From positions 1 through 64,000 of the forward strand of contig JAUVYV010000016.1 of assembly GCA_030602885.1 (NCBI GenBank): a stretch of DNA of 64,000 nt, given 5' to 3'. Below are positions 1 through 64,000 of this stretch, one piece after another. Under the pieces are notes generated by a model. It was not told where the DNA came from and did not search any database. It saw only the letters and a program-made list of their open reading frames with translations. Origin of the DNA: Phycisphaerales bacterium. GTDB lineage: Bacteria; Planctomycetota; Phycisphaerae; Sedimentisphaerales; Anaerobacaceae. Each line of letters begins with the position of its first letter. Positions within the stretch are counted from its first letter, which is position 1. The translations under genes and the position numbers were made by a program.

Positions 1-1142
1 GGAGCTGGCCCCCGAAAAAGCGAAATTCGTACGAACGGTTGAAACGACCGTTTGGCGCAAATGCGCAACGCTCTGCGCCTTAAATTCCAAATTCCAATTT
101 TTTTTTTACTCTTGTTTGCATAAGCACTTACGCAAATCGGCTGCGCCGAAAAGGCCGAATTTTCGCACCAAACGCGCAACTCGAACCTAATTATGGGGGG
201 CGCTTTACCCCCCGATGAAGCGCATATACAGAAAGTGAATATCCTAAACTCGCTCGTCTCGGCGAAGGCCGAAGCCGTAGCCGGGGAGGGTTCAAAATGC
301 CCACGCATTTACAAGATGTTACCTTTTATTTCTCAGCCCTTGAACTTTTTCAAAAATCAGTGTCAATCTGTGTAAATCTGTGTCTAAAAAACAAACCACC
401 TATATTGCCCAACTTAACTTGCTGGTAATTTACACCTTTTTATGCAAAACAAACCCAATTTTCACAAGGCCCACAATGAACTTAACTCTATACCTGAAAA
501 GGAATTACGAAAAATATTCACCTCTCCGAACGGTGAAAAGCAAACCCAAACAAACCCAATTCAAACCCAATTCAAACCCAATTTCAGCCCAAACAAACCC
601 AAAGCAAACCCAATCAAACCCAAAACGAACCCAAGTTTCAAGCGACCCGAGCTTGTCGAGGGCCGCGCAGATCCCCGCTTGTCCTCGGGAGATTGCTACG
701 TTGGTCCTGCAGCAGAGGAACTGCTCCTCCAATGGCCCAGCAGCAGGGGCCCCAACGCCACGGTCGCGCAGACCCCGCACCGCATCGGACAAAATGGGGC
801 ACGGAAAAAGATTCGGGACAATTCAACCTCCGTTTGCCACAAAAAAAACGCCTGAAATCACAGGGCTGTGAGAAATGCGGGTTAATACTTGTCAATCGGC
901 AGGCGGGCCTGCTGGGAAGTTTGCAAATGAGAAGAAGAAAGCCACAGAGGAATGAGATTGCTTTGCGGCTCGACTTCGTCGTGTCAAACCCCTGCGGTAT
1001 TGCTGCGCAATACGGGGTTCTCATCGCTTCTTAGAAAGTTGAACAGTAGAAAGTAGATCGCAGTTGAGCATTTTAGGTTTTGTGCTCTACTGTTCACCTT
1101 TCTACTGCTCCACTGCTCTATTTTTTGCCGGCAGGCAAAAAA
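1..1142. other. Non-coding repeat-rich region
   Basis: I find no credible gene here. Short open frames exist but their translations are low-complexity (Lys/Pro/Asn/Gln-rich strings from CAAACCC tracts). The stretch holds one copy of a large dispersed repeat (281-752). Near 1035-1110 a 10-base inverted pair (GAACAGTAGA and TCTACTGTTC) can form a hairpin. Confidence 0.7.
281..752 (+). repeat. Large dispersed repeat, copy A (inverted partner at 21138-21613)
   Basis: Read on the plus strand, this segment matches the reverse complement of 21138-21613 almost throughout. Shared blocks include the start (GCCCACGCATTTACAAGATG), a middle block (CCTATATTGCCCAACTTAAC), a tract of CAAACCCAA units and a GC-rich end (CAGATCCCCGCTTGTCCTCG). 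The least similar part is about 455-530. Edges are approximate because the alignment was done by eye. Identity is visibly high but not perfect, so these look like two diverging members of a repeat family rather than a recent duplication. Confidence 0.85.
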
Positions 1143-1144
1143 TA
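1119..1144 (-). terminator. Hairpin terminator after tRNA-Glu
   Basis: A perfect 11-bp stem (TATTTTTTGCC with GGCAAAAAATA) closes a 4-base loop right at the 3' end of the tRNA. The T/A tracts lie inside the stem, so it could work in both directions. Its first two bases overlap the tRNA end. Confidence 0.55.
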
Positions 1145-1217
1145 GCCCCAAGGGGATTCGAACCCCTGTTGCCGGGTTGAAAACCCGGTGTCCTAGGCCT
1201 ACCTAGACGATGGGGCC
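1143..1217 (-). tRNA. tRNA-Glu (anticodon TTC)
   Basis: On the minus strand the sequence folds as a full cloverleaf. The acceptor GGCCCCA pairs with TGGGGCT (with a G-T first pair), the anticodon stem CCGGG/CCCGG holds the loop TTTTCAA, and the T arm AGGGG-TTCGAAT-CCCCT is canonical. Anticodon TTC reads GAA/GAG, so this is glutamate. Discriminator base is A at 1143; CCA is not encoded. It lies just downstream of the ferredoxin gene on the same strand. Confidence 0.96.
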
Positions 1218-1310
1218 AAAGGAAAATTAAATATCAAAAATCAAAGTGCAAAATTTTCAAACGTTGCAACAGCTCCTTAATTTTTACTTTTTATTTTTGA
1301 ATTAATTTCC

Positions 1311-1484
1311 TTACTCCATAGTGATTGCTTCGACGGAACAGGCGTCAACGCAGACACCGCAATCGATGCAGGTTTCTACATTAACCACGGCCTTACCCTC
1401 GGCCATGCTGATGGCGTCGCTCGGGCACTCTGGTACACAGGATTCACAACCAGTGCATTTTTCGTTGTCTATTTTCGCCGGCAT
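1311..1484 (-). CDS. 2[4Fe-4S] ferredoxin (57 aa)
   Basis: This short minus-strand gene encodes a bacterial-type ferredoxin that carries electrons on two [4Fe-4S] clusters in the cytoplasm. Both cluster motifs are visible: CTGCESCVPECP at residues 10-21 and CIDCGVCVDACS about 29 residues later, in the usual CxxCxxCxxxCP / CxxCxxCxxxC spacing. It starts MPAKIDNEK and ends EAITME, the full length for this family. A GAAAGGG element about 9 bases before the ATG can serve as ribosome-binding site. It precedes tRNA-Glu on the same strand. The electron donor and acceptor cannot be told from this window. Confidence 0.93.
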   Translation of the reverse strand: MPAKIDNEKCTGCESCVPECPSDAISMAEGKAVVNVETCIDCGVCVDACSVEAITME

Positions 1485-1854
1485 TTACCAAACCCTTTCA
1501 AAAAGAAACTATACGAATAAGACGGATGAAATGTTACAAAAACAATGTCATATTACAATACAAAATTCCGGGGCAGAACAAAAATATCTTTGAGCTTTTG
1601 CACCAGCGATTATATTGTCGGCAGGCAGCGGTTTGTTCGCTGTTTTGCTCAAGCCGACCGATGGTCAGTTTGAGAGTGCAAAAATCAAAATTAAAAATGC
1701 AAAATTGCAGAATCCGCCTGCGGCGGATGGCTGATTTTATCGTATTTTTTGCGATTCGGAACGTGTTAGCAAGTAAAAGGTTACGTTAATTTTCGTCTGC
1801 AAACCGGTCGGTTTGAGCTGTTTTAGGGTTTTTTGATTTTGCAGGAGATTAGCG
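1485..1854. other. Intergenic, dispersed A-rich repeat
   Basis: No gene seen. It holds the repeat at 1663-1750 and, just before 1855, the ribosome-binding site GGAG (1844-1847) of the FAD oxidoreductase gene. Confidence 0.6.
1663..1750 (+). repeat. Dispersed A-rich repeat, copy 1 (second copy 27298-27382)
   Basis: About 88 bases starting TCAGTTTGA, through an A-rich block (AAAAATGCAAAATTG) to GGCGGATGGCTGATTTTAT. A direct copy lies at 27298-27382, with the same order of blocks and scattered differences. A partial A-rich relative occurs near 1225-1260. Confidence 0.75.
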
Positions 1855-3528
1855 ATGGGCAGGTCAATGCGTCGGTTAGTGTGGGTGTTTCTTTGCATCT
1901 GGGCTGTGGGGGGGCTTTGCGGCTGTGCGGACATGGGAGCATCCCAGGCCCGTTCTTTTGACGTGGTGGTTTACGGCGGCACCAGCGCCGGTGTTACAGC
2001 GACGGTTCAGGCAGTCAGGATGGGCAAAAGTGTTGTGCTGATTGAGCCGGGCGAGCACTTAGGCGGGTTGACCTCGGGCGGGCTCGGCGCCACGGACATC
2101 GGCAATAAGGGCGCTATCGGCGGCCTGGCAAGGGAGTTCTACACCCAAGTGTATCTGCACTACCTCAAAGACAAAAGCTGGAAGTATGAACAACGCAGCC
2201 AGTACAGAAGAGGTGATGACTCCTGGAGGGGCGGGGCGGAGAAGTGGGACAGGGAGCAGGCGTGGTGGATGTTCGAGCCGGGTGTGGCTGAGGCGATTTT
2301 TAACGATATGGTCCGCGAGGCGAAGGTGGCGGTTGTGTACGGTGAGCGTCTCGATTTGGAAAACGCAGTCTCAAAGGAGGGTTCACGGATTACATTTATC
2401 AGGATGGAATCAGGACGTGTTTTTGGCGGGAGGATGTTCATAGACGCCACCTACGAAGGCGATTTGATGGCCAAGGCGGGCGTTTCCTACACGGTCGGCA
2501 GGGAATCGAACTCGCAGTACGGCGAGACGCTCAACGGCGTTCAAACGAAAAATGCCCGTTCGCATAACTTTGAAAAGCCAGTTGACCCTTACGTTATACC
2601 GGGCGAGCCGTCGAGCGGGCTTGTGCCTCGCGTTCACGCCGGGGGCCCGGGCAAAGAAGGCCAGGGTGACCGGCGCGTGCAGGCGTACTGCTTCAGGATG
2701 TGCCTGACGGATGCAGCAGAAAACCGTCTGCCTTATCCAAAGCCCGACGACTACGATGAAAAACAGTACGAGCTGCTGCTGCGATACTATGAGGCGGGCT
2801 ATAACAAGATTGGCTGGCTGCCGACGATTATGCCGAACCGCAAGACCGACACGAATAACCGAGACGGCTTCTCGACGGACGATATAGGTATGAACTACGA
2901 ATATCCCGAGGCGGATTACGCAGTGCGGCAGAAGATAATCGCCGAGCACGAAAACTATCAGAAGGGCCTGATGTGGACACTGGCCAACCATCCGCGTGTT
3001 CCCGAAAGAGTCCGCAGAGAGGTCGGACGCTGGGGTCTTGCAAAGGACGAGTTTGTGGATAACGGCAACTGGCCCCGGCAGCTTTATGTTCGCGAGGCCC
3101 GGCGAATGGTCAGCGACTATGTGATGAGCGAGCACAACTGTCGCGGTCGGGACATCGTGCCCGACTCGGTCGGCCTTGGCGCGTACGGTATGGATTCGCA
3201 CAATACACAGCGGTATGTCGATTCGGAGGGCCACGTGCGAAATGAAGGGGACGTTCAGGTTGCGGTTGCGGGGCCGTATCCGATTAGTTACCGCTGCATT
3301 GTCCCCGGGCGGCAGCAGTGCTCAAACCTGCTCGTTCCGGTATGCCTGTCTGCCTCGCACATCGCCTACGGTTCAATTCGGATGGAGCCGGTCTTTATGG
3401 TACTCGGGCAATCCGCTGCGGTCGCTGTGTCGCTGGCAATCGATGACGGCGTCAGCGTTCAACAGGTCGATTATCAGAAACTGCGCAGACGGCTGCTGCG
3501 GGACAAGCAGGTTCTGGAGTGGAAATAG
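1855..3528 (+). CDS. Secreted FAD-dependent oxidoreductase, lipoprotein (557 aa)
   Basis: The product looks like a member of the FAD_oxidored (PF12831-type) family, common as secreted or lipid-anchored enzymes in planctomycetes and Bacteroidetes; the substrate is unknown. Residues 1-24 form a lipoprotein signal with a hydrophobic core and lipobox LCGC (Cys24). The dinucleotide-binding loop VVVYGGTSAGVTATVQA (residues 37-53) is followed by HLGGLTSGGLGATDIG, typical of the family. A C-terminal block (ASHIAYGSIRMEPVFMVLGQ) resembles the second FAD contact. Start ATG 1855 has GGAG seven bases upstream. It converges with the minus-strand TPR gene 20 bases downstream. Sugar or polysaccharide oxidation is possible but unproven. 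Confidence 0.85.
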   Translation: MGRSMRRLVWVFLCIWAVGGLCGCADMGASQARSFDVVVYGGTSAGVTATVQAVRMGKSVVLIEPGEHLGGLTSGGLGATDIGNKGAIGGLAREFYTQVYLHYLKDKSWKYEQRSQYRRGDDSWRGGAEKWDREQAWWMFEPGVAEAIFNDMVREAKVAVVYGERLDLENAVSKEGSRITFIRMESGRVFGGRMFIDATYEGDLMAKAGVSYTVGRESNSQYGETLNGVQTKNARSHNFEKPVDPYVIPGEPSSGLVPRVHAGGPGKEGQGDRRVQAYCFRMCLTDAAENRLPYPKPDDYDEKQYELLLRYYEAGYNKIGWLPTIMPNRKTDTNNRDGFSTDDIGMNYEYPEADYAVRQKIIAEHENYQKGLMWTLANHPRVPERVRREVGRWGLAKDEFVDNGNWPRQLYVREARRMVSDYVMSEHNCRGRDIVPDSVGLGAYGMDSHNTQRYVDSEGHVRNEGDVQVAVAGPYPISYRCIVPGRQQCSNLLVPVCLSASHIAYGSIRMEPVFMVLGQSAAVAVSLAIDDGVSVQQVDYQKLRRRLLRDKQVLEWK

Positions 3529-3548
3529 CGGCGGGCTTGTTTTGCCGG

Positions 3549-5984
3549 TCAGTTGTCGGGTTCTTCTTCTGTGACTTGCGACGCTTCCTGCTCAGGGGCT
3601 GTGCGCACAAGAGGAGGCGCTGCACCGAGGGCAAGGGCCATGTTCCGAACGTACTCGCTTAAGTCGTGCTGGGCGCTGTGGTCCAGGACTTTCTGGAAAC
3701 TGTCGCCCTGCTGGCTGGCCAGCACGTAAAGTGCCATCATGCGAGCCGGCCAGTCGGGGCTGTTTAAGCTCGTCGAGACCGCATCTGTCAGCTCATAATC
3801 CAGAGCCAAGGGCAGTATCGCGTTCATCGTATGTACGCGAACGAGCCAGTCGTCGTTTATAAGACTGTGAATCAACGACGATTTCAACAGGTCCGGCATC
3901 CAGCCGGCAAACTTAAATTTATAGGGTGGTTCGCCGCCGGCCATTGCGCGCTGCTCAAGCAGCAGGCCCGCAAAGAGCTGTGCCGTTTTTATTTTCTGGC
4001 CCTGGCGTCCTCTCGATAGAGAGTTCAGGCGGTTCTGCAGGAACTCCCTGCTGATTTCGACTGCGGGACGTTTTATCGTTACGGTGACCGGCTCGGTGCC
4101 CGGTACGCCGTTGATTTTTCTGCCGTCGCCTGTCCATACAGGGTCAAGATAGACCGTAAATTCTATGTTCAAGGCCGCCTGGGGGTGGCTGAGCAACAGC
4201 TCTCTGAGCCGGCCTGTCTGCAGGCGGATGGGCGCGACTGCACTGTGTCCGGGCTCAACGGGAAAAGACGGCCTTATCCGCACCGAAGCGAGATTCGGTA
4301 TCTGTTCGTTCAGGTCGCCGGTGACTTCGGCATCTACGGCCACAAAACCTTTGAAAAGGGCGTCATCCGATATGACCAGCGGCTCGAACCAGTTGTTGGT
4401 TATCGCAACGCTTGCCCCGAAGCTCGTGCCGTACGAGAACTTGTTGCCTCTCAGGCTGAGCTGTAAGGATATGATATCCCGCGGTTCGGCAAAGTTCGGG
4501 ACAATCTTTTCTCCGACGGTTTCCCTGAGAGACTTTAGGACGAAGCCGGGGTCGATTAAGGGGATGTATTCCGCGTCATTGTGGGCCAGAATACGTTTGG
4601 CCTCTTCCGCCGCGAGCGAGCCGCCGTCCAAGTCGATTGCTGTTTTGAGCGTCTCAATGGCGGCAGTTTTATCTGCCTTTGTTAGCCGAACCAGCCCGAG
4701 GGTCAGGATGGCTATCTGATTCGGTTGATAGTTGTTGATAAGGGCCTCGGCCAATTCGGCCTGGCCATTCTTTGCAAGTGAGTAGGCCAGCATAGAGGCG
4801 GCGGTCGGCGAATTGGGATCGGCTGAATAGGCCTTGTTGGCCCAGTCAATCGCATTTTCGGGCTCCGAGACGACAAAGCAATAAAACCACGCCAACTGTT
4901 TGTTGTCCACAATCCCGTCACCGGCAAGCACGGAGCGGATTGCTCTTTCTTCGGCGGCCCTGAGTATGCGGTCGGCCTGCTCGGTCCGGCCAATCTTGAC
5001 GGCTGCTTTTCCGGCAATCGCCTCGGCGAGCAGATCAAAACGTCCCTCGCTGCGCAATTGCTCGGCGATTTGCAGACACCTGGGCTGGTTGCGTCTTGAA
5101 TTGTAGCTGCTGACCGACCACGGAAGGTAAACAAGCGCCGGCAAATCCTCGCCCGGATGCAGAAACCTGAACAGCTCGGCGCAGTATTGGTAACTTCCCG
5201 ATGCCGTCTCGTAGAGCTGTATCCTGTCTGCATACTCTGCAAAGGCCAGCGCCGTTTTCATGTCAAGCGGGTTTTCACGCAGTTTCAGTCTGAGATATTC
5301 GAGATGGTTCACGGGACCGGGTGGTCTGGGCAAGAGCTCAGCGAGTTTTTCGTAGGCAAGCTGATTGTATTTATCGCTACTGTACGCGTATGCCAGAAGC
5401 TGGGTGGCATTCGGGTCGTCGGTCTTCTCCGCCTTCAAGAGACCCAGCAGCGTTGCCAATTCCGAGCTCAACGCAGTATTGGCAGGCCCCACGTCTGTTA
5501 ACAGGACCCCAAGGAGCATCTCCCGCTCTTCTCGCGAGCTCAACTGCTCCAGCAGGTATCGCACCGCTTTGTCCGAGACCTCGAGGTCGGACAGCTTGTC
5601 CACATATTCTATAAGTAAATTATAGACTATCTGTGATTGGTCCTCGTGCGACGGGCTCGATGCTATTTTGATCATATCGGCCAGGACGTAATTGGCCCTG
5701 CTATCCAGACTGGCAGCGGCGTTGAGCATCATAAGCGCCTGGTCGGCCTCGGCCCTGGCAGCATCCGGAGAGCCGGCAAGCTCGTAGGCAATCACATAGA
5801 ACGTTTCGCTGACCGACGGCGAGAAAAGTTTATCTGTTACATCGCGGACTCGTTGGCGAGCAGCTCTGGAGCGTCTGTCGATAGTCTCGGTACCGGCAGC
5901 CGAGTCGATAGTATCCTGGCCGGCAGCCGACTGGGCGAACAGCCAGAGTGCTGAAAAGAGTATAAGACACCTGGTTTTTAGCAT
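3549..5984 (-). CDS. Secreted TPR/HEAT-like repeat protein (811 aa)
   Basis: I do not recognise a named family. The protein has a signal peptide (residues 1-22, cleavage probably after SAAG) and then long runs of alpha-helical repeats. Residues about 200-470 read like degenerate TPRs (for example AASMLAYSLAKNGQAELAEA), a central part of about 490-640 looks like a beta domain, and the C-terminus (about 700-790) resembles HEAT repeats (PDWPARMMALYVLASQ). It most likely acts in the periplasm as a scaffold. It is the last gene of a minus-strand run after rodA and murJ, but separated from murJ by 254 bases, so its own promoter is likely. ATG 5984 has GGAG six bases upstream. Confidence 0.75.
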   Translation of the reverse strand: MLKTRCLILFSALWLFAQSAAGQDTIDSAAGTETIDRRSRAARQRVRDVTDKLFSPSVSETFYVIAYELAGSPDAARAEADQALMMLNAAASLDSRANYVLADMIKIASSPSHEDQSQIVYNLLIEYVDKLSDLEVSDKAVRYLLEQLSSREEREMLLGVLLTDVGPANTALSSELATLLGLLKAEKTDDPNATQLLAYAYSSDKYNQLAYEKLAELLPRPPGPVNHLEYLRLKLRENPLDMKTALAFAEYADRIQLYETASGSYQYCAELFRFLHPGEDLPALVYLPWSVSSYNSRRNQPRCLQIAEQLRSEGRFDLLAEAIAGKAAVKIGRTEQADRILRAAEERAIRSVLAGDGIVDNKQLAWFYCFVVSEPENAIDWANKAYSADPNSPTAASMLAYSLAKNGQAELAEALINNYQPNQIAILTLGLVRLTKADKTAAIETLKTAIDLDGGSLAAEEAKRILAHNDAEYIPLIDPGFVLKSLRETVGEKIVPNFAEPRDIISLQLSLRGNKFSYGTSFGASVAITNNWFEPLVISDDALFKGFVAVDAEVTGDLNEQIPNLASVRIRPSFPVEPGHSAVAPIRLQTGRLRELLLSHPQAALNIEFTVYLDPVWTGDGRKINGVPGTEPVTVTIKRPAVEISREFLQNRLNSLSRGRQGQKIKTAQLFAGLLLEQRAMAGGEPPYKFKFAGWMPDLLKSSLIHSLINDDWLVRVHTMNAILPLALDYELTDAVSTSLNSPDWPARMMALYVLASQQGDSFQKVLDHSAQHDLSEYVRNMALALGAAPPLVRTAPEQEASQVTEEEPDN

Positions 5985-6238
5985 TCACGTCTCCAATCCG
6001 CCTAAGAAACCCACCGCAGGCGGACAACGAGTATTTCGGGTGATTTCTATGCCTGCTTTAGCCCGATGCGGACATGGAATCGCGTATTTTAGTTCATTCG
6101 GACGGATTTGGCCGACCGACCGTATCAGTACGTGTTTTTTTCTCGGATGTGCGATTCTCTGTATGGTTTGGCCGAGGTTATAGGGCTTGGAGTACGGCAT
6201 CTGTGAAGCGAACACGGCCGCCCCTTAGCTGCTGCCGG

Positions 6239-7789
6239 TTAGCTGACTTTTCTGCCGGTCAGCAGCGAGAGCTCCTCGGTACCGAGCAGTCTTGCCGCTG
6301 CCGCATACACAACCACCGCTGCCGGGACTACCGCTGCGAGCCTGAGAACGTTGAAGAACCTGTCTGCGGGCAGCTTCGCCATCGCCAGGATTATTCCTGT
6401 ACAGACCCCAGTCATAACCGCCGTCGCCGCGAGGGTTTTGGCAAGGGTGAGCGGCAAGCCGGTGAGTATTGAGCGCCCAAAGCGTCTGCGGAGTCCGGTC
6501 AAGAGGATAGCGACCTGAAGGTATGCGCAAAGCGCCGTTGACAGCGCCAGGCCCGCCGTACCCATAAACCAGATTAGCGTAAGATTGAGGACCACATTCA
6601 CGCAGACGGCGACAATCGCGCTGAACATGGGTGTCTTCGAATCCTGCAGCGAGTAGTACGCGCGAGCTGTTATCAACTGCCAGAAGTAGCCGCTCAGCCC
6701 CACGGCATAGAACGAAAGGGTATAGGCAACGACCGGCGTATCGGCACTTGTGAATTGGCCGTGCTCGAATATGGCCGAGACCAGAGGTTTGGCTATCAGA
6801 AAGATACCTGCGGTTGCGGGAACAGCCACGAACATCGCTGTTTTGACGCCCTGCGATATCGTATTAGTCAGGGCGTTGAAATCCTTTCTCGCAGCATCTG
6901 AGCTCATGACCGGAAAGATTGCGGTGGCCAGGGATATGCCGAGCACTCCGAGCGGAAACTGGTAGAGCCGCTGGGCATAGTAGAGATACGACGGTGCTCC
7001 GTAAGTTAAGGGGTCGCCCTGTTCGTTCATGAAAGAGAGCGCTATGATGTCATCGGCAAGCGTGTTGATCTGGGTGACGGTAAGGCCGATTATCATGGGG
7101 CCCATCATGATGATAATCTTCCTAAATGCCTGCGAGTGTATGTCCCACGCGGGCCTGAGTGATACGCCGTGTCGTCGCAATGGGCCGAGCTGGATAGCAA
7201 TCTGGGCGAGGCCGGCGAGCAAGACAGCGAGTGCGATAAAGAAGACCTGCTGTTCTGCCTTGAGTTTTAAGGCCCATCCGCTGAACAAGATGCCGCCAAT
7301 GATACATATATTCAGGACAATTGGCGCGGCGGCGGGGGCGGCGAAGTGTCTGTGGACGTTCAGAATGCCTGCGAGTATTGCGACGATGCAGACGAATATC
7401 ATATATGGCAGCATTATCGAGCACAGTGCCAGACCCAATCGGGGCCCTGTTCGCGTCTCGAAGAGCCAATACCAGGTCCAAATGGTGAGCTGGCCTATGA
7501 CGACAATTGCTGCGAGTATGACGAAGATGACAGTGACGACTGTACAGGCGAGGCGATTTGCATCTTTTGGGTTATGATGAAGCTGTTCGCTATAGACGGG
7601 AATAAATGAGGCCGATGCCGCTCCCTCACCGAAGAGACGCCTGGCGAGGTTGGGAACTTTGAAACCCATAGTCCAGGCGGTCATGAGCCAGCCGGCACCG
7701 AAGAAATGCGCAAATGCCATGTCACGCACCATCCCGAGGACACGACTGAGCGTTGTCAGGAATGCGATTTGTCTGAAGCCCTTTATCAC
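6239..7789 (-). CDS. murJ: Lipid II flippase MurJ (MviN)
   Basis: MurJ moves lipid II across the inner membrane for peptidoglycan synthesis. The 516-residue product matches the usual length and has about 14 hydrophobic segments. The N-terminus (FLTTLSRVLGMVRDMAFAHF) and the block NLARRLFGEGAASASFIPVY are hallmark MurJ/MviN sequences, including the family's conserved arginines. The start is GTG at 7789 with AGGAA six bases upstream. rodA ends 69 bases upstream on the same strand, so the two cell-wall genes are probably co-transcribed. This supports a peptidoglycan-containing cell. Confidence 0.96.
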   Translation of the reverse strand: MIKGFRQIAFLTTLSRVLGMVRDMAFAHFFGAGWLMTAWTMGFKVPNLARRLFGEGAASASFIPVYSEQLHHNPKDANRLACTVVTVIFVILAAIVVIGQLTIWTWYWLFETRTGPRLGLALCSIMLPYMIFVCIVAILAGILNVHRHFAAPAAAPIVLNICIIGGILFSGWALKLKAEQQVFFIALAVLLAGLAQIAIQLGPLRRHGVSLRPAWDIHSQAFRKIIIMMGPMIIGLTVTQINTLADDIIALSFMNEQGDPLTYGAPSYLYYAQRLYQFPLGVLGISLATAIFPVMSSDAARKDFNALTNTISQGVKTAMFVAVPATAGIFLIAKPLVSAIFEHGQFTSADTPVVAYTLSFYAVGLSGYFWQLITARAYYSLQDSKTPMFSAIVAVCVNVVLNLTLIWFMGTAGLALSTALCAYLQVAILLTGLRRRFGRSILTGLPLTLAKTLAATAVMTGVCTGIILAMAKLPADRFFNVLRLAAVVPAAVVVYAAAARLLGTEELSLLTGRKVS

Positions 7790-7858
7790 TTGTGGTTCCT
7801 GTCTTGACTGGGAATAGTGCGTCTATTGTTATTCTTCGGAGAGGCGAGTCCGGTTTGT

Positions 7859-9106
7859 TCAGGATTTCGGCGCCACGGTAAACGGTCGTGAGCGTCCGAC
7901 ATTATTGAGCAGCCCCATAGCGGCCATACTTACGACCAGGCTCGAGCCGCCGTAGCTGACAAGCGGCAGGGTAAGACCGGTTATGGGCATCAGGCCGACG
8001 GTCATGCTCACGTTCACTATCACCTCCAGGGCAAACATTGCAACTATACCGGTCGCGAGCAGTCGGCCGAACGGGTCCGTATTATTGGCTGCAATCTCCA
8101 GCCCGCATGCAATGACGACCATATAAATCGCCAGCAGCCCCACACAGCCCACAAAGCCCCATTGATGGGCTATCATAGCGAATACAAAGTCGTTGTGTCT
8201 CTCGGGCAGAAAATTGTACTTTACGAACGGACCTTTGCCGAACCCGTAGCCCTTTGTTCCTCCCGAGGCGACGGCGTATTTCGACCTGATAAGGTGATAG
8301 CCCCAGTTGCTCTTCCACTGGGTGGTGCTGAACCTTGTGCCAACGAGTATTTCGCCGAGCATCGGGTGCCGCTCGGCTTTGTCGCGCAGCCAGTCGCTCT
8401 GCAGCAGCACGCTGCTGATTCTCGTCCTTTGATAAGGTTCCATTTTGAACCAGAGCAGCGGGGTGCACAGCAGAGCGAACAGCAGGATGACGAGAAGGTG
8501 TTTGACTTTTGCGCCGGCTGCGAACAGCATAACAAAGAGGATAGGCATCATCAGCAGTACTGTTCCCAGGTCGGGCTCGAGCAGTATGAGAATCATCGGC
8601 AGCAACGTCAAGACAAAGGGGCCTGTCAGGGCCCAGAGATTGCGATAGTTGCTGCGATACCGCAGATACCAGGCCAGGGCTATGATGAACGCCAGCTTGC
8701 AGAGCTCCGACGGCTGGACGCTCGGCAGGGCAAAACCGCGTATCGAAATTCTTATCCAGCGGTATGTGCCGTTTATCTCGGGTGCAAAGGGTAGTGTGAC
8801 TATGTATTTCGAGACAAGCAGAACGCCGAGCAGCATCAGCACCGCGGCGTATATCGACGCGCTTGCCGCTCCAAATCGGCGATAGCTTATCAGGTTTACT
8901 GCAACAAAGACGATTGCTCCAAGTGCGGCAAAGAGCACCTGTTTCTTCCACAAATCGGCCAACTGCCCGCCCGCCTCTGCGGCGCCGGTCTCTGCAGGAT
9001 GCCCCACGGAATAGATGGTCACTATCCCTATGACCACCAGCGCCGCCACACAGGCCAGGAGGATAACCCTGACGAAAAGAAGTCTGCCCTTCAGGAATTC
9101 GTACAT
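7859..9106 (-). CDS. rodA: Rod-shape peptidoglycan glycosyltransferase RodA (SEDS family)
   Basis: The product is a SEDS-family membrane glycosyltransferase that polymerises lipid II during elongation, together with a class B PBP. About ten membrane segments are visible. Family motifs include PEINGTYRWIRI, PSELCKLAFI and the C-terminal GLTLPLVSYGGSSLVVSM block. The order and length (415 aa) fit RodA better than FtsW, and the isolated position with murJ rather than in a dcw cluster agrees. I chose ATG 9106 (MYEFLKGR); an in-frame TTG nine codons upstream is also open, and neither has a strong ribosome-binding site. Confidence 0.92.
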   Translation of the reverse strand: MYEFLKGRLLFVRVILLACVAALVVIGIVTIYSVGHPAETGAAEAGGQLADLWKKQVLFAALGAIVFVAVNLISYRRFGAASASIYAAVLMLLGVLLVSKYIVTLPFAPEINGTYRWIRISIRGFALPSVQPSELCKLAFIIALAWYLRYRSNYRNLWALTGPFVLTLLPMILILLEPDLGTVLLMMPILFVMLFAAGAKVKHLLVILLFALLCTPLLWFKMEPYQRTRISSVLLQSDWLRDKAERHPMLGEILVGTRFSTTQWKSNWGYHLIRSKYAVASGGTKGYGFGKGPFVKYNFLPERHNDFVFAMIAHQWGFVGCVGLLAIYMVVIACGLEIAANNTDPFGRLLATGIVAMFALEVIVNVSMTVGLMPITGLTLPLVSYGGSSLVVSMAAMGLLNNVGRSRPFTVAPKS

Positions 9107-9681
9107 AGGAGCAAAATAGCAAAGCGGCAGCAAAAGTTAAGGGAAAAACGCAAAAACAAGCTCCGGTCCGCTCAATTCGGCTATCCGGCTTCTGCGGCAT
9201 TGTCGTTTTTATAGCCGGCGGCTCAACGGGCGGCAGAATAGCCCATCGCAGCAGATTGCCCAAATTAACATCCGGCCGTAAATGCTTGTCAACGCTGGTT
9301 TTAGGTGTGATATCGCCGTTTTTATGGGACTTTTCAATTTTTTTTTGGGGGGTTGGGGAAATTTTGCGAAATTTTTAAAAAATTCCCTTGATTAACATCC
9401 CACGTTGTGTTAGCATACAGTTGACTTTCACCAATAGTAACCTTGTGCATGTTTATGTGGTGTCGCACGATTACGCCAAGACGGCGAGGAAGGAGTAAAT
9501 GGAGGAGCGGATAGCAGTTACTTAATTACTTCTCCTTGGCTGCTCCTGCCGGTCAAGGCGCTGCGCTCGCCAAATGGTGAGCAGGTGTAATCAGGCGAAA
9601 ACAAAAGGATGCAGGAAGAAACCAAAATTGTGCAGGGTGTGTGGCTCTGCAGGAAGAAGAAAAGAAAGGAAGGTTTTTACT
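9107..9681. other. Intergenic region between rodA and the dockerin-like gene
   Basis: No gene is supported in this 575-base stretch; an open frame upstream of 9682 has no signal-like or conserved content. It contains a T9-G6 run (about 9341-9355) followed by an AT-rich imperfect palindrome to about 9386. A TTGACT hexamer lies at 9421, but I see no good -10 partner. The AGGAAGG at 9667-9673 is the ribosome-binding site for 9682. Confidence 0.55.
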
Positions 9682-10659
9682 ATGATGCGAAGATTTATGC
9701 TGATTGTTGCGGCACTGGTCTTTGCGATGCCGGCGTTAGCGGTTGACGTCAATGCCGTCAAGGTTGGCGACGCGAACGATGTTGCCATCACCTACGAAGG
9801 CGGCACGGATGTCAGGGCGTTTGCCCTGAACATCACCGTTGACAACGGCGCGACGATTACGGGCATCAGCGGTTTCTTCAGCGGCGAGGGCGCGGGCTAT
9901 GGTATATTCCCCGGCAGGTTCAGGGACTATATCACCCCGGCGGACCCATGCTGGGACGACCCGAACTACACTCCGGTGGCCCCCAGTGGTGATCCTGGCG
10001 CTGGCTATGATATTCCCAGTGCTGATATCACCATTGAGCTTGGTGCACTTTATGACGGTGCGCCGAACCAGCCGCCTGTGGACGGCAACCTCTGCGTGCT
10101 GCAGATTGATGCACCGAACGGCGATTGCAATGTCTGCATCGAGGTGAATCTGGATCGTGGCAAGGTCGTGATGAATGACGCCAGCGAGGCAACGACGAAC
10201 CTGCCAATATGCAGGAACATCGTGTTCGAGCAGCCCCCGCCACCTCCGTGTTTCCCTGCTGCGTATGTGCAACAGTATGCGGCGTATAATGCGTACGTAG
10301 CTAACGGCTGGGTGCCGGAGATTGATTCGTGGTGTGCATCGCCTGATGGCTCCGGCTATCAGTGTCACGGTGACGGTGACGGCGTGGATTCGGGCTTTCC
10401 GTATTATTACCGAATCTACACGGGCGACCTGAACTTGGTCATCAGTAACTGGAAGGCTACGGCAGGGGTAAAGCCCGCCGGTGCCGATCCGCGAGCTGAC
10501 ATCGACCACAAGGATTCAGGATTCCCATACTACTACTTAATTTACACCGGCGACCTGAACCGTGTGATTGGCAACTGGAAGGATAAATCACCGCCATTGC
10601 CGCAGGATTGCCCGTTGACGGAAGCAGCCAACAATAGCTATGTTGACCCGACTCCGTAA
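9682..10659 (+). CDS. Secreted protein with two atypical dockerin-like repeats (325 aa)
   Basis: A secreted protein of unknown function. ATG 9682 (AGGAAGG eight bases upstream) gives a clean signal peptide (MMRRFMLIVAALVFAMPALA). Residues about 20-190 form a beta-rich domain that resembles planctomycete cohesin-like domains in general character; I cannot prove this. After a Pro run come two copies of a short repeat: residues about 233-252 with SGFPYYYRIYTGDLNLVISN, and about 274-293 with SGFPYYYLIYTGDLNRVIGN. Each follows an acidic segment (GDGDGVD or DIDHKD) like half of a dockerin calcium loop. The PEP-CTERM gene follows 63 bases later. The role could be cell-surface assembly (inference). 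Confidence 0.75.
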   Translation: MMRRFMLIVAALVFAMPALAVDVNAVKVGDANDVAITYEGGTDVRAFALNITVDNGATITGISGFFSGEGAGYGIFPGRFRDYITPADPCWDDPNYTPVAPSGDPGAGYDIPSADITIELGALYDGAPNQPPVDGNLCVLQIDAPNGDCNVCIEVNLDRGKVVMNDASEATTNLPICRNIVFEQPPPPPCFPAAYVQQYAAYNAYVANGWVPEIDSWCASPDGSGYQCHGDGDGVDSGFPYYYRIYTGDLNLVISNWKATAGVKPAGADPRADIDHKDSGFPYYYLIYTGDLNRVIGNWKDKSPPLPQDCPLTEAANNSYVDPTP

Positions 10660-10722
10660 TGGCAGTTAAAGGAAAGATCAGTTGCTAAAGCATAAGAAAT
10701 TTGAAATTTAAAGGAGGATGAA

Positions 10723-11286
10723 ATGAAAAAGCTGTTAGTATTGATGATGGTTCTTGGAATGGTTTCAGCGGCAAATGCAGCGCTGCTAATTTCTGTTAAT
10801 GGTAATACAGATCTGGGGGATACCGAGGTTACGATTCTCGACATTCCGAGCGGCGAGGTGATTATCGACATCTGGGGTGATGGCCAGACACCGCCAAACG
10901 TGTCGCCATGGCTGATCGTCAAGGGGCCTGGCTCAATCGACGGTACCACTGTTACGATCCCCTACATTGATATGGGGGGTGACCTGTCGACCTATATTGA
11001 CCAGGATGATATGGTGCCGGCGTTCCAGGACTTTCTGGGTGACCCGACTATCACGGACGTTGCTGGGATAGAACTCATCAGCAGTTCTCCTACACCGCCT
11101 CCGCTGGAGGGGGTACTGGTTGACCAGATCGTGTTCCACTGTGAGGACCTTGGTGACGTCGAGCTGGTGTTGATGAGCGCCGACTTTGCAACAATTTATG
11201 ACACTCAGGTGATTCATCAGATTCCCGAGCCGATGACAATTGCACTACTCGGTCTCGGCGGACTGTTTCTGCGTCGTCGCAAATAA
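10723..11286 (+). CDS. PEP-CTERM sorting-domain protein (187 aa)
   Basis: An exported protein with an N-terminal signal peptide (MKKLLVLMMVLGMVSAANAA) and a canonical PEP-CTERM tail: PEPMTIALLGLGGLFLRRRK at the extreme C-terminus, that is a Pro-Glu-Pro motif, a membrane helix and an arginine cluster. Such tails are recognised by exosortases, which cut and release or attach the protein at the cell surface. The body is acidic and beta-rich with no domain that I recognise. GGAGG (10713-10717) sits five bases before the ATG. A strong terminator follows at 11318. Its tail differs from those of the two PEP-CTERM proteins near 30 kb. Confidence 0.93.
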   Translation: MKKLLVLMMVLGMVSAANAALLISVNGNTDLGDTEVTILDIPSGEVIIDIWGDGQTPPNVSPWLIVKGPGSIDGTTVTIPYIDMGGDLSTYIDQDDMVPAFQDFLGDPTITDVAGIELISSSPTPPPLEGVLVDQIVFHCEDLGDVELVLMSADFATIYDTQVIHQIPEPMTIALLGLGGLFLRRRK

Positions 11287-11317
11287 GACGGCCAAGAGCC
11301 AGTAACAGTTGGTTTTC

Positions 11318-11351
11318 AAGAGGCAAGTCATTTTGGCTTGCCTCTTTTTTT
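11318..11351 (+). terminator. Rho-independent terminator after PEP-CTERM gene
   Basis: A perfect 10-bp stem (AAGAGGCAAG with CTTGCCTCTT), 9-base loop, then a T run. It lies 32 bases after the stop codon of the 187-residue PEP-CTERM protein and separates it from the lipoprotein gene. Confidence 0.92.
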
Positions 11352-11413
11352 CTGGCTGAAAGGGGGAGAATCTGCTACAATTCGGCTGTATCGAGCTATG
11401 AGGATTGAATGAA

Positions 11414-11968
11414 ATGAGACGAGTATCGGATGTTTTGCTTTGTGCTGTTCTGGGCTTGGTGGTGGCAGGTGGGTGCATCGGGCCTGGCGGGGAAAGCAAC
11501 GATGGCCGGGGTGTCGTCGAGAACAGGCCGAAGCTTCCTGAGATCGTCGTAGGGACGTGGCAGGCGCAGGACAGCCCATGGAGGATCACCCTCGGAGCCG
11601 AGGGTGTAGTTTCCGCAGTCATCCCACTTGGTGTGGTTCAGATAAGGCCCAATCAGGTAACGGAAGTTGAGATGAAAGATGGAAGCGTCAGCACCTATAA
11701 GGCGGGCGATTGCTACGCCGAGTATAATCCATTAAACCGTGAACTATTTGTATCTATCGAGATCGAGGAGTTACACATCAGATTCATGGATGAGAAACTG
11801 GAGGGCAACAGCATTGACAGGTTCATTGGCACGGTTTCTGAGGATGGACAGACATGGGATGCCGAATTGATAAATATATTCGACTATGGGCCTCGTTTCC
11901 CGCAGGGTGAGAACGGCATATATCCCGAGCCGATGGTCTTCGAAAAGGTGGTGGAGGAAGAGCAGTAG
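11414..11968 (+). CDS. Putative lipoprotein (184 aa)
   Basis: Not recognised beyond its export signal. The N-terminus (MRRVSDVLLCAVLGLVVAGG followed by Cys) is a lipoprotein signal with a relaxed lipobox AGGC. The rest is soluble, about 160 residues, and looks like a single beta-rich domain beginning IVVGTWQAQDSPWRITLGAE, the pattern of a lipocalin-like or DUF-type domain with an initial GxW. ATG 11414 is preferred over the upstream TTG at 11405 because GAGGA (11400-11404) is nine bases before the ATG but directly abuts the TTG. It converges with the large beta-helix gene. Confidence 0.7.
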   Translation: MRRVSDVLLCAVLGLVVAGGCIGPGGESNDGRGVVENRPKLPEIVVGTWQAQDSPWRITLGAEGVVSAVIPLGVVQIRPNQVTEVEMKDGSVSTYKAGDCYAEYNPLNRELFVSIEIEELHIRFMDEKLEGNSIDRFIGTVSEDGQTWDAELINIFDYGPRFPQGENGIYPEPMVFEKVVEEEQ

Positions 11969-12014
11969 CAGGGATCGCTGAGGGGTTGTACGGAAGAGGA
12001 TTGAGTTTTACGGG

Positions 12015-14852
12015 TCATTCATACCAGCCGGCTTTCCAGAGCCATTCGTTGGCAAGGAGGGCATAATCAGCAAAATCTATGATGCCATCGGTGTAGAAGT
12101 CGGTTTGCAGGCCGCCGCCGGTTATCAGCCATTCGTCGGTGAGAAGCCCAAGCTCGTAGTAATCGACGATTCCGTCGGTATCAAGGTCAAAGGGATTTGT
12201 GACGACCTCGTCGGCACCGATATCGACACGGCTGTCGAATATCCTTTGCTCGCCGTCAATATCGGTCGTCAGGAGAGCGGGCAGTGAATTGTTGTCGCCG
12301 ATATCGATGCAGCCGGAAGAGGGCAGGAGGTGATAGTTGCCGGTGATGAAGAAATCGTCGTTGGGCTCGGCGGGGGTGTTTGCATCGTCCCAGTGGCCTG
12401 GGTTGACGAAATTAGGGTCGATATCGATGTTGCCGTCGCCCCAGTGGAGGGTGCAGTCGGGGTCGATGGTAGCCTGGGATTGAGCACCTTCGATATCACT
12501 GAAGAGGACGGTCATCTCGGTGGGGATGTTGACGCCCCAGATGCGCAAGGTGTTGATGAGAGCAATCTGGTTTCCGTCGGGTGCGATATTGTCGCGGACG
12601 ATGCAGTTTACGACGAGCGGATTGCTTTCTCTGAATGAGCTTAGTCCGCCTCCTTCGAGTGAGGTATTTCCGATGATGGTGCAGTTTATGTATGTCGGGC
12701 TTGACCAGTAGGCGGCAATTCCGCCACCTCGGTGGTCGGCGGTGTTTGCTGTGATGATGCAGTTGGCGATAAGAGCGTCGGAGTGGTCGTGGCAGTAGAT
12801 ACCGCCGCCGTGATGGCCGGCGCCGACGGCGTGGTTGTTGGCGATGAGGCAGTTGAGGATTGTGGGGCTGCTGTCGTAAAATGCGCAGACAGCGGCGCCG
12901 TAGCCGCGTGTTGCGACGTTATTGGTGATGGCGCAATTGACTATGAGGGGGTTGCTGTAGTGCTCGGTGTAGATTGTGCCTCGGCCGCCTGAGTAGTTGT
13001 CGGTTATTATGCAGTTTTTGATTGTGGGGCTGCTGGCGTTGGTGCATTTGATTGCGCCGCCGTCATATACGCCGCCTCCACCGGTAATAGTGAGTCCGGC
13101 CACGACGGCGTTGGCATCTTCACCGTCGCGGAAATGGAAGGCGCGGTGCAATTCGGGGTCGTAGCCGTTGCTGTCGATTATCGTTGCCGCGACGATGTCC
13201 CAGTTGTTCGGGTTTGTGCTCTGGACGGTGATCGACTTTCCGTAGAACCGTATGTCTCTGTTGCCGTCTCCGGTGTGGGTGCCGATTGTCAGGACGATTG
13301 TCTGACCGTCGTTGGCGTCATCGACCGCCTGCTGTATTGTGTCATAGCCGGTGTATGTGGTTATGTTCCAGACGGGACTTGTTTCGTACGCGCCGATATC
13401 GACGTATTGGCCCATTATTCTTGGCCTGCCGTCATAATCGTTCTGATCGGAGCCCGTGAAATTGGGGTCGCCGGTGTTTATACAGGGGCTGTCATAGTCC
13501 AGATGATAGTCGTTGGTGTCCGGAGCCACGAAATCAGGGTTGGTCGAGATATTGCCGTTGATGCCGGTCTGGTCGGGTATTGCTGGTCCGGTAGTGCCGG
13601 AGTCGTTGTCCCAGAGGTTGTTGTATCTGATTATGGGGGAGCTGTCGTTGGATACCCTTACTGCCCATCCGAAGCCGTTAGATGCTATTATGTTGTTTTC
13701 GATTTGAGGGTTGCTGTTGGGCTGGCAGTCTATTCCGCCGTTGTAGTTGTCTGCAATCGTATTATTGGTAATTGTCGGAGTGCTGCCTACAATCCGAATA
13801 CCCGCACCTGCGTTGTTTCTGCAGATAAGATTATTGCGGATGGTGCCTGCGCTGCTGTAGTAAACGCATATTCCGGCGCCGTTGGAGGAGGTGTTGTCTG
13901 TAATCAAATTTCGTTCGATGAGCGGCCCGGAGAGGTAATAGACATAAATGCCGCCCCCGCCGAGAGACGAAGCGGTGTTTCGACGGATAGTGTTGTCGCT
14001 TACAGAAGGGCTGGAGGTATATGTTATGTGGATGCCGGCGCCGAGGCGGGAATCATTGTCGAGTATTTGGTTTTCAGCTATCGAGCCGTTGCTCCACTGT
14101 CGCAGATGGATACCGCCGCCATAGGAGTCAGCGTGGTTGTTCTCGATGAGATTGCCGGTTATTACGGGGTCGCAGCCCTGGAAGGCGACGATTGCTCCGC
14201 CGTCACCATGGTCGTTGGCGGGGTAGTTGGCGTCGGGAGGAGAAAAACCGTGCTCTTCAACCACGGAGTTGTTGATGAAGGTGTTGTCCGCAATTACGGG
14301 GCTGATATGCACGGTAGGGTTGCTGGGGTTGTTAGGGTTGACGGGGTCGCCGTATATGTAGATGCCGCCTCCCTGGCCTGCCGTGTTATCGACAAAGAGG
14401 TTTTTTGTAACCGTAGGTGCGGACATATTACAGCAGACGACGCCTCCACCGCAGCGGTTCCATCTAAGGCCCTGAAACTCCCATGACACAGGCAGCCAGG
14501 AACCGGTGCCGCCGGTGATGGTGAAGCCACTTAGCACCGAGTCGCTGCCTTCACCGCTTTTGAAGGTAACGACGCTGGCGAGATTCGGGTCTTGCGGATT
14601 TGAGCCGTCGATTATCGTAACGGCGACGATGTTGGGGTCGTTTGGGTCTGTGGAGCGGACGGTGATTGCCTTTCCGAGGAAATCGATGTTTTCGATGTAA
14701 GTGTCCGGGGCGACTACGACCGTATCACCGCTGTTGGCATCATCTATTGCAGACTGAATCGTGCTGTATCCGCCGGGTCCGACAGAGAGGGTGTCGGCCC
14801 AAAGCGATACAGGGCAAATAATCAGCATTGAGAAGACGCAGAGTCTTTTCAT
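12015..14852 (-). CDS. Secreted parallel beta-helix protein with dockerin-like C-terminus (945 aa)
   Basis: A large exported protein with a signal peptide (about residues 1-19, MKRLCVFSMLIICPVSLWA). Two tandem right-handed parallel beta-helix regions follow, each opening with the same motif (STIQSAIDDANSGDTVVVAP near residue 30; DTIQQAVDDANDGQTIVLTI near residue 505). The repeats are of the NNTIADNYNGGI type typical of pectate-lyase-like or PbH1 folds. The last ~55 residues (DLDTDGIVDYYELGLLTDEW then TDGIIDFADYALLANEWLWK) are a dockerin-like pair of calcium-binding-type repeats. No pectinase catalytic residues can be assigned, so enzymatic activity is uncertain. The 448-residue protein at 28358 has the same architecture. 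Confidence 0.88.
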   Translation of the reverse strand: MKRLCVFSMLIICPVSLWADTLSVGPGGYSTIQSAIDDANSGDTVVVAPDTYIENIDFLGKAITVRSTDPNDPNIVAVTIIDGSNPQDPNLASVVTFKSGEGSDSVLSGFTITGGTGSWLPVSWEFQGLRWNRCGGGVVCCNMSAPTVTKNLFVDNTAGQGGGIYIYGDPVNPNNPSNPTVHISPVIADNTFINNSVVEEHGFSPPDANYPANDHGDGGAIVAFQGCDPVITGNLIENNHADSYGGGIHLRQWSNGSIAENQILDNDSRLGAGIHITYTSSPSVSDNTIRRNTASSLGGGGIYVYYLSGPLIERNLITDNTSSNGAGICVYYSSAGTIRNNLICRNNAGAGIRIVGSTPTITNNTIADNYNGGIDCQPNSNPQIENNIIASNGFGWAVRVSNDSSPIIRYNNLWDNDSGTTGPAIPDQTGINGNISTNPDFVAPDTNDYHLDYDSPCINTGDPNFTGSDQNDYDGRPRIMGQYVDIGAYETSPVWNITTYTGYDTIQQAVDDANDGQTIVLTIGTHTGDGNRDIRFYGKSITVQSTNPNNWDIVAATIIDSNGYDPELHRAFHFRDGEDANAVVAGLTITGGGGVYDGGAIKCTNASSPTIKNCIITDNYSGGRGTIYTEHYSNPLIVNCAITNNVATRGYGAAVCAFYDSSPTILNCLIANNHAVGAGHHGGGIYCHDHSDALIANCIITANTADHRGGGIAAYWSSPTYINCTIIGNTSLEGGGLSSFRESNPLVVNCIVRDNIAPDGNQIALINTLRIWGVNIPTEMTVLFSDIEGAQSQATIDPDCTLHWGDGNIDIDPNFVNPGHWDDANTPAEPNDDFFITGNYHLLPSSGCIDIGDNNSLPALLTTDIDGEQRIFDSRVDIGADEVVTNPFDLDTDGIVDYYELGLLTDEWLITGGGLQTDFYTDGIIDFADYALLANEWLWKAGWYE

Positions 14853-15155
14853 TCACAACCTGCCTCCAAAAGGCACCCTCTAAACTGTCCAAGACATATA
14901 TTTTAGCAAAAAACAGGTTCATAGTCCAGTTTTTTCTGTCCAAAGGTGGAGGAGTTTTCGGTAGAAGCCGGTGTGTGCCGGTCTGGAGCGCACGAACAGC
15001 CGCTTTTACCAGACCCACACATCAGGAAAGTACCCAAAATTCGCCACAAAGTATGCACCCGAACAGCAGATAGAGACTGGAATTTTCCTTAGTCAACGGT
15101 ATAATCAGGGAAGAATCGCCTTGTTCGATTTTGCGAAGAGAAATTACCGAACTGT
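14853..15155. other. Intergenic before tRNA-Gly
   Basis: No gene seen. It holds the divergent upstream regions of the beta-helix gene and tRNA-Gly. The only signal noted is a possible promoter at 15077-15105. Confidence 0.5.
15077..15105 (+). promoter_or_regulatory. Possible sigma-70 promoter for tRNA-Gly
   Basis: A perfect -10 hexamer TATAAT (15100-15105) with a weak -35 (CTGGAA, 15077-15082) at 17-base spacing, 50 bases before the tRNA. The -35 match is poor, so the call is tentative. Confidence 0.4.
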
Positions 15156-15227
15156 GCGGGCGTAATTCAGTGGTAGAATGTCGGCTTCCCAAGCCGAATG
15201 TCGTGGGTTCGAATCCCATCGCCCGCT
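15156..15227 (+). tRNA. tRNA-Gly (anticodon CCC)
   Basis: Complete cloverleaf: acceptor GCGGGCG pairs with CGCCCGC, anticodon stem TCGGC/GCCGA holds loop TTCCCAA, T arm GTGGG-TTCGAAT-CCCAT is canonical. Anticodon CCC reads GGG, glycine. Discriminator T at 15227; CCA not encoded. A run of seven more T follows directly and may help termination. Confidence 0.96.
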
Positions 15228-15282
15228 TTTTTTGCTTTTGTCAGGTACGGTAAGTAATTTTCGCTTTTGTGAGGGAACTGCA

Positions 15283-16323
15283 ATGTTCAGCAAATCAATC
15301 CGCACGGTTTTGGCAATTGCACTTTCTATATTGCTGATCGGCTTGGCATTTGCTGCCGAGACAGACAAGCCGAAGAAAACCGTTGAACCGTTTGAGATGA
15401 ACAATCGCATTGGCAGAGGTGTGAATCTCGGCAATGCACTTGAGGCACCCAGCGAAGGCGAATGGGGCGTGACGCTTCAGGAGGAATATTTTCAATTGAT
15501 AAAGGATGCGGGTTTCGATTCGGTGCGCCTGCCTGTCCGCTGGAATGCGCACGCGATGGAAGAGCCGCCTTATACAATCGATGCGGAGTTCATGAAACGA
15601 GTTGACTGGGCGGTTGACAATGCTCTGGCCAGAGACCTTCCCGTAATGCTGAACATCCATCACTACAATGAGCTGGACGACGACCCTGCAGGGCATAAAG
15701 AGCGGTTTATTGCGCTGTGGAAGCAAATCGCAGAGCATTACAAAGACAAACCCGACATCCTTATGTTCGAGCTGATGAACGAGCCGCACGGTAACCTCAA
15801 GGCCAAGCCCTGGAATGAGATACTGGCCGATGCTATCAAGGTTGTTCGCAAGTCGAATCCTGACAGGACCCTGGTTGTGGGCCCGGTACAATGGAATCAG
15901 ATAAGCCAGCTCAAGAACCTCAAGCTGCCCGAAGACGACCGCAATATCATTGTAACCGTGCACTACTACCTGCCGATGAAGCTCACCCACCAGGGCGCAT
16001 CGTGGATAGCCGATTCCAACGACTGGTTAGGGACGAAGTGGACGGGTACCGAAAATGAGAAAAAGGAGATCACCGATAATTTCGACATTGCCGCCGAATG
16101 GGCCAAGAAGCACAATCGGCCTATTCACTTAGGCGAGTTCGGGGCATACAGCAAGGCCGATATGGAATCCCGCGCACGATGGACAAAGTTCGTCGTCGAT
16201 ACGGCTGTCGAGCGAGGTTCTAGCTTTTCCTACTGGGAATTCTGCGCCGGCTTCGGCGTCTATGACCCTGTGAAAAAAGAATGGCACGAGCCGCTTTTGA
16301 AAGCCCTGATTCCGAGAGAGTGA
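15283..16323 (+). CDS. Glycoside hydrolase family 5 (cellulase/endoglucanase-like), exported (346 aa)
   Basis: A GH5 (beta/alpha)8-barrel enzyme that hydrolyses beta-1,4-glucan or a related polysaccharide outside the cytoplasm. The signal peptide covers about residues 1-25 (AIALSILLIGLAFAAE). Visible family motifs: GRGVNLGNALE (45-55), VRLPVRWNAH (81-90), NIHHYNE (124-130), the acid/base FELMNEPHG with Glu167, HYYLP (227-231) and the nucleophile HLGEFGAYS with Glu285. Length fits a single-domain GH5. ATG 15283 has GAGGG about eight bases upstream; a longer open frame upstream runs into the tRNA and is rejected. The exact substrate cannot be read from sequence. Confidence 0.93.
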   Translation: MFSKSIRTVLAIALSILLIGLAFAAETDKPKKTVEPFEMNNRIGRGVNLGNALEAPSEGEWGVTLQEEYFQLIKDAGFDSVRLPVRWNAHAMEEPPYTIDAEFMKRVDWAVDNALARDLPVMLNIHHYNELDDDPAGHKERFIALWKQIAEHYKDKPDILMFELMNEPHGNLKAKPWNEILADAIKVVRKSNPDRTLVVGPVQWNQISQLKNLKLPEDDRNIIVTVHYYLPMKLTHQGASWIADSNDWLGTKWTGTENEKKEITDNFDIAAEWAKKHNRPIHLGEFGAYSKADMESRARWTKFVVDTAVERGSSFSYWEFCAGFGVYDPVKKEWHEPLLKALIPRE

Positions 16324-16380
16324 GCGTTTGCTTTCGAGGCGGTTTTTTTGGCACGTCAAATCGGATTCCGCAAAAAGGGT

Positions 16381-16569
16381 TCATGCTCTAATGATGTCGG
16401 CAATTTTCATCAGGCGGGAGATGTTGTCGCGCTCGGCTTCGCCTAATTTGTCGTAGATGAACTTGATGGTTTCGCGGATTTCGGGAATGACGACGTGCTC
16501 TAAGACGTTGACCCTTCGACGGGTCATCTGCATCTCGACGGCGAAGCCCGAATGGAGCTCATGCTGCAA
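16381..16569 (-). pseudogene. C-terminal remnant of V-type ATPase subunit D
   Basis: The 62-residue frame contains MTRRRVNVLEHVVIPEIRET and KFIYDKLGEAERDNISRLMK, which match the C-terminal helix of V-type ATP synthase subunit D, the central stalk protein that is normally about 200 residues. An in-frame TGA lies four codons before the TTG where the open frame begins, and no upstream part of the gene is present: queE begins 20 bases away. It is therefore a decayed fragment, or at most a small leftover frame. No other V-ATPase genes are in this window. Confidence 0.75.
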
Positions 16570-16589
16570 GCTGTGAGTTCATTTTTGTC

Positions 16590-17270
16590 TCAGAGACCTC
16601 GCTGATTGTCCCAGAGGAGGATTTGCAGGCGGTTGCAAAAGGTATAGCCGGTGCGTTTGCACAAGTCGGCGACCATTGGTGATTTTTCGATAAGCTCGAC
16701 CCTTGTCACGGCCTGGGGCATGAGCATTACCTTCTCGGGGTCAACGTTTCCGATTTGCTCTGTGGTCTGCTGGATTTCGGGCAAATCGTCCTGCGAATCG
16801 ACCACAAATTTGAGTTGATAATCGTAGTTTCGGATGAGCTTGCGGAGGACAGGGATATCGAGGCGCGAGTCTTCGTGGATTTTGGCAAGTTCGGAGTCGT
16901 CGGGAGTTGAATTGCTCAGCTTGGGGCTAATGCTCATAAGGTCGCAGGGCATATCGGGTATGAAAGCAATGCCTGCTGTTTCGATTGTTATGTGTTTGCC
17001 GATGCCCTTAAGGGCACGAGCCAGTTGCAGCAACTCTGAGTTTATCATCGGCTCGCCGCCGGTTGCAACGATGAAGCGGCAAGGCCGCTGCGTAACTGTC
17101 TTTAAGATTTCGTCGATGTCGCATGAAGTGCCGGCGTTACCGTCCCAGGCGTATTTTGTGTCGCACCATTTACAGCGCAGCGGGCAGCCGGCCAGGCGAA
17201 CAAAGACACCTGGGACACCGGCCAGCAGACCTTCACCCTGCAGAGAATAGAAGATTTCGCTAACTGTCAT
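16590..17270 (-). CDS. queE: 7-carboxy-7-deazaguanine synthase QueE
   Basis: A radical-SAM enzyme of queuosine biosynthesis: it converts 6-carboxy-tetrahydropterin to 7-carboxy-7-deazaguanine. The [4Fe-4S]/SAM motif CPLRCKWC (Cys29, Cys33, Cys36, spacing CxxxCxxC) follows the family start SEIFYSLQGEGLLAGVPGVF. The glycine-rich SAM contact ATGGEP is at about residues 69-74. Length 226 aa is normal. It lies 36 bases after queC on the same strand and is probably co-transcribed. Some members add to the SAM cap, so length and the first motif were the deciding evidence. Confidence 0.95.
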   Translation of the reverse strand: MTVSEIFYSLQGEGLLAGVPGVFVRLAGCPLRCKWCDTKYAWDGNAGTSCDIDEILKTVTQRPCRFIVATGGEPMINSELLQLARALKGIGKHITIETAGIAFIPDMPCDLMSISPKLSNSTPDDSELAKIHEDSRLDIPVLRKLIRNYDYQLKFVVDSQDDLPEIQQTTEQIGNVDPEKVMLMPQAVTRVELIEKSPMVADLCKRTGYTFCNRLQILLWDNQRGL

Positions 17271-17306
17271 TGTGCTGCTCCGGACAAATGGAGCACGTTC
17301 GGTTTC

Positions 17307-18032
17307 TCAGCCGGCTGTGGGAGTTTTACATTCTTCCACATAATCGATCGGGTCCGCAAGGCCGGCTTCGTGGAATCCCTTCAGTCGCAGGAGGCAGGAG
17401 TCGCATCGGCCGCAGCTTCTGCCCTTTTCGTCGGGGTCGTAGCAACTATGGGTAAGCGAGTAATCAACGCCGAACCTCCTGCCGGCCATTACTGTCTGGG
17501 CCTTGGTCATGTTGATAATCGGTGTATGAATGGTAAATTCGCCTTTGCCTTGGGCACCTGCAGCAGTAGCAAGATTGGCCAGCTTTTGGAAAGTGGATAT
17601 GAATTCGTGTCGGCAGTCGGGGTAGCCGCTGAAATCGGTGGCATTGACGCCGATGAAAATGTCAAAGGCGCCAAGGACTTCTGCCCAGGCGAGGGCGTAA
17701 CTGAGGAATATCGTGTTGCGAGCAGGCACATAGGTAAGCGGGATATTGTCGGATGAGCCCAAATCTTTCCTGTCTTTTGGAACATCGATGCTGCGGTCGG
17801 TAAGCGCCGAGCCGCCAAGCCCTGCCAGGTCGATTTCCAGAAAGAGATGGTCAACCACTCCCATTGAGCGGGCCACTCTTTGCGCCGCTTCAATCTCCCG
17901 CTCGTGTCGCTGGCCGTAGCGAAAGGTCAGAGCAAAAAGCCGGAAACCCTCGTCGCGTGCAATGGCCAGGGTCGTGGCTGAATCGAGCCCTCCGCTCAGC
18001 AGCACAACGGCTTTATTATTTTCGCGCGACAT
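17307..18032 (-). CDS. queC: 7-cyano-7-deazaguanine synthase QueC
   Basis: An ATP-dependent ligase that converts 7-carboxy-7-deazaguanine to preQ0 with ammonia, the step after QueE. The PP-loop SGGLDS is at residues 13-18. The C-terminal zinc site has four cysteines ([17 protein letters not shown]). Length 241 aa is typical. First gene of the queC-queE unit, divergent from queF; the two start codons are 75 bases apart. GAGT-type Shine-Dalgarno (GGAG, about 18041) lies upstream of ATG 18032. Confidence 0.96.
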
Positions 18033-18045
18033 TTTTTACTCCTTC

Positions 18046-18074
18046 TTGCCATAGTTATCAGCACTTATTATATT
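18046..18074 (+). promoter_or_regulatory. Promoter for queF and the zinc-ribbon gene
   Basis: TTGCCA (18046-18051), a 17-base spacer and TATATT (18069-18074): each hexamer matches the sigma-70 consensus at five of six positions. Expected start near 18081, leaving a leader of about 27 bases before queF. No preQ1 riboswitch fits in so short a leader. Confidence 0.65.
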
Positions 18075-18107
18075 AGCTTAACGGAATTTTTGCGAGGTTC
18101 AACTGAA

Positions 18108-18461
18108 ATGGGTAATAAACCCGAGCTTGAGCTATTCGACAATCCTTTCCCGCAGCGGGATTACTGCATAACCGTCAGGTGTCCCGAGTTTACGAGCGTC
18201 TGTCCGCGGACGGGCCAGCCGGACTTCGGACAGATAATAATAGAATATTGTCCGGACAAACTGTGCATCGAACTGAAGAGCTTGAAGTTCTACATGCAGA
18301 GCTACCGCAACAGAGGGATATTTTACGAGGCGTTGACAAACGAGATACTGGACGACTTGTGCGGTGCGTGCAAACCCCGCTGGATGAAGGTGACGGCCAA
18401 GTTCATGGCCCGCGGCGGGATGACCACCGACGTGGTTGCGGAGTACAAAGCGAATAGTTAA
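18108..18461 (+). CDS. queF: NADPH-dependent 7-cyano-7-deazaguanine reductase QueF
   Basis: QueF reduces the nitrile of preQ0 to the amine preQ1, the last free-base step before insertion into tRNA. This is the short, unimodular type (117 aa). The catalytic cysteine is Cys32 in SVCPRTGQPDF, and the QueF motif ELKSLKFYMQSYRNRGIFYE follows. ATG 18108 has GAGGT nine bases upstream; an in-frame TTG at 18090 is less likely. With queC and queE it gives preQ1 synthesis from the QueD product; queD and tgt are not in this window. Confidence 0.95.
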   Translation: MGNKPELELFDNPFPQRDYCITVRCPEFTSVCPRTGQPDFGQIIIEYCPDKLCIELKSLKFYMQSYRNRGIFYEALTNEILDDLCGACKPRWMKVTAKFMARGGMTTDVVAEYKANS

Positions 18462-18479
18462 GCAATATTTCGGTCAGAG

Positions 18480-19004
18480 ATGAGCATATCCTTTCACTGT
18501 GAGCACTGCGGCAAGAGAATAGAAGCCCCGGACAACGCCGGCGCCAGATGGGGCACTTGCCCCGGTTGCCATAAGAAGGTCTATGTGCCGAGCGAGAAGC
18601 CCGATGAAGATGAGCTTAAACTGGCGCCAACCGACGAAGAAGAGGAAAGAAGACGCAACGCCCTTTTAGCTGAGACAGTAAGCATCAGAGAGGACATACT
18701 CAGTGAGACGGAGGTCCCCGAAGAACAGGACGAAGCGTCAGAGGCCCCAGCCAATGTGAAAACGACGCTTAGTGGTTCGGACCTGGCCGAAAGTATAACA
18801 ACCTATCTTCGCCTGATGGCGGACGGCAAGCTGGACCAGGCAGAGAAATCTGCATCGTCCATTGCTCCGTGCGGGTCACGGGCAATCAAGATACTCGACA
18901 GCATAGCACTTGGCGAGATACTCGAACCGAAGCTTGCCGACATTCCCCCTCAGGTGCTCTCCGGTTTGATAAGGAACCTGCGCAACAGGATAAATCAAAC
19001 GTAA
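18480..19004 (+). CDS. Zinc-ribbon protein of unknown function (174 aa)
   Basis: The N-terminus carries a zinc ribbon with CEHC (Cys7, Cys10) and CPGC (Cys27, Cys30), the form often seen at the start of planctomycete proteins. A long acidic, probably disordered linker (about residues 38-100) follows, and then a small helical C-terminal domain of about 70 residues. No enzymatic motif is visible. It begins 18 bases after queF and likely shares its transcript, but a role in queuosine metabolism is not implied by the sequence. Confidence 0.75.
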   Translation: MSISFHCEHCGKRIEAPDNAGARWGTCPGCHKKVYVPSEKPDEDELKLAPTDEEEERRRNALLAETVSIREDILSETEVPEEQDEASEAPANVKTTLSGSDLAESITTYLRLMADGKLDQAEKSASSIAPCGSRAIKILDSIALGEILEPKLADIPPQVLSGLIRNLRNRINQT

Positions 19005-19117
19005 AAACGGGCTCTTCGGGCGGTTTGAAGCAGTCCCATAACAGATTGCATTTCTTCATTTGTGCCCCCCTTTTTTCACGGCCCCGGCTCAGTGTCACCG
19101 CATGGGCCTGCTCAAAT

Positions 19118-19145
19118 TTGGCCTGGGCGCAGCATATCCTATACT
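19118..19145 (+). promoter_or_regulatory. Possible promoter of the glycogen-synthase-like gene
   Basis: TTGGCC (19118-19123), 16-base spacer, TATACT (19140-19145), 57 bases before ATG 19203. The -10 is good; the -35 is only fair. Confidence 0.4.
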
Positions 19146-19202
19146 TTAATCGGAAACTGTCGGAATTAGCAGCGCGTAGTACAACTGGGAAAGGAACTGT
19201 AT

Positions 19203-21014
19203 ATGGCCGAGGGGACAACATTAGTTCACGTTACTCACGAGACCGTGGGCAAGGTGGGCGGTATCGGTGCCGTGCTCAACGGCTTTTTCACGTGCAAATC
19301 TTACCTGGATGCGGTCAACCGTTCGATTCTTGTCGGGCCGTTATTCAGCACGGACGGCTCGGTCCTCGATCGGCTTGGCGAGGGAGGCGAAGTACTCTAC
19401 TCATCACTGGACGGGCTTGTAAAGACGGGTTACGCCTCGGCATTTCGCAAGATTGAGAGCTTCTACAACGCGGGCATCATATACGGCAGGCGCACATTCA
19501 TCGACAAACAGACCGGAATAAAGAGCTCTCCGGAGGTCCTGCTCATTGACGTGCGCTATATGGACAACGGGCCGGTCAACGCCTTCAAGAAGCAGCTTTT
19601 CGAGCGATTCGGGATTCGCAGCGAGTCATACGAGCACTTATGGGAATACGAGCAATACGTCCGGCTGGCGCCGCCGGCAATTGATGCGCTCAAGGCCATC
19701 GGAGCGGCAACGGACCAGACGGTGGTCATCGCACACGAGTATATGGGTATGCCAACGGCATTGGCGGCCATTGCGGATCCGCATTGCAGTTTCAAGACCG
19801 CCTTTCACGCTCATGAAGTCGCAACGATGCGACAGATAGTGGAAAAGCATCCAGGCCACGACACGATGTTCTACAACGTTCTGAGAGAAGCACACAGGAC
19901 AGGTTTATACGTCAACGACGTGTTTGGCAGCCAGAACTCGTATTTCAAACACCCGCTGGTGGCCGCATCGAAGCACTGTGACATAATACTTGCAGTAGGC
20001 AACTGCGTAGCAGATGAGCTGCGATTCATGGGGCCCGAATTCGAAGGCACAGATATAGACATAGTCTATAACGGGATACCGGCATATCAAATCAGTCCTG
20101 CTGAGAAAACGGCGTCGGGAGAAAAGCTGCGCCGATACTGTGAGAACCTTCTCGGGGTTCGCCCGGATGTCGTATTCACGCACGTGACACGTCTGGTTCA
20201 GAGCAAAGGGCTGTGGCGCGACCTGCGCGTACTCGAGCAGATCGAACAAGAATTCAGAGACAAAGAGAAAACGGCGGTAATGTTCCTGTTGAGCACCGAA
20301 GTTGCCCAGAGACGAAGCAGCGACATCTTCAAGATGGAATCGGCATATAACTGGCCCGTTGCGCACCGCGAGGGCTGGCCGGATCTATCCGGCGGCGAGG
20401 CGGACTTCTATACCGCGATACAACAGTTCAACTCAAAGAGCAGGAACATAAAGATCATCTTTATCAACCAGTTCGGATTCACACAAAGACTTTGCGGCGT
20501 TAAAATGCCGGAGGATATGGAGTTCATGGATATCCGCAAAGGCACGGATGTCGAGTTCGGCCAGAGTATTTATGAGCCGTTCGGAATCGCACAGCTCGAG
20601 CCGCTGACCTTCGGCGGAATCTGCGTTTTCAGCAGTGTCTGCGGCTGCTCGGGCTTCGTTAGTGACGCTGTCGCTGCCATGCCGCTTCACAGCTGTGACA
20701 GTGCCAAGAACATCATCGTCGGCGACTACACCAATCTGGACGGTATCGAATTTGGAGACATTAGAGACCTGCTCGGTATGGACAGGTCTATGCGCGACCA
20801 GATAGAAGCCTTCCAAAGCAGAGAAATCGCCGAGCAGATAATCCTGCGGCTGCCTAAAAACGAGTCGGAGACCGAAGAGATAATCCGAAGCGGCTATTCG
20901 CTCGCAAAGAACATGAGCTGGGACGTTGTGGTAAACAACTACCTGCTGGGCAGCTTGGAGAAGATATTGCTCAAAGACAGCAAGCGAAAAACCGCTGCAA
21001 AACTCGCCTCATAG
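19203..21014 (+). CDS. Glycogen/starch-synthase-like glycosyltransferase (603 aa)
   Basis: A GT-B fold glycosyltransferase related to glycogen synthases. The N-terminus HVTHETVGKVGGIGAVLNGF (9-28) contains the KVGG nucleotide-sugar loop shared by glycogen synthases. The C-terminal domain has SIYEPFGIAQLEPLTFGG, the E-x7-E acceptor/donor motif. Intermediate blocks (IAHEYMGMPTALAAI, HAHEVATMR) fit a synthase. The YEPFG block also resembles the eukaryotic-type GT3 version, so family (GT5 or GT3-like) is not settled. It probably makes glycogen or another alpha-glucan in the cytoplasm. No other glycogen gene is adjacent. Confidence 0.8.
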   Translation: MAEGTTLVHVTHETVGKVGGIGAVLNGFFTCKSYLDAVNRSILVGPLFSTDGSVLDRLGEGGEVLYSSLDGLVKTGYASAFRKIESFYNAGIIYGRRTFIDKQTGIKSSPEVLLIDVRYMDNGPVNAFKKQLFERFGIRSESYEHLWEYEQYVRLAPPAIDALKAIGAATDQTVVIAHEYMGMPTALAAIADPHCSFKTAFHAHEVATMRQIVEKHPGHDTMFYNVLREAHRTGLYVNDVFGSQNSYFKHPLVAASKHCDIILAVGNCVADELRFMGPEFEGTDIDIVYNGIPAYQISPAEKTASGEKLRRYCENLLGVRPDVVFTHVTRLVQSKGLWRDLRVLEQIEQEFRDKEKTAVMFLLSTEVAQRRSSDIFKMESAYNWPVAHREGWPDLSGGEADFYTAIQQFNSKSRNIKIIFINQFGFTQRLCGVKMPEDMEFMDIRKGTDVEFGQSIYEPFGIAQLEPLTFGGICVFSSVCGCSGFVSDAVAAMPLHSCDSAKNIIVGDYTNLDGIEFGDIRDLLGMDRSMRDQIEAFQSREIAEQIILRLPKNESETEEIIRSGYSLAKNMSWDVVVNNYLLGSLEKILLKDSKRKTAAKLAS

Positions 21015-21137
21015 ACCTGCCCGGATGCCCTCACAGCAATGGCGGGCCAGACTCACTCAATTTCCCTCGAAACTCATATTCACTTGTCAAAGTTTGAAGA
21101 TTCGCGGAAGCACACTCGTAGGGACCTCCGCTCGGTG

Positions 21138-21613
21138 TTGGGTCCCCTGTTGCTGGGCCATTGGAGGAGCAGTTCCTCTGCTGCAGGACCAAAGTAGCAA
21201 TCTCCCGAGGACAAGCGGGGATCTGCGCTGCCCTCGACAGGCTCCGGCAGCTTGAAAAATTGGGTTCGTTTTGGGTTTGATTGGGTTTGCTGTGGGTTTG
21301 TTTGGGCTGAAATTGGGTTTGTTTTGGGTTTGAATTGGTTTTGTTTGGGTTTGTTTTTTTGTCGCATTTTCAAAGAAATTTTCTGTAAGTCCTTATGAGG
21401 TATAGATTAATGGGATGACTAAAAATTTTGACATTGGGTTTGTTTTGCATAAAAAGGTTGTAAATTGCCAGCAAGTTAAGTTGGGCAATATAGGCGGTTT
21501 TGTTTTTAGACACTGATTTACACAGATTAACACTGATTTTTGAAAAAGTTCAAGGGCTGAGGAACGAAATATAACATCTTGTAAATGCGTGGGCATTGTT
21601 GAACCCTCCGTGT
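21138..21613 (-). repeat. Large dispersed repeat, copy B (inverted partner of 281-752)
   Basis: The reverse complement of this segment follows copy A block by block. On the plus strand its core (about 21257-21355) is a series of TTGGGTTTG-like units, giving at least seven GGG runs within about 100 bases. It lies between the glycogen-synthase-like gene and the AT-rich island. Confidence 0.85.
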
Positions 21614-21934
21614 TTAGAATTTAGTATACCCGCCTTCGCGGGCACAAGTTTAGTTTTTAGTATTTAGATGTTCGGTGGGTATTATACTACATGGGAAGTT
21701 AGATGTCAAGATAATTTTTGGGAATTTAACCGCAGAGTAATTTCTTTAGACAGGATTGACAGGATTAGCAAGATTCTGTTCATCGCGGAGAGCGTGGAGG
21801 TTCACCACCAAGACTCGAAGGCACGAAGAAATTTTGTAGCCACAGAGATCACAGAGACCACAGAGAGGTTTTTTCTTTGACGCAGATTAACACAGATTAA
21901 CTCAGATTTTTTGCTAAGTGAAGAGGAACACAGA

Positions 21935-22055
21935 GGCTCAGCCGGTAGGTGCTCTTGGCGGGCGTTCTTCTCAAAGTGAGCTTTTTCAGAACGCTCCGCC
22001 CTCGATCACGGAAGCGTGCGCTTCCATTTTTGACCGGCTGAACGAAGTCTGAGCC
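21935..22055. other. Branched inverted-repeat element (possible structured RNA or MITE-like)
   Basis: An outer stem CAGCCGGT (21939-21946) with ACCGGCTG (22033-22040) encloses two hairpins. The first is GGCGGGCGTTCT (21957-21968) with AGAACGCTCCGCC (21988-22000), 12 pairs and one bulge, with a small CTCA/TGAG hairpin inside. The second is GGAAGC with GCTTCC around a GTGC loop (22010-22025). GGCT/AGCC extend the outer end. The fold is a three-way junction. Orientation is unknown. Confidence 0.55.
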
Positions 22056-22446
22056 ATGGGGGTGCTAACAGGGATGCGCCGCAGGGGCTTGAAACCGCTA
22101 AATACTAACGACTAAAAAAGAGTTGCAATCTCGGGCTATTTAGATATTATTTGGGCACGGAAAGTTGAGTCGATTATTGAAATGTATGTTGGATGGTTGA
22201 TTTTCGATGGTCAAATTGTTGTCCCCAGCGAAAAAATGTACCCCCTATGGGGCAGGCGGACACCTTTAATTCTCCGGGATGGGAGCGGTCGCGTAGATTA
22301 ACTCTCCCGCGAGCTTGTCGCAGAAGGCTACATGCCCTTGAGCGGGGAATGGGGGTCTCTATGAGCAAAAAGATTTTAGAGACAGAAGGAGACTGTTTGT
22401 CAGATTGAATCTTGACTATTCCACATTAAGTAGCGGCTATTATAAT

Positions 22447-22623
22447 TTAAGGTCTATCTGTAGAGAGTACTTCTCCATTCTCTTTTGCCAGCTTTTCCCA
22501 AGCTTCAATAAGCTTTGCTCCCACTGATTGAAGTTTAATCTCTGATGCTGTTTTTGGAACCTCCAATTCTGTTTCTCTTTTAACAATTTTGCTTAAATCT
22601 CCTCTTGATTTTTCCTTTTCCAC
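22447..22623 (-). CDS. Small hypothetical protein (58 aa), second gene of a pair
   Basis: A short frame that starts at GTG 22623 with GGGAG seven bases upstream and begins 12 bases after the stop of the 290-residue gene, so it is very probably translated from the same message. The product (VEKEKSRGDLSKIVKRETEL...) is highly charged and mostly helical, with a C-terminal segment ending EVLSTDRP. No membrane segment and no recognised domain. Its tight spacing to the GAF-like gene suggests a partner protein. I cannot assign a function. Confidence 0.6.
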   Translation of the reverse strand: MEKEKSRGDLSKIVKRETELEVPKTASEIKLQSVGAKLIEAWEKLAKENGEVLSTDRP

Positions 22624-22635
22624 AATTTCACTCCC

Positions 22636-23508
22636 TTATCGTTTTCCCCCAAATTCCTCTTGTAAATATATTGTTGTAGCAAGCATATCTGCAATTAATC
22701 CACCCAAATGGCAAACAGAAGAAGCCAGCATTGCTTTTCTATATTCCTCAGGCTTTCCCATATATTCAAAGATGTTAGGTATGTCACCAAAAATATTACG
22801 CATATTTGAGTCGAATGTTAAAAATCCAACTGTTTTATACGTTTTTTGGGTGATTTTTCTATAGCGTAGAGGAAAAACAAATGTGCACTTGAAATATTTT
22901 CGCCAGTTTTCTCTGGTGCATTCGTATTGTTCATGTTCTCTCAAATCATTACAGGCAAAACAAATATAAGGAGTGTCAGATGACCATTTATTAGATGGGT
23001 CATCACATCCTACTAATGCTGCAAAGGACGAGTTTAGACCAAGCGAATGAGAATCAGAAGGCCAAAACTCTGCTGGTCGATTGCAAGGTGTAGACCTCGC
23101 CAAAGTGTAGACTTTCCAGTCTTTCTTGTCTATATCGTCGGAACCCTGCAAATATTTAATCGTGCAATGTAAGTCGTCTATTGCGACTGCCAAGTGTTTT
23201 GCCATTGTATCACGAATGCCGTCAGCTAAGTCTTCAAATGGTTCTTTGGCATTATCTCCTTCTCCAAGTATACCAAAAAAATGTCCATTTACCGAAAACC
23301 TTCTTATTAAATGTATGGTATCGAAATGTATTCTTGTCAAAGTCTCTAATACTACTTTTTCTCTTACTTTAAGAACTATCTTCCCGAGATGAATTTTCCG
23401 AAGAAACCTTGCAAGAAGTACAAGCACTTTTACATACCAAGGCAACTCAAAAAGTGTCTTCATATCTTCCATGATACATAAATGTATCCTCAATTTACTG
23501 ACGGTCAA
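22636..23508 (-). CDS. GAF-like sensor domain protein, unknown function (290 aa)
   Basis: Not recognised as a named family. The C-terminal half contains YKTVGFLTFDSN preceded by CTFVFPLRYRKIT, the strand pattern seen at the core of GAF-type small-molecule sensor domains. Conserved-looking cysteines (YICFACNDLREHEQYEC) lie just before. The N-terminal third is helical with a hydrophobic patch (YVKVLVLLARFL) that may touch the membrane. TTG 23508 has AAGG seven bases upstream; ATG 23472 is an alternative start that would remove 12 residues. It heads a two-gene unit with the 58-residue frame in the AT-rich island. Confidence 0.6.
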   Translation of the reverse strand: MTVSKLRIHLCIMEDMKTLFELPWYVKVLVLLARFLRKIHLGKIVLKVREKVVLETLTRIHFDTIHLIRRFSVNGHFFGILGEGDNAKEPFEDLADGIRDTMAKHLAVAIDDLHCTIKYLQGSDDIDKKDWKVYTLARSTPCNRPAEFWPSDSHSLGLNSSFAALVGCDDPSNKWSSDTPYICFACNDLREHEQYECTRENWRKYFKCTFVFPLRYRKITQKTYKTVGFLTFDSNMRNIFGDIPNIFEYMGKPEEYRKAMLASSVCHLGGLIADMLATTIYLQEEFGGKR

Positions 23509-23562
23509 GGAAAAACCTTTTAAAATATTGCCAAATGGAGCTGGCTACCGTTTCCTTCTCAG

Positions 23563-23606
23563 CATCACCGCACCATTTTAACAATTGCCAATTTAGTTAT
23601 TGTTTT
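23563..23606 (-). repeat. Island intergenic repeat, copy 1
   Basis: Plus-strand core TCACCGCACCATTTTAACAA followed by TTAGTTATTGTTTT. Lies exactly between two genes and covers the end of the 227-residue gene. Shares about 40 positions with copy 2. Confidence 0.7.
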
Positions 23607-24276
23607 GCTCGTCCTTTGGCTTCTTGTATTCTTTGGCCTCGCCAGCAGTACACCACCGCTCGCACTTCGGCTTATTGGGCAAGCCTCTATAGATTCCTGC
23701 TAGAGTCTTTGCATTCTGCTCAGTTATGATATACCAGCTCCAACCTGAGATGAAGAACACGAATATACTTAATACAATCGCGAATGTTCCGAACTTGCAA
23801 TCCCATTTCCAAGATAGCCCGGAACAAAACTTCACACCCAAAAAGATTACCAGCGGTGCAAAGATTGTTGTCACGGCCAAGGTAGCACTTATAACAGCAA
23901 TATCATTACGATTTCTGTGCCAACTCTGCATAAGCTGTTGAACTTCAATATCGCCAGTGCCTACCGTAAGTAGCACAGATTCAACCTCGAGCTCATATTC
24001 GGGGCGTTTCCTTTCCTCGAGTGTGAAACGCCCAGAATATTTCATAGCTCTTCTAACGATACCCCAAGAAAGCAAACGAAGGTATATCGACTGCTGCATT
24101 ACGCACAGAACATATCCTATAGGAACAAATAATAACACTGCAAGACCCACGATATACGTTGCCTTTGTGGCCATGTCAATGCATCGAAGCTTATAACCAT
24201 AGAGTGCATATGCCCATATTGTTGAAAGTCCCAGAAAGTATGCCCCAGGAATACCATAACGCTTGAACCAATCCAT
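23593..24276 (-). CDS. Hypothetical membrane protein (227 aa)
   Basis: A protein with about four membrane segments: two near the N-terminus (about residues 12-26 and 38-60) and two in the second half (about 128-150 and 165-185). They are separated by a charged cytoplasmic loop (FTLEERKRPEYELEVESVLL). The tail (KPKDEQNNN) is hydrophilic. No family is recognised. ATG 24276 has AGGAGA upstream. It belongs to the AT-rich island and ends inside the shared intergenic repeat. Confidence 0.6.
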   Translation of the reverse strand: MDWFKRYGIPGAYFLGLSTIWAYALYGYKLRCIDMATKATYIVGLAVLLFVPIGYVLCVMQQSIYLRLLSWGIVRRAMKYSGRFTLEERKRPEYELEVESVLLTVGTGDIEVQQLMQSWHRNRNDIAVISATLAVTTIFAPLVIFLGVKFCSGLSWKWDCKFGTFAIVLSIFVFFISGWSWYIITEQNAKTLAGIYRGLPNKPKCERWCTAGEAKEYKKPKDEQNNN

Positions 24277-24398
24277 TTTGACTCTCCTTAATTCCTGTCC
24301 AAAGTGATTAGGACAAAAAAATTAGTGAAAATTTAACCATTCCTTCACCGGCAACTGGCTTACCTTCTAATTACCTAAGCCCTCCGTTTCCTGTTAAA

Positions 24399-24440
24399 CA
24401 TCACTGCACCATTTTAACGATTGTCGATTTACTTATTGTT
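24399..24440 (-). repeat. Island intergenic repeat, copy 2
   Basis: Core TCACTGCACCATTTTAACGA followed by TTTACTTATTGTTTT. Same position relative to its gene as copy 1: it covers the last codons and the 3' flank of the 189-residue gene. Confidence 0.7.
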
Positions 24441-25002
24441 TTGGGTCGGCTCTCGGGTGTTTTACCCATTTGTCTTCAACAGGATGCCGTAACAAGACAT
24501 CTGTGCAGTCACCATAGACTTTATCTAAGAACAGTGCATCATCATCTAAGAACAGTACATTCCATAGCTGTTCAGTTGTTTTTTTTCTCCAATCGTCTGT
24601 AAATTTCTTTTTACATTCATTACGTTTAGTATTAGCTATCTTAAACCATATACGTTCAAACTTCAGCGGTATGTTACATGGCACGTCGTCGTTCCCATTA
24701 TGGGCCAGAATCCAGTGCCATGCGACATTGCAAGTATAAGCAAGAACACGGTGTTTAGGCACCTCAAGTTCCCATCTCTCGCGACCCTGCCATTGCTCTT
24801 TAGGATACGTGAAACACCATATAAATTGGTCATCGTCAATTTCTAATCGTTCGGAAAGTTCTTTGCATGACTTTTCAAATCCGCTGTGTTCCTTTTTGAA
24901 AATTGACCGCCCGTGGTCGACTGTGCCTCTTATAAGTGAAAAGTCCGGCGTTTGCCACGACCACAATGGCAGCAGGTCGACTTCATTATCGCTATTCTCC
25001 AT
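24433..25002 (-). CDS. Hypothetical protein (189 aa)
   Basis: A soluble, tryptophan-rich protein (WSWQTPDFSLIRG; LAYTCNVAWHWILAHNGNDD) with no recognised domain, signal peptide or membrane segment. Real-gene signs are the length of the open frame in AT-rich sequence, ATG 25002 with AAGGAG (about 25012-25017) upstream, and placement in a same-strand series with regular gaps. Between it and the next upstream gene a short in-frame tail-like sequence (25010-25100) ends GAVAMLTKEF, which may be the end of a lost gene. Confidence 0.55.
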   Translation of the reverse strand: MENSDNEVDLLPLWSWQTPDFSLIRGTVDHGRSIFKKEHSGFEKSCKELSERLEIDDDQFIWCFTYPKEQWQGRERWELEVPKHRVLAYTCNVAWHWILAHNGNDDVPCNIPLKFERIWFKIANTKRNECKKKFTDDWRKKTTEQLWNVLFLDDDALFLDKVYGDCTDVLLRHPVEDKWVKHPRADPKQ

Positions 25003-25105
25003 ATCTTAAAACTCCTTGGTCAACATCGCTACCGCACCAGGCCCACCGTATTTCTCGCCCTCAGCGTCCAGACTATCAATAACCCAATCCGGCAGGTAAA
25101 GATTC

Positions 25106-25456
25106 TTATTGGTTTTTTTCATCCTCTTCGTCTATATCTTCTACTAAACTTTGTTGCCAAGTCGAAAAGCCATCAACTTCTTCTGCACTTTCTTTTATAG
25201 GGTCAAACACCGTTGAGCTTTTGAGGTCAACCAAGTAAAGTTTGTGTGTTGGATTTTCGTTTGTTCCAAAACAGATACTTCCTTCTATCCCCCGCAGCCA
25301 TAACTGGCTTGTTTTTGTATCGAGAACAATCCAGCTTTCTTTGCCTGCTGATGTTACTGCATAACGCCCCTGTTTCTCCCTGCTAAACAACAATAAAATG
25401 ACAACGACCAGCACGACATATACAACGTAATGTGTGTGTTCTTTTAATTTTTCCAT
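25106..25456 (-). CDS. Small hypothetical single-pass membrane protein (116 aa)
   Basis: An N-terminal membrane helix (about residues 9-24, HYVVYVVLVVVILLLF) is followed by a soluble domain of about 90 residues with a beta-rich start (KESWIVLDTKTSQLWLRGIE) and an acidic tail (EDIDEEDEKNQ). The pattern xSWIVLDTKTSxLW is what one sees in small bacterial proteins that display a folded beta domain outside the membrane, but I cannot name the family. GGGAG lies upstream of ATG 25456. Confidence 0.6.
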   Translation of the reverse strand: MEKLKEHTHYVVYVVLVVVILLLFSREKQGRYAVTSAGKESWIVLDTKTSQLWLRGIEGSICFGTNENPTHKLYLVDLKSSTVFDPIKESAEEVDGFSTWQQSLVEDIDEEDEKNQ

Positions 25457-25480
25457 AATCCAAATCTCCCTATCTGATTA

Positions 25481-25506
25481 TCCTCACCGCACCATTTTAA
25501 CGATTA
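25481..25506 (-). repeat. Island intergenic repeat, copy 3
   Basis: Core CTCACCGCACCATTTTAACG, upstream of the 116-residue gene. Matches copies 1 and 2 over the CACCGCACCATTTTAAC core but not the longer flank. A weaker relative (GCTACCGCACC) is at 25028-25038. Confidence 0.65.
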
Positions 25507-25600
25507 TTTATGTCAAGTGAACAACTGGACAAGCCATCGGATTATCATTACAACCACAGCGATAACAATCAAAACAATAGTAGCTGTGGTATGTTATGTC

Positions 25601-26005
25601 TCACTTTTCGCTTTGTACCCTTACCTCGGTGGGTAACTGTTTTATCTGTTCTCTCCGAGAAGGGTCGTACCTCATTTCCGAAAGGGGTTGTGGTCTTGGA
25701 AGTATTGCTGCTTCCAAAACAGCGACCCTGCGTTCAAGTTTGGTGATTCGTAGCTCAAGTCTGGTTGGCTTTTCTTTTTTCTCTTTCGCCTGTATATTCG
25801 CCTGCCTGATTTCCTCTCTCCGCTTTTCCTGTGCTTCCCGTTTCCGTATCTTAGCATCTCTTATTTCGGCACGGGCGTCCTCTCTTATGCGGATTTCCTC
25901 TTTCTCTCGGCTGCGTGATGTTTCTCGTTCCTCGGTTGACGTACCGCTGCTAAACATTACAGTTACCAGTAATAGCAGGGTGGTGATAAGTATTTTTGCC
26001 TTCAT
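25601..26005 (-). CDS. Secreted coiled-coil protein (134 aa)
   Basis: A signal peptide (MKAKILITTLLLLVTVMFSS) is followed by about 75 residues of almost uninterrupted charged helix rich in Arg, Glu and Lys (REKEEIRIREDARAEIRDAK), then a second heptad-like segment (LELRITKLERRVAVLEAAIL) and a short Pro-rich tail. This predicts an exported coiled-coil rod. No family recognised. ATG 26005 has AAGGAG nine bases upstream. The 25-codon frame at 26029-26106 precedes it by 23 bases. Confidence 0.7.
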   Translation of the reverse strand: MKAKILITTLLLLVTVMFSSGTSTEERETSRSREKEEIRIREDARAEIRDAKIRKREAQEKRREEIRQANIQAKEKKEKPTRLELRITKLERRVAVLEAAILPRPQPLSEMRYDPSRREQIKQLPTEVRVQSEK

Positions 26006-26028
26006 AACTTTTCTCCTTACAAGAACGG

Positions 26029-26106
26029 TTAGTGTTCACTGCGCCTGCGCGGATCGATTCTGCTCTGGCGAATTTTGCTGAACAGGTCTCCCAGGGTGCT
26101 TCTCAT
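26029..26106 (-). CDS. Micro-ORF (25 aa) upstream of the coiled-coil gene
   Basis: A 25-residue frame, MRSTLGDLFSKIRQSRIDPR followed by RRSEH, with a very strong ribosome-binding site (GAGGAG, about seven bases before the ATG). It ends 23 bases before the next start codon, which has its own AAGGAG. The peptide is basic and amphipathic. It could be a leader peptide, a small effector, or the regulatory upstream frame of the coiled-coil gene. Short frames arise by chance, so the Shine-Dalgarno is the main evidence. Confidence 0.45.
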   Translation of the reverse strand: MRSTLGDLFSKIRQSRIDPRRRSEH

Positions 26107-26236
26107 TCTTATCTCCTCTGGCCCTTTGCCCCCAGTCAAAAGGCGATTATGATTATATGGTTTGTGGCCGGGTAGTCAAGGAAAAACAGGGTAAAATCTT
26201 GCCTTTTGAGTTAGTGTGCAATAAAATCGGGGGGAA

Positions 26237-26350
26237 ATGGGCAGAAAAGCCAAACCAGTGAATACTGACGAGCTGGTCAGCCTGATTGAGCGGGTTGCAG
26301 AGATAAGGCCTGTGGTTGTGGCGGCCTGGAGGTGGATTTTGGGGGTCTGA
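26237..26350 (+). CDS. Possible small protein (37 aa)
   Basis: ATG 26237 sits just after a GGGGGG run. The frame encodes MGRKAKPVNTDELVSLIERV and then a hydrophobic end (VVVAAWRWILGV), which would make a small amphipathic or membrane-touching peptide. There is no comparison to support it, and the gene lies alone, so this is a weak call. Confidence 0.25.
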   Translation: MGRKAKPVNTDELVSLIERVAEIRPVVVAAWRWILGV

Positions 26351-26385
26351 GCGGCGTTTGGGGGTAGAAAATCTGGGAAAAAGGT

Positions 26386-26415
26386 TTGACAGGGGTCGCT
26401 AAGGTCAGGTATAAT
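26386..26415 (+). promoter_or_regulatory. Consensus sigma-70 promoter of the export lipoprotein gene
   Basis: TTGACA (26386-26391), 18-base spacer and TATAAT (26410-26415): both hexamers are perfect. Transcription should start near 26422, giving a leader of about 85 bases before ATG 26508. It points into the exopolysaccharide region. Confidence 0.88.
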
Positions 26416-26507
26416 AGAGCTTTGCGCAAGGTAGATTCGGAAGAGTGCTTTGGGCTGTTAAGTTGACTATTAAGAGAGACGATTTATTAGAGGAAAGGAG
26501 AAGAATA

Positions 26508-27278
26508 ATGTCATCGTTACGAACAGCGACAGTAATCGCAGTAATATGTATTCCCGGGATTGTGGGGGTTGGTGGTTGTTTTTCGTCACATCCGAGGAAT
26601 ATAGAGGCATTTGCGAGGCCGCGTGATGTGGTAGTGACGGCGGAGAGGTATGTTCTGCAGCCGCCGGATGAGATTGAGGTGCACTGCACACGTGTTCCGG
26701 AGATACACCTTCAGCGTCAGCGGATACGTCCCGACGGTAAGGTGAGCTTCGAGCTTTTGGGCGATGTTGAGGCGGCGGGCAAGACACCGGAGGAGCTGGC
26801 CTCGGTGATACAGGAGAGACTGGCGAGCCTTTATGCACTGGTCGGTGACAAGCCGATAGAGGTGCGGCTGATAGCGTACAAGAGCAAGGTGTTTTATGTC
26901 TTAGGTCAGGTGTATCTGCCGGGTCCGAAGCTTTATACTGGTCGAGACAGTGTTTTGATGGCAATTGCGGAGGCGCGGCCGAACCCGATGGCGTGGTTAG
27001 GGCGGATACAGGTGATACGGCCATCGGCGGAGAAGGGTGTGAAAGCGCGGATATTTGAGGTGAACTTCGACCGGATGCAGGCGCATGGTGATATTACGAA
27101 GAACGTGCTTTTGGAGGAAGGCGATATAGTGTATGTACCGCCAACGGTGCTTGCAGCAATAGCGATGAAAATCGAAGAGGTCATCCGTCCGATTGCACGA
27201 GCGTTTGCGGGTGTGTATGTAGTCCAAAGCGGCGGCGAGAGATACGTGGGCGGCTATGGCAGCGGGTCGGGTTACTAA
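26508..27278 (+). CDS. Polysaccharide export lipoprotein (Wza/Poly_export family, 256 aa)
   Basis: An outer-membrane-type export protein for capsule or exopolysaccharide. The N-terminus is a lipoprotein signal with GVGGC (Cys24). The Poly_export domain begins YVLQPPDEIEV and includes RIRPDGKVSFELLGDVEAAG. An SLBB-type domain follows (VFYVLGQVYLPGPKLYTGRD). It is shorter than E. coli Wza and lacks the clear C-terminal amphipathic helix; the C-terminus is Gly/Tyr-rich. AGGAG precedes ATG 26508; a longer frame upstream is rejected. It probably partners the Wzc-like kinase at 38996 although it is on the opposite strand. Confidence 0.9.
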   Translation: MSSLRTATVIAVICIPGIVGVGGCFSSHPRNIEAFARPRDVVVTAERYVLQPPDEIEVHCTRVPEIHLQRQRIRPDGKVSFELLGDVEAAGKTPEELASVIQERLASLYALVGDKPIEVRLIAYKSKVFYVLGQVYLPGPKLYTGRDSVLMAIAEARPNPMAWLGRIQVIRPSAEKGVKARIFEVNFDRMQAHGDITKNVLLEEGDIVYVPPTVLAAIAMKIEEVIRPIARAFAGVYVVQSGGERYVGGYGSGSGY

Positions 27279-27281
27279 TAA

Positions 27282-27308
27282 TTCAAACTGACCGAGGGTC
27301 AGTTTGAA
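27282..27308 (+). terminator. Strong hairpin after the export gene
   Basis: Perfect 12-bp inverted repeat (TTCAAACTGACC with GGTCAGTTTGAA) around a GAG loop, four bases after the stop codon. No T run follows, so it may protect the transcript end or act with Rho rather than be an intrinsic terminator. Its right arm overlaps the start of the A-rich repeat. Confidence 0.6.
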
Positions 27309-27382
27309 AACGCAAAAATCAAAGTGTAAAATGCAAAATTGTCGAATCCGCCGTTGGCGGATGGCTGATTTTATTATTGTTT
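27298..27382 (+). repeat. Dispersed A-rich repeat, copy 2
   Basis: Direct copy of 1663-1750 with the same block order: TCAGTTTGA, A-rich centre (AAAATGCAAAATTG), then GGCGGATGGCTGATTTTAT. Confidence 0.75.
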
Positions 27383-27506
27383 TTATGGCGCATAATACCT
27401 TGTCAAAAGGTGAGTTGCGTTTACAGGTACGGACAAAACGGTCAGTTTGAGTAATAATGTATCGTGGCGGCGGACGTGATGTGAATTTCATGGTGAAACG
27501 GCAGGT

Positions 27507-28322
27507 ATGATGAATGTACGGAGAGTACTGAAGCGGATTCACGTTGTGAGCACACTGTGGTTTATGGTGTGTGTGGGTTATGTCCTGGCCATGGCGTTGC
27601 ATCAGGCGGGTTTTAGGTGGTGGGTGATATTTTCGTTTTCGGGACACTCTGCATTGTTCATCTTTCTGCTGATTAGCCTGTATCTGTTCACGATGTTCGG
27701 TGCAGCCGGCAAAGGACAGGAAACAGGTGTCGAGCATCCGCTGACCGGCACAGGTCCGTACCTGACGTTTTATGTCTCTGCGCCGTTATTTGGCGCTTTG
27801 GCCGGCGCTGCCGCAATGAGCGGTGAAACGAGAATTACCCAGTTTCTTTCGGGTGTTGCACTGGGAACACTCGGGACAACGGCCCTGATGTGGGTTATCG
27901 TTGACCCTTTGACCTCAGTGCTGGAAACGCTGACACCGGCGGCTCGAAAGCATCGAGGGCGGCGGCTGGCCGCAGCCAGGGCCGAGCGAAAAAAACGGGA
28001 GCACGACCGCGAGGAACTACTCGCCCGGGTATCTGCACAACAGGAAGAAGACCGGCATCGCTGGCAGGCGCTTATGATGGGCGAAGCCGAAAAACTCGCC
28101 GCACTGCTGAAGGCGAACAGAGCTGATTTTGAACAAGCCGAGCGCCAGGCGGTGGATATGGGTGTCCGCGCATGGCGGATCGGAGGACTGAATTGCATGC
28201 GACAGCTCCGCGATATGGCAGTGGATTTGTACAAAGACAAGTACAAGAACTTGATGGTTGTTGACTACATCTCAGTGTGGTGGGATGGAATCGGAAGCTG
28301 GCGAAGCCGAACGGTCGGCTGA
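27507..28322 (+). CDS. Membrane protein with cytoplasmic helical tail (271 aa)
   Basis: Not recognised. About four membrane segments lie in the first 140 residues (for example FMVCVGYVLAMALHQAG, SALFIFLLISLYLFTMF, SAPLFGALAGAAAM). A long charged helix follows (AAARAERKKREHDREELLAR) and ends in a short soluble segment. The layout suggests a membrane anchor with a coiled-coil arm. ATG 27507 has AGGT close upstream and ATG 27510 is an equal alternative. It lies between the export lipoprotein and a secreted beta-helix protein, which suggests a link to the surface-polysaccharide region, but this is position only. Confidence 0.65.
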   Translation: MMNVRRVLKRIHVVSTLWFMVCVGYVLAMALHQAGFRWWVIFSFSGHSALFIFLLISLYLFTMFGAAGKGQETGVEHPLTGTGPYLTFYVSAPLFGALAGAAAMSGETRITQFLSGVALGTLGTTALMWVIVDPLTSVLETLTPAARKHRGRRLAAARAERKKREHDREELLARVSAQQEEDRHRWQALMMGEAEKLAALLKANRADFEQAERQAVDMGVRAWRIGGLNCMRQLRDMAVDLYKDKYKNLMVVDYISVWWDGIGSWRSRTVG

Positions 28323-28357
28323 ATAGACATCTCTCTTAGCCGGCTCAAAGTAACGAG

Positions 28358-29704
28358 GTGTTCTTGAAAGGTGTGAGGGTGAACAGGGCAAGCAGTCTGC
28401 TGGCCGGGGTATTTCTATTTCTCGCCGTCTCAGTTGTCAGTTCGGCCAATACCATTTACGTGGATACGAACTCGCCAAATGAGCCAGGTGCAGGTACGTT
28501 TGACGACCCTTTTCGCAGCATCCAGGATGCGATTGACGATGCCAATAACTGGGATATCATAGAGGTTCGGCCCGGCCTATACACGGGATTAGGCAACTAC
28601 GATCTCGACCCAAACGGCAAATCGATTACCATCGGCAGTACAGAGCCGAACAATCCGGATGTCGTGGCCAAGACTATCATCGATCCAAACAAAGCCGGCA
28701 GGGGTTTTTATTTTGACAGCGGCGAGGATGCCAACTGCATTATAGAGGGTCTTACGATAAGAAACGCCTACACAGGCGGAAAAGGCGGAGGTATTTACTG
28801 CTATTACAGCAGTCCTACCGTCACAAACTGTATCATATCAGGTAATCGAGCCAATACCCATGGCGGGGGGATTTTCTCTCAGAACAGCTCACCGCGAATT
28901 ACGGGATGTGTTATCAGCGGGAATGTTTCAGCGGTCGATGGGGGCGGCATAGAGTGGTGGCGTGGCGAGGCGGAGTTACGAAATTGTGCGGTGTTCAACA
29001 ACCGAGCGACGTCGGGGGCCGGGGGCGGTGTGGATTACTTTGACTGTGACAATGTTGTCATTGCAAACTGTACTTTTGCTGCGAATACTGCCGATCGGGG
29101 AGGCGGGCTCTATTGCTGGAGCAGCAATTGTCTGATTGACAGCAGCATCTTCCGGGGCTGCGAAGCCGATTCGTCAGGTTCGCAGATAGGTATTTATAGC
29201 GGCACGGTGACGGTCAGCTATAGCGACATTGAGGGCGGACAGGAGGCGATTTCGAATATATCCGGCAGTTTAGGCTGGGCTGACGGCAACATTGATACGG
29301 ACCCTTGTTTTGCATGTTTTGATGCGAACGGGGAGCCCAATCTCTGGGACTTCCACCTGCAGAGTGTGTATGGCAGGTGGGAGCCGAACAGTCAAAGCTG
29401 GGTGGCAGATTCAAATACAAGCCCGTGTATAGACGCGGGCGAACCCAATTCAGACTGGATGAGCGAACCCTGGCCTAACGGCAAACGCATAAATATGGGG
29501 GCCTACGGTGGTACGATTGAGGCGAGTATGAACGGCAATGAGGCGGACTTCAGTGTTGACGGGGCGGTTGATTTCGCGGACTTTGCGTATTTGGGAACGA
29601 GCTGGGGCAGAGAGGAGCGGTGTATAGAGGACCTGACGGCCGATGGCGCTGTTGACGTGAGCGACCTTTGGAGGTTTGCGCTGAGCTGGCTGTGGCAAGA
29701 GTAG
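28358..29704 (+). CDS. Secreted parallel beta-helix protein with dockerin-like C-terminus (448 aa)
   Basis: A smaller relative of the 945-residue protein at 12015. A signal peptide (LLAGVFLFLAVSVVSSANT) precedes the opening motif DPFRSIQDAIDDANNWDIIE and PbH1 beta-helix repeats (NCIISGNRANTHGGGIFSQN). The C-terminus has two dockerin-like half-sites, SVDGAVDFADFAYLGTSWG and TADGAVDVSDLWRFALSWLW. The exact start is unclear: GTG 28358, TTG 28364 and GTG 28379 are all in frame, GAGG at 28355-28358 favours TTG 28364. An intrinsic terminator follows. The surface function is likely; catalysis is unknown. Confidence 0.85.
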   Translation: MFLKGVRVNRASSLLAGVFLFLAVSVVSSANTIYVDTNSPNEPGAGTFDDPFRSIQDAIDDANNWDIIEVRPGLYTGLGNYDLDPNGKSITIGSTEPNNPDVVAKTIIDPNKAGRGFYFDSGEDANCIIEGLTIRNAYTGGKGGGIYCYYSSPTVTNCIISGNRANTHGGGIFSQNSSPRITGCVISGNVSAVDGGGIEWWRGEAELRNCAVFNNRATSGAGGGVDYFDCDNVVIANCTFAANTADRGGGLYCWSSNCLIDSSIFRGCEADSSGSQIGIYSGTVTVSYSDIEGGQEAISNISGSLGWADGNIDTDPCFACFDANGEPNLWDFHLQSVYGRWEPNSQSWVADSNTSPCIDAGEPNSDWMSEPWPNGKRINMGAYGGTIEASMNGNEADFSVDGAVDFADFAYLGTSWGREERCIEDLTADGAVDVSDLWRFALSWLWQE

Positions 29705-29728
29705 TGTTTTACAGGAGATAAAAGAAAA

Positions 29729-29758
29729 GGCCGGGACGAATGTCCCGGCCCTTTTTTT
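29729..29758 (+). terminator. Intrinsic terminator after the 448-residue beta-helix gene
   Basis: A perfect 9-bp GC-rich stem (GGCCGGGAC with GTCCCGGCC), GAAT loop and a seven-T run. It can also serve in reverse for the convergent PEP-CTERM gene ending at 29819. Confidence 0.95.
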
Positions 29759-29818
29759 GCACAGCAGACGGCAAAAATCAGCCGTCTGAACCAGTCTCAA
29801 TGATGGAACGGTCAGAGT

Positions 29819-30496
29819 CTAAAGTATCCTGCGTCTCCTTAGCCAGCCGACCAGGCCAACGCCGATACTGCCCAGCAGAATAGCGCCGGGTGCGGGTATG
29901 GTTACAAATTTCTCGCTGTAGTCATCTTCACCAAATCCACCAACGTGGATGCCGACTATTATTTGGCCGCTGTTTAGCCCAGCAATCACGTCATCGAATG
30001 TGCCATCGTGTGTAAAGACAACTCCCAGCCACTCGCCAGGCTGAACGCCATTGGCTGCTCCCGGGTCATTGTCAGCATCGCCCATAAGTTCATAGGCAGT
30101 CACAAGTTTAACAGAGCTTGTAAAACCGTTGGCGTTACTAGCATCTTCGGAGAAATCAACATCTGAATCGTTAGTCAAGCCTTCATAACTCTGGTCAGCA
30201 TCTACGAGAGAAGCGATTCCTAACAACACACCATCATAGAAGTACACTCCTCTAATAAAATACCTATCATAAGGTGCGGGAGAGCCTACTTCGTTATTAA
30301 ACTCGAAAAGTACCTCTCCGGAGGCAAACTCACTAACATCGACAGAGAGATATGTTTCTCCTACGGTGATGCTGGTACCAGTAGGGTCGTTGTTGGTAAC
30401 ACCGTAAAAACCGTAGGTGTATGTCACATTGGCCTGTGCAGGCATAGACAGTGAGCAAAGAAGCGCAAGAGCAAGATATAGAACTAACTTCTTCAT
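29819..30496 (-). CDS. PEP-CTERM protein, PAPGA-type tail (225 aa)
   Basis: An exported protein with signal peptide (MKKLVLYLALALLCSLSMPA) and an acidic, beta-rich body. The C-terminus PAPGAILLGSIGVGLVGW is followed by four arginines: the same three-part layout as PEP-CTERM (motif, membrane helix, Arg cluster) but with Pro-Ala-Pro-Gly. Such variant tails occur among exosortase substrates. GAAGG lies before ATG 30496, which I prefer to a frame extension upstream. It is second to the 243-residue gene with the same tail, separated by a long hairpin. Confidence 0.9.
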   Translation of the reverse strand: MKKLVLYLALALLCSLSMPAQANVTYTYGFYGVTNNDPTGTSITVGETYLSVDVSEFASGEVLFEFNNEVGSPAPYDRYFIRGVYFYDGVLLGIASLVDADQSYEGLTNDSDVDFSEDASNANGFTSSVKLVTAYELMGDADNDPGAANGVQPGEWLGVVFTHDGTFDDVIAGLNSGQIIVGIHVGGFGEDDYSEKFVTIPAPGAILLGSIGVGLVGWLRRRRIL

Positions 30497-30519
30497 AGAA
30501 TCACCTTCTTTCAAGCTTT

Positions 30520-30549
30520 CCAAGGGCAGGGCTACAGCCCTGCCCTTGG
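30520..30549 (-). terminator. Perfect 13-bp hairpin between the two PAPGA-type genes
   Basis: CCAAGGGCAGGGC and GCCCTGCCCTTGG flank a TACA loop. On the minus strand it is not followed by T residues, so it may be an attenuating or transcript-stabilising element that sets the ratio of the two PEP-CTERM products rather than a full stop. Confidence 0.6.
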
Positions 30550-30568
30550 CAGCTTTATCTTTTGACTC

Positions 30569-31300
30569 TTATAGCGTCCTTCTTCTTCTCAGCCAGCCGA
30601 CAAGGCCTACACCAATGCTACCCAAGAAAATAGCACCAGGAGCAGGGATGGGGTTGACGGATTCGACCATGATTACAAGGTCTTGGTAATCCTGATCACC
30701 GCCATTCAAACTATCCTCCCAGCCTAACGCATACTCATTAGTTGTCCACAGGCCAGGCGACAAACCAGGGATTTGAATGGTATCAATATCCAAACCCTGG
30801 AGGGCGAGCATGTGGTCAAAACTGTCACCATTTAAGGCTGTATCGCTGTAAAACACGGCGGCGGGGTTGCCGCTACCAACGGTCGCATCCAAATAATATC
30901 CAAACAGATTTCCAGCAAAATCTGCAGAAGTATCCACTAAGTTCACAAAGACGCTCCCGTCCGCTTTTATGGACAAGACAGCCTGATCACCTTGAGTAGC
31001 TGAGCCTGCAAACACTTCGACACTGTTCGTATAATCCGCCGCATCATATATTCCAAATGTGCTAGTGCCGGCCCATCCCGCTATCTCAATAACAATAGTT
31101 GAACCACTTATGCCTGTCCCTGTAATGGACCAGAGTGAATCAAGCGAATCGGGGAGTGCATCTGTTGCTACAGTCACACTACTTACGCCTGGAACTGGTG
31201 CCAGAGTAATGCTATCCAACACGTTCTGTAGGGTAGGCTCAGCCAGAACCGGTGTAGCCATTAGCCCGACCAAAATGGTTATTAAAATTAACTTTTTCAT
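30569..31300 (-). CDS. PEP-CTERM protein, PAPGA-type tail (243 aa)
   Basis: Signal peptide MKKLILITILVGLMATPVLA, an acidic Ser/Thr/Asp-rich body (DUF-like, no recognised catalytic motif; contains NEYALGWEDSLNGGDQDYQD close to the tail) and C-terminus PAPGAIFLGSIGVGLVGW plus four arginines, nearly identical to the neighbour's. NGGDQDYQDLVIMVE is a pattern I associate with calcium-binding-like loops in PEP-CTERM proteins, but this is uncertain. ATG 31300 has AAAGGA about nine bases upstream. Probably processed by the exosortase encoded at 41351. Confidence 0.9.
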   Translation of the reverse strand: MKKLILITILVGLMATPVLAEPTLQNVLDSITLAPVPGVSSVTVATDALPDSLDSLWSITGTGISGSTIVIEIAGWAGTSTFGIYDAADYTNSVEVFAGSATQGDQAVLSIKADGSVFVNLVDTSADFAGNLFGYYLDATVGSGNPAAVFYSDTALNGDSFDHMLALQGLDIDTIQIPGLSPGLWTTNEYALGWEDSLNGGDQDYQDLVIMVESVNPIPAPGAIFLGSIGVGLVGWLRRRRTL

Positions 31301-31402
31301 GATTTTTATCCTTTAGTATTCGAAAAACAGCTTCCAAATTAAACACAACCAAGCCTTACAAGTGTTTCACGAATACACTTCATAAGGTGTGGGATATATC
31401 TC

Positions 31403-32275
31403 TCAGGTCGCCAGAGGGGGCCCGCGGGGCATGCTGCAAAAGATAAATGCAGGTGAAAAACAAACAAACTGCCTGGCTATAGAAACCAGACGGTTGAATG
31501 GCAAAGTCGAGGCAAATTGCGGCGAGAAAATCGCATCCCGGAATATGCGTGTATCCCTGCCGACAGAGCCGAATGCTGCCCTGTGCGCGTTGCGGCGGGG
31601 TCGTGTCAATAGGGTCGGTCTGCCGCGGCAACCATTTGCCAAGGCGGTGTCACCCTGCGGTATGCCGGCAAGCCGGCGTAAAAGACCTGTATATCGAGCC
31701 CGTTTACTATAACCACCCGTGTGGAAACGGCCTCCAAGATGACAGGGGGCGGCAAGTATCGCAGCAGCATGTTGGCCGGTATGAACCGTTCGGCCCAGGC
31801 GGTAGGCCAGTTTTGGAAGGGCTTGAATACCAGTGTGGCCCGCGCACAACAGGCCCGCGAAGGCAGCCACCCATGCCCTGCGGTCGCGGGTCAGAGAGAT
31901 ACAGATAAATCCTGTCAGCACCATTGCCGTTGCCGTTGGGACGCCGGGCAAGGGCCTGATGTCACCGGCTTCGGAATCACGCGGCCCCGCGCAGTGTGAT
32001 TGGGGCTCCAGAAGTGATTTGCCGATTCCTGCAAGGTATGTACCACAAACTGCGCCACTCTGCTCAAGACCGGAAAAAGTCCTGGCTGGTGTGCGAGGTG
32101 ATGGCGCCTGGGATGTGCCCACAATCGGATTGGAGACAGGCGCTGTAGGTAAGGCGTTCGCAACGGAAGCGGCAAACAGCAGCAAGACAAGAGCCGAGAT
32201 TTTCTCTCTTTGCGCAGACAACTTTTTCTCCACTCCAATCAATCGCAAAGTACGGCTTGCTTCCGACAGAGCCAT
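31403..32275 (-). CDS. Uncertain exported protein (290 aa)
   Basis: A long open frame whose first part looks protein-like: a hydrophobic stretch (ISALVLLLFAASVANALP, about residues 26-43), a Pro/Ser linker, and a membrane segment with basic flank (ATAMVLTGFICISLTRDRRA). The second half (after about residue 160) is Arg/Gly/Leu-rich and lacks obvious fold signals, so the frame may be shorter than drawn or only partly real. No clear ribosome-binding site precedes ATG 32275. No family recognised. It sits between the PEP-CTERM pair and the LuxR-type regulator. Confidence 0.35.
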   Translation of the reverse strand: MALSEASRTLRLIGVEKKLSAQREKISALVLLLFAASVANALPTAPVSNPIVGTSQAPSPRTPARTFSGLEQSGAVCGTYLAGIGKSLLEPQSHCAGPRDSEAGDIRPLPGVPTATAMVLTGFICISLTRDRRAWVAAFAGLLCAGHTGIQALPKLAYRLGRTVHTGQHAAAILAAPCHLGGRFHTGGYSKRARYTGLLRRLAGIPQGDTALANGCRGRPTLLTRPRRNAHRAAFGSVGRDTRIFRDAIFSPQFASTLPFNRLVSIARQFVCFSPAFIFCSMPRGPPLAT

Positions 32276-32616
32276 CCTTGGGTAAACACCGACTTACAGA
32301 CCTCACTGGCCTATTCGTGGTGGGATCCCTCCCAACACCCCGAAGTTCATACTATTTAGCTCTTCAAGGGTCTCTGAGTCAAGGAAAAAAAACGAAAAAA
32401 AACAAAAAAAACCCTTAAGAAAGGTCCGTGGGCAATATCAGGTAAGGACAGGGCGCCTGATTCCGGGCCTGAAACAATGGATTTTTACTACTGTGGGAGT
32501 ACCCCATATGTAGTAAGAACCTGACACTGCAAAGACCAGCCAAATAATATGCAGTGAGGAGAGAAAGACTTGGATTAAGAGAGGGAAAAGGAAATGAAAC
32601 TACAACTGGTATGTAA
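32276..32616. other. Intergenic between LuxR-type regulator and the 290-residue frame
   Basis: Contains an A-rich tract near 32383-32411 that reads as T8-G-T8 on the minus strand, preceded by a short CCTT/AAGG hairpin: a weak terminator for the regulator operon. TTGACT (minus strand, 32377-32382) could be a -35 for the next gene, but the -10 is poor. Confidence 0.4.
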
Positions 32617-33054
32617 TCAGGATTGAAGCGGTGTTTGCTTTTGTTTCTCCCTGGGCTGAGACGACCCAATATCCGGTTTCACCCGCTGTTCCACGTTAAC
32701 GATAGTGATTCCGCCGCTCGCCCGGGGCTTACCATAGAAAATGGCTACCTGTTCAACAAACTTCAGCAACATCTCCATCTTGCTGGTGACGTGGATTCTC
32801 CGGTAAATGTTGCGTAAGTGGGTCTTGACGGTGCCACAGGCTATCCTGAGACGTCTTGCAATCTCTTCGTTGGCAAACCCTCGGCATACGTGTCTTGCCA
32901 CCTGCAGCTCACGAGGACTCAACCGGTAGCGACGCTGCACGTAGAGCCACTGTCGTTCGTCAAGCAAAGTCACATCGGGCCTCCTATACAGCGACTCTTC
33001 GTCGCCTCTATCAGTTCTGCCGACTGTTTTTGTTGATTGCGACGGTTTCGACAT
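32617..33054 (-). CDS. LuxR-type DNA-binding regulator (145 aa)
   Basis: A compact transcription regulator with a GerE/LuxR helix-turn-helix: LSPRELQVARHVCRGFANEE and then IARRLRIACGTVKTHLRNIY, containing the conserved E-x-A-R-L-x2-S/C-x-G-T-V-K-x-H recognition helix. There is no receiver or autoinducer domain, so the signal is not evident. ATG 33054 lies one base after the stop codon of the 1391-residue TPR gene, with GAGGA inside that gene's end, so translation is probably coupled. It closes the exopolysaccharide operon and may control it or the PEP-CTERM genes nearby (inference). Confidence 0.88.
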   Translation of the reverse strand: MSKPSQSTKTVGRTDRGDEESLYRRPDVTLLDERQWLYVQRRYRLSPRELQVARHVCRGFANEEIARRLRIACGTVKTHLRNIYRRIHVTSKMEMLLKFVEQVAIFYGKPRASGGITIVNVEQRVKPDIGSSQPREKQKQTPLQS

Positions 33055-33055
33055 A

Positions 33056-36000
33056 TCAAGTTCCTCCACCAGACAACTGCTCAAGCAGCCGCTGTGCCTC
33101 GGTAAGGTCTTCGGCACCCAGAGCCGGAGATTCACTATTCAACTGCATACTTTTCCTGAGATTCTCAACAGCCTGCTGTTTCTGCCCGAGCTGCGCCAAA
33201 GCTCTTGCAAGGTGAAAATGTGAGGCCGCCAAGCTCGGTGTGCCGGTCGGATATAAGCCTATGCACTCAGTAAAGTCCTTCGCCGCCTTGTCAAACTGCC
33301 CAAGGTGGTAGTATGCGACACCTCTGGTATCGATAAGGTCAACATAGTCCGGCGCCTTTTCAAGCCCACGCCGGGCAAGTTCAAGCGCCCGTTGACACTG
33401 CCCTTGTTCTTCACAGAGTATCCACGCAAGATTGTTGATGGCGACCGAACTATCAGGCTGGAGCTCAAGAACCCGTTCGTACAACGTTACGGCTTCTGCC
33501 GAGCGCCCGGCGGCCTGGAGCAACATGCCAAGCTGCATCATTGCAAGCACGGAACCGGCGTCTCGACTCAAAACACCGCGCAGCAAGTCCTCGGCTATCT
33601 GTCCGGCCTCGCTGTCTTTAGCTCCGGCAAGCTCACCGACGATAAGGATAGTCGTTCGTATCTCACTGGGATGACCTTCACGCCAGATGGTAACCTTTTG
33701 GCGCAACCGGCTCCAGAGTTTGTCGTCCCGCAACAGTCTGACCTGCGCCAACAGCGGGCGGGGGTCGTTCGGCTCCGAATCGTACAACCCTTGTAGCATT
33801 TCCTCTGCCTCGGTCTTACTGCCGCTGTTATACAGCGCTGTGGCAAGAGCCAACTCGATCCTGCGCTGCTGCGACGCGTCTGCAGAAGAAGCGAGCTGCC
33901 TGCTGAGAAGATTTACTGCATCGTTATATTTATCCGCGGCCACGTATGCCTCAGCCAAAGAGACTACGGCATCTATGTCGTTGGGGTCGAGCTCCAGCAG
34001 GGCCCTCAGAGTCGGCAGCGCCAGCCGTGGCGACCTCGCCGCTTCGCCCCTGGCCTTTAGCAACAGCAGGGATTTATCATCAGGCCTGTGAACAAGACCA
34101 CGCAAGGCAACATCTATCACCTTCGCCGGTTTTGCCTCCTGCAAAGCAATTTGCGCCAGAAGCACCCAGGCCTGTCCAACCTCCGGGTGCTTTTCGGTTA
34201 TGGACTGAAGAGTACCTGTGGCCTGTTCTATGGCCGGAGCCGTCCCTTTTGCAAGCAACAACAGGGCTTTCTGAAGGCGTAGCTCCACATTTTCAGGATT
34301 GGCCTCCAGCGCTCTATCAAGAACCTGCTCGCCGGCTTGGCGTATCTGAGTATCGTCGGATGCCAGATAGAGAGAGACGGCGGCTTTTTGGATTTGTATG
34401 TTGGCCGGCATTAGAGATAGCGCCTGTCGTATGTCTGAAATTGCCCTGTCCGACTCGCCAAGCGAGCGGTGAAAAATGCTCATAGCAACCCAGGCATCCG
34501 CACTGTTGGGTTCCATCGTGACCGCCTGTTCAAAATCCCGTCTTGCCTTCTCGGCCCGGCCCAGTAAAGCACGTGTTCTGCCGCGCAGCAGATATGCAGT
34601 TGCAGTACCCAGCTTGTTTACCATTTCGTCACAAAGCAGCAAGGCCTCCTCAGGCGCGCCTACGCGAATGTTCAGATCGATCTGTGCCGCCATAACCGGC
34701 ACAGAATTTGGCTCTTCAATTCTCAGCCTGTTCACCAGTTCCTGCGCCTCGGCAAGCTTGTCCTGACGGATCTTGAGCAGTGCAAGGGACAGACACACGG
34801 AACGGTTGTTGGGGTCTTTGGCCAATATGTCCTCCAGGATATCATCTACAGAAGCGAGGTCGCCGCGCCTCAGGGAACTTTGCAGCTTCAGCCGTTCCAG
34901 TCCGGGATGGTAAAGCTTCGCTTTTGCCGCCTGTCTGAGAATTTCGTCCGCACGGTCATATTCAGCCGCCTCGTATAACGCTGCAACCAAAGGGACAATG
35001 ATGCGAATGTTCCGGGGCGAACGCTCGAAAGCCTCCGTGTAAGTTGAAACTGCCAGCCGAATCGCGCCGGCGCGCTCGTGAGTCGCAGCCAGAAGCATCC
35101 GACTGGTCTGATCATCAGGATTAGCAAGAAGATTCTCCTGGAGAAGCGGGGCGATTTGAGGATATCGACTTTTGAAATCCTCCTGGACAAACCAAACCCT
35201 TGCCTGTTCGTATCGCCACTGCCAGCCGTCATCGCCCTCGATGCTCCTGATGTTGTCAACGACTTGCTGGGCGCGGTCGGTGTCCCTTAGAACCTGCTCA
35301 CATGTCAATAACTTGCGCTGCACGATAAGATCGTCCTGTAGCTCTTTTGCAAGCGAGTCGAGCAGTGAATAACGCTTTCCGCCCTCATTCCAGCGACTGT
35401 AAATGTCGCTTAGCAGTAAGCCCAGTTCTCTTTTTGTGGAAGGCTGTCCTGCAGATGCGAGGGCATTGTTAACCAGATTCTCGCATTCCTGACGCTCTGC
35501 CTTTGTTGCCAGCAGGGCAACGAGATATCTTAGAACTGCTGTGGACTGCGGGAATTCTCCATGAGCCTGGCGTAGTCCTGCGATTGCGTCATCGGTTCTG
35601 CTCTGTGCAACGAGTAAGTCGGCTTCGGCCAAAGCGACCGTGATTTCGGCCGGATGCGTTTTCTTCAAATCGGCTAATAATTTTTCAGCGGCGGGCAAGT
35701 CGTCCCGCTGAACGGCAAGATGAAACTGCAACATTTTGACTTCGAAGGCGCCGTTAGTGGCTTCGTCGAGTTTATCCAGCGTCGCTTCTATATCACGATA
35801 TAACGCTGAATCCTTGTCTGTTTGGCTGCCTGCAAGCAATTGTAATCTCGCTCGGGCATCCAACAAATCTGCATCGCCGCTGCGCGGGTCAAGCTGCTTT
35901 GCCATACGAGCTTGTTCCGTTGCTTCAGCCCATTGACCTCTGTCGGCCAGCAGTCTCGCAAGGGCCATACGTGCGCTGAAAAGATTCGGTTGTTCTGAAA

Positions 36001-37231
36001 CGAGAGTCCGCAACTGATTGATGCCTGACTGCTTGTCACCAAGCCGCCATAGCGCATTGGCCAGTGCGATTTGGACCCTCGCAGATTTGGCCCCCAACTG
36101 AATTGCTCGACGCCAGCACTTGACAGCTTGGTAACTTTGCCCCTGGTTTTCAGCCAAAAGCCCCTCCAGAAAAGCTGTCGTCGCAGGAGCAATATCCTTT
36201 TGGCGCATCATAGAGATACACTCGCCGGCACGCTCATACCGGCCGCACCTGATAAACAGCTCCGCAGCATAGCGCATGAAATCCCAGGGTTGAGACGAGA
36301 GCTCTTTTAGTCCGGTCTCTGCAACTTGCAACAAACGATCGTCTGAGCTCGATTTAAGGGCAAGCTGCGCCCATAGCTGCCAAAGAAGCTGGTTGTCAGG
36401 CTCCAAAGTCTGAACAATCTCGAGCTGTTTCTGAGCACGGTCCAGAGCGTCCGCATTAATCAACTGCTCGGCAAGCCGAAGCCGTGCAGCCGAATCGGAC
36501 AAGTCCTTTTGTTCTGCCTGCGCCAAATCAGCCAACGCATCAGACTTGCTTCGTTGCCTTAGATAGTACGCTGCGCGAATAATGTAGGCCTCCGCCGACG
36601 ATGGGTTCGTCTTTACCGCCTGGTCGAACCAAAAATTAGGATCTTCGGAGAAGTCCTCAGGGCGCTGCTCAGCCAGCCGACCCAATACGTCATAGGCCGA
36701 TACCTGCTCGGGATTCTTCTCGATGAGACCTTTGAGCTCTTTCGCCGCCTCGGTGAATTTTCGCTGGTTTGCCAGGGCAATTGCCAAAATCCTTCTTAGT
36801 TCCGCTGACTCGCCTATTTGCAGTGATCGAGCAGCAATCAGCTCAGCTTCTCCAGGCATACCCATACTTAGATACATTTCACTGAGCTGCCTGGCGGCTT
36901 TAAGGCTGCTTTGGTCCAATCGCAAAACGTTTCTATATGCTGCTATGGCCTGCTGAACGTTACCGCGTTGCAGAGGTCTGATATTAAGCTGTGCCTCGGC
37001 ATACTTGAGCATGGCCGGCACATCATCCTGTACAACACCGAGATAACGGCCAAGCTGCTTTGCAGCTTCCTCCCATCTGTTCTCGTCATACGCCTTATTA
37101 CCGAGAAGAAGGCCCTGCTCTGCTCTCCTGCCACGTTGCCACTGCCTTACTCCGTACCCGGTCGCCCCCAGAACCAACAATCCCAGCAGAAGAACCAGTG
37201 CCAGTTTCCAGTTAAAGTACCTTCTTGCCAT
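33056..37231 (-). CDS. Large TPR protein of the exosortase/EPS locus (1391 aa)
   Basis: One N-terminal membrane helix (about residues 9-27, LALVLLLGLLVLGATGYGV) followed by more than 25 TPR-like helical pairs over the whole length. Clear examples are NPSSAEAYIIRAAYYLRQRS and PDSSVAINNLAWILCEEQGQ. Very long TPR proteins (for instance PrsT-type) accompany PEP-CTERM/exosortase loci and are thought to organise polysaccharide assembly; this one fits by position and architecture but I cannot claim the specific subfamily. No enzymatic domain. It probably extends into the periplasm. It follows the sugar-transferase gene by 34 bases. Confidence 0.88.
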   Translation of the reverse strand: MARRYFNWKLALVLLLGLLVLGATGYGVRQWQRGRRAEQGLLLGNKAYDENRWEEAAKQLGRYLGVVQDDVPAMLKYAEAQLNIRPLQRGNVQQAIAAYRNVLRLDQSSLKAARQLSEMYLSMGMPGEAELIAARSLQIGESAELRRILAIALANQRKFTEAAKELKGLIEKNPEQVSAYDVLGRLAEQRPEDFSEDPNFWFDQAVKTNPSSAEAYIIRAAYYLRQRSKSDALADLAQAEQKDLSDSAARLRLAEQLINADALDRAQKQLEIVQTLEPDNQLLWQLWAQLALKSSSDDRLLQVAETGLKELSSQPWDFMRYAAELFIRCGRYERAGECISMMRQKDIAPATTAFLEGLLAENQGQSYQAVKCWRRAIQLGAKSARVQIALANALWRLGDKQSGINQLRTLVSEQPNLFSARMALARLLADRGQWAEATEQARMAKQLDPRSGDADLLDARARLQLLAGSQTDKDSALYRDIEATLDKLDEATNGAFEVKMLQFHLAVQRDDLPAAEKLLADLKKTHPAEITVALAEADLLVAQSRTDDAIAGLRQAHGEFPQSTAVLRYLVALLATKAERQECENLVNNALASAGQPSTKRELGLLLSDIYSRWNEGGKRYSLLDSLAKELQDDLIVQRKLLTCEQVLRDTDRAQQVVDNIRSIEGDDGWQWRYEQARVWFVQEDFKSRYPQIAPLLQENLLANPDDQTSRMLLAATHERAGAIRLAVSTYTEAFERSPRNIRIIVPLVAALYEAAEYDRADEILRQAAKAKLYHPGLERLKLQSSLRRGDLASVDDILEDILAKDPNNRSVCLSLALLKIRQDKLAEAQELVNRLRIEEPNSVPVMAAQIDLNIRVGAPEEALLLCDEMVNKLGTATAYLLRGRTRALLGRAEKARRDFEQAVTMEPNSADAWVAMSIFHRSLGESDRAISDIRQALSLMPANIQIQKAAVSLYLASDDTQIRQAGEQVLDRALEANPENVELRLQKALLLLAKGTAPAIEQATGTLQSITEKHPEVGQAWVLLAQIALQEAKPAKVIDVALRGLVHRPDDKSLLLLKARGEAARSPRLALPTLRALLELDPNDIDAVVSLAEAYVAADKYNDAVNLLSRQLASSADASQQRRIELALATALYNSGSKTEAEEMLQGLYDSEPNDPRPLLAQVRLLRDDKLWSRLRQKVTIWREGHPSEIRTTILIVGELAGAKDSEAGQIAEDLLRGVLSRDAGSVLAMMQLGMLLQAAGRSAEAVTLYERVLELQPDSSVAINNLAWILCEEQGQCQRALELARRGLEKAPDYVDLIDTRGVAYYHLGQFDKAAKDFTECIGLYPTGTPSLAASHFHLARALAQLGQKQQAVENLRKSMQLNSESPALGAEDLTEAQRLLEQLSGGGT

Positions 37232-37265
37232 TTGTTCACCTTTCCCGCACTAACTAATGCGGCTC

Positions 37266-38999
37266 TCAGAACTGTCTCACAAAGTTCTTGGCCATCTTAA
37301 CGGCTGTCCGCCGGCATATCCACAAATCGAGTTTCAGTGACAGTTTCCTGACATACTTGACATCATAATAAATCCACTCTTGAAAATCCCTCATCGGCTG
37401 CCGCGTCCTGCAAACCTGCCAGAGTCCCGTGATACCGGGCCTGACGGACAGCCGAGCGTCCCGCCAGAACGGACATAACCTGTTTTCACTTTCAGGAGAC
37501 GGCCTCGGACCCACTACACTCATCTGCCCCAACATGACATTGATAAACTGAGGTATCTCGTCGATATACGTCTCACGCAAAAACCTCCCAACAGCGCTGA
37601 GGCGCGGGTCATTCACTACCATAAACTGGGGCCCGTCAGCCTCGTTCAAAACCCGAAGCCTGTCCTGCATTCTGTCGGCGCCAACCTGCATAGTTCTGAA
37701 CTTTAGACACTCAAACGTCCGACCGTGCAAGCCCTGTCGCACATCCCTGAAGAATATCGGCCCGGGAGAGGTCAGCTTTATGGCGAGCATGACTATCGGC
37801 AGAACAGGGGCAAACAGGATCAGCACAACTACCGCCACAACAATATCCAGAACCCTTTTCAAGAACCTCGCGTACGAGAATCTCGACCATTCTCGGAAAT
37901 TGTTCCGGCGCAAATCCTGTTGCGCACGGGTCGATTCCGGGCATGCCGCCGCACCTGCCGGCCGCGAGAGCTGATTTTCATCCCCCTGCGAATCCGTGAT
38001 AACCCTCTCTTCGATGAACGAACCGGCCTGCACTGACACACCGGGGCTAATAACAGATGCCCTTACCACGGCCCCGGTGCCGATTTTAACATCATTGCCG
38101 ACTATCGTCGGGCCAGCTATTATCGCGTCTTCATCGATGTTGACGCGTTTGCCAAGCAGTATCTTGCCGAATAACCCTGCACTGTCCGCTATGACAATAT
38201 CGTCGGCCTTGTTGTTACCACGCGAGTAGTCTGCACAGTAACGAGAGAGCCCTGCGCCGGAACCCAGTTTTCGCTGCACTAACCTCAGCAAACCATTTTC
38301 TGTAGCCAGATCCAGCACAGAACCTCCGACATCGGTGCTGCGCACGACGAGCGACTTTGAATAACATAGCTCAACTAACTTGCCGAACGCCAAAGGCAAA
38401 CCACCTTCCATCAAGAGCTTGTTCAGCGCGCTGGTCCTTACAAAGAGATGATGGGGCCAGTCATCGGGTATCGGAGTCGGCTGGGTTGCGTCTTCATAAA
38501 ACAACCGAAACCCAACAAAGTCGTTCTGCAAAGTGGTCAGAACCTTCTCGTACGAAGCTTGCATCTGAGCAACTATATTGACCGCTACCACATCCGCCTG
38601 ACTATCAGCGAGTGTCTCGCAGATTAGACGATTATCCACTGTCGTAACAAACCTTCCGTCTGAAATAACGACCCAGGAATGGTCGCGAAAAGGCCTTGTC
38701 GATTTGAAACCCACAGACAGGGGCTCCGTATAGCGGACAACATTCAACCTGCCCGTTACATCCGGGACGATCCACTGCTGCGGAATCGCTATCTTACCCC
38801 TGCCCCTGCGAAAGCCGGCACCGTCACTGAGACAGCCAAGAACGAAGCCGGCAAATGGCTCATTGCACACCATAAGTCGCAGCAGGTCGCGGCCACTTTT
38901 CGCCTGCCGGCCGCTCCTGTCGCGCAGAACAACCAGATTCCTGTTAACACGGGGTATAATTCTCATAACGCGTTTGTCTATAAGACAGTTAGCTGTCAC
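37266..38999 (-). CDS. Bacterial sugar transferase with N-terminal nucleotidyltransferase-like/LbH module (577 aa)
   Basis: The C-terminal ~200 residues (380-577) are a classic polyprenyl-phosphate hexose-1-phosphate transferase: membrane helix (IVVAVVVLILFAPVLPIVML), SPGPIFFRDVRQGLHGRTFE, KFRTMQ, DEIPQFINVMLGQMSVVGPR and the ending RPGITGLWQV. This adds the first sugar to the lipid carrier at the membrane. Unusually the N-terminal ~330 residues are a degenerate sugar-nucleotidyltransferase-like region (about 1-260) with a hexapeptide (LbH) stretch (IDEDAIIAGPTIVGNDVKIG, 288-307). Typical members have extra membrane helices there instead. It overlaps the Wzc-like gene by 4 bases (ATGA) and is translationally coupled. 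Confidence 0.92.
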   Translation of the reverse strand: MTANCLIDKRVMRIIPRVNRNLVVLRDRSGRQAKSGRDLLRLMVCNEPFAGFVLGCLSDGAGFRRGRGKIAIPQQWIVPDVTGRLNVVRYTEPLSVGFKSTRPFRDHSWVVISDGRFVTTVDNRLICETLADSQADVVAVNIVAQMQASYEKVLTTLQNDFVGFRLFYEDATQPTPIPDDWPHHLFVRTSALNKLLMEGGLPLAFGKLVELCYSKSLVVRSTDVGGSVLDLATENGLLRLVQRKLGSGAGLSRYCADYSRGNNKADDIVIADSAGLFGKILLGKRVNIDEDAIIAGPTIVGNDVKIGTGAVVRASVISPGVSVQAGSFIEERVITDSQGDENQLSRPAGAAACPESTRAQQDLRRNNFREWSRFSYARFLKRVLDIVVAVVVLILFAPVLPIVMLAIKLTSPGPIFFRDVRQGLHGRTFECLKFRTMQVGADRMQDRLRVLNEADGPQFMVVNDPRLSAVGRFLRETYIDEIPQFINVMLGQMSVVGPRPSPESENRLCPFWRDARLSVRPGITGLWQVCRTRQPMRDFQEWIYYDVKYVRKLSLKLDLWICRRTAVKMAKNFVRQF

Positions 39000-41302
39000 A
39001 AAACCGAATCATCCGGTTTTTGCCCGGGTTTATCCATAGGCAGTAACAAAGGTCGTCCGGCGGCGTTTCTGGCGCTTTGTGCCGCGCGCCCGCCCTGCGC
39101 ATGATAGTCGTATCCATAACGGTAGTAACTATGGCTGACTGGAACGTTGCTTAGGACAGTTCCCAGTATTCTCACACCTATCTCAGAAAGTCTCTCCTTT
39201 GTCTCTTTGAGGTCCGGCGAGGTCGTATGGCCGGCAAAACCCGTCAGTATGACAGCACCTGCCATCTTCGCCCACAAAAGGGCGTCGGGAAATGCCAGCA
39301 CGGGCGGGCTGTCAATAATCACGTGATCGTACTTCTCGCCAATTTTGTCTATCTGCTTCGCCGCCTGAGGTGAAGCCAACAACTCATAAGGGTCGGTCGA
39401 ACTGTGCGAATCCGCTGCAAGCACATGCAAACCGGCGGAAGACACAACACAGACAGCATCCTCAAGTAGTGTGCTTCCTGAAAGTACATCCTGCAGATAT
39501 CTTGAGTCTCTCGGAATGTCCAGCAGACGTCCAATATCAGGTTTTCTCAGGTCGCCATCTACGAGCAGTACCTTCTTGCCGGACCTGGACAGACTTGTGG
39601 CAAGGTTAATGGCAAATGTGGTTTTGCCGTCGCGCATACTCGGACCGGTAACAACCAGTTTCTCAGGCATCCCTCCACCGTCGAGCAATCCGAGGTTGGC
39701 ACGAATTGTCTGATAGTCCTCGGCCATCTGTCTTGAGAAAAGAGCTTTCTTACCCGTTTGCAGGCTTGTGGTGGTACCGATTATCCGAATTCCAATACGT
39801 CTGACCACATCCTCAGGAGTGTGCACGCTAAGATCCGCTTTGTCCCTTAGAATAGCTGCAACCACTCCGCAGGCCAGCGCGCCAAATACAAGAGCCATAG
39901 TGTACTTGACTCGTTTATCCCGAACGCTGGCAATATCCGCATTATAGGCAATGGAAACCCGCGCAGGACGCTTTCGTTCCATTTCCAATTCCTGTATGCG
40001 CCGCCCCATCGTACCATAAAGCTCTTTCGTTGAAGCCAACTGGTCTTCAATCTCGTCGATAGCCAACTGCTTTCGTCCAAGCTCCACTGTCTGCGTATCC
40101 TCCTTTGCCAGTATTTCCCGAAGCCGGTTCTCATAAGCCAGCGTCTGCTTGAGCTGCAGTCGTGCACCGGTCAGCTTCTCGTTGTTGACCTTATCCACCT
40201 GCTTAGACATCCGCTCGTCGAACTTCTTGCCCACCTCCCGGCGTTTCTCGTCGAGTCGCAATTGGAATGCCTTTACGAACTCCTGTTTCTGCAGCAGCAG
40301 AGGGTTGCCCTGCACCATCATCTGTCCGGAAAGAATCTGGTCCTGCTCCAGCTGCGCCAGTTGCCTGGTTATCTCCTGCACGGTAATGTCCGCGTTTATG
40401 TATTCCTCACGCATCCTCATTAGCTCATCCGGCGGCGAACTCGGCTTGTTCTCCTCAAGCAGCTTAATCTGTGTCTCCAGATTCATCCTTTTCGCTTCCG
40501 CCTTTGTCAGTTCGCCCAGCAAACTCGATACACGCTGCAGCATCATATCGTGCCGGCCGTCCAGCGTAACGCTTCCATACTCCTGACCAAGCTGCCCAAT
40601 CGCCTCTCGCTGGTTCTCGAGTTTCTCGGCCAGGACCTTCCGCTCATTCTCAAGAACGGTCAGTTTTTGACCTTGCCCCCGCAGAGAACTGGCGACTTCG
40701 ACGAGCATATATGCCTGAATAAAAGCATCTACAATCCTCTTTGCTTCTTCCGGTTTGTCGCTTTTGGCCGTAACTTTTACCAGTTCGGTATTACGAATAG
40801 CAGCAGACGTGATTATGCCGTCGTATTTCGCCTGTTTCAGTATGTTTGCCGGATCGGGCTTGGTCTTGGTGTTCTCCAGTTTGCGTCTCAACTTCGCACC
40901 AATGCCGCTGGCCTGGTCTTCAAAAAATGTCAGATTCTTGCCTGCCAAATCATCTGCCACCCTTTGGACTACCTGTGGGCTGAGAATCATTTCCGCCTGC
41001 GTATTCATGAAGCTTTGGTAATTCGATATTTCGCCCTTGTCCGCCTCGCCGGTCAGGATATTCGACAGAATGGGAGCAACTTTTATTGCACCGGTCACAT
41101 CATACAAAGGATCAATCAACAACCATATTGCAGGAATTCCGATCGCGCACATTACAAGGAACGTAATCGCCACAATGTACCAGCGGCGAAGCACAGCAGC
41201 GGCCAACGCTGATGTGGAATCACTTGCGGACTCGGGGGGCATTTCAAAATTAGCTGGGCTGCGTTCAATCAACTCGCCATCATACTTTTCTATAGTGTTC
41301 AT
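38996..41302 (-). CDS. Chain-length determinant / tyrosine autokinase (Wzc-like, 768 aa)
   Basis: A polysaccharide co-polymerase fused to a bacterial tyrosine kinase. Two membrane helices (about 40-62 and 478-497) flank a long periplasmic coiled-coil region (about 200-440). The cytoplasmic kinase has a Walker A (GPSMRDGKTTFAINLATSLS), Walker A' (VLLVDGDLRKPDIG) and Walker B (HVIIDSPPVLAF). The C-terminus carries a tyrosine cluster (SYYRYGYDYHAQ) for autophosphorylation. It controls chain length and export, normally with a Wza-type lipoprotein such as the one at 26508. Spacing to the upstream exosortase gene is 48 bases. Confidence 0.94.
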   Translation of the reverse strand: MNTIEKYDGELIERSPANFEMPPESASDSTSALAAAVLRRWYIVAITFLVMCAIGIPAIWLLIDPLYDVTGAIKVAPILSNILTGEADKGEISNYQSFMNTQAEMILSPQVVQRVADDLAGKNLTFFEDQASGIGAKLRRKLENTKTKPDPANILKQAKYDGIITSAAIRNTELVKVTAKSDKPEEAKRIVDAFIQAYMLVEVASSLRGQGQKLTVLENERKVLAEKLENQREAIGQLGQEYGSVTLDGRHDMMLQRVSSLLGELTKAEAKRMNLETQIKLLEENKPSSPPDELMRMREEYINADITVQEITRQLAQLEQDQILSGQMMVQGNPLLLQKQEFVKAFQLRLDEKRREVGKKFDERMSKQVDKVNNEKLTGARLQLKQTLAYENRLREILAKEDTQTVELGRKQLAIDEIEDQLASTKELYGTMGRRIQELEMERKRPARVSIAYNADIASVRDKRVKYTMALVFGALACGVVAAILRDKADLSVHTPEDVVRRIGIRIIGTTTSLQTGKKALFSRQMAEDYQTIRANLGLLDGGGMPEKLVVTGPSMRDGKTTFAINLATSLSRSGKKVLLVDGDLRKPDIGRLLDIPRDSRYLQDVLSGSTLLEDAVCVVSSAGLHVLAADSHSSTDPYELLASPQAAKQIDKIGEKYDHVIIDSPPVLAFPDALLWAKMAGAVILTGFAGHTTSPDLKETKERLSEIGVRILGTVLSNVPVSHSYYRYGYDYHAQGGRAAQSARNAAGRPLLLPMDKPGQKPDDSVL

Positions 41303-41350
41303 GTGTCAGTTCTCCTTGCGGCTTGACCTGCTATGCCGATCAGTTATTTC

Positions 41351-43333
41351 TCACCGTCTGATTATAACTGTTTCTTGTTTCACCGGGGCCGTTGTCAGTT
41401 TTGCCAAAAGCCAGAGTTCACCAACTACTATCGCAAGGGCCAATGGCATCATTGCATATCCCCCGAAGTCATGAAATATCTTCTCCCAATGTTCCCCCTT
41501 AAGTATCGTAAAAGCAACCGCAGTGATTGCCAGGCGCACGGTGTTACAGAGCAGAGCAATGGGCAGGCTGGAAGCGAAGACCATCAGCTTCTCCCACCAC
41601 ACGCGCTCGACGAGCAATACCACAAGACCGCTAATCACAAAGAACGCAGTGATCATCCTCAATCCATTGCACGCCTCCGCCACCGCAACCGTTGCATCAC
41701 CGATATGAATGATATTACCTTCCCGCACAACTTCGTAGCCCATCACCTCCAGACAGAACATCGCAGATGACGTCGCCCAGCTCTGTAGAGGCAGCGCGAC
41801 AGCAGCTTGAACCCGATTTGGCCAGGGTAACATCAGCAACAGGAACAACATTATGGGAGATACTTTTCGGAAAAGTTCCCAGCCAAACAGAAGCAAGACC
41901 AATGCGGCAATACTCAAAACAATTGATAGCCTCTCTGCGGAACCATACATAAAGAACAAGCCGAAGAGTCTCACCGCCTGAGCCGCCACAAACGCAAACA
42001 AACCCCAAATTGCAGGCCCTATTCGAACTCGGCGAATGTCGCCGCGCCTCGACCACAGGATATAACCAGCCAGAAAAGGAACTAAAAGCCCGGAAGAATA
42101 CTCGTCACTCCTCTGGCATATGCTCCACAGGTCCACAATGCCAGGCCAGTATGACCAAAGAAAAGCAATTACGATTAGCGCGGCTGCGAACCAGCGAAAG
42201 ATTCTTTTTTTCTCCGCGCACATACATTGTGGCAATCTTCTGCTTACCCTGTCCAACTGAGGTACGAGCCGGGATTGCAATCTGCCGGCCCCTTCTTCCA
42301 CTATCCTTGACATTCTACCGACAAAGCTCTCCAACTTTCCTTTCGGCTGGAACGCGACAGGTTTTCCCTCCACGACGCTATTACCTGGCACAACCGCCTG
42401 GTAATCAACCACACATCGTTGAATCTCGCAGTTCTCGCCTATCTGCGAATCGTCCCAAAGAACGCTATTGGCTATGAGACTATTCTTTCCGATATTTGTG
42501 TTGCGGCCAATTATTGTTGGTCCAAAAATAACTGCTCGGTCTGAAATATTAGCTCCATCCATAATTACAGCCGGCCCATAAATTCGAGCACCTGGGTCGA
42601 CCTCGGCGCTATCGGCCAGCCAGATATCTTTTGAGCCGTTTAGCTTTTTACGGTGAAAGCCTATGCTTTCATCGCTGCAGTTTGCCAGATAGTTTGCAAT
42701 AGCATCCAAATATCCGGCTCTGTCTCGAAAGTTTCCTGTGGGCTGAGTCAGCGTCGCGGTGTGTATGGTTCTGCCTGCCCGCAGCATTGTGGGAATCAGG
42801 CCTTCCTTGATATCGCAGTAACCTTGCTTGGGAATATACTCAAGGACGGAAGACTCACAAACATAAATGCCTGACATGGCATCTTGCGTACCGTCGCTTC
42901 CAGGGCCGGGGCCAAGCACAACTGTTAAATCAGACTTGCCGGCTCGGTGGGCTCGTATGAGCTTGTCAATATCCGGCACAGATACAATCGCAGCATGGAA
43001 CACTACGAACAAAGCATTTGTCTGGCCGTTAGCGGCGTCTCGGACACATCCGGCGGTGCCGACCGGTAATGGTTCATCCAGGAACTTTAATTGCATCGAA
43101 CTCACCGTGGTGATGGATTTTTTCAGCAGTAGAGCATCTTCATTGGAACAAACAGTTGCCTGCTTTATCCCCTGACGGGATAAATGACGCAACAGATGTT
43201 CAATAACTGGCCTGCCTGCCACCGGCCACAGTGCTGTAGGCAAACGCGATGCCAGAGGACACCTGCCAAAATCCCGACTCCCCGCCAGTATAATAGCTTT
43301 AACGTTTTGTTTATTTATGCGTTGCTTACTCAT
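41351..43333 (-). CDS. Exosortase fused to degenerate nucleotidyltransferase-LbH module (660 aa)
   Basis: The C-terminal part (about 380-645) is an exosortase, the multi-pass cysteine protease/transpeptidase that processes PEP-CTERM tails. It has the catalytic triad in family context: Cys555 (VAEACNGLRM), Arg600 (ALLCNTVRL) and His621 (IFHDFGGYAM), among about eight membrane helices. The N-terminal part resembles NDP-sugar pyrophosphorylases (residues 10-225) plus hexapeptide repeats (240-325, IIGRNTNIGKNSLIANSVLW). Key catalytic features are changed: the usual LPK of the signature is LPT (residues 31-33) and the metal-binding Asp segment reads FVVFHAAIVS (109-118). The module is thus probably inactive and may bind sugar-nucleotide or partner proteins (inference). 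Free-standing exosortases lack this part. Confidence 0.92.
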   Translation of the reverse strand: MSKQRINKQNVKAIILAGSRDFGRCPLASRLPTALWPVAGRPVIEHLLRHLSRQGIKQATVCSNEDALLLKKSITTVSSMQLKFLDEPLPVGTAGCVRDAANGQTNALFVVFHAAIVSVPDIDKLIRAHRAGKSDLTVVLGPGPGSDGTQDAMSGIYVCESSVLEYIPKQGYCDIKEGLIPTMLRAGRTIHTATLTQPTGNFRDRAGYLDAIANYLANCSDESIGFHRKKLNGSKDIWLADSAEVDPGARIYGPAVIMDGANISDRAVIFGPTIIGRNTNIGKNSLIANSVLWDDSQIGENCEIQRCVVDYQAVVPGNSVVEGKPVAFQPKGKLESFVGRMSRIVEEGAGRLQSRLVPQLDRVSRRLPQCMCAEKKRIFRWFAAALIVIAFLWSYWPGIVDLWSICQRSDEYSSGLLVPFLAGYILWSRRGDIRRVRIGPAIWGLFAFVAAQAVRLFGLFFMYGSAERLSIVLSIAALVLLLFGWELFRKVSPIMLFLLLMLPWPNRVQAAVALPLQSWATSSAMFCLEVMGYEVVREGNIIHIGDATVAVAEACNGLRMITAFFVISGLVVLLVERVWWEKLMVFASSLPIALLCNTVRLAITAVAFTILKGEHWEKIFHDFGGYAMMPLALAIVVGELWLLAKLTTAPVKQETVIIRR

Positions 43334-43357
43334 TTTTGTTCTTTAGAAAAGCTAAAC

Positions 43358-44008
43358 TTATACATCACCTCCAATGGCAATAAATGTTTCTGCCATGAAA
43401 GTTACTCTCTGTTTAATGATTTTGCTGTTGGGGAAACAAATTTTCATTTCGCGTGCATTCATGAGTCTAAAACCATCATGTTTTATTCCAAACATATATT
43501 TCTTGCGAACATGATTGTAACTGATAATTCTACCAGCCCAAAGATATGATTTGCCTGGCAGCCACGTAACAAAAGGCAGCCGCATATGAAATTCGAAAGG
43601 ATACCACCGATTAGGTGTTGTCACGAACCATCGCTTTCCCACTCGCATAATTTCAGCAGCCATCTGTTTTTGCTTCTCAAAATCACCTACGTGTTCAATT
43701 ACAGCGTTGCTGTAAACAATGTCAAAATGCTTATTAGGCCAAGGTAATTTGCAGGCATCTCCAACCGTTGCCTCAATTTCTGGATAGTATTGCCTTATCA
43801 TGAATATATGTTCAGATGAAAGATTAATAGCACAAAGATTGGTTTTCCATGGATAGGAATCAATAAGTTGCAATCCCCTGTCACCATCAGGGTTTATTTC
43901 AGCACCAATATCAAGGACTTTCATTTGCCCGCTCGGCTTCATAGTCCTGTTAAATAACTCCAATTTACGCTTGCGGCTGATGTAAGATAATTTATCGAAC
44001 AAACTCAA
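43358..44008 (-). CDS. SAM-dependent methyltransferase (216 aa)
   Basis: A class I methyltransferase. Motif I reads VLDIGAEINPDGDRG (about 31-45) and motif IV/post-I DIVYSNAVIEHVGD, the pattern of Methyltransf_11-type enzymes. No membrane segment. In this locus it probably methylates a sugar residue of the polysaccharide or a lipid-linked intermediate. It starts 2 bases after the Alg13-like gene and the sequence from here onwards is visibly more AT-rich than the exosortase half of the operon. Confidence 0.88.
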   Translation of the reverse strand: MSLFDKLSYISRKRKLELFNRTMKPSGQMKVLDIGAEINPDGDRGLQLIDSYPWKTNLCAINLSSEHIFMIRQYYPEIEATVGDACKLPWPNKHFDIVYSNAVIEHVGDFEKQKQMAAEIMRVGKRWFVTTPNRWYPFEFHMRLPFVTWLPGKSYLWAGRIISYNHVRKKYMFGIKHDGFRLMNAREMKICFPNSKIIKQRVTFMAETFIAIGGDV

Positions 44009-44010
44009 TT

Positions 44011-44508
44011 TTATTTTGCTCCTTGATTTTTGCTCGATAGATTTAAAAACGTGGCTATTCTATCAGCAACTATCTTTGTCTGTTTTTCTCTTGGCTGAGG
44101 TACAAAAGATTTCAATTGTTTGATCTTCTCCGGTATTTCGTCTTCTGTGTTCGCAACTAATATATGTCCGAGTTCCTCAAACTTTCGTGCAATAGCAAGC
44201 TGATGATCATTTACCACCTCTCCATACTTTTTTAATCTTGGCATAACAAGCAGTGGCTTCTTGTTATCCAATGCCATCGTTATCGTACCAATCCCAGCGT
44301 GGCTGATTATACCTGATGCTTCTTTCAAGTATTTATCAAACGCTTTCTTCTCTATAGATGCCACTGATTCAAAGTTGCGTGGCTGATATGAACTGTCGCC
44401 GATTTGCGCAAATATCTCCTCTTCAAACCCGTTCTGGCTGATTATATCATCAACCGATTTTACCAGACGATCAAATGGAAATTGAGTTCCAACAGTCAGA
44501 AAAATCAT
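44011..44508 (-). CDS. Alg13/PssE-like glycosyltransferase subunit (165 aa)
   Basis: The catalytic half of a two-subunit GT28-type glycosyltransferase. The N-terminus MIFLTVGTQFPFDRLVKSVD and the block SHAGIGTITMALDNKKPLLV are the family's hallmarks (the nucleotide-sugar site). It overlaps the Alg14-like gene by 4 bases, the arrangement seen for PssD/PssE pairs. Together they add a sugar (in known pairs GlcNAc or glucuronic acid) to the lipid-linked precursor on the cytoplasmic side of the membrane. Confidence 0.92.
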   Translation of the reverse strand: MIFLTVGTQFPFDRLVKSVDDIISQNGFEEEIFAQIGDSSYQPRNFESVASIEKKAFDKYLKEASGIISHAGIGTITMALDNKKPLLVMPRLKKYGEVVNDHQLAIARKFEELGHILVANTEDEIPEKIKQLKSFVPQPREKQTKIVADRIATFLNLSSKNQGAK

Positions 44509-44978
44509 ATCACCGCACCGGCATATTCAACATTTTTATATTGCTCAGCAAGCTCAGGCCACTGAACCAGAAAAAGGTCAGATATATGCCTGACTATTCT
44601 CCCTGAAAGAGATATCTGCTGCACATTGGCAATACTATCAATCCAAATCACTTTTGCACCTGTGATTTTACCTAAGAAACAAACCATACAACCCGGGGCA
44701 GCACCTGTACTGAACAGCACATCAGGCCTTTCTCGCAAAACAATCCTGATACATCGAAACAACACCTTTACCACTCGTATCGGATGGTTTCGATTGCACT
44801 CTCCAATAACATATACTTTGCCATATTGCTCAAGTCTCTTTCGGGCAACCTCCGTTGTCGTCACGCAAAAAGTGCCATATCCATTCCAGCTATCAGAAAG
44901 CTTAAGTAATTGTGTCAGATGTCCACCAGCAGAGGCAGCAAGACAGATTTTTATCTGCTTCTTAGTCACTAATTCCAA
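44505..44978 (-). CDS. Alg14/PssD-like glycosyltransferase subunit (157 aa)
   Basis: The membrane-recruiting partner of the Alg13-like protein. The start IKICLAASAGGHLTQLLKL contains the AGGHL signature; VLFSTGAAPGCMVCFLGKIT and WIDSIANVQQISLSG follow in the usual order. The start is uncertain: TTG 44978 and GTG 44969 are both in frame, and both lie inside the last codons of the upstream glycosyltransferase. Coupled translation is likely. Length is normal for the family. Confidence 0.92.
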   Translation of the reverse strand: MELVTKKQIKICLAASAGGHLTQLLKLSDSWNGYGTFCVTTTEVARKRLEQYGKVYVIGECNRNHPIRVVKVLFRCIRIVLRERPDVLFSTGAAPGCMVCFLGKITGAKVIWIDSIANVQQISLSGRIVRHISDLFLVQWPELAEQYKNVEYAGAVI

Positions 44979-46161
44979 TACCCTTCAAATTCACATCTTC
45001 ACTGAACAATTCACTTAATATCATTTGTGCCTTACTTTCCCATGAGGCCTGTTTTACTTTATCACGTCGGGCAGTAACTTTTTCCGAGCAATCCTCAAGT
45101 AGAGCCTGTTTAATCCTTTCTGCAAATTCTTTAGAATTTTCAGCAAGATATATTACTTCCAAATATCTTTGGGCCTCAGAAAAATATGGTGTACACACCA
45201 ATGGTTTACCTAAAGCCAGATATTCTTTAATTTTTATCGGATTAGAAGCTTCGGTCCAACGATTATTCGCCCATGGTAAAATGGCAACATCAAAACACTT
45301 GCCATAGTCAGGTATTTGGTAATAATCTTTTTGGCCTAATTTCCAAACATTCTTCAAATCAAATAATGAATCGTACTCTTCATGAACCGTTCCAATAAAC
45401 ACAAAAGACATCTCCGGCAATATTTTTGCTACTTCTTCAACTAATGCAATATCAAAACTATGATCATAAATTGCACCAAAATATCCAACTATCGGTAATG
45501 GTATATCAGCAATATCACTAGGAGTGTTTTTGACTTCCTTAGCTGAAGCAAATAATTCATAATCAACACCATGGTCCAGAAATAATGGTTTTCGACACTG
45601 GCCAGATTCATCCTCGTACAATTTTGTGTTTACAAAAATCGTTAAATCTGCTTTGGATTTCAACAAATGGTCGCAACGTTTAATAACATTCACATCAACT
45701 CCATCTGCCTCTTCAAACCTGTCTGTTCTTTGATATACCAAAGCTCTTTTCTGCAACTTTATCGCCACATCTACTGCCGCAGGGTTTGCAACTAATACTA
45801 CTGGGTTCTTTATACCCAATCTCCATGAGACCACCTTTATCTGCATGTATAGAATAACATCATTTAGATACTTCGCCCATCTGATATGATGAACAGGCAA
45901 TGAAAAAGGACTATACACCCAAAATCCTTCTTCAGTCTTTTTGAGGCCTGCAAAAATACTTTTTAGCTTACGAACCGCTTTTTTGAAAAAGGCACCTTTT
46001 TCACCTGTAGTAAACTTTGTCATTATAATGGAATTGATGTATAAAGTTTTACCGCACTTAGCAAACTGCCTAGCCAACTGTGGATCTATATGTGCGCGAT
46101 TGTGGTACCACCAGTCGATGCCGCCAAAAATCATATAAGGAACAGCTTTTTGAGATTTCAT
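44962..46161 (-). CDS. Glycosyltransferase, GT4/GT1-like (399 aa)
   Basis: A GT-B fold glycosyltransferase of the exopolysaccharide locus. It starts KAVPYMIFGGIDWWYHNRAH and has the C-terminal donor-binding pattern NPIKIKEYLALGKPLVCTPY, which corresponds to the E-x7-E region in a relaxed form. No membrane segment. It overlaps the Alg14-like gene by 17 bases and follows the CapK-like gene by 10 bases. Donor and acceptor cannot be inferred. The N-terminal motif resembles teichuronic-acid/TuaH-like transferases but I am not confident of that. Confidence 0.85.
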   Translation of the reverse strand: MKSQKAVPYMIFGGIDWWYHNRAHIDPQLARQFAKCGKTLYINSIIMTKFTTGEKGAFFKKAVRKLKSIFAGLKKTEEGFWVYSPFSLPVHHIRWAKYLNDVILYMQIKVVSWRLGIKNPVVLVANPAAVDVAIKLQKRALVYQRTDRFEEADGVDVNVIKRCDHLLKSKADLTIFVNTKLYEDESGQCRKPLFLDHGVDYELFASAKEVKNTPSDIADIPLPIVGYFGAIYDHSFDIALVEEVAKILPEMSFVFIGTVHEEYDSLFDLKNVWKLGQKDYYQIPDYGKCFDVAILPWANNRWTEASNPIKIKEYLALGKPLVCTPYFSEAQRYLEVIYLAENSKEFAERIKQALLEDCSEKVTARRDKVKQASWESKAQMILSELFSEDVNLKGIGISD

Positions 46162-46171
46162 TCAAACCCTC

Positions 46172-47521
46172 CTACAGGCGATCGACCTGTCCTTCTATTT
46201 TAGACAGAACAGGCTTGAGCCTGCCACAATCTGTTTTCTTGACTATTTTAACCTTTTTAAAGTCAACTTTTAGTTCGCCAGGTAGATGTTTGGCTATCAA
46301 AGATTTAAAGTTGTTCATATCCTGTACAGAAAAGTTTTCGGTTGGCACATATTGTATTGTGATATGGCCTAAAGTATCCTGGACTATCTGGCTTTCAAGT
46401 ATATGATCTGTACCATATAACAAATGCGTTAGAATCGCTGCACCAAATTCTCTTCCAGACGGTGTTCTAATTGAATCGGCTTGTCTGCCACTTATGGATT
46501 TGATTACCTGAAATTGCCTTCCACAGGAGCAACTTTCCTCTGATTTCACTACTATATCACCCGTGTCATACCGAACAAACGGCATGGCATAATTCCAAAA
46601 GCCACTGGAAACTATTCTGCATATGTTCCTGTTTAAACTATCCACAGGTATAAGCTCAGTGAGGCCGTATTCAGGAATGATATGATAGCTTCCTCTTTCA
46701 CATGTAAAGATATAGCATATCCTTTCTGCACCGCCATAAAAATCAAACACTTTGCAATTGAATGCTTCGACTATGGTTTTACGCATCGAATCTGTCAGTG
46801 TTTCTGAAGAGGTTAGGGTCGACTTCAATTCGAGTTCAATGCCAGCATCCAAACATGTTCTGGCTAACAAATATACTGCCGATGGGTACCCAACTACAGC
46901 CTTAACTCTGTATTTTTTCATCACCATTGCGAAATTCTTAGCAGACTTTGACGAAAGGTGATAAGTAGAAAGAATCAATTCTTTCATGATCGGATCATAG
47001 GCATACAATTTGTTAGCTTTCTGGTCTGGTTTCACCACCAATCTGCCGGTAAGATAAGCACAACGATCGTTAAATCCTATATTTGCCCAATCCCATTGTC
47101 GCCGAACAAAGGCGTGTTCATTTCCGATTGAAAACAGGTTTCGATAAATACGCATCGGTGTACCTGTTGTCCCTCCAGTATAAGCCTTCCGTAATAGTAG
47201 CTTTGGATATCTTTTTGAAAGGATTGAGTCACCAGCTCCTAACACATTTCTCTTGCTGATTATCGGAAACCTATTAATGTCTTCAAGAGATTTAATATCC
47301 TCGGGTGCAATTCCCAACCTGTCCATAATTTGCCTGTAGTAAGGTACTGAATCGTAGCAGTGCCTAATAAGTCGCTGCAATAAATTCAGTTGTATCTGCC
47401 TTATTTGCTTATCGCTTAACCATTGTGACTTTTCCAACCATTTTCGCCGTAGCCAGAATGGCCCGGCAAAACGCCTGACGGCCAGATTCAACATTCCGCT
47501 TGATATTACTTTAAGATTCAT
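46172..47521 (-). CDS. CapK/PaaK-like adenylate-forming enzyme (449 aa)
   Basis: Belongs to the phenylacetate-CoA-ligase-like family, often named CapK in capsule loci. Visible: the AMP-binding P-loop YTGGTTGTPMRIYRN (about 114-128), DFYGGAERICYI and YDTGDIVV with CSCGRQFQVI, the metal-ligand cysteines. Members activate carboxylic acids as adenylates; in polysaccharide loci they are thought to attach acyl or amino-acid groups to sugars. No companion acyl-carrier gene is seen here. Start ATG 47521 follows the GT2 gene by 15 bases. Confidence 0.9.
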   Translation of the reverse strand: MNLKVISSGMLNLAVRRFAGPFWLRRKWLEKSQWLSDKQIRQIQLNLLQRLIRHCYDSVPYYRQIMDRLGIAPEDIKSLEDINRFPIISKRNVLGAGDSILSKRYPKLLLRKAYTGGTTGTPMRIYRNLFSIGNEHAFVRRQWDWANIGFNDRCAYLTGRLVVKPDQKANKLYAYDPIMKELILSTYHLSSKSAKNFAMVMKKYRVKAVVGYPSAVYLLARTCLDAGIELELKSTLTSSETLTDSMRKTIVEAFNCKVFDFYGGAERICYIFTCERGSYHIIPEYGLTELIPVDSLNRNICRIVSSGFWNYAMPFVRYDTGDIVVKSEESCSCGRQFQVIKSISGRQADSIRTPSGREFGAAILTHLLYGTDHILESQIVQDTLGHITIQYVPTENFSVQDMNNFKSLIAKHLPGELKVDFKKVKIVKKTDCGRLKPVLSKIEGQVDRL

Positions 47522-47536
47522 ATGGCTAACATTGTT

Positions 47537-48478
47537 TTACCAGTACTTTACGCCCACAAAAAACACTCTTCTTATACCAGTCAAATAGATTCGCGATCTG
47601 TCAAGGGCCTGCTTTCTTTTTTTGCCATTAATGATTGCTATAGCAAGCCAGATAGGAATGCGAATCACAAAAAACATAATCGTTAGGAAACAAGCAACCT
47701 TATATTTCAACCAGCCGTGATGTTTTTGTATAAACTTCAAAATGCTCAAACGTAGTTCAATCAACATCTTCCCAGATACCTGAGCCGTGCTTTGTCCGCC
47801 AAAATGAATAATCTCACCCACCGGAGCAAATCTGATATCCCAGCCAGCCAGCCGGAAACGATAGCACCAGTCGGCCTCTTCGGCATACATAAAAAATTCT
47901 TCATCCATCAACCCTACCTGGTCAATCGCTGCACGTCGAACAAGCATAAAACATCCCTTGATTGCCTCTACGCTTATTTCTTCATCGAAATTGCACCAAG
48001 TCATCCATTGCCTGCCGAAAAAACGACTCTTTGGAAAAAGCTTATGTAAATAGGAACTTGAGAGGAACATATTCAGCAAAGAGTCATACATAAAGCAGGA
48101 CCGCTGCAATGTTTTATCCGGGTTCAACACTCGACAGCCCACCACCGCTACTTCCGGATACATATCGGTAAAATCAACCACTTTTTCAATCGCCTTATCC
48201 AGCACAATTGTATCGCTGTTCAGCAGCAGCACATACTTGCCCTTGGCAATCTTTATCCCTTGATTATTCGCGGCGGCAAAGCCACGATTGTCATTATTTT
48301 CTATAAGAATCACATTGGGAAAATCACGCTTGAACACCTCAACTGAATCATCAGAAGAGGCGTTATCAATCACAATCACTTCGCAATTGTTTTTTCCCGG
48401 CTGACTATATATTGACCTCAAACAATCACAGATAATCTGCTGTGTATTCCAGTTGACTATTATAATTGAAACCTGCAA
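47537..48478 (-). CDS. Glycosyltransferase family 2 (313 aa)
   Basis: GT-A fold transferase related to rhamnosyltransferases. It starts SIIIVNWNTQQIICDCL, has the nucleotide-sugar/metal motif LLNSDTIVLD and the later EEADWCYRFRLAGW acceptor-side block. The C-terminus has one or two hydrophobic segments (YKVACFLTIMFFVIRI) that may attach it to the membrane. It follows the polymerase gene by 10 bases. Confidence 0.93.
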   Translation of the reverse strand: MQVSIIIVNWNTQQIICDCLRSIYSQPGKNNCEVIVIDNASSDDSVEVFKRDFPNVILIENNDNRGFAAANNQGIKIAKGKYVLLLNSDTIVLDKAIEKVVDFTDMYPEVAVVGCRVLNPDKTLQRSCFMYDSLLNMFLSSSYLHKLFPKSRFFGRQWMTWCNFDEEISVEAIKGCFMLVRRAAIDQVGLMDEEFFMYAEEADWCYRFRLAGWDIRFAPVGEIIHFGGQSTAQVSGKMLIELRLSILKFIQKHHGWLKYKVACFLTIMFFVIRIPIWLAIAIINGKKRKQALDRSRIYLTGIRRVFFVGVKYW

Positions 48479-48488
48479 TTGTATTTCC

Positions 48489-49790
48489 CTATAGATTAGT
48501 TTTTACAGCCAAACCATTTTTATAGACACAATCACTTAAGACCACACAAAGGCCTAATAATATAAAAAAGCATGTTATCGGCTGGCCAAATAATGACACC
48601 GTCATCATCGCAACCAGAGTCCCGCACATAGACGAAGCCAAACACCAAACCAATTTATTATCATATAGACTATTTGCATTGTGAAATGCAGAAACAATTT
48701 GTTTGACAGATTCAATCACTAATAGAATAAACGGAACTAAGCCAATTAAGCCATACCGACTCAAAACCAAAATATAATGATTTGTAATGTCTGTGATATT
48801 TGCCCCTAATTTTGGCCCCCACCCTGGATCTGCGAAACCATATCCGGTAAACCAATGACCACGCATGCCACCTTCGAAAAGTGCAATATTAATAAGTTTA
48901 CTTCTATGCCAGGCAGTTGCGGAATTGAATGTAAAGCTGCCTAATAAATCATAAAAATGCCGATTGCTGGCGATTTCCACAAAAGTACATATTATGATGA
49001 TTATTACAGCGGATGTCTTCCAGTATTTCCGCCAACGATAAAAAACAAGAAAGGAGACGGATAATATTGCGGCAAGAAAAGGCCCTGCGGACATAGATGA
49101 AAAAACACCTATAGCCATCAATCCCAGGCCTGTTATGATAAGTTTTTGGTGTTTCTTGGCGTTATTCAGCAATATCGCACAGACAGGCCCGAACATCGCG
49201 AAAAACAAACCGTACATAATTGACATCGAGAAGGTCACCTCTGCGCGAAATAAACCATAGCGGGGCCAAAGAAGATCACCGGCGTTTTTCCACGCGTGAT
49301 ATTTTCGTAAAAAACCGACCGGATTGACACTCGTTATACACTGGTAAAAACCTGCGATTGCCAAAGGAGCAGCGATAATCAGAACTCCCTTGAGTAATGA
49401 TAAATATTGTTCTCTTTTAGTTATTATCCGTCGCACAGCAAAATAGGGCAGCACCATATCAAAGAACGCCCCTGCACGATTTTCGAGGAACTGTGACATA
49501 GGTGTTGTCACGCTCATCGCTAATAGCTGGCATAGGAAATACATGATCACCAGCTTGTCAAGCCAGATAAACCGGAATTGGTTTGCTAAATTGGTCTTAA
49601 GCAGGAAATTAACGTATATCGCCAGAATAACAATTCTTGTAACCGTAAAATCGATGGTACCTACCGGCACCGTAAGGTAAGCCGGATACCACGCAAGTGT
49701 TGCGATATAAATGGTTAGCCCATAGACAGGCCGCAGACAAAACACTAACACACCGGCTGCTAAGGCGATTGTGAGGGTAACTCCTTGCAT
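48489..49790 (-). CDS. Wzy/O-antigen-ligase-like polymerase (433 aa)
   Basis: A multi-pass membrane protein (about 11 helices) with the large periplasmic loop typical of Wzy polymerases and WaaL ligases. The loop includes MRGHWFTGYGFADPGWGPKL and NITDITNHYILVLSRYGLIG, the family pattern GxGxxxx...HNxyL..x...G. It probably polymerises repeat units brought out by the flippase at 54070. Family members are too divergent to name the linkage. The neighbours on both sides are glycosyltransferases. Confidence 0.9.
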   Translation of the reverse strand: MQGVTLTIALAAGVLVFCLRPVYGLTIYIATLAWYPAYLTVPVGTIDFTVTRIVILAIYVNFLLKTNLANQFRFIWLDKLVIMYFLCQLLAMSVTTPMSQFLENRAGAFFDMVLPYFAVRRIITKREQYLSLLKGVLIIAAPLAIAGFYQCITSVNPVGFLRKYHAWKNAGDLLWPRYGLFRAEVTFSMSIMYGLFFAMFGPVCAILLNNAKKHQKLIITGLGLMAIGVFSSMSAGPFLAAILSVSFLVFYRWRKYWKTSAVIIIIICTFVEIASNRHFYDLLGSFTFNSATAWHRSKLINIALFEGGMRGHWFTGYGFADPGWGPKLGANITDITNHYILVLSRYGLIGLVPFILLVIESVKQIVSAFHNANSLYDNKLVWCLASSMCGTLVAMMTVSLFGQPITCFFILLGLCVVLSDCVYKNGLAVKTNL

Positions 49791-49811
49791 AGGATTCTCA
49801 TATTCCTCTGT

Positions 49812-50834
49812 CTATAGATTACTCAAGACTTGTTCAAGTTTGTTAACAGAACTGTCCCAGGAAAAATTTGCTACTGTTATAGCAGATTTTTCTACAAACC
49901 GCTGACGTAGTGACGAATCTTCTAACAGCAGATCGATCTTGTTGACTATTTGCTCGACATTTCCAAGCTCGACAAGAAAGCCGTTTTCGCCATCAACGAT
50001 AATATCCCTCGGGCCACCGCAGTCTGTTGCAACTACTGCACAACCACACGCCATCGCCTCAAGTATGGGAACACCGAATCCCTCTGAGTAGCTGCCCAAA
50101 AACCATACCAGACTGCGGGAGTATATCTCTCTGGCCTTTTCGAGTGTAGGCAATCGCCAATAGTTTCTTGACGATATTTGTTTGGGGCGTTTTGCCGCGC
50201 CAAAGACGCGGTGTGGCGTTTCGGGACAGAGGTTACGCAGCTTTTTCAGAACCCCGAGAACAGTTTCAGGGTCTTTGTGATAGGATATCCCAAATATGGT
50301 TCCGATACCGTCTCTTTGTTTATCCGCCATAGATGGATAATACTCATCAGTGTCAATACCGTTAGGTACCACAGCAATTATTCTCTGTCCGCAATGCTTT
50401 TCAACAGCTTCGCCAAGATACGAAGATATCGCAACCTTGGGAACATCCTGACCCCACGCAGCTCTCATATCATTGATATTCTCAGGCATGCTCCTTACAA
50501 AATATAATCTTTTAATGCCAGGGCTGTTTAAACGCCCCATCTCTTTTGCCGCCCACCAGCCGGAGCCTATCACGGTTTCATCTTTTTCAAAGACACATAG
50601 CTCTATATCGGAAAACGTCTCTATCGTTGCTTTGAATGTGTTAAGCCAGTCACTGCTGCCGGAGTAAAATATATTCCAATACAATCTCCGGAGTCTTACG
50701 CGCATATCATCCATTTTGTTGTTGACCAAAAGCCGGACATCGTGACCTCTTTTCAGCAGGCCATTGGCAGCTTTTACCGTAGATTTAACAGCGCCTGCGC
50801 GTCCGCCATGTGGTAAAATAAATGCTATTTTCAT
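49812..50834 (-). CDS. Glycosyltransferase family 4 (340 aa)
   Basis: A retaining GT-B glycosyltransferase. It starts MKIAFILPHGGRAGAVKSTV (the N-terminal GG loop) and has the canonical C-terminal signature GSYSEGFGVPILEAMACGCA with VATDCGG, that is the E-x7-E motif and donor pocket. No signal or membrane segment. It lies in the glycosyltransferase series 21 bases before the polymerase gene. Confidence 0.94.
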   Translation of the reverse strand: MKIAFILPHGGRAGAVKSTVKAANGLLKRGHDVRLLVNNKMDDMRVRLRRLYWNIFYSGSSDWLNTFKATIETFSDIELCVFEKDETVIGSGWWAAKEMGRLNSPGIKRLYFVRSMPENINDMRAAWGQDVPKVAISSYLGEAVEKHCGQRIIAVVPNGIDTDEYYPSMADKQRDGIGTIFGISYHKDPETVLGVLKKLRNLCPETPHRVFGAAKRPKQISSRNYWRLPTLEKAREIYSRSLVWFLGSYSEGFGVPILEAMACGCAVVATDCGGPRDIIVDGENGFLVELGNVEQIVNKIDLLLEDSSLRQRFVEKSAITVANFSWDSSVNKLEQVLSNL

Positions 50835-50888
50835 AACTCACTTATCGACATTGACTCACTGACAAATACATTCGCCCAACGTGTGATC

Positions 50889-51773
50889 TTAGTTATCTGT
50901 GTCTTCACTTTGCAAGCTATCAATAAACTCTTTTGCGAGAACACGCTTGCTTCTTATTTGATCCCTTGTCATAACGCCACCGAAACTTGCTTGGCCAAAG
51001 TGATGGATGTAACTGTTTTTTGCCCATACCATTCGCAGCCCCTGGCGGCGAAGACGCCTGCATAATTCCGTCTCATTGCCATAATTCGGCAGATTGGTAT
51101 CGAATCCGCCGAATTGCTCCCAGACGCTACGCCGAATGAAAAAAGCAAATCCGCTTATTTCCGGTAGATCAACCCAGGACTTGGGCGGTTGTTTGGCGAC
51201 ATACTTTTGTGCGAAATTCCAAATCTGACTATCGTTCCAGTGCCAACGACAATGCATGGCTCGAGGCACAGACTGACCGGTCCAAGCCCAGCTTGTTGAT
51301 GGCCCCACCACTGCTATATTACTGTCCGATTCGAACACTACTCGTATTGCGGCCCAACTCCAAGGCGTTATCACCGTATCCGAATTCAAAAAACACAGAT
51401 ACTTTCTAGAGGCAAGTTTGCCGCCAGCTTCACAGGACAGGCTATGCCCATGAGCTTTTGAGTGATCAAGGACTTGCCAGACGTCCTTCTGTTGAAAATG
51501 ATTTATCAGCTTTGTAGTCTCCTCAAGCTTCGATCCATCATTAACCAGGATTATCTCCGCATCTCCACCATAACAGCTCAGACTATTTAAACATCTTGAA
51601 GCAACTTCTGGCGCATCGTGAATAGGTACGATAACAGAAAAGTTCTTACTAGCCTCCAGTTCCTGCTGTGACTGAGCAAATTCCATAGATTTATTAAGGT
51701 CCACACTCGAGACGCTCGCCCGCATCCAACGGTACACTTCTTTAATCGGTTCCGGAATGTATTTTCTTATCAT
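50889..51773 (-). CDS. Glycosyltransferase family 2 (294 aa)
   Basis: GT2 with SVIVPIHDAPEVASRCLNSL, the metal motif FLNSDTVITPWSW and the ending ETELCRRLRRQGLRMVWAKN. It has about 45 extra residues before the GT-A fold. The start codon at 51773 overlaps the stop of the preceding GT2 gene by one base (TAATG), so translation is coupled. Confidence 0.93.
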   Translation of the reverse strand: MIRKYIPEPIKEVYRWMRASVSSVDLNKSMEFAQSQQELEASKNFSVIVPIHDAPEVASRCLNSLSCYGGDAEIILVNDGSKLEETTKLINHFQQKDVWQVLDHSKAHGHSLSCEAGGKLASRKYLCFLNSDTVITPWSWAAIRVVFESDSNIAVVGPSTSWAWTGQSVPRAMHCRWHWNDSQIWNFAQKYVAKQPPKSWVDLPEISGFAFFIRRSVWEQFGGFDTNLPNYGNETELCRRLRRQGLRMVWAKNSYIHHFGQASFGGVMTRDQIRSKRVLAKEFIDSLQSEDTDN

Positions 51774-52759
51774 TAGACAGTCTTCGCGCTCCCTCGTTTT
51801 CTAAATACTTTGCCCTTCAAGCATCTGACAAGCGGTATCAATCGGGGAAACATTATTTTAAATCTGACCTTTGTATATTCCCAACGCCAGGTTTTCATTA
51901 ACGGAAATGCTTCCGGAAAACCTAAACACGTTACCAAATCACACGCAGCCAAGTGTCGATGGATAGCTAATAGTGCGTGATAGGCCAGGTACTTTTCCAA
52001 AAGAGTTCGATACTCTGATGGACAGCACCGCCTGACAGATTCTGGGTCTGTCAGCATAGGCCTTGGCGGGCATATAGTTTTGCGTCCTCTAACTCCTAAA
52101 TCAGAAGCATCTGAGTGAATCCAGACTGACGGCTCAATGCTTGTATAAAGCCGGCAATTCAATACTATTTGCAGGAAAAGATGACTATCCTCTCCATATG
52201 TGCAATGGTCTTTTTCATAAAAGCCGCCAAATTGTGTGAGAACACCGCGCTTATATAGTATTGAGCTGGAACTTAAAAAGTTGACTGCATCCTTAAGAAC
52301 CTTCAGCTTTGAATCTGTTTTTAATTGCCATTTTCCCTCGACGATACCAGAACTTTTCCATACGGAATCAAAGTTGGCCTTTTCGACTCCTTCGACATAG
52401 CTGCAGGCACAAACGTTACAATCAGGATGGTTTGCAAGATGATTGTAGGATTTCTCAAGGAATTCAGTCATCCATTCATCATCGGCATCAAGAAATGCTA
52501 AAAGTTCGGCCTTACTTTCCTGGATACCCCGGTTCCTTGCTGCCCCTGGTCCTTGATTTTCCTGTTGTATAAGGTGCAATCGACCATCATTATATTTTCG
52601 TACTATATCTGGTCCACTATCAGTGGAACCGTCATCAATTACAATTACCTCAAAATTGGTAAATGTCTGTGAAAATACCGAGTCCAAAGCCCTGGCAATA
52701 TATGCGCTTTTGTTATAAAGAGGTATGATAACACTTATCGCGGAATTACTATCAGCCAT
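51773..52759 (-). CDS. Glycosyltransferase family 2 (328 aa)
   Basis: GT2 with AISVIIPLYNKSAYIARALD near the N-terminus and the metal motif LLAFLDADDEWM. ATG 52759 is chosen because it overlaps the deacetylase stop by 8 bases (a coupling arrangement); an in-frame start 15 codons upstream would overlap by 53 bases. The C-terminus is basic. Substrate unknown. Confidence 0.92.
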   Translation of the reverse strand: MADSNSAISVIIPLYNKSAYIARALDSVFSQTFTNFEVIVIDDGSTDSGPDIVRKYNDGRLHLIQQENQGPGAARNRGIQESKAELLAFLDADDEWMTEFLEKSYNHLANHPDCNVCACSYVEGVEKANFDSVWKSSGIVEGKWQLKTDSKLKVLKDAVNFLSSSSILYKRGVLTQFGGFYEKDHCTYGEDSHLFLQIVLNCRLYTSIEPSVWIHSDASDLGVRGRKTICPPRPMLTDPESVRRCCPSEYRTLLEKYLAYHALLAIHRHLAACDLVTCLGFPEAFPLMKTWRWEYTKVRFKIMFPRLIPLVRCLKGKVFRKRGSAKTV

Positions 52760-54047
52760 TGGCTTTGCAAACCAACTGCTTATCAGCAGTACCTTTTCTT
52801 GCAATTTTCAATAATAAGGCCAGCACAAAACTTCCCGTAAAAAACGCCGGTATCGCGCTTATTCCTGTTATGTGATAGCCTTTAAGAACTATCTGAATTT
52901 CCTTTATCACCGATAAGAAAAACAATACGGCGGCAATAATATCAATTCGACTCCACCATTTTTTCGCCAATGCCAAATGAACAATGTATCTGACAATTGC
53001 CCCGGCAACAAAAAGCCCGATGATAAAACCTGCCTTAGCTATTTGCCAAAGTAATAAAGACTTTCTGTATTCATCTGTTGAAAGATAGAACGCATGTTTC
53101 TTTTGGCTAGGCAGTAGATGAGCAGGTAATAGTTTTTTCCAAAATAATTTTTGTTGTAAAAAAATACCTGCCGCACGGCATCTTGCCACCGAAAAATCAT
53201 CAAATATGTATGCCAAATGCTTAAAAGTTACAACTTCAACATTCGGCATTAATGAAAGGTTGCCCAAAAGCTTATCAAATCTGTTAAGGTCATAATAATG
53301 ACCTTGGTACTTATCAGACTCGTCGTTATTAAAATCCTTCACAATATCTGTGGGATGACACAAAACTACGACGATCCCATCATCATGTAAATTAGATTCA
53401 TCTGCAATAGTTTCTAATTCCTGTAATGTTGCTGTGGAAGGTATTACTGCTAATCCATCGGCTGAACAGTAATAGAAGAAACGGTCAGCAGATAATATCG
53501 AAAAGCCCGTCTTCTTTAAGGCTTTAGCCGTATTAGCATTCCATCCATTGAATGGTGGTACAAAAGTATTGATTTTGTCCAGGCCTAAGGCTCTGCATAA
53601 GATCTCCTTGCCTATGGTTATATCCCTTAGCTGAGATTCATAATTGCGGTTACGAAATTCCCCGGCTCGTTTAGGCCTGAGACCAGCGTGATTTTCGTGT
53701 GTATAACCGTGTTGAGCAACCTCAATTGCTCCGGCAGCAACTCTTTGCCTGATAAAGTGTGATTTCGTCAAATCTTCACCGAAGGAAGTGCCATCAGTCA
53801 GGCAATACTTGGGTACTATTGAAATTACATACTCAAAACCGTATTTGGAAAAAAGAGCATCTATTTGTTTTTCGGCTTGCCAGATTTTACCACGGGTCTC
53901 ATCAACTTCCCGAACTCCAGGTTTATCGCCAGCAAAATCATCATACCGAAACACAACGTATAATTTCCCTGTCGCCGAAGATGCTATCAGAACAATGCAG
54001 GTTAAGGTCACTAACGATCTATATTTCCAACCAATCATATGTTGCAA
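52752..54047 (-). CDS. Polysaccharide deacetylase-like protein (DUF2334-type, 431 aa)
   Basis: A secreted/membrane protein with a signal peptide (about 1-27) and a NodB-like catalytic domain. Metal/catalytic region: VVFRYDDFAGDKPG (about 31-44), EVAQHGYTHEN (HxxxH) and NTFVPPFNGWN. The C-terminus has two or three membrane helices (GFIIGLFVAGAIVRYIVH; AFFTGSFVLALLLKIA). It probably deacetylates amino sugars of the polysaccharide outside the cell. The domain is circularly less conserved than classical NodB, so activity is inferred. Confidence 0.88.
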   Translation of the reverse strand: MQHMIGWKYRSLVTLTCIVLIASSATGKLYVVFRYDDFAGDKPGVREVDETRGKIWQAEKQIDALFSKYGFEYVISIVPKYCLTDGTSFGEDLTKSHFIRQRVAAGAIEVAQHGYTHENHAGLRPKRAGEFRNRNYESQLRDITIGKEILCRALGLDKINTFVPPFNGWNANTAKALKKTGFSILSADRFFYYCSADGLAVIPSTATLQELETIADESNLHDDGIVVVLCHPTDIVKDFNNDESDKYQGHYYDLNRFDKLLGNLSLMPNVEVVTFKHLAYIFDDFSVARCRAAGIFLQQKLFWKKLLPAHLLPSQKKHAFYLSTDEYRKSLLLWQIAKAGFIIGLFVAGAIVRYIVHLALAKKWWSRIDIIAAVLFFLSVIKEIQIVLKGYHITGISAIPAFFTGSFVLALLLKIARKGTADKQLVCKANG

Positions 54048-54069
54048 TTCTCCCCCAAGTACGCTGGTT

Positions 54070-56280
54070 CTAACCGCTTATGTCAGATACAAGTACACTA
54101 TATCGTCCGAATTCATCCTTGGTATATGCCTGCAAATCAAAATAGCGCCACGAGCCATGGCTCAAACAACCGCGTACATATGTCTCATACCAACCAAAGT
54201 GCATGTCATCGAGTACGATAATACCTCCTTTTCCCAACTTTAGCACAATATCAAGCGAGTCCTTACGTAAATTCATATGTCCTAAATCATGAAAAATGAA
54301 ATCAAAACAACAATCAGAATTGTGTTTAAATCGGTCCCATAGAAAAAGCTGGTCGGTAGATAAGTTATGCGATGCTAAATAAGCTCTTGTATGATTTAGC
54401 CATTCCGGGTTATCATCTACCGAGTAGACAACGATGCCATTTTGTGACGCCGCATAGCACCTCAGAACAAACGAACTAAACCCTGAACCCAAGTCCAGAA
54501 TGCGCTTTGGCTTCCGACCATCACAAAATACTCTCATAAAAATAGCTGTTTGAAGAGAGCAAGCCATCACTGGGTTGGAAACCCTTTCAACATATTCTTC
54601 ATAATACGGTTTCAAGCTGCTTGCTATTTCCTTAAACGCTTGGCTAGAATTACATAAAAATGGAAACCTATTCTCAAGCTTTATCTTCTGAGACCATTGA
54701 TAGACTGTGTTTAACGGTTTTTTGGAAAAAGCCGTTTGCTTAATCCGCGAGATGATATGGATACGATCCTTCTTGTCCAATACCAGCCACCAAAGGATAG
54801 TTCCATGAACAACCAGCGCTGCCAAAATTATCAGCGGTGCCGTCCACCATCCCCATCGAGCGAAGCTGTACTCCACCGGAACAAGCCCGCCAGCTAGCAC
54901 CACCATTGCTAAAGCGGCCATACCAATCGCCCGGAACCAATACCCTCTAAATCCAATGGACAAGTTATGGGCCACATACCAGGGCTGAACTGTTAGCTTG
55001 ATCACTATTATGGGTATGACTATTCCTAACGCAACCCCTTTCATGCCAAACTTGCTCCCCAATATACAGGCGAGCGCGAAACTCGCCACAGCTTCAATGG
55101 TAGTTTGCACTGCGAAATATCGGTGTCGTGCCGTCGCATATAAACTGCCGATCCCAGGATCGGTAGCAATATCCAGAAAATATCCTCCTACTATGATTCG
55201 AAGCACCGCAGCGCTTTCTTCGTAGCCGGGACCAAGCCATAAGCGAATCAACAGCGGTGCCAAGCCAATAAGCAATCCCGATAGCAAAGAAGCACAAGCT
55301 GCATTCATGTGGCTGGCCCGTAGGAAAAACGCTTGAAGTTCCACCTGATTCTCCGCACCTTGAAGCTTGTTTAGGCGAGGCCGGATAACAGCAGCCACTG
55401 CCAGCGTTGCCCTAAGAAAGTACCGGAAAACCGTAAGGGCTATTGCGTAAAGGCCGGCCTGCCCAAACCCCCAAAAACGAGTTACCAGCATTATATCAAG
55501 CTTGGAACGCAGAACTGTGGCAATCATCACCACGAACGAAGCGGCGCCAAAACCAATAAGGGCACGTGCCACCTTAGCTTCGAAGCCAGTAAATCTGGCT
55601 TTAAGTTGTGGAAGCCGAATGCGACAGCATAAAAAGAGAGTAAACTGTACCAATGCGGTTACAATCAAACTGACTACTGCAAGTCCGACAACCCCCTTTC
55701 CCATCAATACTACCGTCAATCCGCCCAGAGAACGAGCAACACTGGCGCCGATATGAATACAACTCACCAAAACGAAGTCTTCTGAGGCCAACAGTGCCCC
55801 AGAATAAATTGACATCAGGATCGAGATAGCCATACTCGCCGCCGAGAGCATAACAAGCCAGTGAAACTGCCCCGTGTACTCCTCCGGAATTCGTAGGATC
55901 GATTGAATTGGCCCCATAATTAATAGAACAACAACAACAATCAATAGCGAAGCAATACATAGAAGACATCTGCCTGTCGAAGCCACCCGGTTAAACCGTC
56001 TTACATCTCTTGCGCCGATAGCGTTGCCGAGAAAACGGGAGACCGCCGAGCTAAGCCCGAGGTCAAACAGCCCATAAAAGCCTACAAAGCTGGCCACCAG
56101 ACCCCATAGGCCATAGTGTTCGTTCCCCAGCGTTCTAATAATGAGGGGCATTACGATTAGCCCTAATACGATGGAGATGCCCATCTCTACCCAACGGCAC
56201 AAAGCTCCGGAATACAAGTTGGCCCTTCGTGGTATTTCGAACTCTGTACTGTTCTGCTTTTCAGTGCTGATACTGGTCAT
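54070..56280 (-). CDS. Wzx-type flippase fused to C-terminal methyltransferase (736 aa)
   Basis: Residues about 25-490 are a polysaccharide flippase of the MOP superfamily: about 14 helices with WVEMGISIVLGLIVMPLIIR, VSRFLGNAIGARDVRRFNRV and GVALGIVIPIIVIKLTVQPW. The last ~180 residues (557-736) are a class I methyltransferase: motif I RILDLGSGFSSFVLR (593-607), VYSVDDNPEW, and FDFIFHDLGHMN, then GGIIVLDDMHFGW. I know flippases without such a domain, so this is an unusual fusion. The frame is continuous and the linker is short, so it is not an obvious assembly join. It may methylate the glycan or lipid while it passes (inference). Confidence 0.9.
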   Translation of the reverse strand: MTSISTEKQNSTEFEIPRRANLYSGALCRWVEMGISIVLGLIVMPLIIRTLGNEHYGLWGLVASFVGFYGLFDLGLSSAVSRFLGNAIGARDVRRFNRVASTGRCLLCIASLLIVVVVLLIMGPIQSILRIPEEYTGQFHWLVMLSAASMAISILMSIYSGALLASEDFVLVSCIHIGASVARSLGGLTVVLMGKGVVGLAVVSLIVTALVQFTLFLCCRIRLPQLKARFTGFEAKVARALIGFGAASFVVMIATVLRSKLDIMLVTRFWGFGQAGLYAIALTVFRYFLRATLAVAAVIRPRLNKLQGAENQVELQAFFLRASHMNAACASLLSGLLIGLAPLLIRLWLGPGYEESAAVLRIIVGGYFLDIATDPGIGSLYATARHRYFAVQTTIEAVASFALACILGSKFGMKGVALGIVIPIIVIKLTVQPWYVAHNLSIGFRGYWFRAIGMAALAMVVLAGGLVPVEYSFARWGWWTAPLIILAALVVHGTILWWLVLDKKDRIHIISRIKQTAFSKKPLNTVYQWSQKIKLENRFPFLCNSSQAFKEIASSLKPYYEEYVERVSNPVMACSLQTAIFMRVFCDGRKPKRILDLGSGFSSFVLRCYAASQNGIVVYSVDDNPEWLNHTRAYLASHNLSTDQLFLWDRFKHNSDCCFDFIFHDLGHMNLRKDSLDIVLKLGKGGIIVLDDMHFGWYETYVRGCLSHGSWRYFDLQAYTKDEFGRYSVLVSDISG

Positions 56281-56596
56281 TTGTAACTCTTTGTTTAAGG
56301 GTGTTTTATCTTACACTAAATTGGAAAACGGCCTTTTGTCCCAACCTCACCCTTATACATATTGATAGATAATTTCATATCAAAATATGTATGAGAAACT
56401 TTAGAAGTGTGAAAAATTGCCAAAGGCGCAGAGGTTTTTCTCTGCGCCTTGGGCGTCAGATGCTTTACAAAACTACCATAGCCATAACGGCTTTCGCCGA
56501 AGCTGCGGCTCTCGCCGAAGTATGAAGTGCTAAGTGCAAAGTACAGCAGCTTACGCTGAAGGACTAAGTATGAAGTACCAATTACGAAATATTTAG
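56281..56596. other. Intergenic with hairpin and degenerate tracts
   Basis: No gene is supported: an open frame here consists of TSYFGES-like repeats. A hairpin at 56420-56453 has an 11-bp perfect stem (AAGGCGCAGAG with CTCTGCGCCTT). In the minus direction it is followed by a short T tract, so it may end the four-helix-bundle transcript. The remainder (56460-56596) is made of degenerate AAGTACGAAGT-like copies. Confidence 0.55.
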
Positions 56597-56983
56597 TCAT
56601 CCTTTCTTTCGTCCTTCATCTATCGTACTCTGTACTTTTTTGATAATCGTTGTGAGAATTGCGATCAGCTCGTTGCACTCAGCCAGAAGTTCCTTTGTCT
56701 GGTCATGCGAGACGATTCCGGACTCAGCCAGAAGGCAAAGCCAGTACTTCGTTTCCCTCGCTTCTTTACGGGCAGTTGAATACTTCGAGACAAAATCGGG
56801 TTTGCTTTGTGCCGCCTGTCCCTCTTCGATATTTGCACCGACCGACGTTCCGGAACGAAGCAACTGCTTTGCGAGTATTTGCTCTACGCCCGGCTTTTTC
56901 GATAATCCCTGACACAAATTTACAATTCTCAGCGCAAACTGAAAAGTCCGCTCACACAAATCCCTTTTCTTTTTGCCTTCCAA
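56597..56983 (-). CDS. Four-helix-bundle protein (S23/IVP-like family, 128 aa)
   Basis: A small helical protein of the 23S rRNA intervening-sequence/four-helix family. Visible family pattern: FQFALRIVNLCQGLSKKPGV, KQLLRSGTSVGANIEEGQAA (the SxxxNIxEG hallmark) and ARKEARETKYWLCLLAESG. The start appears to be TTG 56983 with GAAGGG upstream. It is flanked on both sides by the same degenerate AAGTACGAAGT-like tracts. The biological role of these proteins is unknown; they are often scattered as single genes, so it may be an insertion in the exopolysaccharide locus. Confidence 0.93.
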   Translation of the reverse strand: MEGKKKRDLCERTFQFALRIVNLCQGLSKKPGVEQILAKQLLRSGTSVGANIEEGQAAQSKPDFVSKYSTARKEARETKYWLCLLAESGIVSHDQTKELLAECNELIAILTTIIKKVQSTIDEGRKKG

Positions 56984-57030
56984 TTTCGCCCTTCAAACTT
57001 CGTACTTCTAACTTCGTACCTCCAACACGG

Positions 57031-57177
57031 CTACAGTACCACCATAGCCGTATTGCTCGGTTCGCTGTCGCCGGCTTTATTTACTGCGATGATCCGGTAT
57101 TCCAGCTCTTTACCGATAGCGAGATAATCATTAATCGATCTTCTCAGACTCCGTCCCTGTCGGTTACAATTAACCGA
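57031..57177 (-). pseudogene. Remnant of a fibronectin type III domain protein
   Basis: In one minus-strand frame the sequence reads KELEYRIIAVNKAGDSEPSN followed by TAMVVL and a stop. This is the F and G strand pattern of a fibronectin type III domain (YxxxAxNxAGxSxxS). An in-frame TAA closes the frame 48 codons upstream and there is no start codon or ribosome-binding site, so only the last half-domain of a former secreted protein remains. Confidence 0.6.
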
Positions 57178-57185
57178 TTATTACA

Positions 57186-57322
57186 TCAACCACAAAAGAA
57201 CACATAGATCACAGAGAAAGTAAATTAGTGTAATCTGCAATCAATATCTCTAATCTGTTTCTTTTGTGTTCTCTGCGCTCTTTCGCGGTGAATTATATCA
57301 ACCACAAAAGAACACAAAGAAA
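57186..57322. repeat. Short repeats flanking the GxxExxY gene
   Basis: Direct copies of TCAACCACAAAAGAACACA at about 57186 and 57298, with a diverged inverted relative around 57261-57294 (CTTTTGTGTTCTCTGCGCTC). A further relative (GCGCTCTCTCGTGGTGAAT) lies after the gene at about 57719. Confidence 0.6.
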
Positions 57323-57326
57323 ATTT

Positions 57327-57704
57327 TTATTCTTGTGTTTGTATGAACTTTTGAATCTCGAATTTATACGACCCAAAATTGATAAGAAGCCCATGCTCGA
57401 TACCTGTCGCCTTGAGGTAATGAAGCAATTGAGCCTTGTGTTCGTTTGAGATAGATTTACAGGCTTTAAGTTCTACGAGAAGGGTGCCATTGACAATAAT
57501 ATCTGCGAAATATTCTCCGATAACAGTTCCATCTTCATCGTCAATAGTGATGCTATGTTGCTGTTGAACGCTCAAGCCTGTCTTTCGAAGACGATTAACC
57601 AATGCATTTTCATACACCTTTTCTAAGTACCCATTGCCATGATAGGTGTGAACCGCATAGGAAGTTTCCCGAACTTGATCACATAATTTCATAATGTTAT
57701 CCAT
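57327..57704 (-). CDS. GxxExxY family protein (125 aa)
   Basis: A small soluble protein of the GxxExxY family. The name-giving motif is GNGYLEKVYENAL (residues 23-35), and LLVELKACKSISNEHKAQLL is the second conserved block, resembling a PD-(D/E)xK nuclease-like core. Function is unknown in all members I know. ATG 57704 lacks a clear Shine-Dalgarno. It stands between EpsI and the four-helix-bundle protein; such genes often sit among repeats, so it is probably an insertion rather than part of the polysaccharide pathway. Confidence 0.92.
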   Translation of the reverse strand: MDNIMKLCDQVRETSYAVHTYHGNGYLEKVYENALVNRLRKTGLSVQQQHSITIDDEDGTVIGEYFADIIVNGTLLVELKACKSISNEHKAQLLHYLKATGIEHGLLINFGSYKFEIQKFIQTQE

Positions 57705-57740
57705 ACTTGCGTTCCTTGCGCTCTCTCGTGGTGAATATTC

Positions 57741-58448
57741 TTATTTCTGAATCCTTACTTTACCGTTCTTATCAGGGAAAAAGTCCAGTACCAACTCTGT
57801 CATATCCTTAGCTGCTGTTCTGATGGAATTTTCCAGAACTGAGCTAATCTGAACCTGTGCGACATAGCGTGCAGGATCACCGCCGATGTTTGGGGTTCGC
57901 CAGCCGAGACCCGTAAAGACGCTTTCATCATTGGTAATCTGTCCGTTCACGACGTAGAAATTCAGCACCACGGTTTCCCCTGTTTCAGGGGCAGGCCTGT
58001 GAAAACGGTGTACCAGGCAGGGTATTCTTGTTCCCATATTAGAAATAACTTCACTGCGCTCGGTGCCATCGTGCACCCAGCCGCCGCCAACATAGCAGAC
58101 TTGCGGCCGGTGCCCCAGCATTGTCCTTGGCCGAGCGGTATAAGCGACATAAACGTTGACCCACTCGTTGTTCGATCCGTTTATATAGAGACGATTCAGG
58201 AAATCATCATTCCCCGCCACGCGCTGTATATTGGGCGGGATCGGCACACCTTCACCAGTCCAATCGCCGATTTTTGCGGGAAAGGCGCTTAAGGGAATAG
58301 GCAGACTAACAGGGGTTTCAATAACAAGTTTTAACCGGGAAGCCAAAACGCGGTATGCTACACCCGACAGCAATACCAGAATAACTGCCAAAACCCAGAC
58401 TAACGATGTTGAAATCCTACCCAGCCCTGCCAGTTTCACGTAATACAC
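57741..58448 (-). CDS. epsI: EpsI/exosortase-associated protein (235 aa)
   Basis: A DUF3485/EpsI protein, which is either fused to or encoded beside exosortases of the EpsH type. An N-terminal membrane helix (VWVLAVILVLLSGVAYRVL) is followed by an exported domain with the hallmark MLGHRPQVCYVGGGW (compare HRPEVCY in the family) and WTGEGVPIPPN. GTG 58448 is chosen since GGGAG lies seven bases upstream; a TTG 15 codons earlier is possible. Here it is the most upstream minus-strand gene and about 14 kb from the exosortase it probably serves. Confidence 0.88.
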   Translation of the reverse strand: MYYVKLAGLGRISTSLVWVLAVILVLLSGVAYRVLASRLKLVIETPVSLPIPLSAFPAKIGDWTGEGVPIPPNIQRVAGNDDFLNRLYINGSNNEWVNVYVAYTARPRTMLGHRPQVCYVGGGWVHDGTERSEVISNMGTRIPCLVHRFHRPAPETGETVVLNFYVVNGQITNDESVFTGLGWRTPNIGGDPARYVAQVQISSVLENSIRTAAKDMTELVLDFFPDKNGKVRIQK

Positions 58449-58990
58449 TGTCGTGCTCCCTCTCGTTAGATTACCTTTCCAGCCGCAGTCCAATAATAAC
58501 GGCTATTACCGAATAGTGCGTAGGGCGTAATCCGAAGGTAGTACGCACGGGCAAAAAAAAATGCGTTTCTTATACGCTGCCGCCATTTTCTACACGCTCA
58601 AGGAACGTTATCCGTAGGCGTATTCACTAACAACACTACTGCCATAATTGAACCGTGACCTAAGATCCAATCCTTGGGGTTAACTCGCATATGGCCCCTC
58701 CATCCCTGTGAGGCATGCCAAACGATATTAGCAATACCGGATTCTACTGGTTGCCTTGGCCCCTGTCAAGCCCCTTTTCCCGCAAAATCTCAAAATCCCG
58801 TGAATCTACGGGCAAATCTTAAGAGTAGTGGAAAATACGCTGTGTGGCCCTATAATAGGGCGTATATACCTACAAAAACAACACGGAAGACCCATCACAA
58901 GCGGAAGTATCACATTTGCTTCTGCCGGGATTTATTCTTATTATTTATAATGAGAGGTTATGCAGCGAGGCATTTTTCGTGGGGATTTTA
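58449..58990. other. Divergent intergenic region between EpsI and the giant surface protein
   Basis: No gene is supported. A perfect TATAAT lies at 58851-58856 but with a poor -35 (GTGGAA) at 17 bases; it sits in the palindrome CCCTATAATAGGG. GGGGA (58981-58985) is the ribosome-binding site of the next gene. Elsewhere nothing is recognised. Confidence 0.5.
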
Positions 58991-61900
58991 ATGTTTAATA
59001 TGCAAAATTCAGCAAAGACATTTCGACATTCATATGGACAGGAGCACAGGCCTGCGGGGGTGTGTTTTATATTCTGCCTGCTGGTCACCAGCTTATTTTA
59101 TCTTACCGCTGCAATTAAAACAGCAACCGCAGCAACTTATTATGTAGCAACTACTGGTAATGATAGTACTGGAGCCGGCACTTTCGCTTCACCATGGTTA
59201 ACCATCAACTATGGTGTATCTCAATTATCCGCAGGAGATACCCTGAACATCCGTGGCGGTATTTACCGTGAAACGGTTATTATGTCCGTTACGGGAACAT
59301 CTGAGAATAGGATAACAATTCAGAATTATAATTCAGAGTCCGTGACCTTGACTGGTGCAGAAGCATTAACTGGATGGACGCAGTGCCAATCGTCAACAGT
59401 AGGATTAAAGGATGTGGATGGTACAGTCAACGTCAATTATTCCAATATTTATTATGCTGATATTGCGGATACCCAGGTTGCTGATGTCAACGAACTTTTA
59501 CTGTTTGAAGGTAGCGACTTGTTGGCTGTGGCACAGACTCCGAAACAAACTGAATCACTGTTAACTCAGGGTCGCAGTGAATATTGGGCAGTTCCTAATG
59601 AGGGGAGTAATTTTTCAGGACAGCAGACCACCATTGCAGACTCCACTAATTTAACCCAAGCGTCAGATGATTATTGGCATTTAGCTGATAGTGGGAATAT
59701 TACCCTTAAATGCTTTGTAAACCAGTATGATAACAGCGACACAAGGATACGGACTAATAACAAAGTCATAGACTTTGTAACGTCAACGGATACAATCACT
59801 TTTGAAGCTACCGGGGTGAATTTTGCAAGTTCCGACAGATATACCATCCTGAACCATCCGACACTGATAACACAAGCAGGAGAATACTATTACAGAGATT
59901 TGGGTGATGGCAATCATCGTGTCTATGTGTGGCCTGTTGATTCTGACAACCTTACTGCCAATATGGGCGTTTTAAAGTTAGAGAACGCCATTAAGCAATT
60001 CAATACCAATCAGGCTTGTTTTGTAACAGTTAAAGGGATAAATGTAATAGGATATGCCCCACTTAGCACGGCGGGGGCACTGATATGGTCCAGAACCAGT
60101 GATGGTCTGATTTTAGATGGCATTACTTTGAAACACATTAACAGCCATGCGATTTATCTAAAGTCGTCGAGTAACGCTATTGTGCAAGACTGTATTATTG
60201 ACGATGTTTCAGCGGCTGGGGTATCGGTGAATTATACAGATGCAACGTATTGCGTTGATACGCAAATAATTGATAACACTTTTACGAGATGTGGTTCGTC
60301 GTCTATCTATATTAACGGCTGCGATGGGATGATAATTAGGGGTAATACTGTTGGACCGGAATACGGCCCACACAATAGCGGAATAACCATATATGGATTA
60401 AATTCTCAAGGTTACTATGCAGAAAATGTGCTGGTCGCACATAATACGATGCCTTATGTTCGATGTAGGGCGATGAAAAATGTTTACATATATGGCAATA
60501 GGATTATCAGCGATGACGGAGATAGTCCCATTGCATTATGGGCAATCGCCGAATCTTCTGGTGAATTAGTTATAGCCAATAATGCTTGTATTGAAGATGG
60601 GCCGGGAATGGCAGTTTATGTTAACGCCACCATAACTACACTTGATACTTTAATTATTAAAAACAATATTTTTACAAGTCTTAATCCATATATGGATAAC
60701 TTCTGCGATTCGGACGAAAGCAGTTCGAGAAGCAATAACTTATATTTAGACAGCCTGCCGGAGAATGGAATAAGTGGGACCGGTTCAGTTGATGCCACAT
60801 CGGCTGCATGGACTGACATATTTACATCCGTAACAGAATCAGAGGTATCAATCGAGAACGATGACTATACTCTGGTTGCGGATAGTCCTGCTATTGGGGC
60901 TGGAGTAAGCGTGCAGTCCGACCTTCCTGTAAGCGATGCTAATTACACAAACTTTTCAGGCTGGACGAAAGATTATGCCGGTACTTCATGGGTAGCAAAC
61001 CCAGCTATTGGAGCTTATGAATATATTTCACAAGGCAATAACGCCCCTGTTCTCCAAGCAATCGATAATACGTCGGTAGATGAAAACAGCTCGTTGAGTT
61101 TTTCTGTAAGTGCAACTGATGCTGATGGTGATACGATAACATATACAGCAACTGGTTTACCAAGTGGTGCTACATTTGCCAATCAAACTTTTAGCTGGAC
61201 GCCTGGTTATACGCAAGCGGGCACCTATCAGGTAACATTTGTTGCGAGCGACGGACAGGCTCAGGATTCCGAGACGATTACTATCACCGTAAGCAATATC
61301 AACCGGGCACCGGTATTAACCTCGATTGGTGATAAATCAGTTAATGAAAATGCCCTTTTGAGCTTTTCGGTAAGTGCGGCCGACGAAGACGGCGATGAAA
61401 TCTCATATTCAGTACAAACGCTGCCCAGTGGAGCTGTATTTGGCAACCAGACGTTTACATGGACACCTGGGTACACACAAGCCGGTACCCATCAGGTAAC
61501 GTTTACAGCAAGTGATGGTACAGCTTCGGACTCTGAAACTATTACCATTACAGTAAACAATACCAACCAACCCCCCGTATTAGGTTCTGTTGGTAATAAG
61601 TCGGTTTATACAGAGGACTCTCTGACTTTCATCGTCAGCGCAACTGACCCTGATGGTGATACCATAACGTATTCAGCTGCCGGTTTGCCCAGTGGCGCAA
61701 CGTTTGCCAACCATACCTTTAGCTGGACGCCCAGTAACAGCCAGGCAGGCAGCTATGACGTTACTTTCACCGCAAGTGACAGCCAAACGCAGGATTCTGA
61801 GACGATTACGATAACCGTTACCGCTGATACGTCAGCGCCTACAGTTACTAATCTTTCACCGGCTGCCGACTCAATACAGACATCACTCAATTCTCTGATT

Positions 61901-63895
61901 TATCTGGATATTACCGACTCCGGCAAAGGGGTTAATGCCTCTACCGTCACCATTGAAGTTAACAGCAATCTTGTATACACAGGCAATACGACCGACTACA
62001 GCAGCTCCTACGGTCACTGCCGCAGGACAGGCACCGGTACCGCTTATACATATATCTACCAGGCAGATGAAATGTTTGATTACGACCAAACGGTAACAGT
62101 CGTAGCGAACGCTACGGACCTGAGTTCAAATTCAATGGCTGAATATTCATACTCATTTAAGACCGAGATGCGTTCATTCGGCGAAAACAAAAAAGTCAAC
62201 TCAAGCTCTAATAACCTCAATGACAGTAGCCCTGCGACAGTATCAGACAGCAGTGGAAATATCTGGGCAGTCTGGCACACAGGCCAAACTGGTAGTAGAG
62301 ATATTTACGCAGGCAAACTCACGGCTGGAGCGGATAGTTTTGGCGACAGTGTTCGAGTTACAAATGATAACGCCGACCAGTGTAACCCTGCCATTGCAAT
62401 AGACAGTGCTGATAAGCTGTACGTTGTATGGCAGGACAATCGAAATGGAGAATGGGATATCTACGTATCAACCTCGACGGATGGAACAAACTTCTCTGCC
62501 GAAAGAAAAGTCACCGATCCCAACAGTGATCAGATTAACCCTGCTGTCGTCATCGACAGTTCTGATAAAGCATATATTGTTTGGGAGGACGATCGCAATA
62601 ACAACAAGGATATCTACACCGCTTCCTCAAGTAACAGCTTTGTCAGTTATGCAACTTCACAAATAACGTCCAATGCTTCTGACCAGATTGCACCAGCCGT
62701 TGCCGTAGATTCCGGCAATACGGTTTACGTTGTGTGGACGGATGCCAGAAGTGGTACAAGCGACATATACGGAGCAGACTCAACTAATGGACCATGGACA
62801 AACGTGGCGGTGGTAAGCAATGCAAATAATCAATCAAGCCCCGTGATTGCTGCTGAAGCATCCGGCACAATTTTGCATCTGCTGTGGGTCGACAATACGT
62901 CCGGCAATAATGATATATACTACGCATCCTCAAATGGTCTGCCGGGTAGTCCCTTGAATGGAAGTAGTATTATCGACGACGACTCAGGTGCGGACCAGTC
63001 GGCGCCGGTGATTACCACCACGGGCAGCACGGGAAATGACTTGAAGGTATTTGCCTGCTGGAAGGACGGGAGGAATATTTCCAGTGACAATGGCGATACG
63101 GATATCTATTTTGTCGAGGCAAATTCCGGTTCCGGAACAAACGTGCTGGTAGGCGACGACGGTACTAATTCGGCTCAAAGTTATCCGGCAATGGGCACTG
63201 ATGGATATGGGTATCCTTACTTAGTATGGACAGACGACAGAAATACAGCCACGAACATTTATTACGCTGGGAGTACTTTCGTGGAGTCTACAGCCTTGGA
63301 GTCAGAAGACATTACTGCATCTTCAGGAGCGACTGTAGGTACTGAGCTGGCAAGCATAAACAGTGCAACGGATGTTTCGGTAACCATACCTGTCGAAGCG
63401 TGCTCGCACGATGCAACAATTACAATCTCAAGGATAAAGAATCCCCCAAAGCTCACTCTGGACAATCTCGGCACACTATACGAATTTGGGCCAAGCGGGA
63501 TAGAATTTGACTATCCGGTTACGATAATTATACCATACGACCTTTCAACTGTGGGCAATTCTCCTTCGGCATACTGGTACAATCCCCTTACCAGCGTACT
63601 TAGTCAACAAGGGATAACAGACATCGAGACCGTTGAAATATCTTCGACTTTATATGCTCTGCGTTTTAAGACTACGCACTTTACACAATTCTTGGTTGGT
63701 GGTGATATCGCTGCTACGGCCGGTGAAGGCGGAGGCGGAGGCGGCTTGGGCTTGAGCTGTTCAATGTCTCCTAACAGCCAGGGCAGTATAGTCGAATTCC
63801 TATTGCCTTATATCGGCTTGACTGTAGTGATGACAATCCTGAAACTACGGGACAGACGTAAAAACAAGATGCATGATATTGCAAAAAGCGAATGA
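58991..63895 (+). CDS. Giant secreted beta-helix/Ig/propeller protein with Cys-type C-terminal anchor (1634 aa)
   Basis: A signal peptide (GVCFIFCLLVTSLFYLTAAI, near residues 22-41) is followed by a right-handed beta-helix region (about 50-650; ATYYVATTGNDSTGAGTFAS). Three nearly identical Ig-like/cadherin-like units of 88 residues lie at 683-946 (SFSVSATDADGDTITYTATG). A Big-type domain (about 950-1050) and at least six propeller-like repeats (DKLYVVWQDNRNGEWDIYVS) come next. A ZU5-like end domain (VSVTIPVEACSHDATITISR) precedes the tail. The C-terminus has a Gly run, LSCSMSPNSQGS (Cys1590), a membrane helix and RDRRKNK: a three-part sorting tail that is not PEP-CTERM. Probably a surface adhesin or glycan-binding protein. 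Confidence 0.88.
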   Translation: MFNMQNSAKTFRHSYGQEHRPAGVCFIFCLLVTSLFYLTAAIKTATAATYYVATTGNDSTGAGTFASPWLTINYGVSQLSAGDTLNIRGGIYRETVIMSVTGTSENRITIQNYNSESVTLTGAEALTGWTQCQSSTVGLKDVDGTVNVNYSNIYYADIADTQVADVNELLLFEGSDLLAVAQTPKQTESLLTQGRSEYWAVPNEGSNFSGQQTTIADSTNLTQASDDYWHLADSGNITLKCFVNQYDNSDTRIRTNNKVIDFVTSTDTITFEATGVNFASSDRYTILNHPTLITQAGEYYYRDLGDGNHRVYVWPVDSDNLTANMGVLKLENAIKQFNTNQACFVTVKGINVIGYAPLSTAGALIWSRTSDGLILDGITLKHINSHAIYLKSSSNAIVQDCIIDDVSAAGVSVNYTDATYCVDTQIIDNTFTRCGSSSIYINGCDGMIIRGNTVGPEYGPHNSGITIYGLNSQGYYAENVLVAHNTMPYVRCRAMKNVYIYGNRIISDDGDSPIALWAIAESSGELVIANNACIEDGPGMAVYVNATITTLDTLIIKNNIFTSLNPYMDNFCDSDESSSRSNNLYLDSLPENGISGTGSVDATSAAWTDIFTSVTESEVSIENDDYTLVADSPAIGAGVSVQSDLPVSDANYTNFSGWTKDYAGTSWVANPAIGAYEYISQGNNAPVLQAIDNTSVDENSSLSFSVSATDADGDTITYTATGLPSGATFANQTFSWTPGYTQAGTYQVTFVASDGQAQDSETITITVSNINRAPVLTSIGDKSVNENALLSFSVSAADEDGDEISYSVQTLPSGAVFGNQTFTWTPGYTQAGTHQVTFTASDGTASDSETITITVNNTNQPPVLGSVGNKSVYTEDSLTFIVSATDPDGDTITYSAAGLPSGATFANHTFSWTPSNSQAGSYDVTFTASDSQTQDSETITITVTADTSAPTVTNLSPAADSIQTSLNSLIYLDITDSGKGVNASTVTIEVNSNLVYTGNTTDYSSSYGHCRRTGTGTAYTYIYQADEMFDYDQTVTVVANATDLSSNSMAEYSYSFKTEMRSFGENKKVNSSSNNLNDSSPATVSDSSGNIWAVWHTGQTGSRDIYAGKLTAGADSFGDSVRVTNDNADQCNPAIAIDSADKLYVVWQDNRNGEWDIYVSTSTDGTNFSAERKVTDPNSDQINPAVVIDSSDKAYIVWEDDRNNNKDIYTASSSNSFVSYATSQITSNASDQIAPAVAVDSGNTVYVVWTDARSGTSDIYGADSTNGPWTNVAVVSNANNQSSPVIAAEASGTILHLLWVDNTSGNNDIYYASSNGLPGSPLNGSSIIDDDSGADQSAPVITTTGSTGNDLKVFACWKDGRNISSDNGDTDIYFVEANSGSGTNVLVGDDGTNSAQSYPAMGTDGYGYPYLVWTDDRNTATNIYYAGSTFVESTALESEDITASSGATVGTELASINSATDVSVTIPVEACSHDATITISRIKNPPKLTLDNLGTLYEFGPSGIEFDYPVTIIIPYDLSTVGNSPSAYWYNPLTSVLSQQGITDIETVEISSTLYALRFKTTHFTQFLVGGDIAATAGEGGGGGGLGLSCSMSPNSQGSIVEFLLPYIGLTVVMTILKLRDRRKNKMHDIAKSE
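61037..61828 (+). repeat. Three tandem 264-base Ig-like units
   Basis: Units start at 61037, 61301 and 61565, each exactly 264 bases (88 codons), each beginning N-(A/R/Q)-(P)-P-V-L. Conserved blocks include SWTPGYTQAGTYQVTF and DSETITITV. The third unit has diverged a little more. Confidence 0.9.
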
Positions 63896-63943
63896 AAGAA
63901 AATGGACTATCTATCCAGACAGCGGAGTGCTGCCGATTCAGTG

Positions 63944-63969
63944 CCGACCATTGAGTCGGTTTCGTTTTT
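63944..63969 (+). terminator. Terminator after the giant surface protein gene
   Basis: Stem CCGAC/GTCGG with a six-base loop, followed by TTTCGTTTTT, 49 bases after the stop codon. A short stem but a good T-rich tail. Confidence 0.6.
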
Positions 63970-64000
63970 GGGCAGCAGATTAAAACGCCTCGACACACTG

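Follow-up and report, generated by a model that had tools for sequence, protein, structure and literature searches.

Genes at the locus

The window, a 64,000-nucleotide stretch of DNA, contains a gene for a priming sugar transferase and a gene for an exosortase, and each protein begins with a pseudo-pyrophosphorylase module (Table 1). The exosortase-type module is referred to here as module A and the transferase-type module as module B, and the complete transferase is abbreviated B-PGT. The transferase reading frame opens with a GTG codon that overlaps the stop codon of the Wzc-like gene upstream. Codon 12 is an ATG, and the start in most relatives is near codon 20.

Table 1. Features of the transferase, Wzc-like and exosortase genes in the window
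Feature	Coordinates	Strand	Basis
Priming sugar transferase with N-terminal pseudo-pyrophosphorylase module (B-PGT), 577 aa	37266..38999	-	ORF and translation, Pfam
Phosphoglycosyl transferase domain (Bac_transf), residues 376-577, Asp-Glu dyad D480-E481	37269..37874	-	Pfam, invariance, 8t53 fold match
Module B left-handed beta-helix (LbH), residues 264-336, ~3.5 coils	37992..38210	-	LbH_EIF2B and Hexapep, AlphaFold2 strands
Module B degenerate nucleotidyltransferase (GT-A fold), about residues 17-262	38214..38951	-	hhalign, AlphaFold2, VIA-align
Wzz/Wzc-like chain-length determinant with kinase-type ATPase, between the genes of both modules	38996..41302	-	Pfam AAA_31 1.6e-13, Wzz 0.0025
Exosortase with N-terminal pseudo-pyrophosphorylase module (A), 660 aa	41351..43333	-	Pfam
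Exosortase domain, residues 389-643	41405..42169	-	Pfam 2.4e-55
Module A LbH, residues 236-326, ~5 coils	42356..42628	-	Pfam, AlphaFold2
Module A degenerate nucleotidyltransferase, residues 11-232	42638..43303	-	NTP_transferase 2.5e-10, fold match

The neighbouring genes fit a Wzx/Wzy-type exopolysaccharide operon. Glycosyltransferase genes lie at 44965-46161, 47540-48478, 49815-50834, 50892-51773, and 51776-52804. The gene at 52755-54047 codes for a deacetylase-like protein, and the one at 54073-56280 for a flippase-like protein. Two proteins of 449 and 433 amino acids, encoded in the operon at 46175-47521 and 48492-49790 (reverse strand), had no Pfam match at 1e-4 and are candidates for the missing Wzy polymerase. 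Two short open reading frames of 165 and 157 amino acids at 44011-44978 (reverse strand) form a pair that we take to resemble a split Alg13/Alg14-type glycosyltransferase. Directly downstream of the transferase is a gene for a 1391-residue TPR-repeat protein (33056-37231, reverse strand); among its Pfam matches listed (25 families), nearly all are to TPR or similar repeats. Two small proteins encoded at 29819-30523 and 30569-31300 (reverse strand) have near-identical C-termini of 24 letters, which we take to be PEP-CTERM-like. Both are presumably exosortase substrates. That PEP-CTERM sorting genes lie near polysaccharide genes has been noted since 2006 (PMC1569441).

The priming transferase

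The C-terminal part of the transferase is apparently an ordinary, intact phosphoglycosyl transferase. Bac_transf (PF02397) was matched at residues 381-569 (E 1e-57), and D480 and E481 are invariant in 25 of 25 transferase homologues. Its fold match in VIA-align is WbaP of Salmonella (PDB 8t53; residues 367-571, Z 14.6, rmsd 3.0, 34% identity over 161 aligned residues). The catalytic domain and the Asp-Glu dyad make the protein a monotopic phosphoglycosyl transferase, with the reentrant helix placed by hydropathy only.

The catalytic domain is thus shared with the WbaP/WcaJ-type enzymes, whereas the N-terminal half is unrelated to theirs and is instead the pseudo-pyrophosphorylase. TIGR03025, the family model of the WcaJ/WbaP type, covers the transferase with profile positions 254-439 of 445 only (score 239.6, cut-off 295.55). 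By this model and by hydropathy, the N-terminal membrane helices and the DUF of the large enzymes are absent. The initial annotation stated that usual members have membrane helices where the module sits. The transferase has no TM-type hydropathy window in residues 1-375.

Module B

Residues 1-348 of the transferase were confirmed to be a degenerate nucleotidyltransferase of the GT-A fold followed by a left-handed beta-helix. The LbH can be recognised by Pfam. LbH_EIF2B was matched at residues 264-336 (E 2.4e-6) and Hexapep at residues 282-313 (E 1.5e-5), both below the curated cut-off for a single sequence. Among 25 transferase homologues searched with Pfam, Hexapep was found in 25 and LbH_EIF2B in 23. 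NTP_transferase was matched in none of the 25, and neither Pfam nor NCBIfam gave a nucleotidyltransferase family match in residues 1-240. The nucleotidyltransferase identity of module B rests for this reason on profile comparisons and on structure.

Alignments of 47 transferase N-termini and 32 exosortase-type N-termini were compared with hhalign. Module B matched module A over the whole module at 99.5% (E 2.9e-23, 223 colinear columns) with an overall identity of 17%. The LbH by itself matched at 99.7% (E 2.5e-25), and the nucleotidyltransferase part alone matched weakly (36%, E 4e-4). Six mismatched-domain control pairs gave 0.1-0.3%. A profile of two intact nucleotidyltransferases matched the nucleotidyltransferase part of module B at 85% (E 6e-6, 145 columns). 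In that alignment the Gly-Asp, Tyr-Gly, Glu-Lys, and Asp-Ile-Gly stretches of the intact enzymes are paired with stretches that are conserved in module B. When the module B profile was compared with the sequences of solved structures, the best-scoring stretches were in or beside the LbH.

The AlphaFold2 model of the transferase (mean pLDDT 73.9, mostly ~90 in the LbH) has a GT-A topology followed by ~3.5 LbH coils. Residues 12-348 were matched by VIA-align to chains of eIF2B, VTC1, GMPPA/GMPPB, and AGPase with Z from 16.9 to ~15, over 274-298 aligned residues and with rmsd 5.4-8.2 A. The matches at Z 16-17 place 276-296 residues with rmsd 5.5-6.6 A. In the model, these large values may reflect another angle between the two domains.

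The diverged nucleotidyltransferase-like region and LbH that the initial annotation had read before the WcaJ-type domain are therefore borne out by profiles and by modelled structure alike. The profile-profile comparison with the exosortase fusion, which it had proposed as a check, extends over the whole module. Neither an unrelated fold nor a lack of hexapeptide coils, the outcomes it had named as refuting, was found.

Module A and the exosortase

In the partner protein, Pfam matched NTP_transferase at residues 12-146 (E 2.5e-10), LbH_EIF2B at 236-323, and Exosortase_EpsH (PF09721) at 389-643 (E 2.4e-55). C555, R600, and H621 are invariant in 26 of 26 sequences. With PF09721 and the invariant Cys, Arg, and His, the protein is an exosortase of the EpsH type. 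A second, unfused exosortase with an open frame of 331 amino acids is present in the same genome (G000:C122:97955-98743).

Residues 11-331 were matched by VIA-align to VTC1 and GMPPA/GMPPB chains with Z 31 and rmsd 2.9 A. The best match of the module A profile among solved sequences is tlr0611 (PDB 8x7s, annotated as UTP-glucose-1-phosphate uridylyltransferase), with E 1.5e-37 and colinear over the nucleotidyltransferase and the LbH. Both modules have the architecture of an NDP-sugar pyrophosphorylase, in which a GT-A nucleotidyltransferase is followed by an LbH.

Loss of catalytic residues and retention of the cleft

Active-site positions were counted in 45 distinct A and 49 distinct B sequences, among which are some close relatives and edge-truncated proteins. 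The pyrophosphorylases have a GxGTR loop with a catalytic Lys and a metal-binding Asp in a Gly-Asp pair. In module A the position of the Lys is occupied by Thr, Arg, Leu, and others, and by Lys in 0 of 45. Asp is present at the metal position in 1 of 45 A sequences. At the equivalent position of module B there is Arg in 36 of 49 and Asp in 1 of 49. The GxGTR, Lys, and Gly-Asp motifs that module A has lost are kept by tlr0611. Modules A and B are both, as predicted from these residues, catalytically dead pyrophosphorylases.

The one B sequence with Asp belongs to a Humisphaera transferase (L029, 7604-9427), in which the metal site of module B retains Asn-Gly-Asp. It may represent a stage in evolution from an active pyrophosphorylase to module B.

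Other positions are under constraint in both modules. In module A, G92, G95, D174, K176, E177, and Y208 are invariant in all 45 sequences. In module B, P182 and G278 are present in 49 of the 49 sequences, G226 in 48, E151 in 47, and R166 in 46. The transferase of the window has Leu at position 166 and Arg at position 165. The sugar- and metal-side columns of module B hold 3.27 bits vs 1.86 elsewhere (p 4e-7), and its base loop (1.32 bits) and PPi loop (1.19 bits) are unremarkable, the latter being the counterpart of the GxGTR loop and not conserved. In module A the base loop holds 3.50 bits vs 2.13 elsewhere (p 0.001) and the DIKE motif 4.07 bits, and nothing stands out at the PPi and metal sites. 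The p values serve as description only, because the choice of columns was made with the alignment already in view, and the mapping of module B depends on the 85% hhalign match. By these columns, decay has affected opposite sides of the cleft in A and B, with the base loop kept in A and the sugar- and metal-side columns kept in B.

The sugar-contacting hairpin of module A (T137-Y157) has been shortened to 16-26 residues in 44 of 45 sequences, vs 42 residues in the intact enzyme L151 as counted by eye. The difference in length can also be seen where the module A profile is aligned with solved sequences. Module A thus cannot bind an NDP-sugar in the usual way.

Joint presence of the two modules

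Among 99 related genomes, B was found in 55 and A in 53. Both were found in 51, A only in 2, B only in 4, and neither in 42. The Fisher p value for this co-occurrence is 8e-21, a figure inflated by common descent and by the genes sharing an operon. Since the two genes are neighbours and are inherited together, the count indicates joint maintenance and not interaction. For 46 of the 58 places with B, module A was found 3.4-6.9 kb away on the same contig (median 4.4 kb). In four of the six one-sided genomes (G013, G026, and G041 with B only, and G086 with A only) the pair is cut by a contig end. The single-contig genome G035, which has a fused A-exosortase and no B-transferase, is a real exception to the pairing. 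In this genome the A-exosortase fusion is accompanied by a 451-residue Wzc-like protein that lacks the ATPase part (L089, 6964-10344).

The titles of 41 of the 42 loci found in the contig collection name Planctomycetota or groups therein, and L028 is titled 'uncultured bacterium'. In a sample of the phylum, 201 of 392 genomes were matched by the B profile at E 0.001. Nearly all the matches listed were to the LbH only, and this raw count was set aside because most of them are LbH cross-matches. At least eight of the 392 genomes (G000, G063, G065, G073, G077, G081, G131, and G174) have a match that runs from before profile position 50 to past 300. The pairing of A and B is real and old. The initial annotation had pointed out that two membrane enzymes with no other relationship carry similar degenerate modules in one operon, and these modules are homologous by hhalign and are kept together far beyond the genome in which they were noticed.

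The exosortase, however, is not a fixed part of the arrangement, and in this respect the earlier description of modules on two membrane enzymes has to be narrowed. Of the 52 A modules placed in a tree, 40 carry an exosortase fusion, 10 stand alone, and 2 are cut. The fused or free state requires 7 changes on this tree, at least 4 of which are forced by well-supported branches. In L090 (G014), L091 (G020), L029, and L030 the gene order is free A, Wzc-like, and B-transferase with no exosortase match between, and these genomes have exosortases elsewhere. L096 and L145 have A and the exosortase as adjacent but separate genes. In L032, L042, and L043 a free A is immediately followed by a transferase. 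In L156 the free A is immediately followed by an LbH-bearing transferase, and no Wzc gene separates them. The exosortase is thus dispensable, and module A often exists as a protein of its own, whether or not the operon includes an exosortase. As A is free in many loci yet remains beside the transferase, the unit kept by evolution is A with the B-transferase and not exosortase with transferase. The conserved partner of A looks like the priming transferase.

In L098 (G093) the exosortase is also a separate gene, beside an A module with a long low-complexity insertion. The insertion in this module (10513-11880) consists of repeated AGSKKQ/AENEQV units and is located in the loop after the shortened hairpin. 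The separate exosortase gene ends in similar repeats.

Distant transferases and the LbH

Thirteen distant transferases (L032-L044) have an N-terminus homologous to the GT-A-like part of module B (97.7%, E 1.5e-12 by hhalign). No LbH was found in any of the 13, as judged by Pfam for 10 of them, by reading of the sequences, and by comparison with the LbH alignment (0.2%). These N-termini did not match module A in hhalign (1.1%). Since the distant transferases have no LbH, pairing of LbH with LbH cannot be the general contact between the proteins.

Trimerisation through the LbH, which had been suggested at first, is not supported by the closest structural relatives. These are GMPP and VTC1, which pair via their LbH as dimers (PMC9168903). 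Only ~3.5-5 coils are present in the two modules. A trimeric hexapeptide acyltransferase would have a long LbH that forms a trimer, with an acyl-CoA site between the subunits; the LbH of the transferase has only ~3.5 coils.

Comparison with known systems

Among the closest known systems are GMPPA/GMPPB and KJC1/VTC1. GMPPA is a dead pyrophosphorylase copy that pairs via its LbH with its active sister, and the plant protein KJC1 raises the activity of VTC1 (PMC9168903). The likeness consists of a nucleotidyltransferase with an LbH (Z 16 for B and 31 for A) and of a dead member that is kept with a partner, LbH pairing being a feature of the known complex. Modules A and B are, by prediction, dead copies kept with a partner copy in the same manner. 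Unlike in those systems, both members look dead here, both are fused to membrane enzymes, and the pair contains no active pyrophosphorylase.

The epsilon and gamma subunits of eIF2B were the top VIA-align matches of module B (Z 16.9), and LbH_EIF2B is the best Pfam match of its LbH. In eIF2B a degenerate pyrophosphorylase fold serves regulation. It differs in being a eukaryotic translation factor with no transferase or exosortase fusion. Monotopic phosphoglycosyl transferases fused to a sugar-enzyme or regulatory domain have reportedly been described, which is a likeness to B-PGT. In the titles and abstract openings of the open-access papers searched, no exosortase or priming transferase was found described with a module resembling a pyrophosphorylase.

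Among the large priming enzymes, the N-terminal DUF of WbaP binds uridine nucleotides, is thought to sense them, and holds the dimer, and UMP inhibits the whole enzyme (PMC10942596). In Myxococcus, a partner protein thought to promote dimerisation activates one priming enzyme (PMC12802240). According to the introductions of the same two papers, the control of undecaprenyl phosphate commitment to exopolysaccharide is largely open.

Possible function of the pair

That A and B share a function, either by forming a complex or by sensing a ligand, is the most economical reading. It is about evenly balanced whether they make up a hetero-oligomeric sensor of a nucleotide or NDP-sugar that gates the phosphoglycosyl transferase, a reading that draws on the systems above. 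On this reading, A and B are catalytically dead NDP-sugar pyrophosphorylases of the eIF2B/GMPP/tlr0611 type, and B stands where WbaP and other large monotopic transferases have their TM and DUF half. Module A would bind B via LbH and/or GT-A faces, as GMPPA does with GMPPB. What remains of the two former active-site clefts would hold a nucleotide or NDP-hexose, and the ligand would most likely be of the uridine type, which is favoured by the tlr0611 match of module A. The ligand-bound complex could then switch the intact transferase on or off, so that undecaprenyl phosphate would be committed only when the precursor is available. As A is fused to the exosortase in most genomes, the PEP-CTERM sorting enzyme would be held at the polysaccharide initiation complex. 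The fold of the modules, their descent from a common source with the pyrophosphorylases, the lost catalytic residues, and the joint conservation are shown and speak for this reading, as do the persistence of A apart from the exosortase, the conserved cleft residues, and the precedent of WbaP. Speaking against it are the share of common descent in the co-occurrence, the lack of an LbH in the 13 distant transferases, the exception G035, and the shortened hairpin of A.

The main rival is that the modules are scaffolds only. Module B would replace the membrane-anchored dimerisation half and hold a homodimer, and A would do likewise for its own protein, with no A-B contact and no ligand. The WbaP-like large transferases are dimers held mainly by the N-terminal domain (PMC10942596), and the absence of TM-type hydropathy from module B, the unconserved base and PPi loops, and the genome that keeps A without B (G035) are all consistent with such a role. 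It is nevertheless judged rather unlikely. It leaves unexplained the near-perfect joint presence (51 genomes with both vs 6 one-sided among 99), the survival of A next to B where A has no exosortase, and the fact that residues of the former cleft are strongly conserved in A as well as in B. That conservation also counts against the modules being relicts, old fused enzymes that decayed in place and now serve only as linkers. The low identity between A and B and the loss of the LbH in the distant transferases could be expected of a relict, but across divergent sequences six positions of A are invariant and P182, G226, and E151 of B are invariant or nearly so, and the pair has been maintained in 51 of 99 genomes from several families. 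This explanation is very improbable.

The reading with the least probability, and one that was rejected, is that a module is an active enzyme which makes an NDP-sugar or acylates a sugar as substrate for the transferase in cis. It could appeal to the overall pyrophosphorylase fold of both modules and to the one Gly-Asp pair retained in L029. Against it are the loss of the catalytic Lys and metal Asp in A and of the metal Asp in B, the unconserved PPi loop of B, the shortened hairpin of A, and the four further NTP_transferase-bearing places in the genome of the window. With the sensor reading as the preferred one, a more specific form of it can also be proposed, although it is speculative and unlikely. 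The base loop and DxKE of A and the sugar and metal side of B might form one split ligand site, or a two-part UDP/sugar readout, in a hetero-oligomeric sensor that licenses priming. It could also couple matrix-protein sorting to initiation via the A-exosortase fusion.

The priming enzyme of this organism appears to bear a dead copy of the class of enzyme that makes its substrate, and a second dead copy is present on the enzyme that sorts matrix proteins. If A and B sense the precursor together, they would solve, in a second way that arose independently, the problem for which WbaP has its DUF, in parallel to GMPPA and eIF2B of eukaryotes. If true, this would also tie PEP-CTERM sorting directly and physically to the initiation of polysaccharide synthesis.

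Follow-up and report, generated by a model that had tools for sequence, protein, structure and literature searches.

A single gene in the stretch of DNA analysed here (64,000 nucleotides at the start of contig JAUVYV010000016.1 from the Phycisphaerales bacterium assembly GCA_030602885.1; hereafter, the window) joins an exosortase, a membrane enzyme with a presumed role in sorting proteins to the cell surface, to a sugar-nucleotidyltransferase-like module that appears to be catalytically dead yet maintained. A sister module is found on the first enzyme of polysaccharide synthesis encoded in the same operon, and this pair provides a concrete, testable physical link of protein sorting to polysaccharide synthesis. 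Next door to the fusion are genes for a few candidate substrates that carry a dedicated C-terminal tag. To our knowledge, the reason for the placement of exosortase genes in exopolysaccharide loci is not known. We consider it about an even chance that the protein described here is a tag-specific exosortase whose pseudo-enzyme module docks at, and possibly gates, the polysaccharide-initiation machinery. Exosortase systems themselves are already known; what is apparently new is an exosortase that carries a pseudo-enzyme module, has a sister module on a phosphotransferase and uses a tag of its own.

The fused gene and its exosortase domain

The fusion gene, P0001 (41351–43333, minus strand), encodes 660 amino acids in a single frame that begins with an ATG at 43333 and contains no internal stop codons. 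A preliminary description of this DNA, which gave no strand, had noted the continuous 660-codon frame and had divided it into an NDP-sugar-pyrophosphorylase-like start, left-handed beta-helix (LbH) hexapeptides and a full exosortase. All three parts were recovered by Pfam, as NTP_transferase at residues 12–146 (E = 2.5e-10), LbH_EIF2B at 236–323 together with Hexapep at 278–309, and Exosortase_EpsH at 389–643 (E = 2.4e-55). The nucleotidyltransferase (NTase; GT-A/Rossmann-like) domain, which lacks the catalytic residues, spans residues 11–218 (42680–43303) according to Pfam and the fold match; the LbH domain, visible in Pfam and as strands in the structural model, spans residues 227–322 (42368–42655); and the exosortase domain spans residues 389–643 (41405–42169), all on the minus strand.

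The intervening linker (residues 330–380; 42194–42346, minus strand) is variable, has the highest dN of the protein and falls below a pLDDT of 50 across most of residues 330–372, as expected between domains. Chance and assembly error are excluded because the same single frame spans both parts in other genomes, many of them independent, which rules out a chimeric join or a frameshift. A basic stretch (approximately residues 364–381) lies directly ahead of the first membrane helix. Basic residues mark the cytoplasmic side of membrane helices (the positive-inside rule), and the stretch is consistent with a cytoplasmic module.

By its sequence, the membrane domain is a complete exosortase. It scores 188.1 bits against PF09721 (cut-off 25.7) and 137.3 bits against TIGR02602 (cut-off 105.55), and the Cys555, Arg600 and His621 triad, recognized in the preliminary description, is invariant in 42 full-length homologues. 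Among the matches listed (the best 25 of 40), P0001 falls below the cut-off of every named exosortase subtype, with 164.4 of 400 bits for XrtD, 140.3 of 425 for XrtW and 134.5 of 208 for XrtA. The same genome encodes, on contig C122, another exosortase that is not fused. A related stand-alone exosortase type, 41–44% identical, occurs in the same family (L049, L050, L051, L052 and L038), with a TPR gene near some of the copies.

The degenerate NTase-LbH module

Modelling of the N-terminal domain, as proposed in the preliminary description, placed it nearest to the GDP-mannose pyrophosphorylases. The AlphaFold model of P0001 (pLDDT 77, pTM 0.50) consists of the NTase and LbH domains, the disordered linker and a helical membrane domain. 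The nearest solved folds to its module are GDP-mannose pyrophosphorylases, including the GMPPA/GMPPB complex, and eIF2B-epsilon (Z 28–30 over ∼ 313–325 residues); Z reached 29.9 to both Arabidopsis VTC1 and GMPPB, and the VIA-align superposition on 7x8j_A (Z 29.9) had an rmsd of 3.2 over 316 residues. The best LbH match, PF25084 (LbH_EIF2B), scored 52.2 bits, slightly below the cut-off of 54.

Residues were counted in 87 modules at the contact positions of VTC1 (PMC9168903), transferred through alignment to solved GDP-mannose pyrophosphorylases; that paper writes Asp80 and the aligned PDB sequence shows Glu at position 80. The catalytic Lys of the pyrophosphate loop is kept in only one module of 87, with the GxGTR...K loop replaced by GSRDFGRCPLASRLPT in the window, and the metal-binding Asp residues (VTC1 D111 and D219) are found in 0/87 modules at either position. 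Because of these losses, an active pyrophosphorylase can be rejected as the identity of the module. The two departures that had led to the earlier verdict of a probably inactive enzyme, LPT instead of LPK and FVVFHAAIVS where a metal-binding Asp is expected, correspond in the same alignment to Thr33 and Ala115, and the counts extend that verdict to the whole family. The sugar-contact Asn, the sugar-loop segment and the phosphate loop are also absent from the modules.

Other positions of the module are kept. The base-contacting Gly (G92 in the window) is present in all 87 modules and the acidic base-contact residue (E87) in 82 of them. The position of the catalytic Glu-Lys is taken by an almost invariant Lys-Glu (K176-E177), a conservation for which the search pattern GYxDIKE[GT]L is partly responsible, although relatives found by BLAST or profile searches keep K176-E177 too. 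In close pairs, dN/dS is 0.10–0.35 for the NTase domain, 0.12–0.34 for LbH and 0.08–0.23 for the exosortase, which indicates purifying selection. The combination of lost catalytic residues and a retained base-binding loop is that of a GMPPA-like regulatory pseudo-enzyme, and the best reading derives the module from an NTase-LbH protein of the GDP-mannose-pyrophosphorylase type whose catalytic activity disappeared long ago.

The suggestion that the module senses or binds a sugar nucleotide thus finds partial support: nucleotide sensing is conceivable because the base loop is retained; the sugar, phosphate and metal contacts, however, are gone. In its strongest form, the module would be a GMPPA-like nucleotide-sugar sensor that switches the exosortase and/or the phosphotransferase allosterically according to precursor supply. 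The base contacts kept while catalysis disappeared and the nearly invariant K176-E177 at the catalytic position speak for such a role, as does the non-catalytic GMPPA, which binds GDP-mannose and regulates GMPPB (PMC11228364). Given the missing sugar-contact Asn, sugar loop and phosphate loop, and the share of the search pattern in the K176-E177 conservation, we consider this role unlikely.

At the other extreme, the module might be an oligomerization scaffold only, its LbH domain holding exosortase molecules together without binding a ligand or any particular component of the glycan machinery. LbH domains commonly oligomerize and provide the dimer contacts in GDP-mannose pyrophosphorylases (PMC9168903), and the loss of the sugar, phosphate and metal contacts also speaks for this view. 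However, a bare scaffold would need neither an NTase domain under purifying selection nor an invariant Gly in the base loop, and the module persists without the exosortase beside Wzc and the module-bearing phosphotransferase (see below), all of which makes this explanation rather improbable.

The polysaccharide operon and the spread of the fusion

P0001 is part of a polysaccharide cluster that spans 33056–56280 on the minus strand. The next gene in the operon (38996–41302) encodes a Wzc-like chain-length/BY-kinase protein (TIGR01007, 125.6 bits, over the cut-off) and is followed by P0002 (37266–38999) and by the gene for a PrsT-like TPR protein of 1391 amino acids (33056–37231; TIGR02917, 290 bits, slightly below the cut-off of 312). 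The remainder of the cluster (43358–56280) contains genes for a methyltransferase, an Alg13/14-like pair, glycosyltransferases, a deacetylase-like protein and a Wzx-like flippase, the Alg13/14 and Wzy-type assignments being made by inspection only. All these genes are on the minus strand, as is that for a small LuxR-type HTH protein right after the TPR gene (32617–33135), which weakly resembles the exosortase-associated regulator EpsA.

Exosortase genes are nearly always found in exopolysaccharide loci, and the EpsH/XrtA PEP-CTERM systems share with this cluster a Wzc-like kinase, an initiating sugar-phosphotransferase and a PrsT-like TPR protein, as well as a C-terminal tag that consists of a PEP-like motif, a hydrophobic stretch and a basic end (Haft 2006, PMC1569441). 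The differences are that here a pseudo-NTase-LbH module is present on both the exosortase and the phosphotransferase and that the tag is of the IPAPGA type.

P0002 combines a degenerate NTase-LbH module (residues ∼ 16–336) with an initiating phosphoglycosyl transferase domain (residues 381–569; PF02397, Bac_transf, 195 bits, cut-off 27, E = 1.1e-57); Pfam found only the Bac_transf, LbH and hexapeptide families in this protein. Profile comparison matched the P0001 and P0002 modules with a probability of 99.5% over 8–314, the alignment being confident in the LbH part and weak in the NTase part, where the P0002 module is strongly degenerate. The best structural matches of the P0002 model include PglC and WbaP and also NTase-LbH proteins. 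Its catalytic domain is the same as that of the large monotopic phosphoglycosyl transferases WbaP and EpsZ, from which P0002 differs by its N-terminal module; the activity of such enzymes can be controlled by a dimerization-promoting partner protein (EpsZ/EpsW, PMC12802240). P0002 is a candidate partner of the P0001 module.

Such pairing has parallels in the GDP-mannose pyrophosphorylase family (GMPPA with GMPPB, plant KJC with VTC1), where proteins of the same two-domain fold assemble through their LbH domains and a catalytically dead paralogue stands beside a related partner. In contrast, both bacterial modules appear to be dead, each shares its polypeptide with a membrane enzyme, and the core of the operon encodes no active pyrophosphorylase partner. 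The gamma and epsilon subunits of eIF2B are NTase-LbH proteins that serve regulation instead of sugar activation. P0001 resembles them in this re-use of the fold and in its best LbH match, but lacks their catalytic HEAT-type domain, in whose place stands the exosortase. If the proposed role is correct, the two bacterial proteins would be a counterpart of the regulatory GMPPA and eIF2B pseudo-enzymes in which neither partner seems to be catalytic and each is attached to a membrane enzyme.

The architecture, its conservation and the pairing with a tag are direct observations, whereas the coupling of the exosortase to polysaccharide synthesis is inferred. The P0001 module would be a subunit of the polysaccharide-initiation machinery that docks on the cytoplasmic side and possibly senses a ligand. 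By analogy with GMPPA/GMPPB or eIF2B gamma/epsilon, the LbH modules of the exosortase and the phosphotransferase could form a mixed oligomer, which would place the exosortase beside the enzyme that forms the Und-P-sugar and beside the Wzc-like kinase. In that arrangement, processing of the tagged proteins would coincide with polysaccharide synthesis in place and perhaps also in time. More tentatively, binding of a nucleotide or nucleotide sugar to the retained pocket might gate the complex. In a fuller version, the paired dead modules would form a single cytoplasmic assembly, gated by a nucleotide or nucleotide sugar, that ties the exosortase to the phosphoglycosyl transferase. Cleavage of the PAPGA-tagged proteins, and perhaps their attachment to the growing Und-linked glycan, would require the presence of the precursor, and the operon would encode a dedicated switch, built from pseudo-enzymes, that couples the two processes. 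This version appears doubtful to us.

The gene order is strongly conserved. Among the 38 fused loci whose downstream sequence is long enough, the Wzc gene comes next in all 38 and the module-bearing phosphotransferase is present in 37; stand-alone modules of deep relatives are near a module-bearing phosphotransferase in 16 of 17 cases. This genetic context supports the link to glycan synthesis suggested in the preliminary description. The four fusions in family f19, which have another arrangement, are accompanied by a phosphotransferase without a recognizable module, which cautions against regarding the partnership as universal, and the genes of the operon may simply travel together.

The architecture of P0001 is found in one frame, at 33–68% identity, in about 28 of 60 related genomes. 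Scanning named public genomes for the N-terminal module with the pattern GYxDIKE[GT]L yielded 75 loci, nearly all in metagenome-assembled genomes (MAGs) of Planctomycetota and most of them fused, and a search of the whole phylum added three genomes from another class (family code f57) with the same fusion. Within Planctomycetota, the fusion is old and well conserved; dozens of genomes in this order share it, as do members of a second class. More distant relatives, among them MAGs under the labels Acidobacteria and Gemmatimonadaceae, encode the module as a free-standing protein of 340–500 amino acids in the same setting, and the exosortase, where one is seen nearby (L115, L120, L158 and L167), is a separate gene. 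Within the order, four loci have lost the exosortase domain and retained the module and the operon (L069, L083, L153 and L089, the last in a MAG that holds another fused copy, L125), whereas L078 and L102 proved to be contig-end truncations. The two parts are neighbouring genes in L154. Thus, they are separate in deep relatives and in L154 and fused across most of the order, which refutes the idea that they are always separate genes. Since the module is free-standing in deep relatives and is kept when the exosortase is lost, it would belong first to the glycan operon, with the exosortase attached to it later.

The exosortase and module trees both unite the fusions of Sedimentisphaerales and f57 (support 99/99 and 95, respectively), and neither tree rejects one common origin for these and the f19 fusions over two independent ones (AU p = 0.28 for the exosortase tree and 0.57 for the module tree). 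A functionally neutral fusion, in which adjacent operon genes were joined accidentally and each part works on its own, would account for the variable linker, the separate genes of L154 and the recurrent losses and splits of the exosortase, but is very unlikely in view of the stability of the fusion across an order and a second class and the agreement of the two trees for Sedimentisphaerales and f57.

Literature searches for an NTase-LbH/exosortase fusion found no paper that describes one, and the fusion, for which the preliminary description could name no system, is apparently undescribed; the EpsH fusions reported by Haft (2006; PMC1569441) are those with EpsI and CAAX-protease-like domains only.

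Several loci show further variation. The separate module gene of L154 (7516–8880, minus strand) is interrupted by short repeats (AGSKKQTAENEQV...), and similar repeats are found at the end of the adjoining stand-alone exosortase. In other Planctomycetota (L148, L149, L150 and L168), the dead module that is the best match to P0001 forms a different hybrid, attached straight to a phosphoglycosyl transferase, with no Wzc-like gene of this operon's type nearby. The fusion is also found in two records, L104 and L105, titled Pelotomaculum and Candidatus Kuenenia; both sequences group with Sedimentisphaerales, so that these are probably mis-binned or mislabelled MAGs.

The PAPGA-type tag and its candidate substrates

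Scanning of C-termini in the window identified two candidate substrates just downstream of the TPR gene and some 10 kb from the exosortase gene, a secreted protein with a DUF4114 domain (30569–31300, tag at 30572–30655) and a second secreted protein (29819–30496, tag at 29822–29899), both on the minus strand. They have signal-peptide-like starts, different bodies and near-identical tags of the form IPAPGAI(F/L), 16 residues not spelled out here, and (T/I)L. The tag is unlike the 14 PEP-CTERM matches of the same genome, which are mostly of the VPEP type. A third, weaker PAPGA tag (IPSPSAVVLAGIGVSFVGWLRRRKVV) is found on contig C90.

The PAPGA-type tag pairs with the fused exosortase type across the sequenced relatives. 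It is present in 30 of the 31 relatives that have a P0001-type exosortase (29 with the fusion, G059 without the module and G024 with the related stand-alone type) vs 4 of the 28 that do not (p = 2e-11). Within the window's own family, these figures are 21/21 and 4/14, and a held-out set of 22 genomes of the order, from which the ambiguous genome G260 was left out, gave 13/13 and 2/9 (p = 2e-4). The p values treat the genomes, which are in fact related, as independent, but the pattern holds inside several families. The general PEP-CTERM tag, in contrast, is found in 59 of 60 relatives regardless of the P0001-type exosortase. Among the listed tags that share a contig with the fusion (18 genomes), 37 of 39 lie 9.2–14.3 kb downstream of it on the same strand. 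Thus, as in known exosortase families, the enzyme co-occurs with putative substrates that end in a motif, a hydrophobic stretch and a basic end.

The pairing is not perfect. No tag accompanies the fusion in G057, and tags are found in G224 and G164, where no fused exosortase was detected. The f57 fusions come without PAPGA tags and the f19 fusions with none or with weak matches. Tracking of the tag with the N-terminal module instead of the exosortase is disfavoured because G014 and G020, which have the module without the exosortase, have 0 tags, whereas G059, which has the exosortase without the module, has 11; G224, with the module alone and seven tags, runs the other way. Among the genomes with the related stand-alone exosortase, G024 has eight tags and G245 none.

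Two other open reading frames of the window deserve mention. The one at 31403–32275 (minus strand), between the operon and the genes for the tagged proteins, has no family match and contains an internal LPGVPTATAMVLTGFICISLTRDRRAW that resembles a sorting signal and is followed by more hydrophobic sequence; it is possibly a tagged protein that has degenerated or is otherwise unusual. An ordinary PEP-CTERM protein, presumably for the other exosortase, is encoded at 10723–11286 on the plus strand and ends in IPEPMTIALLGLGGLFLRRRK.
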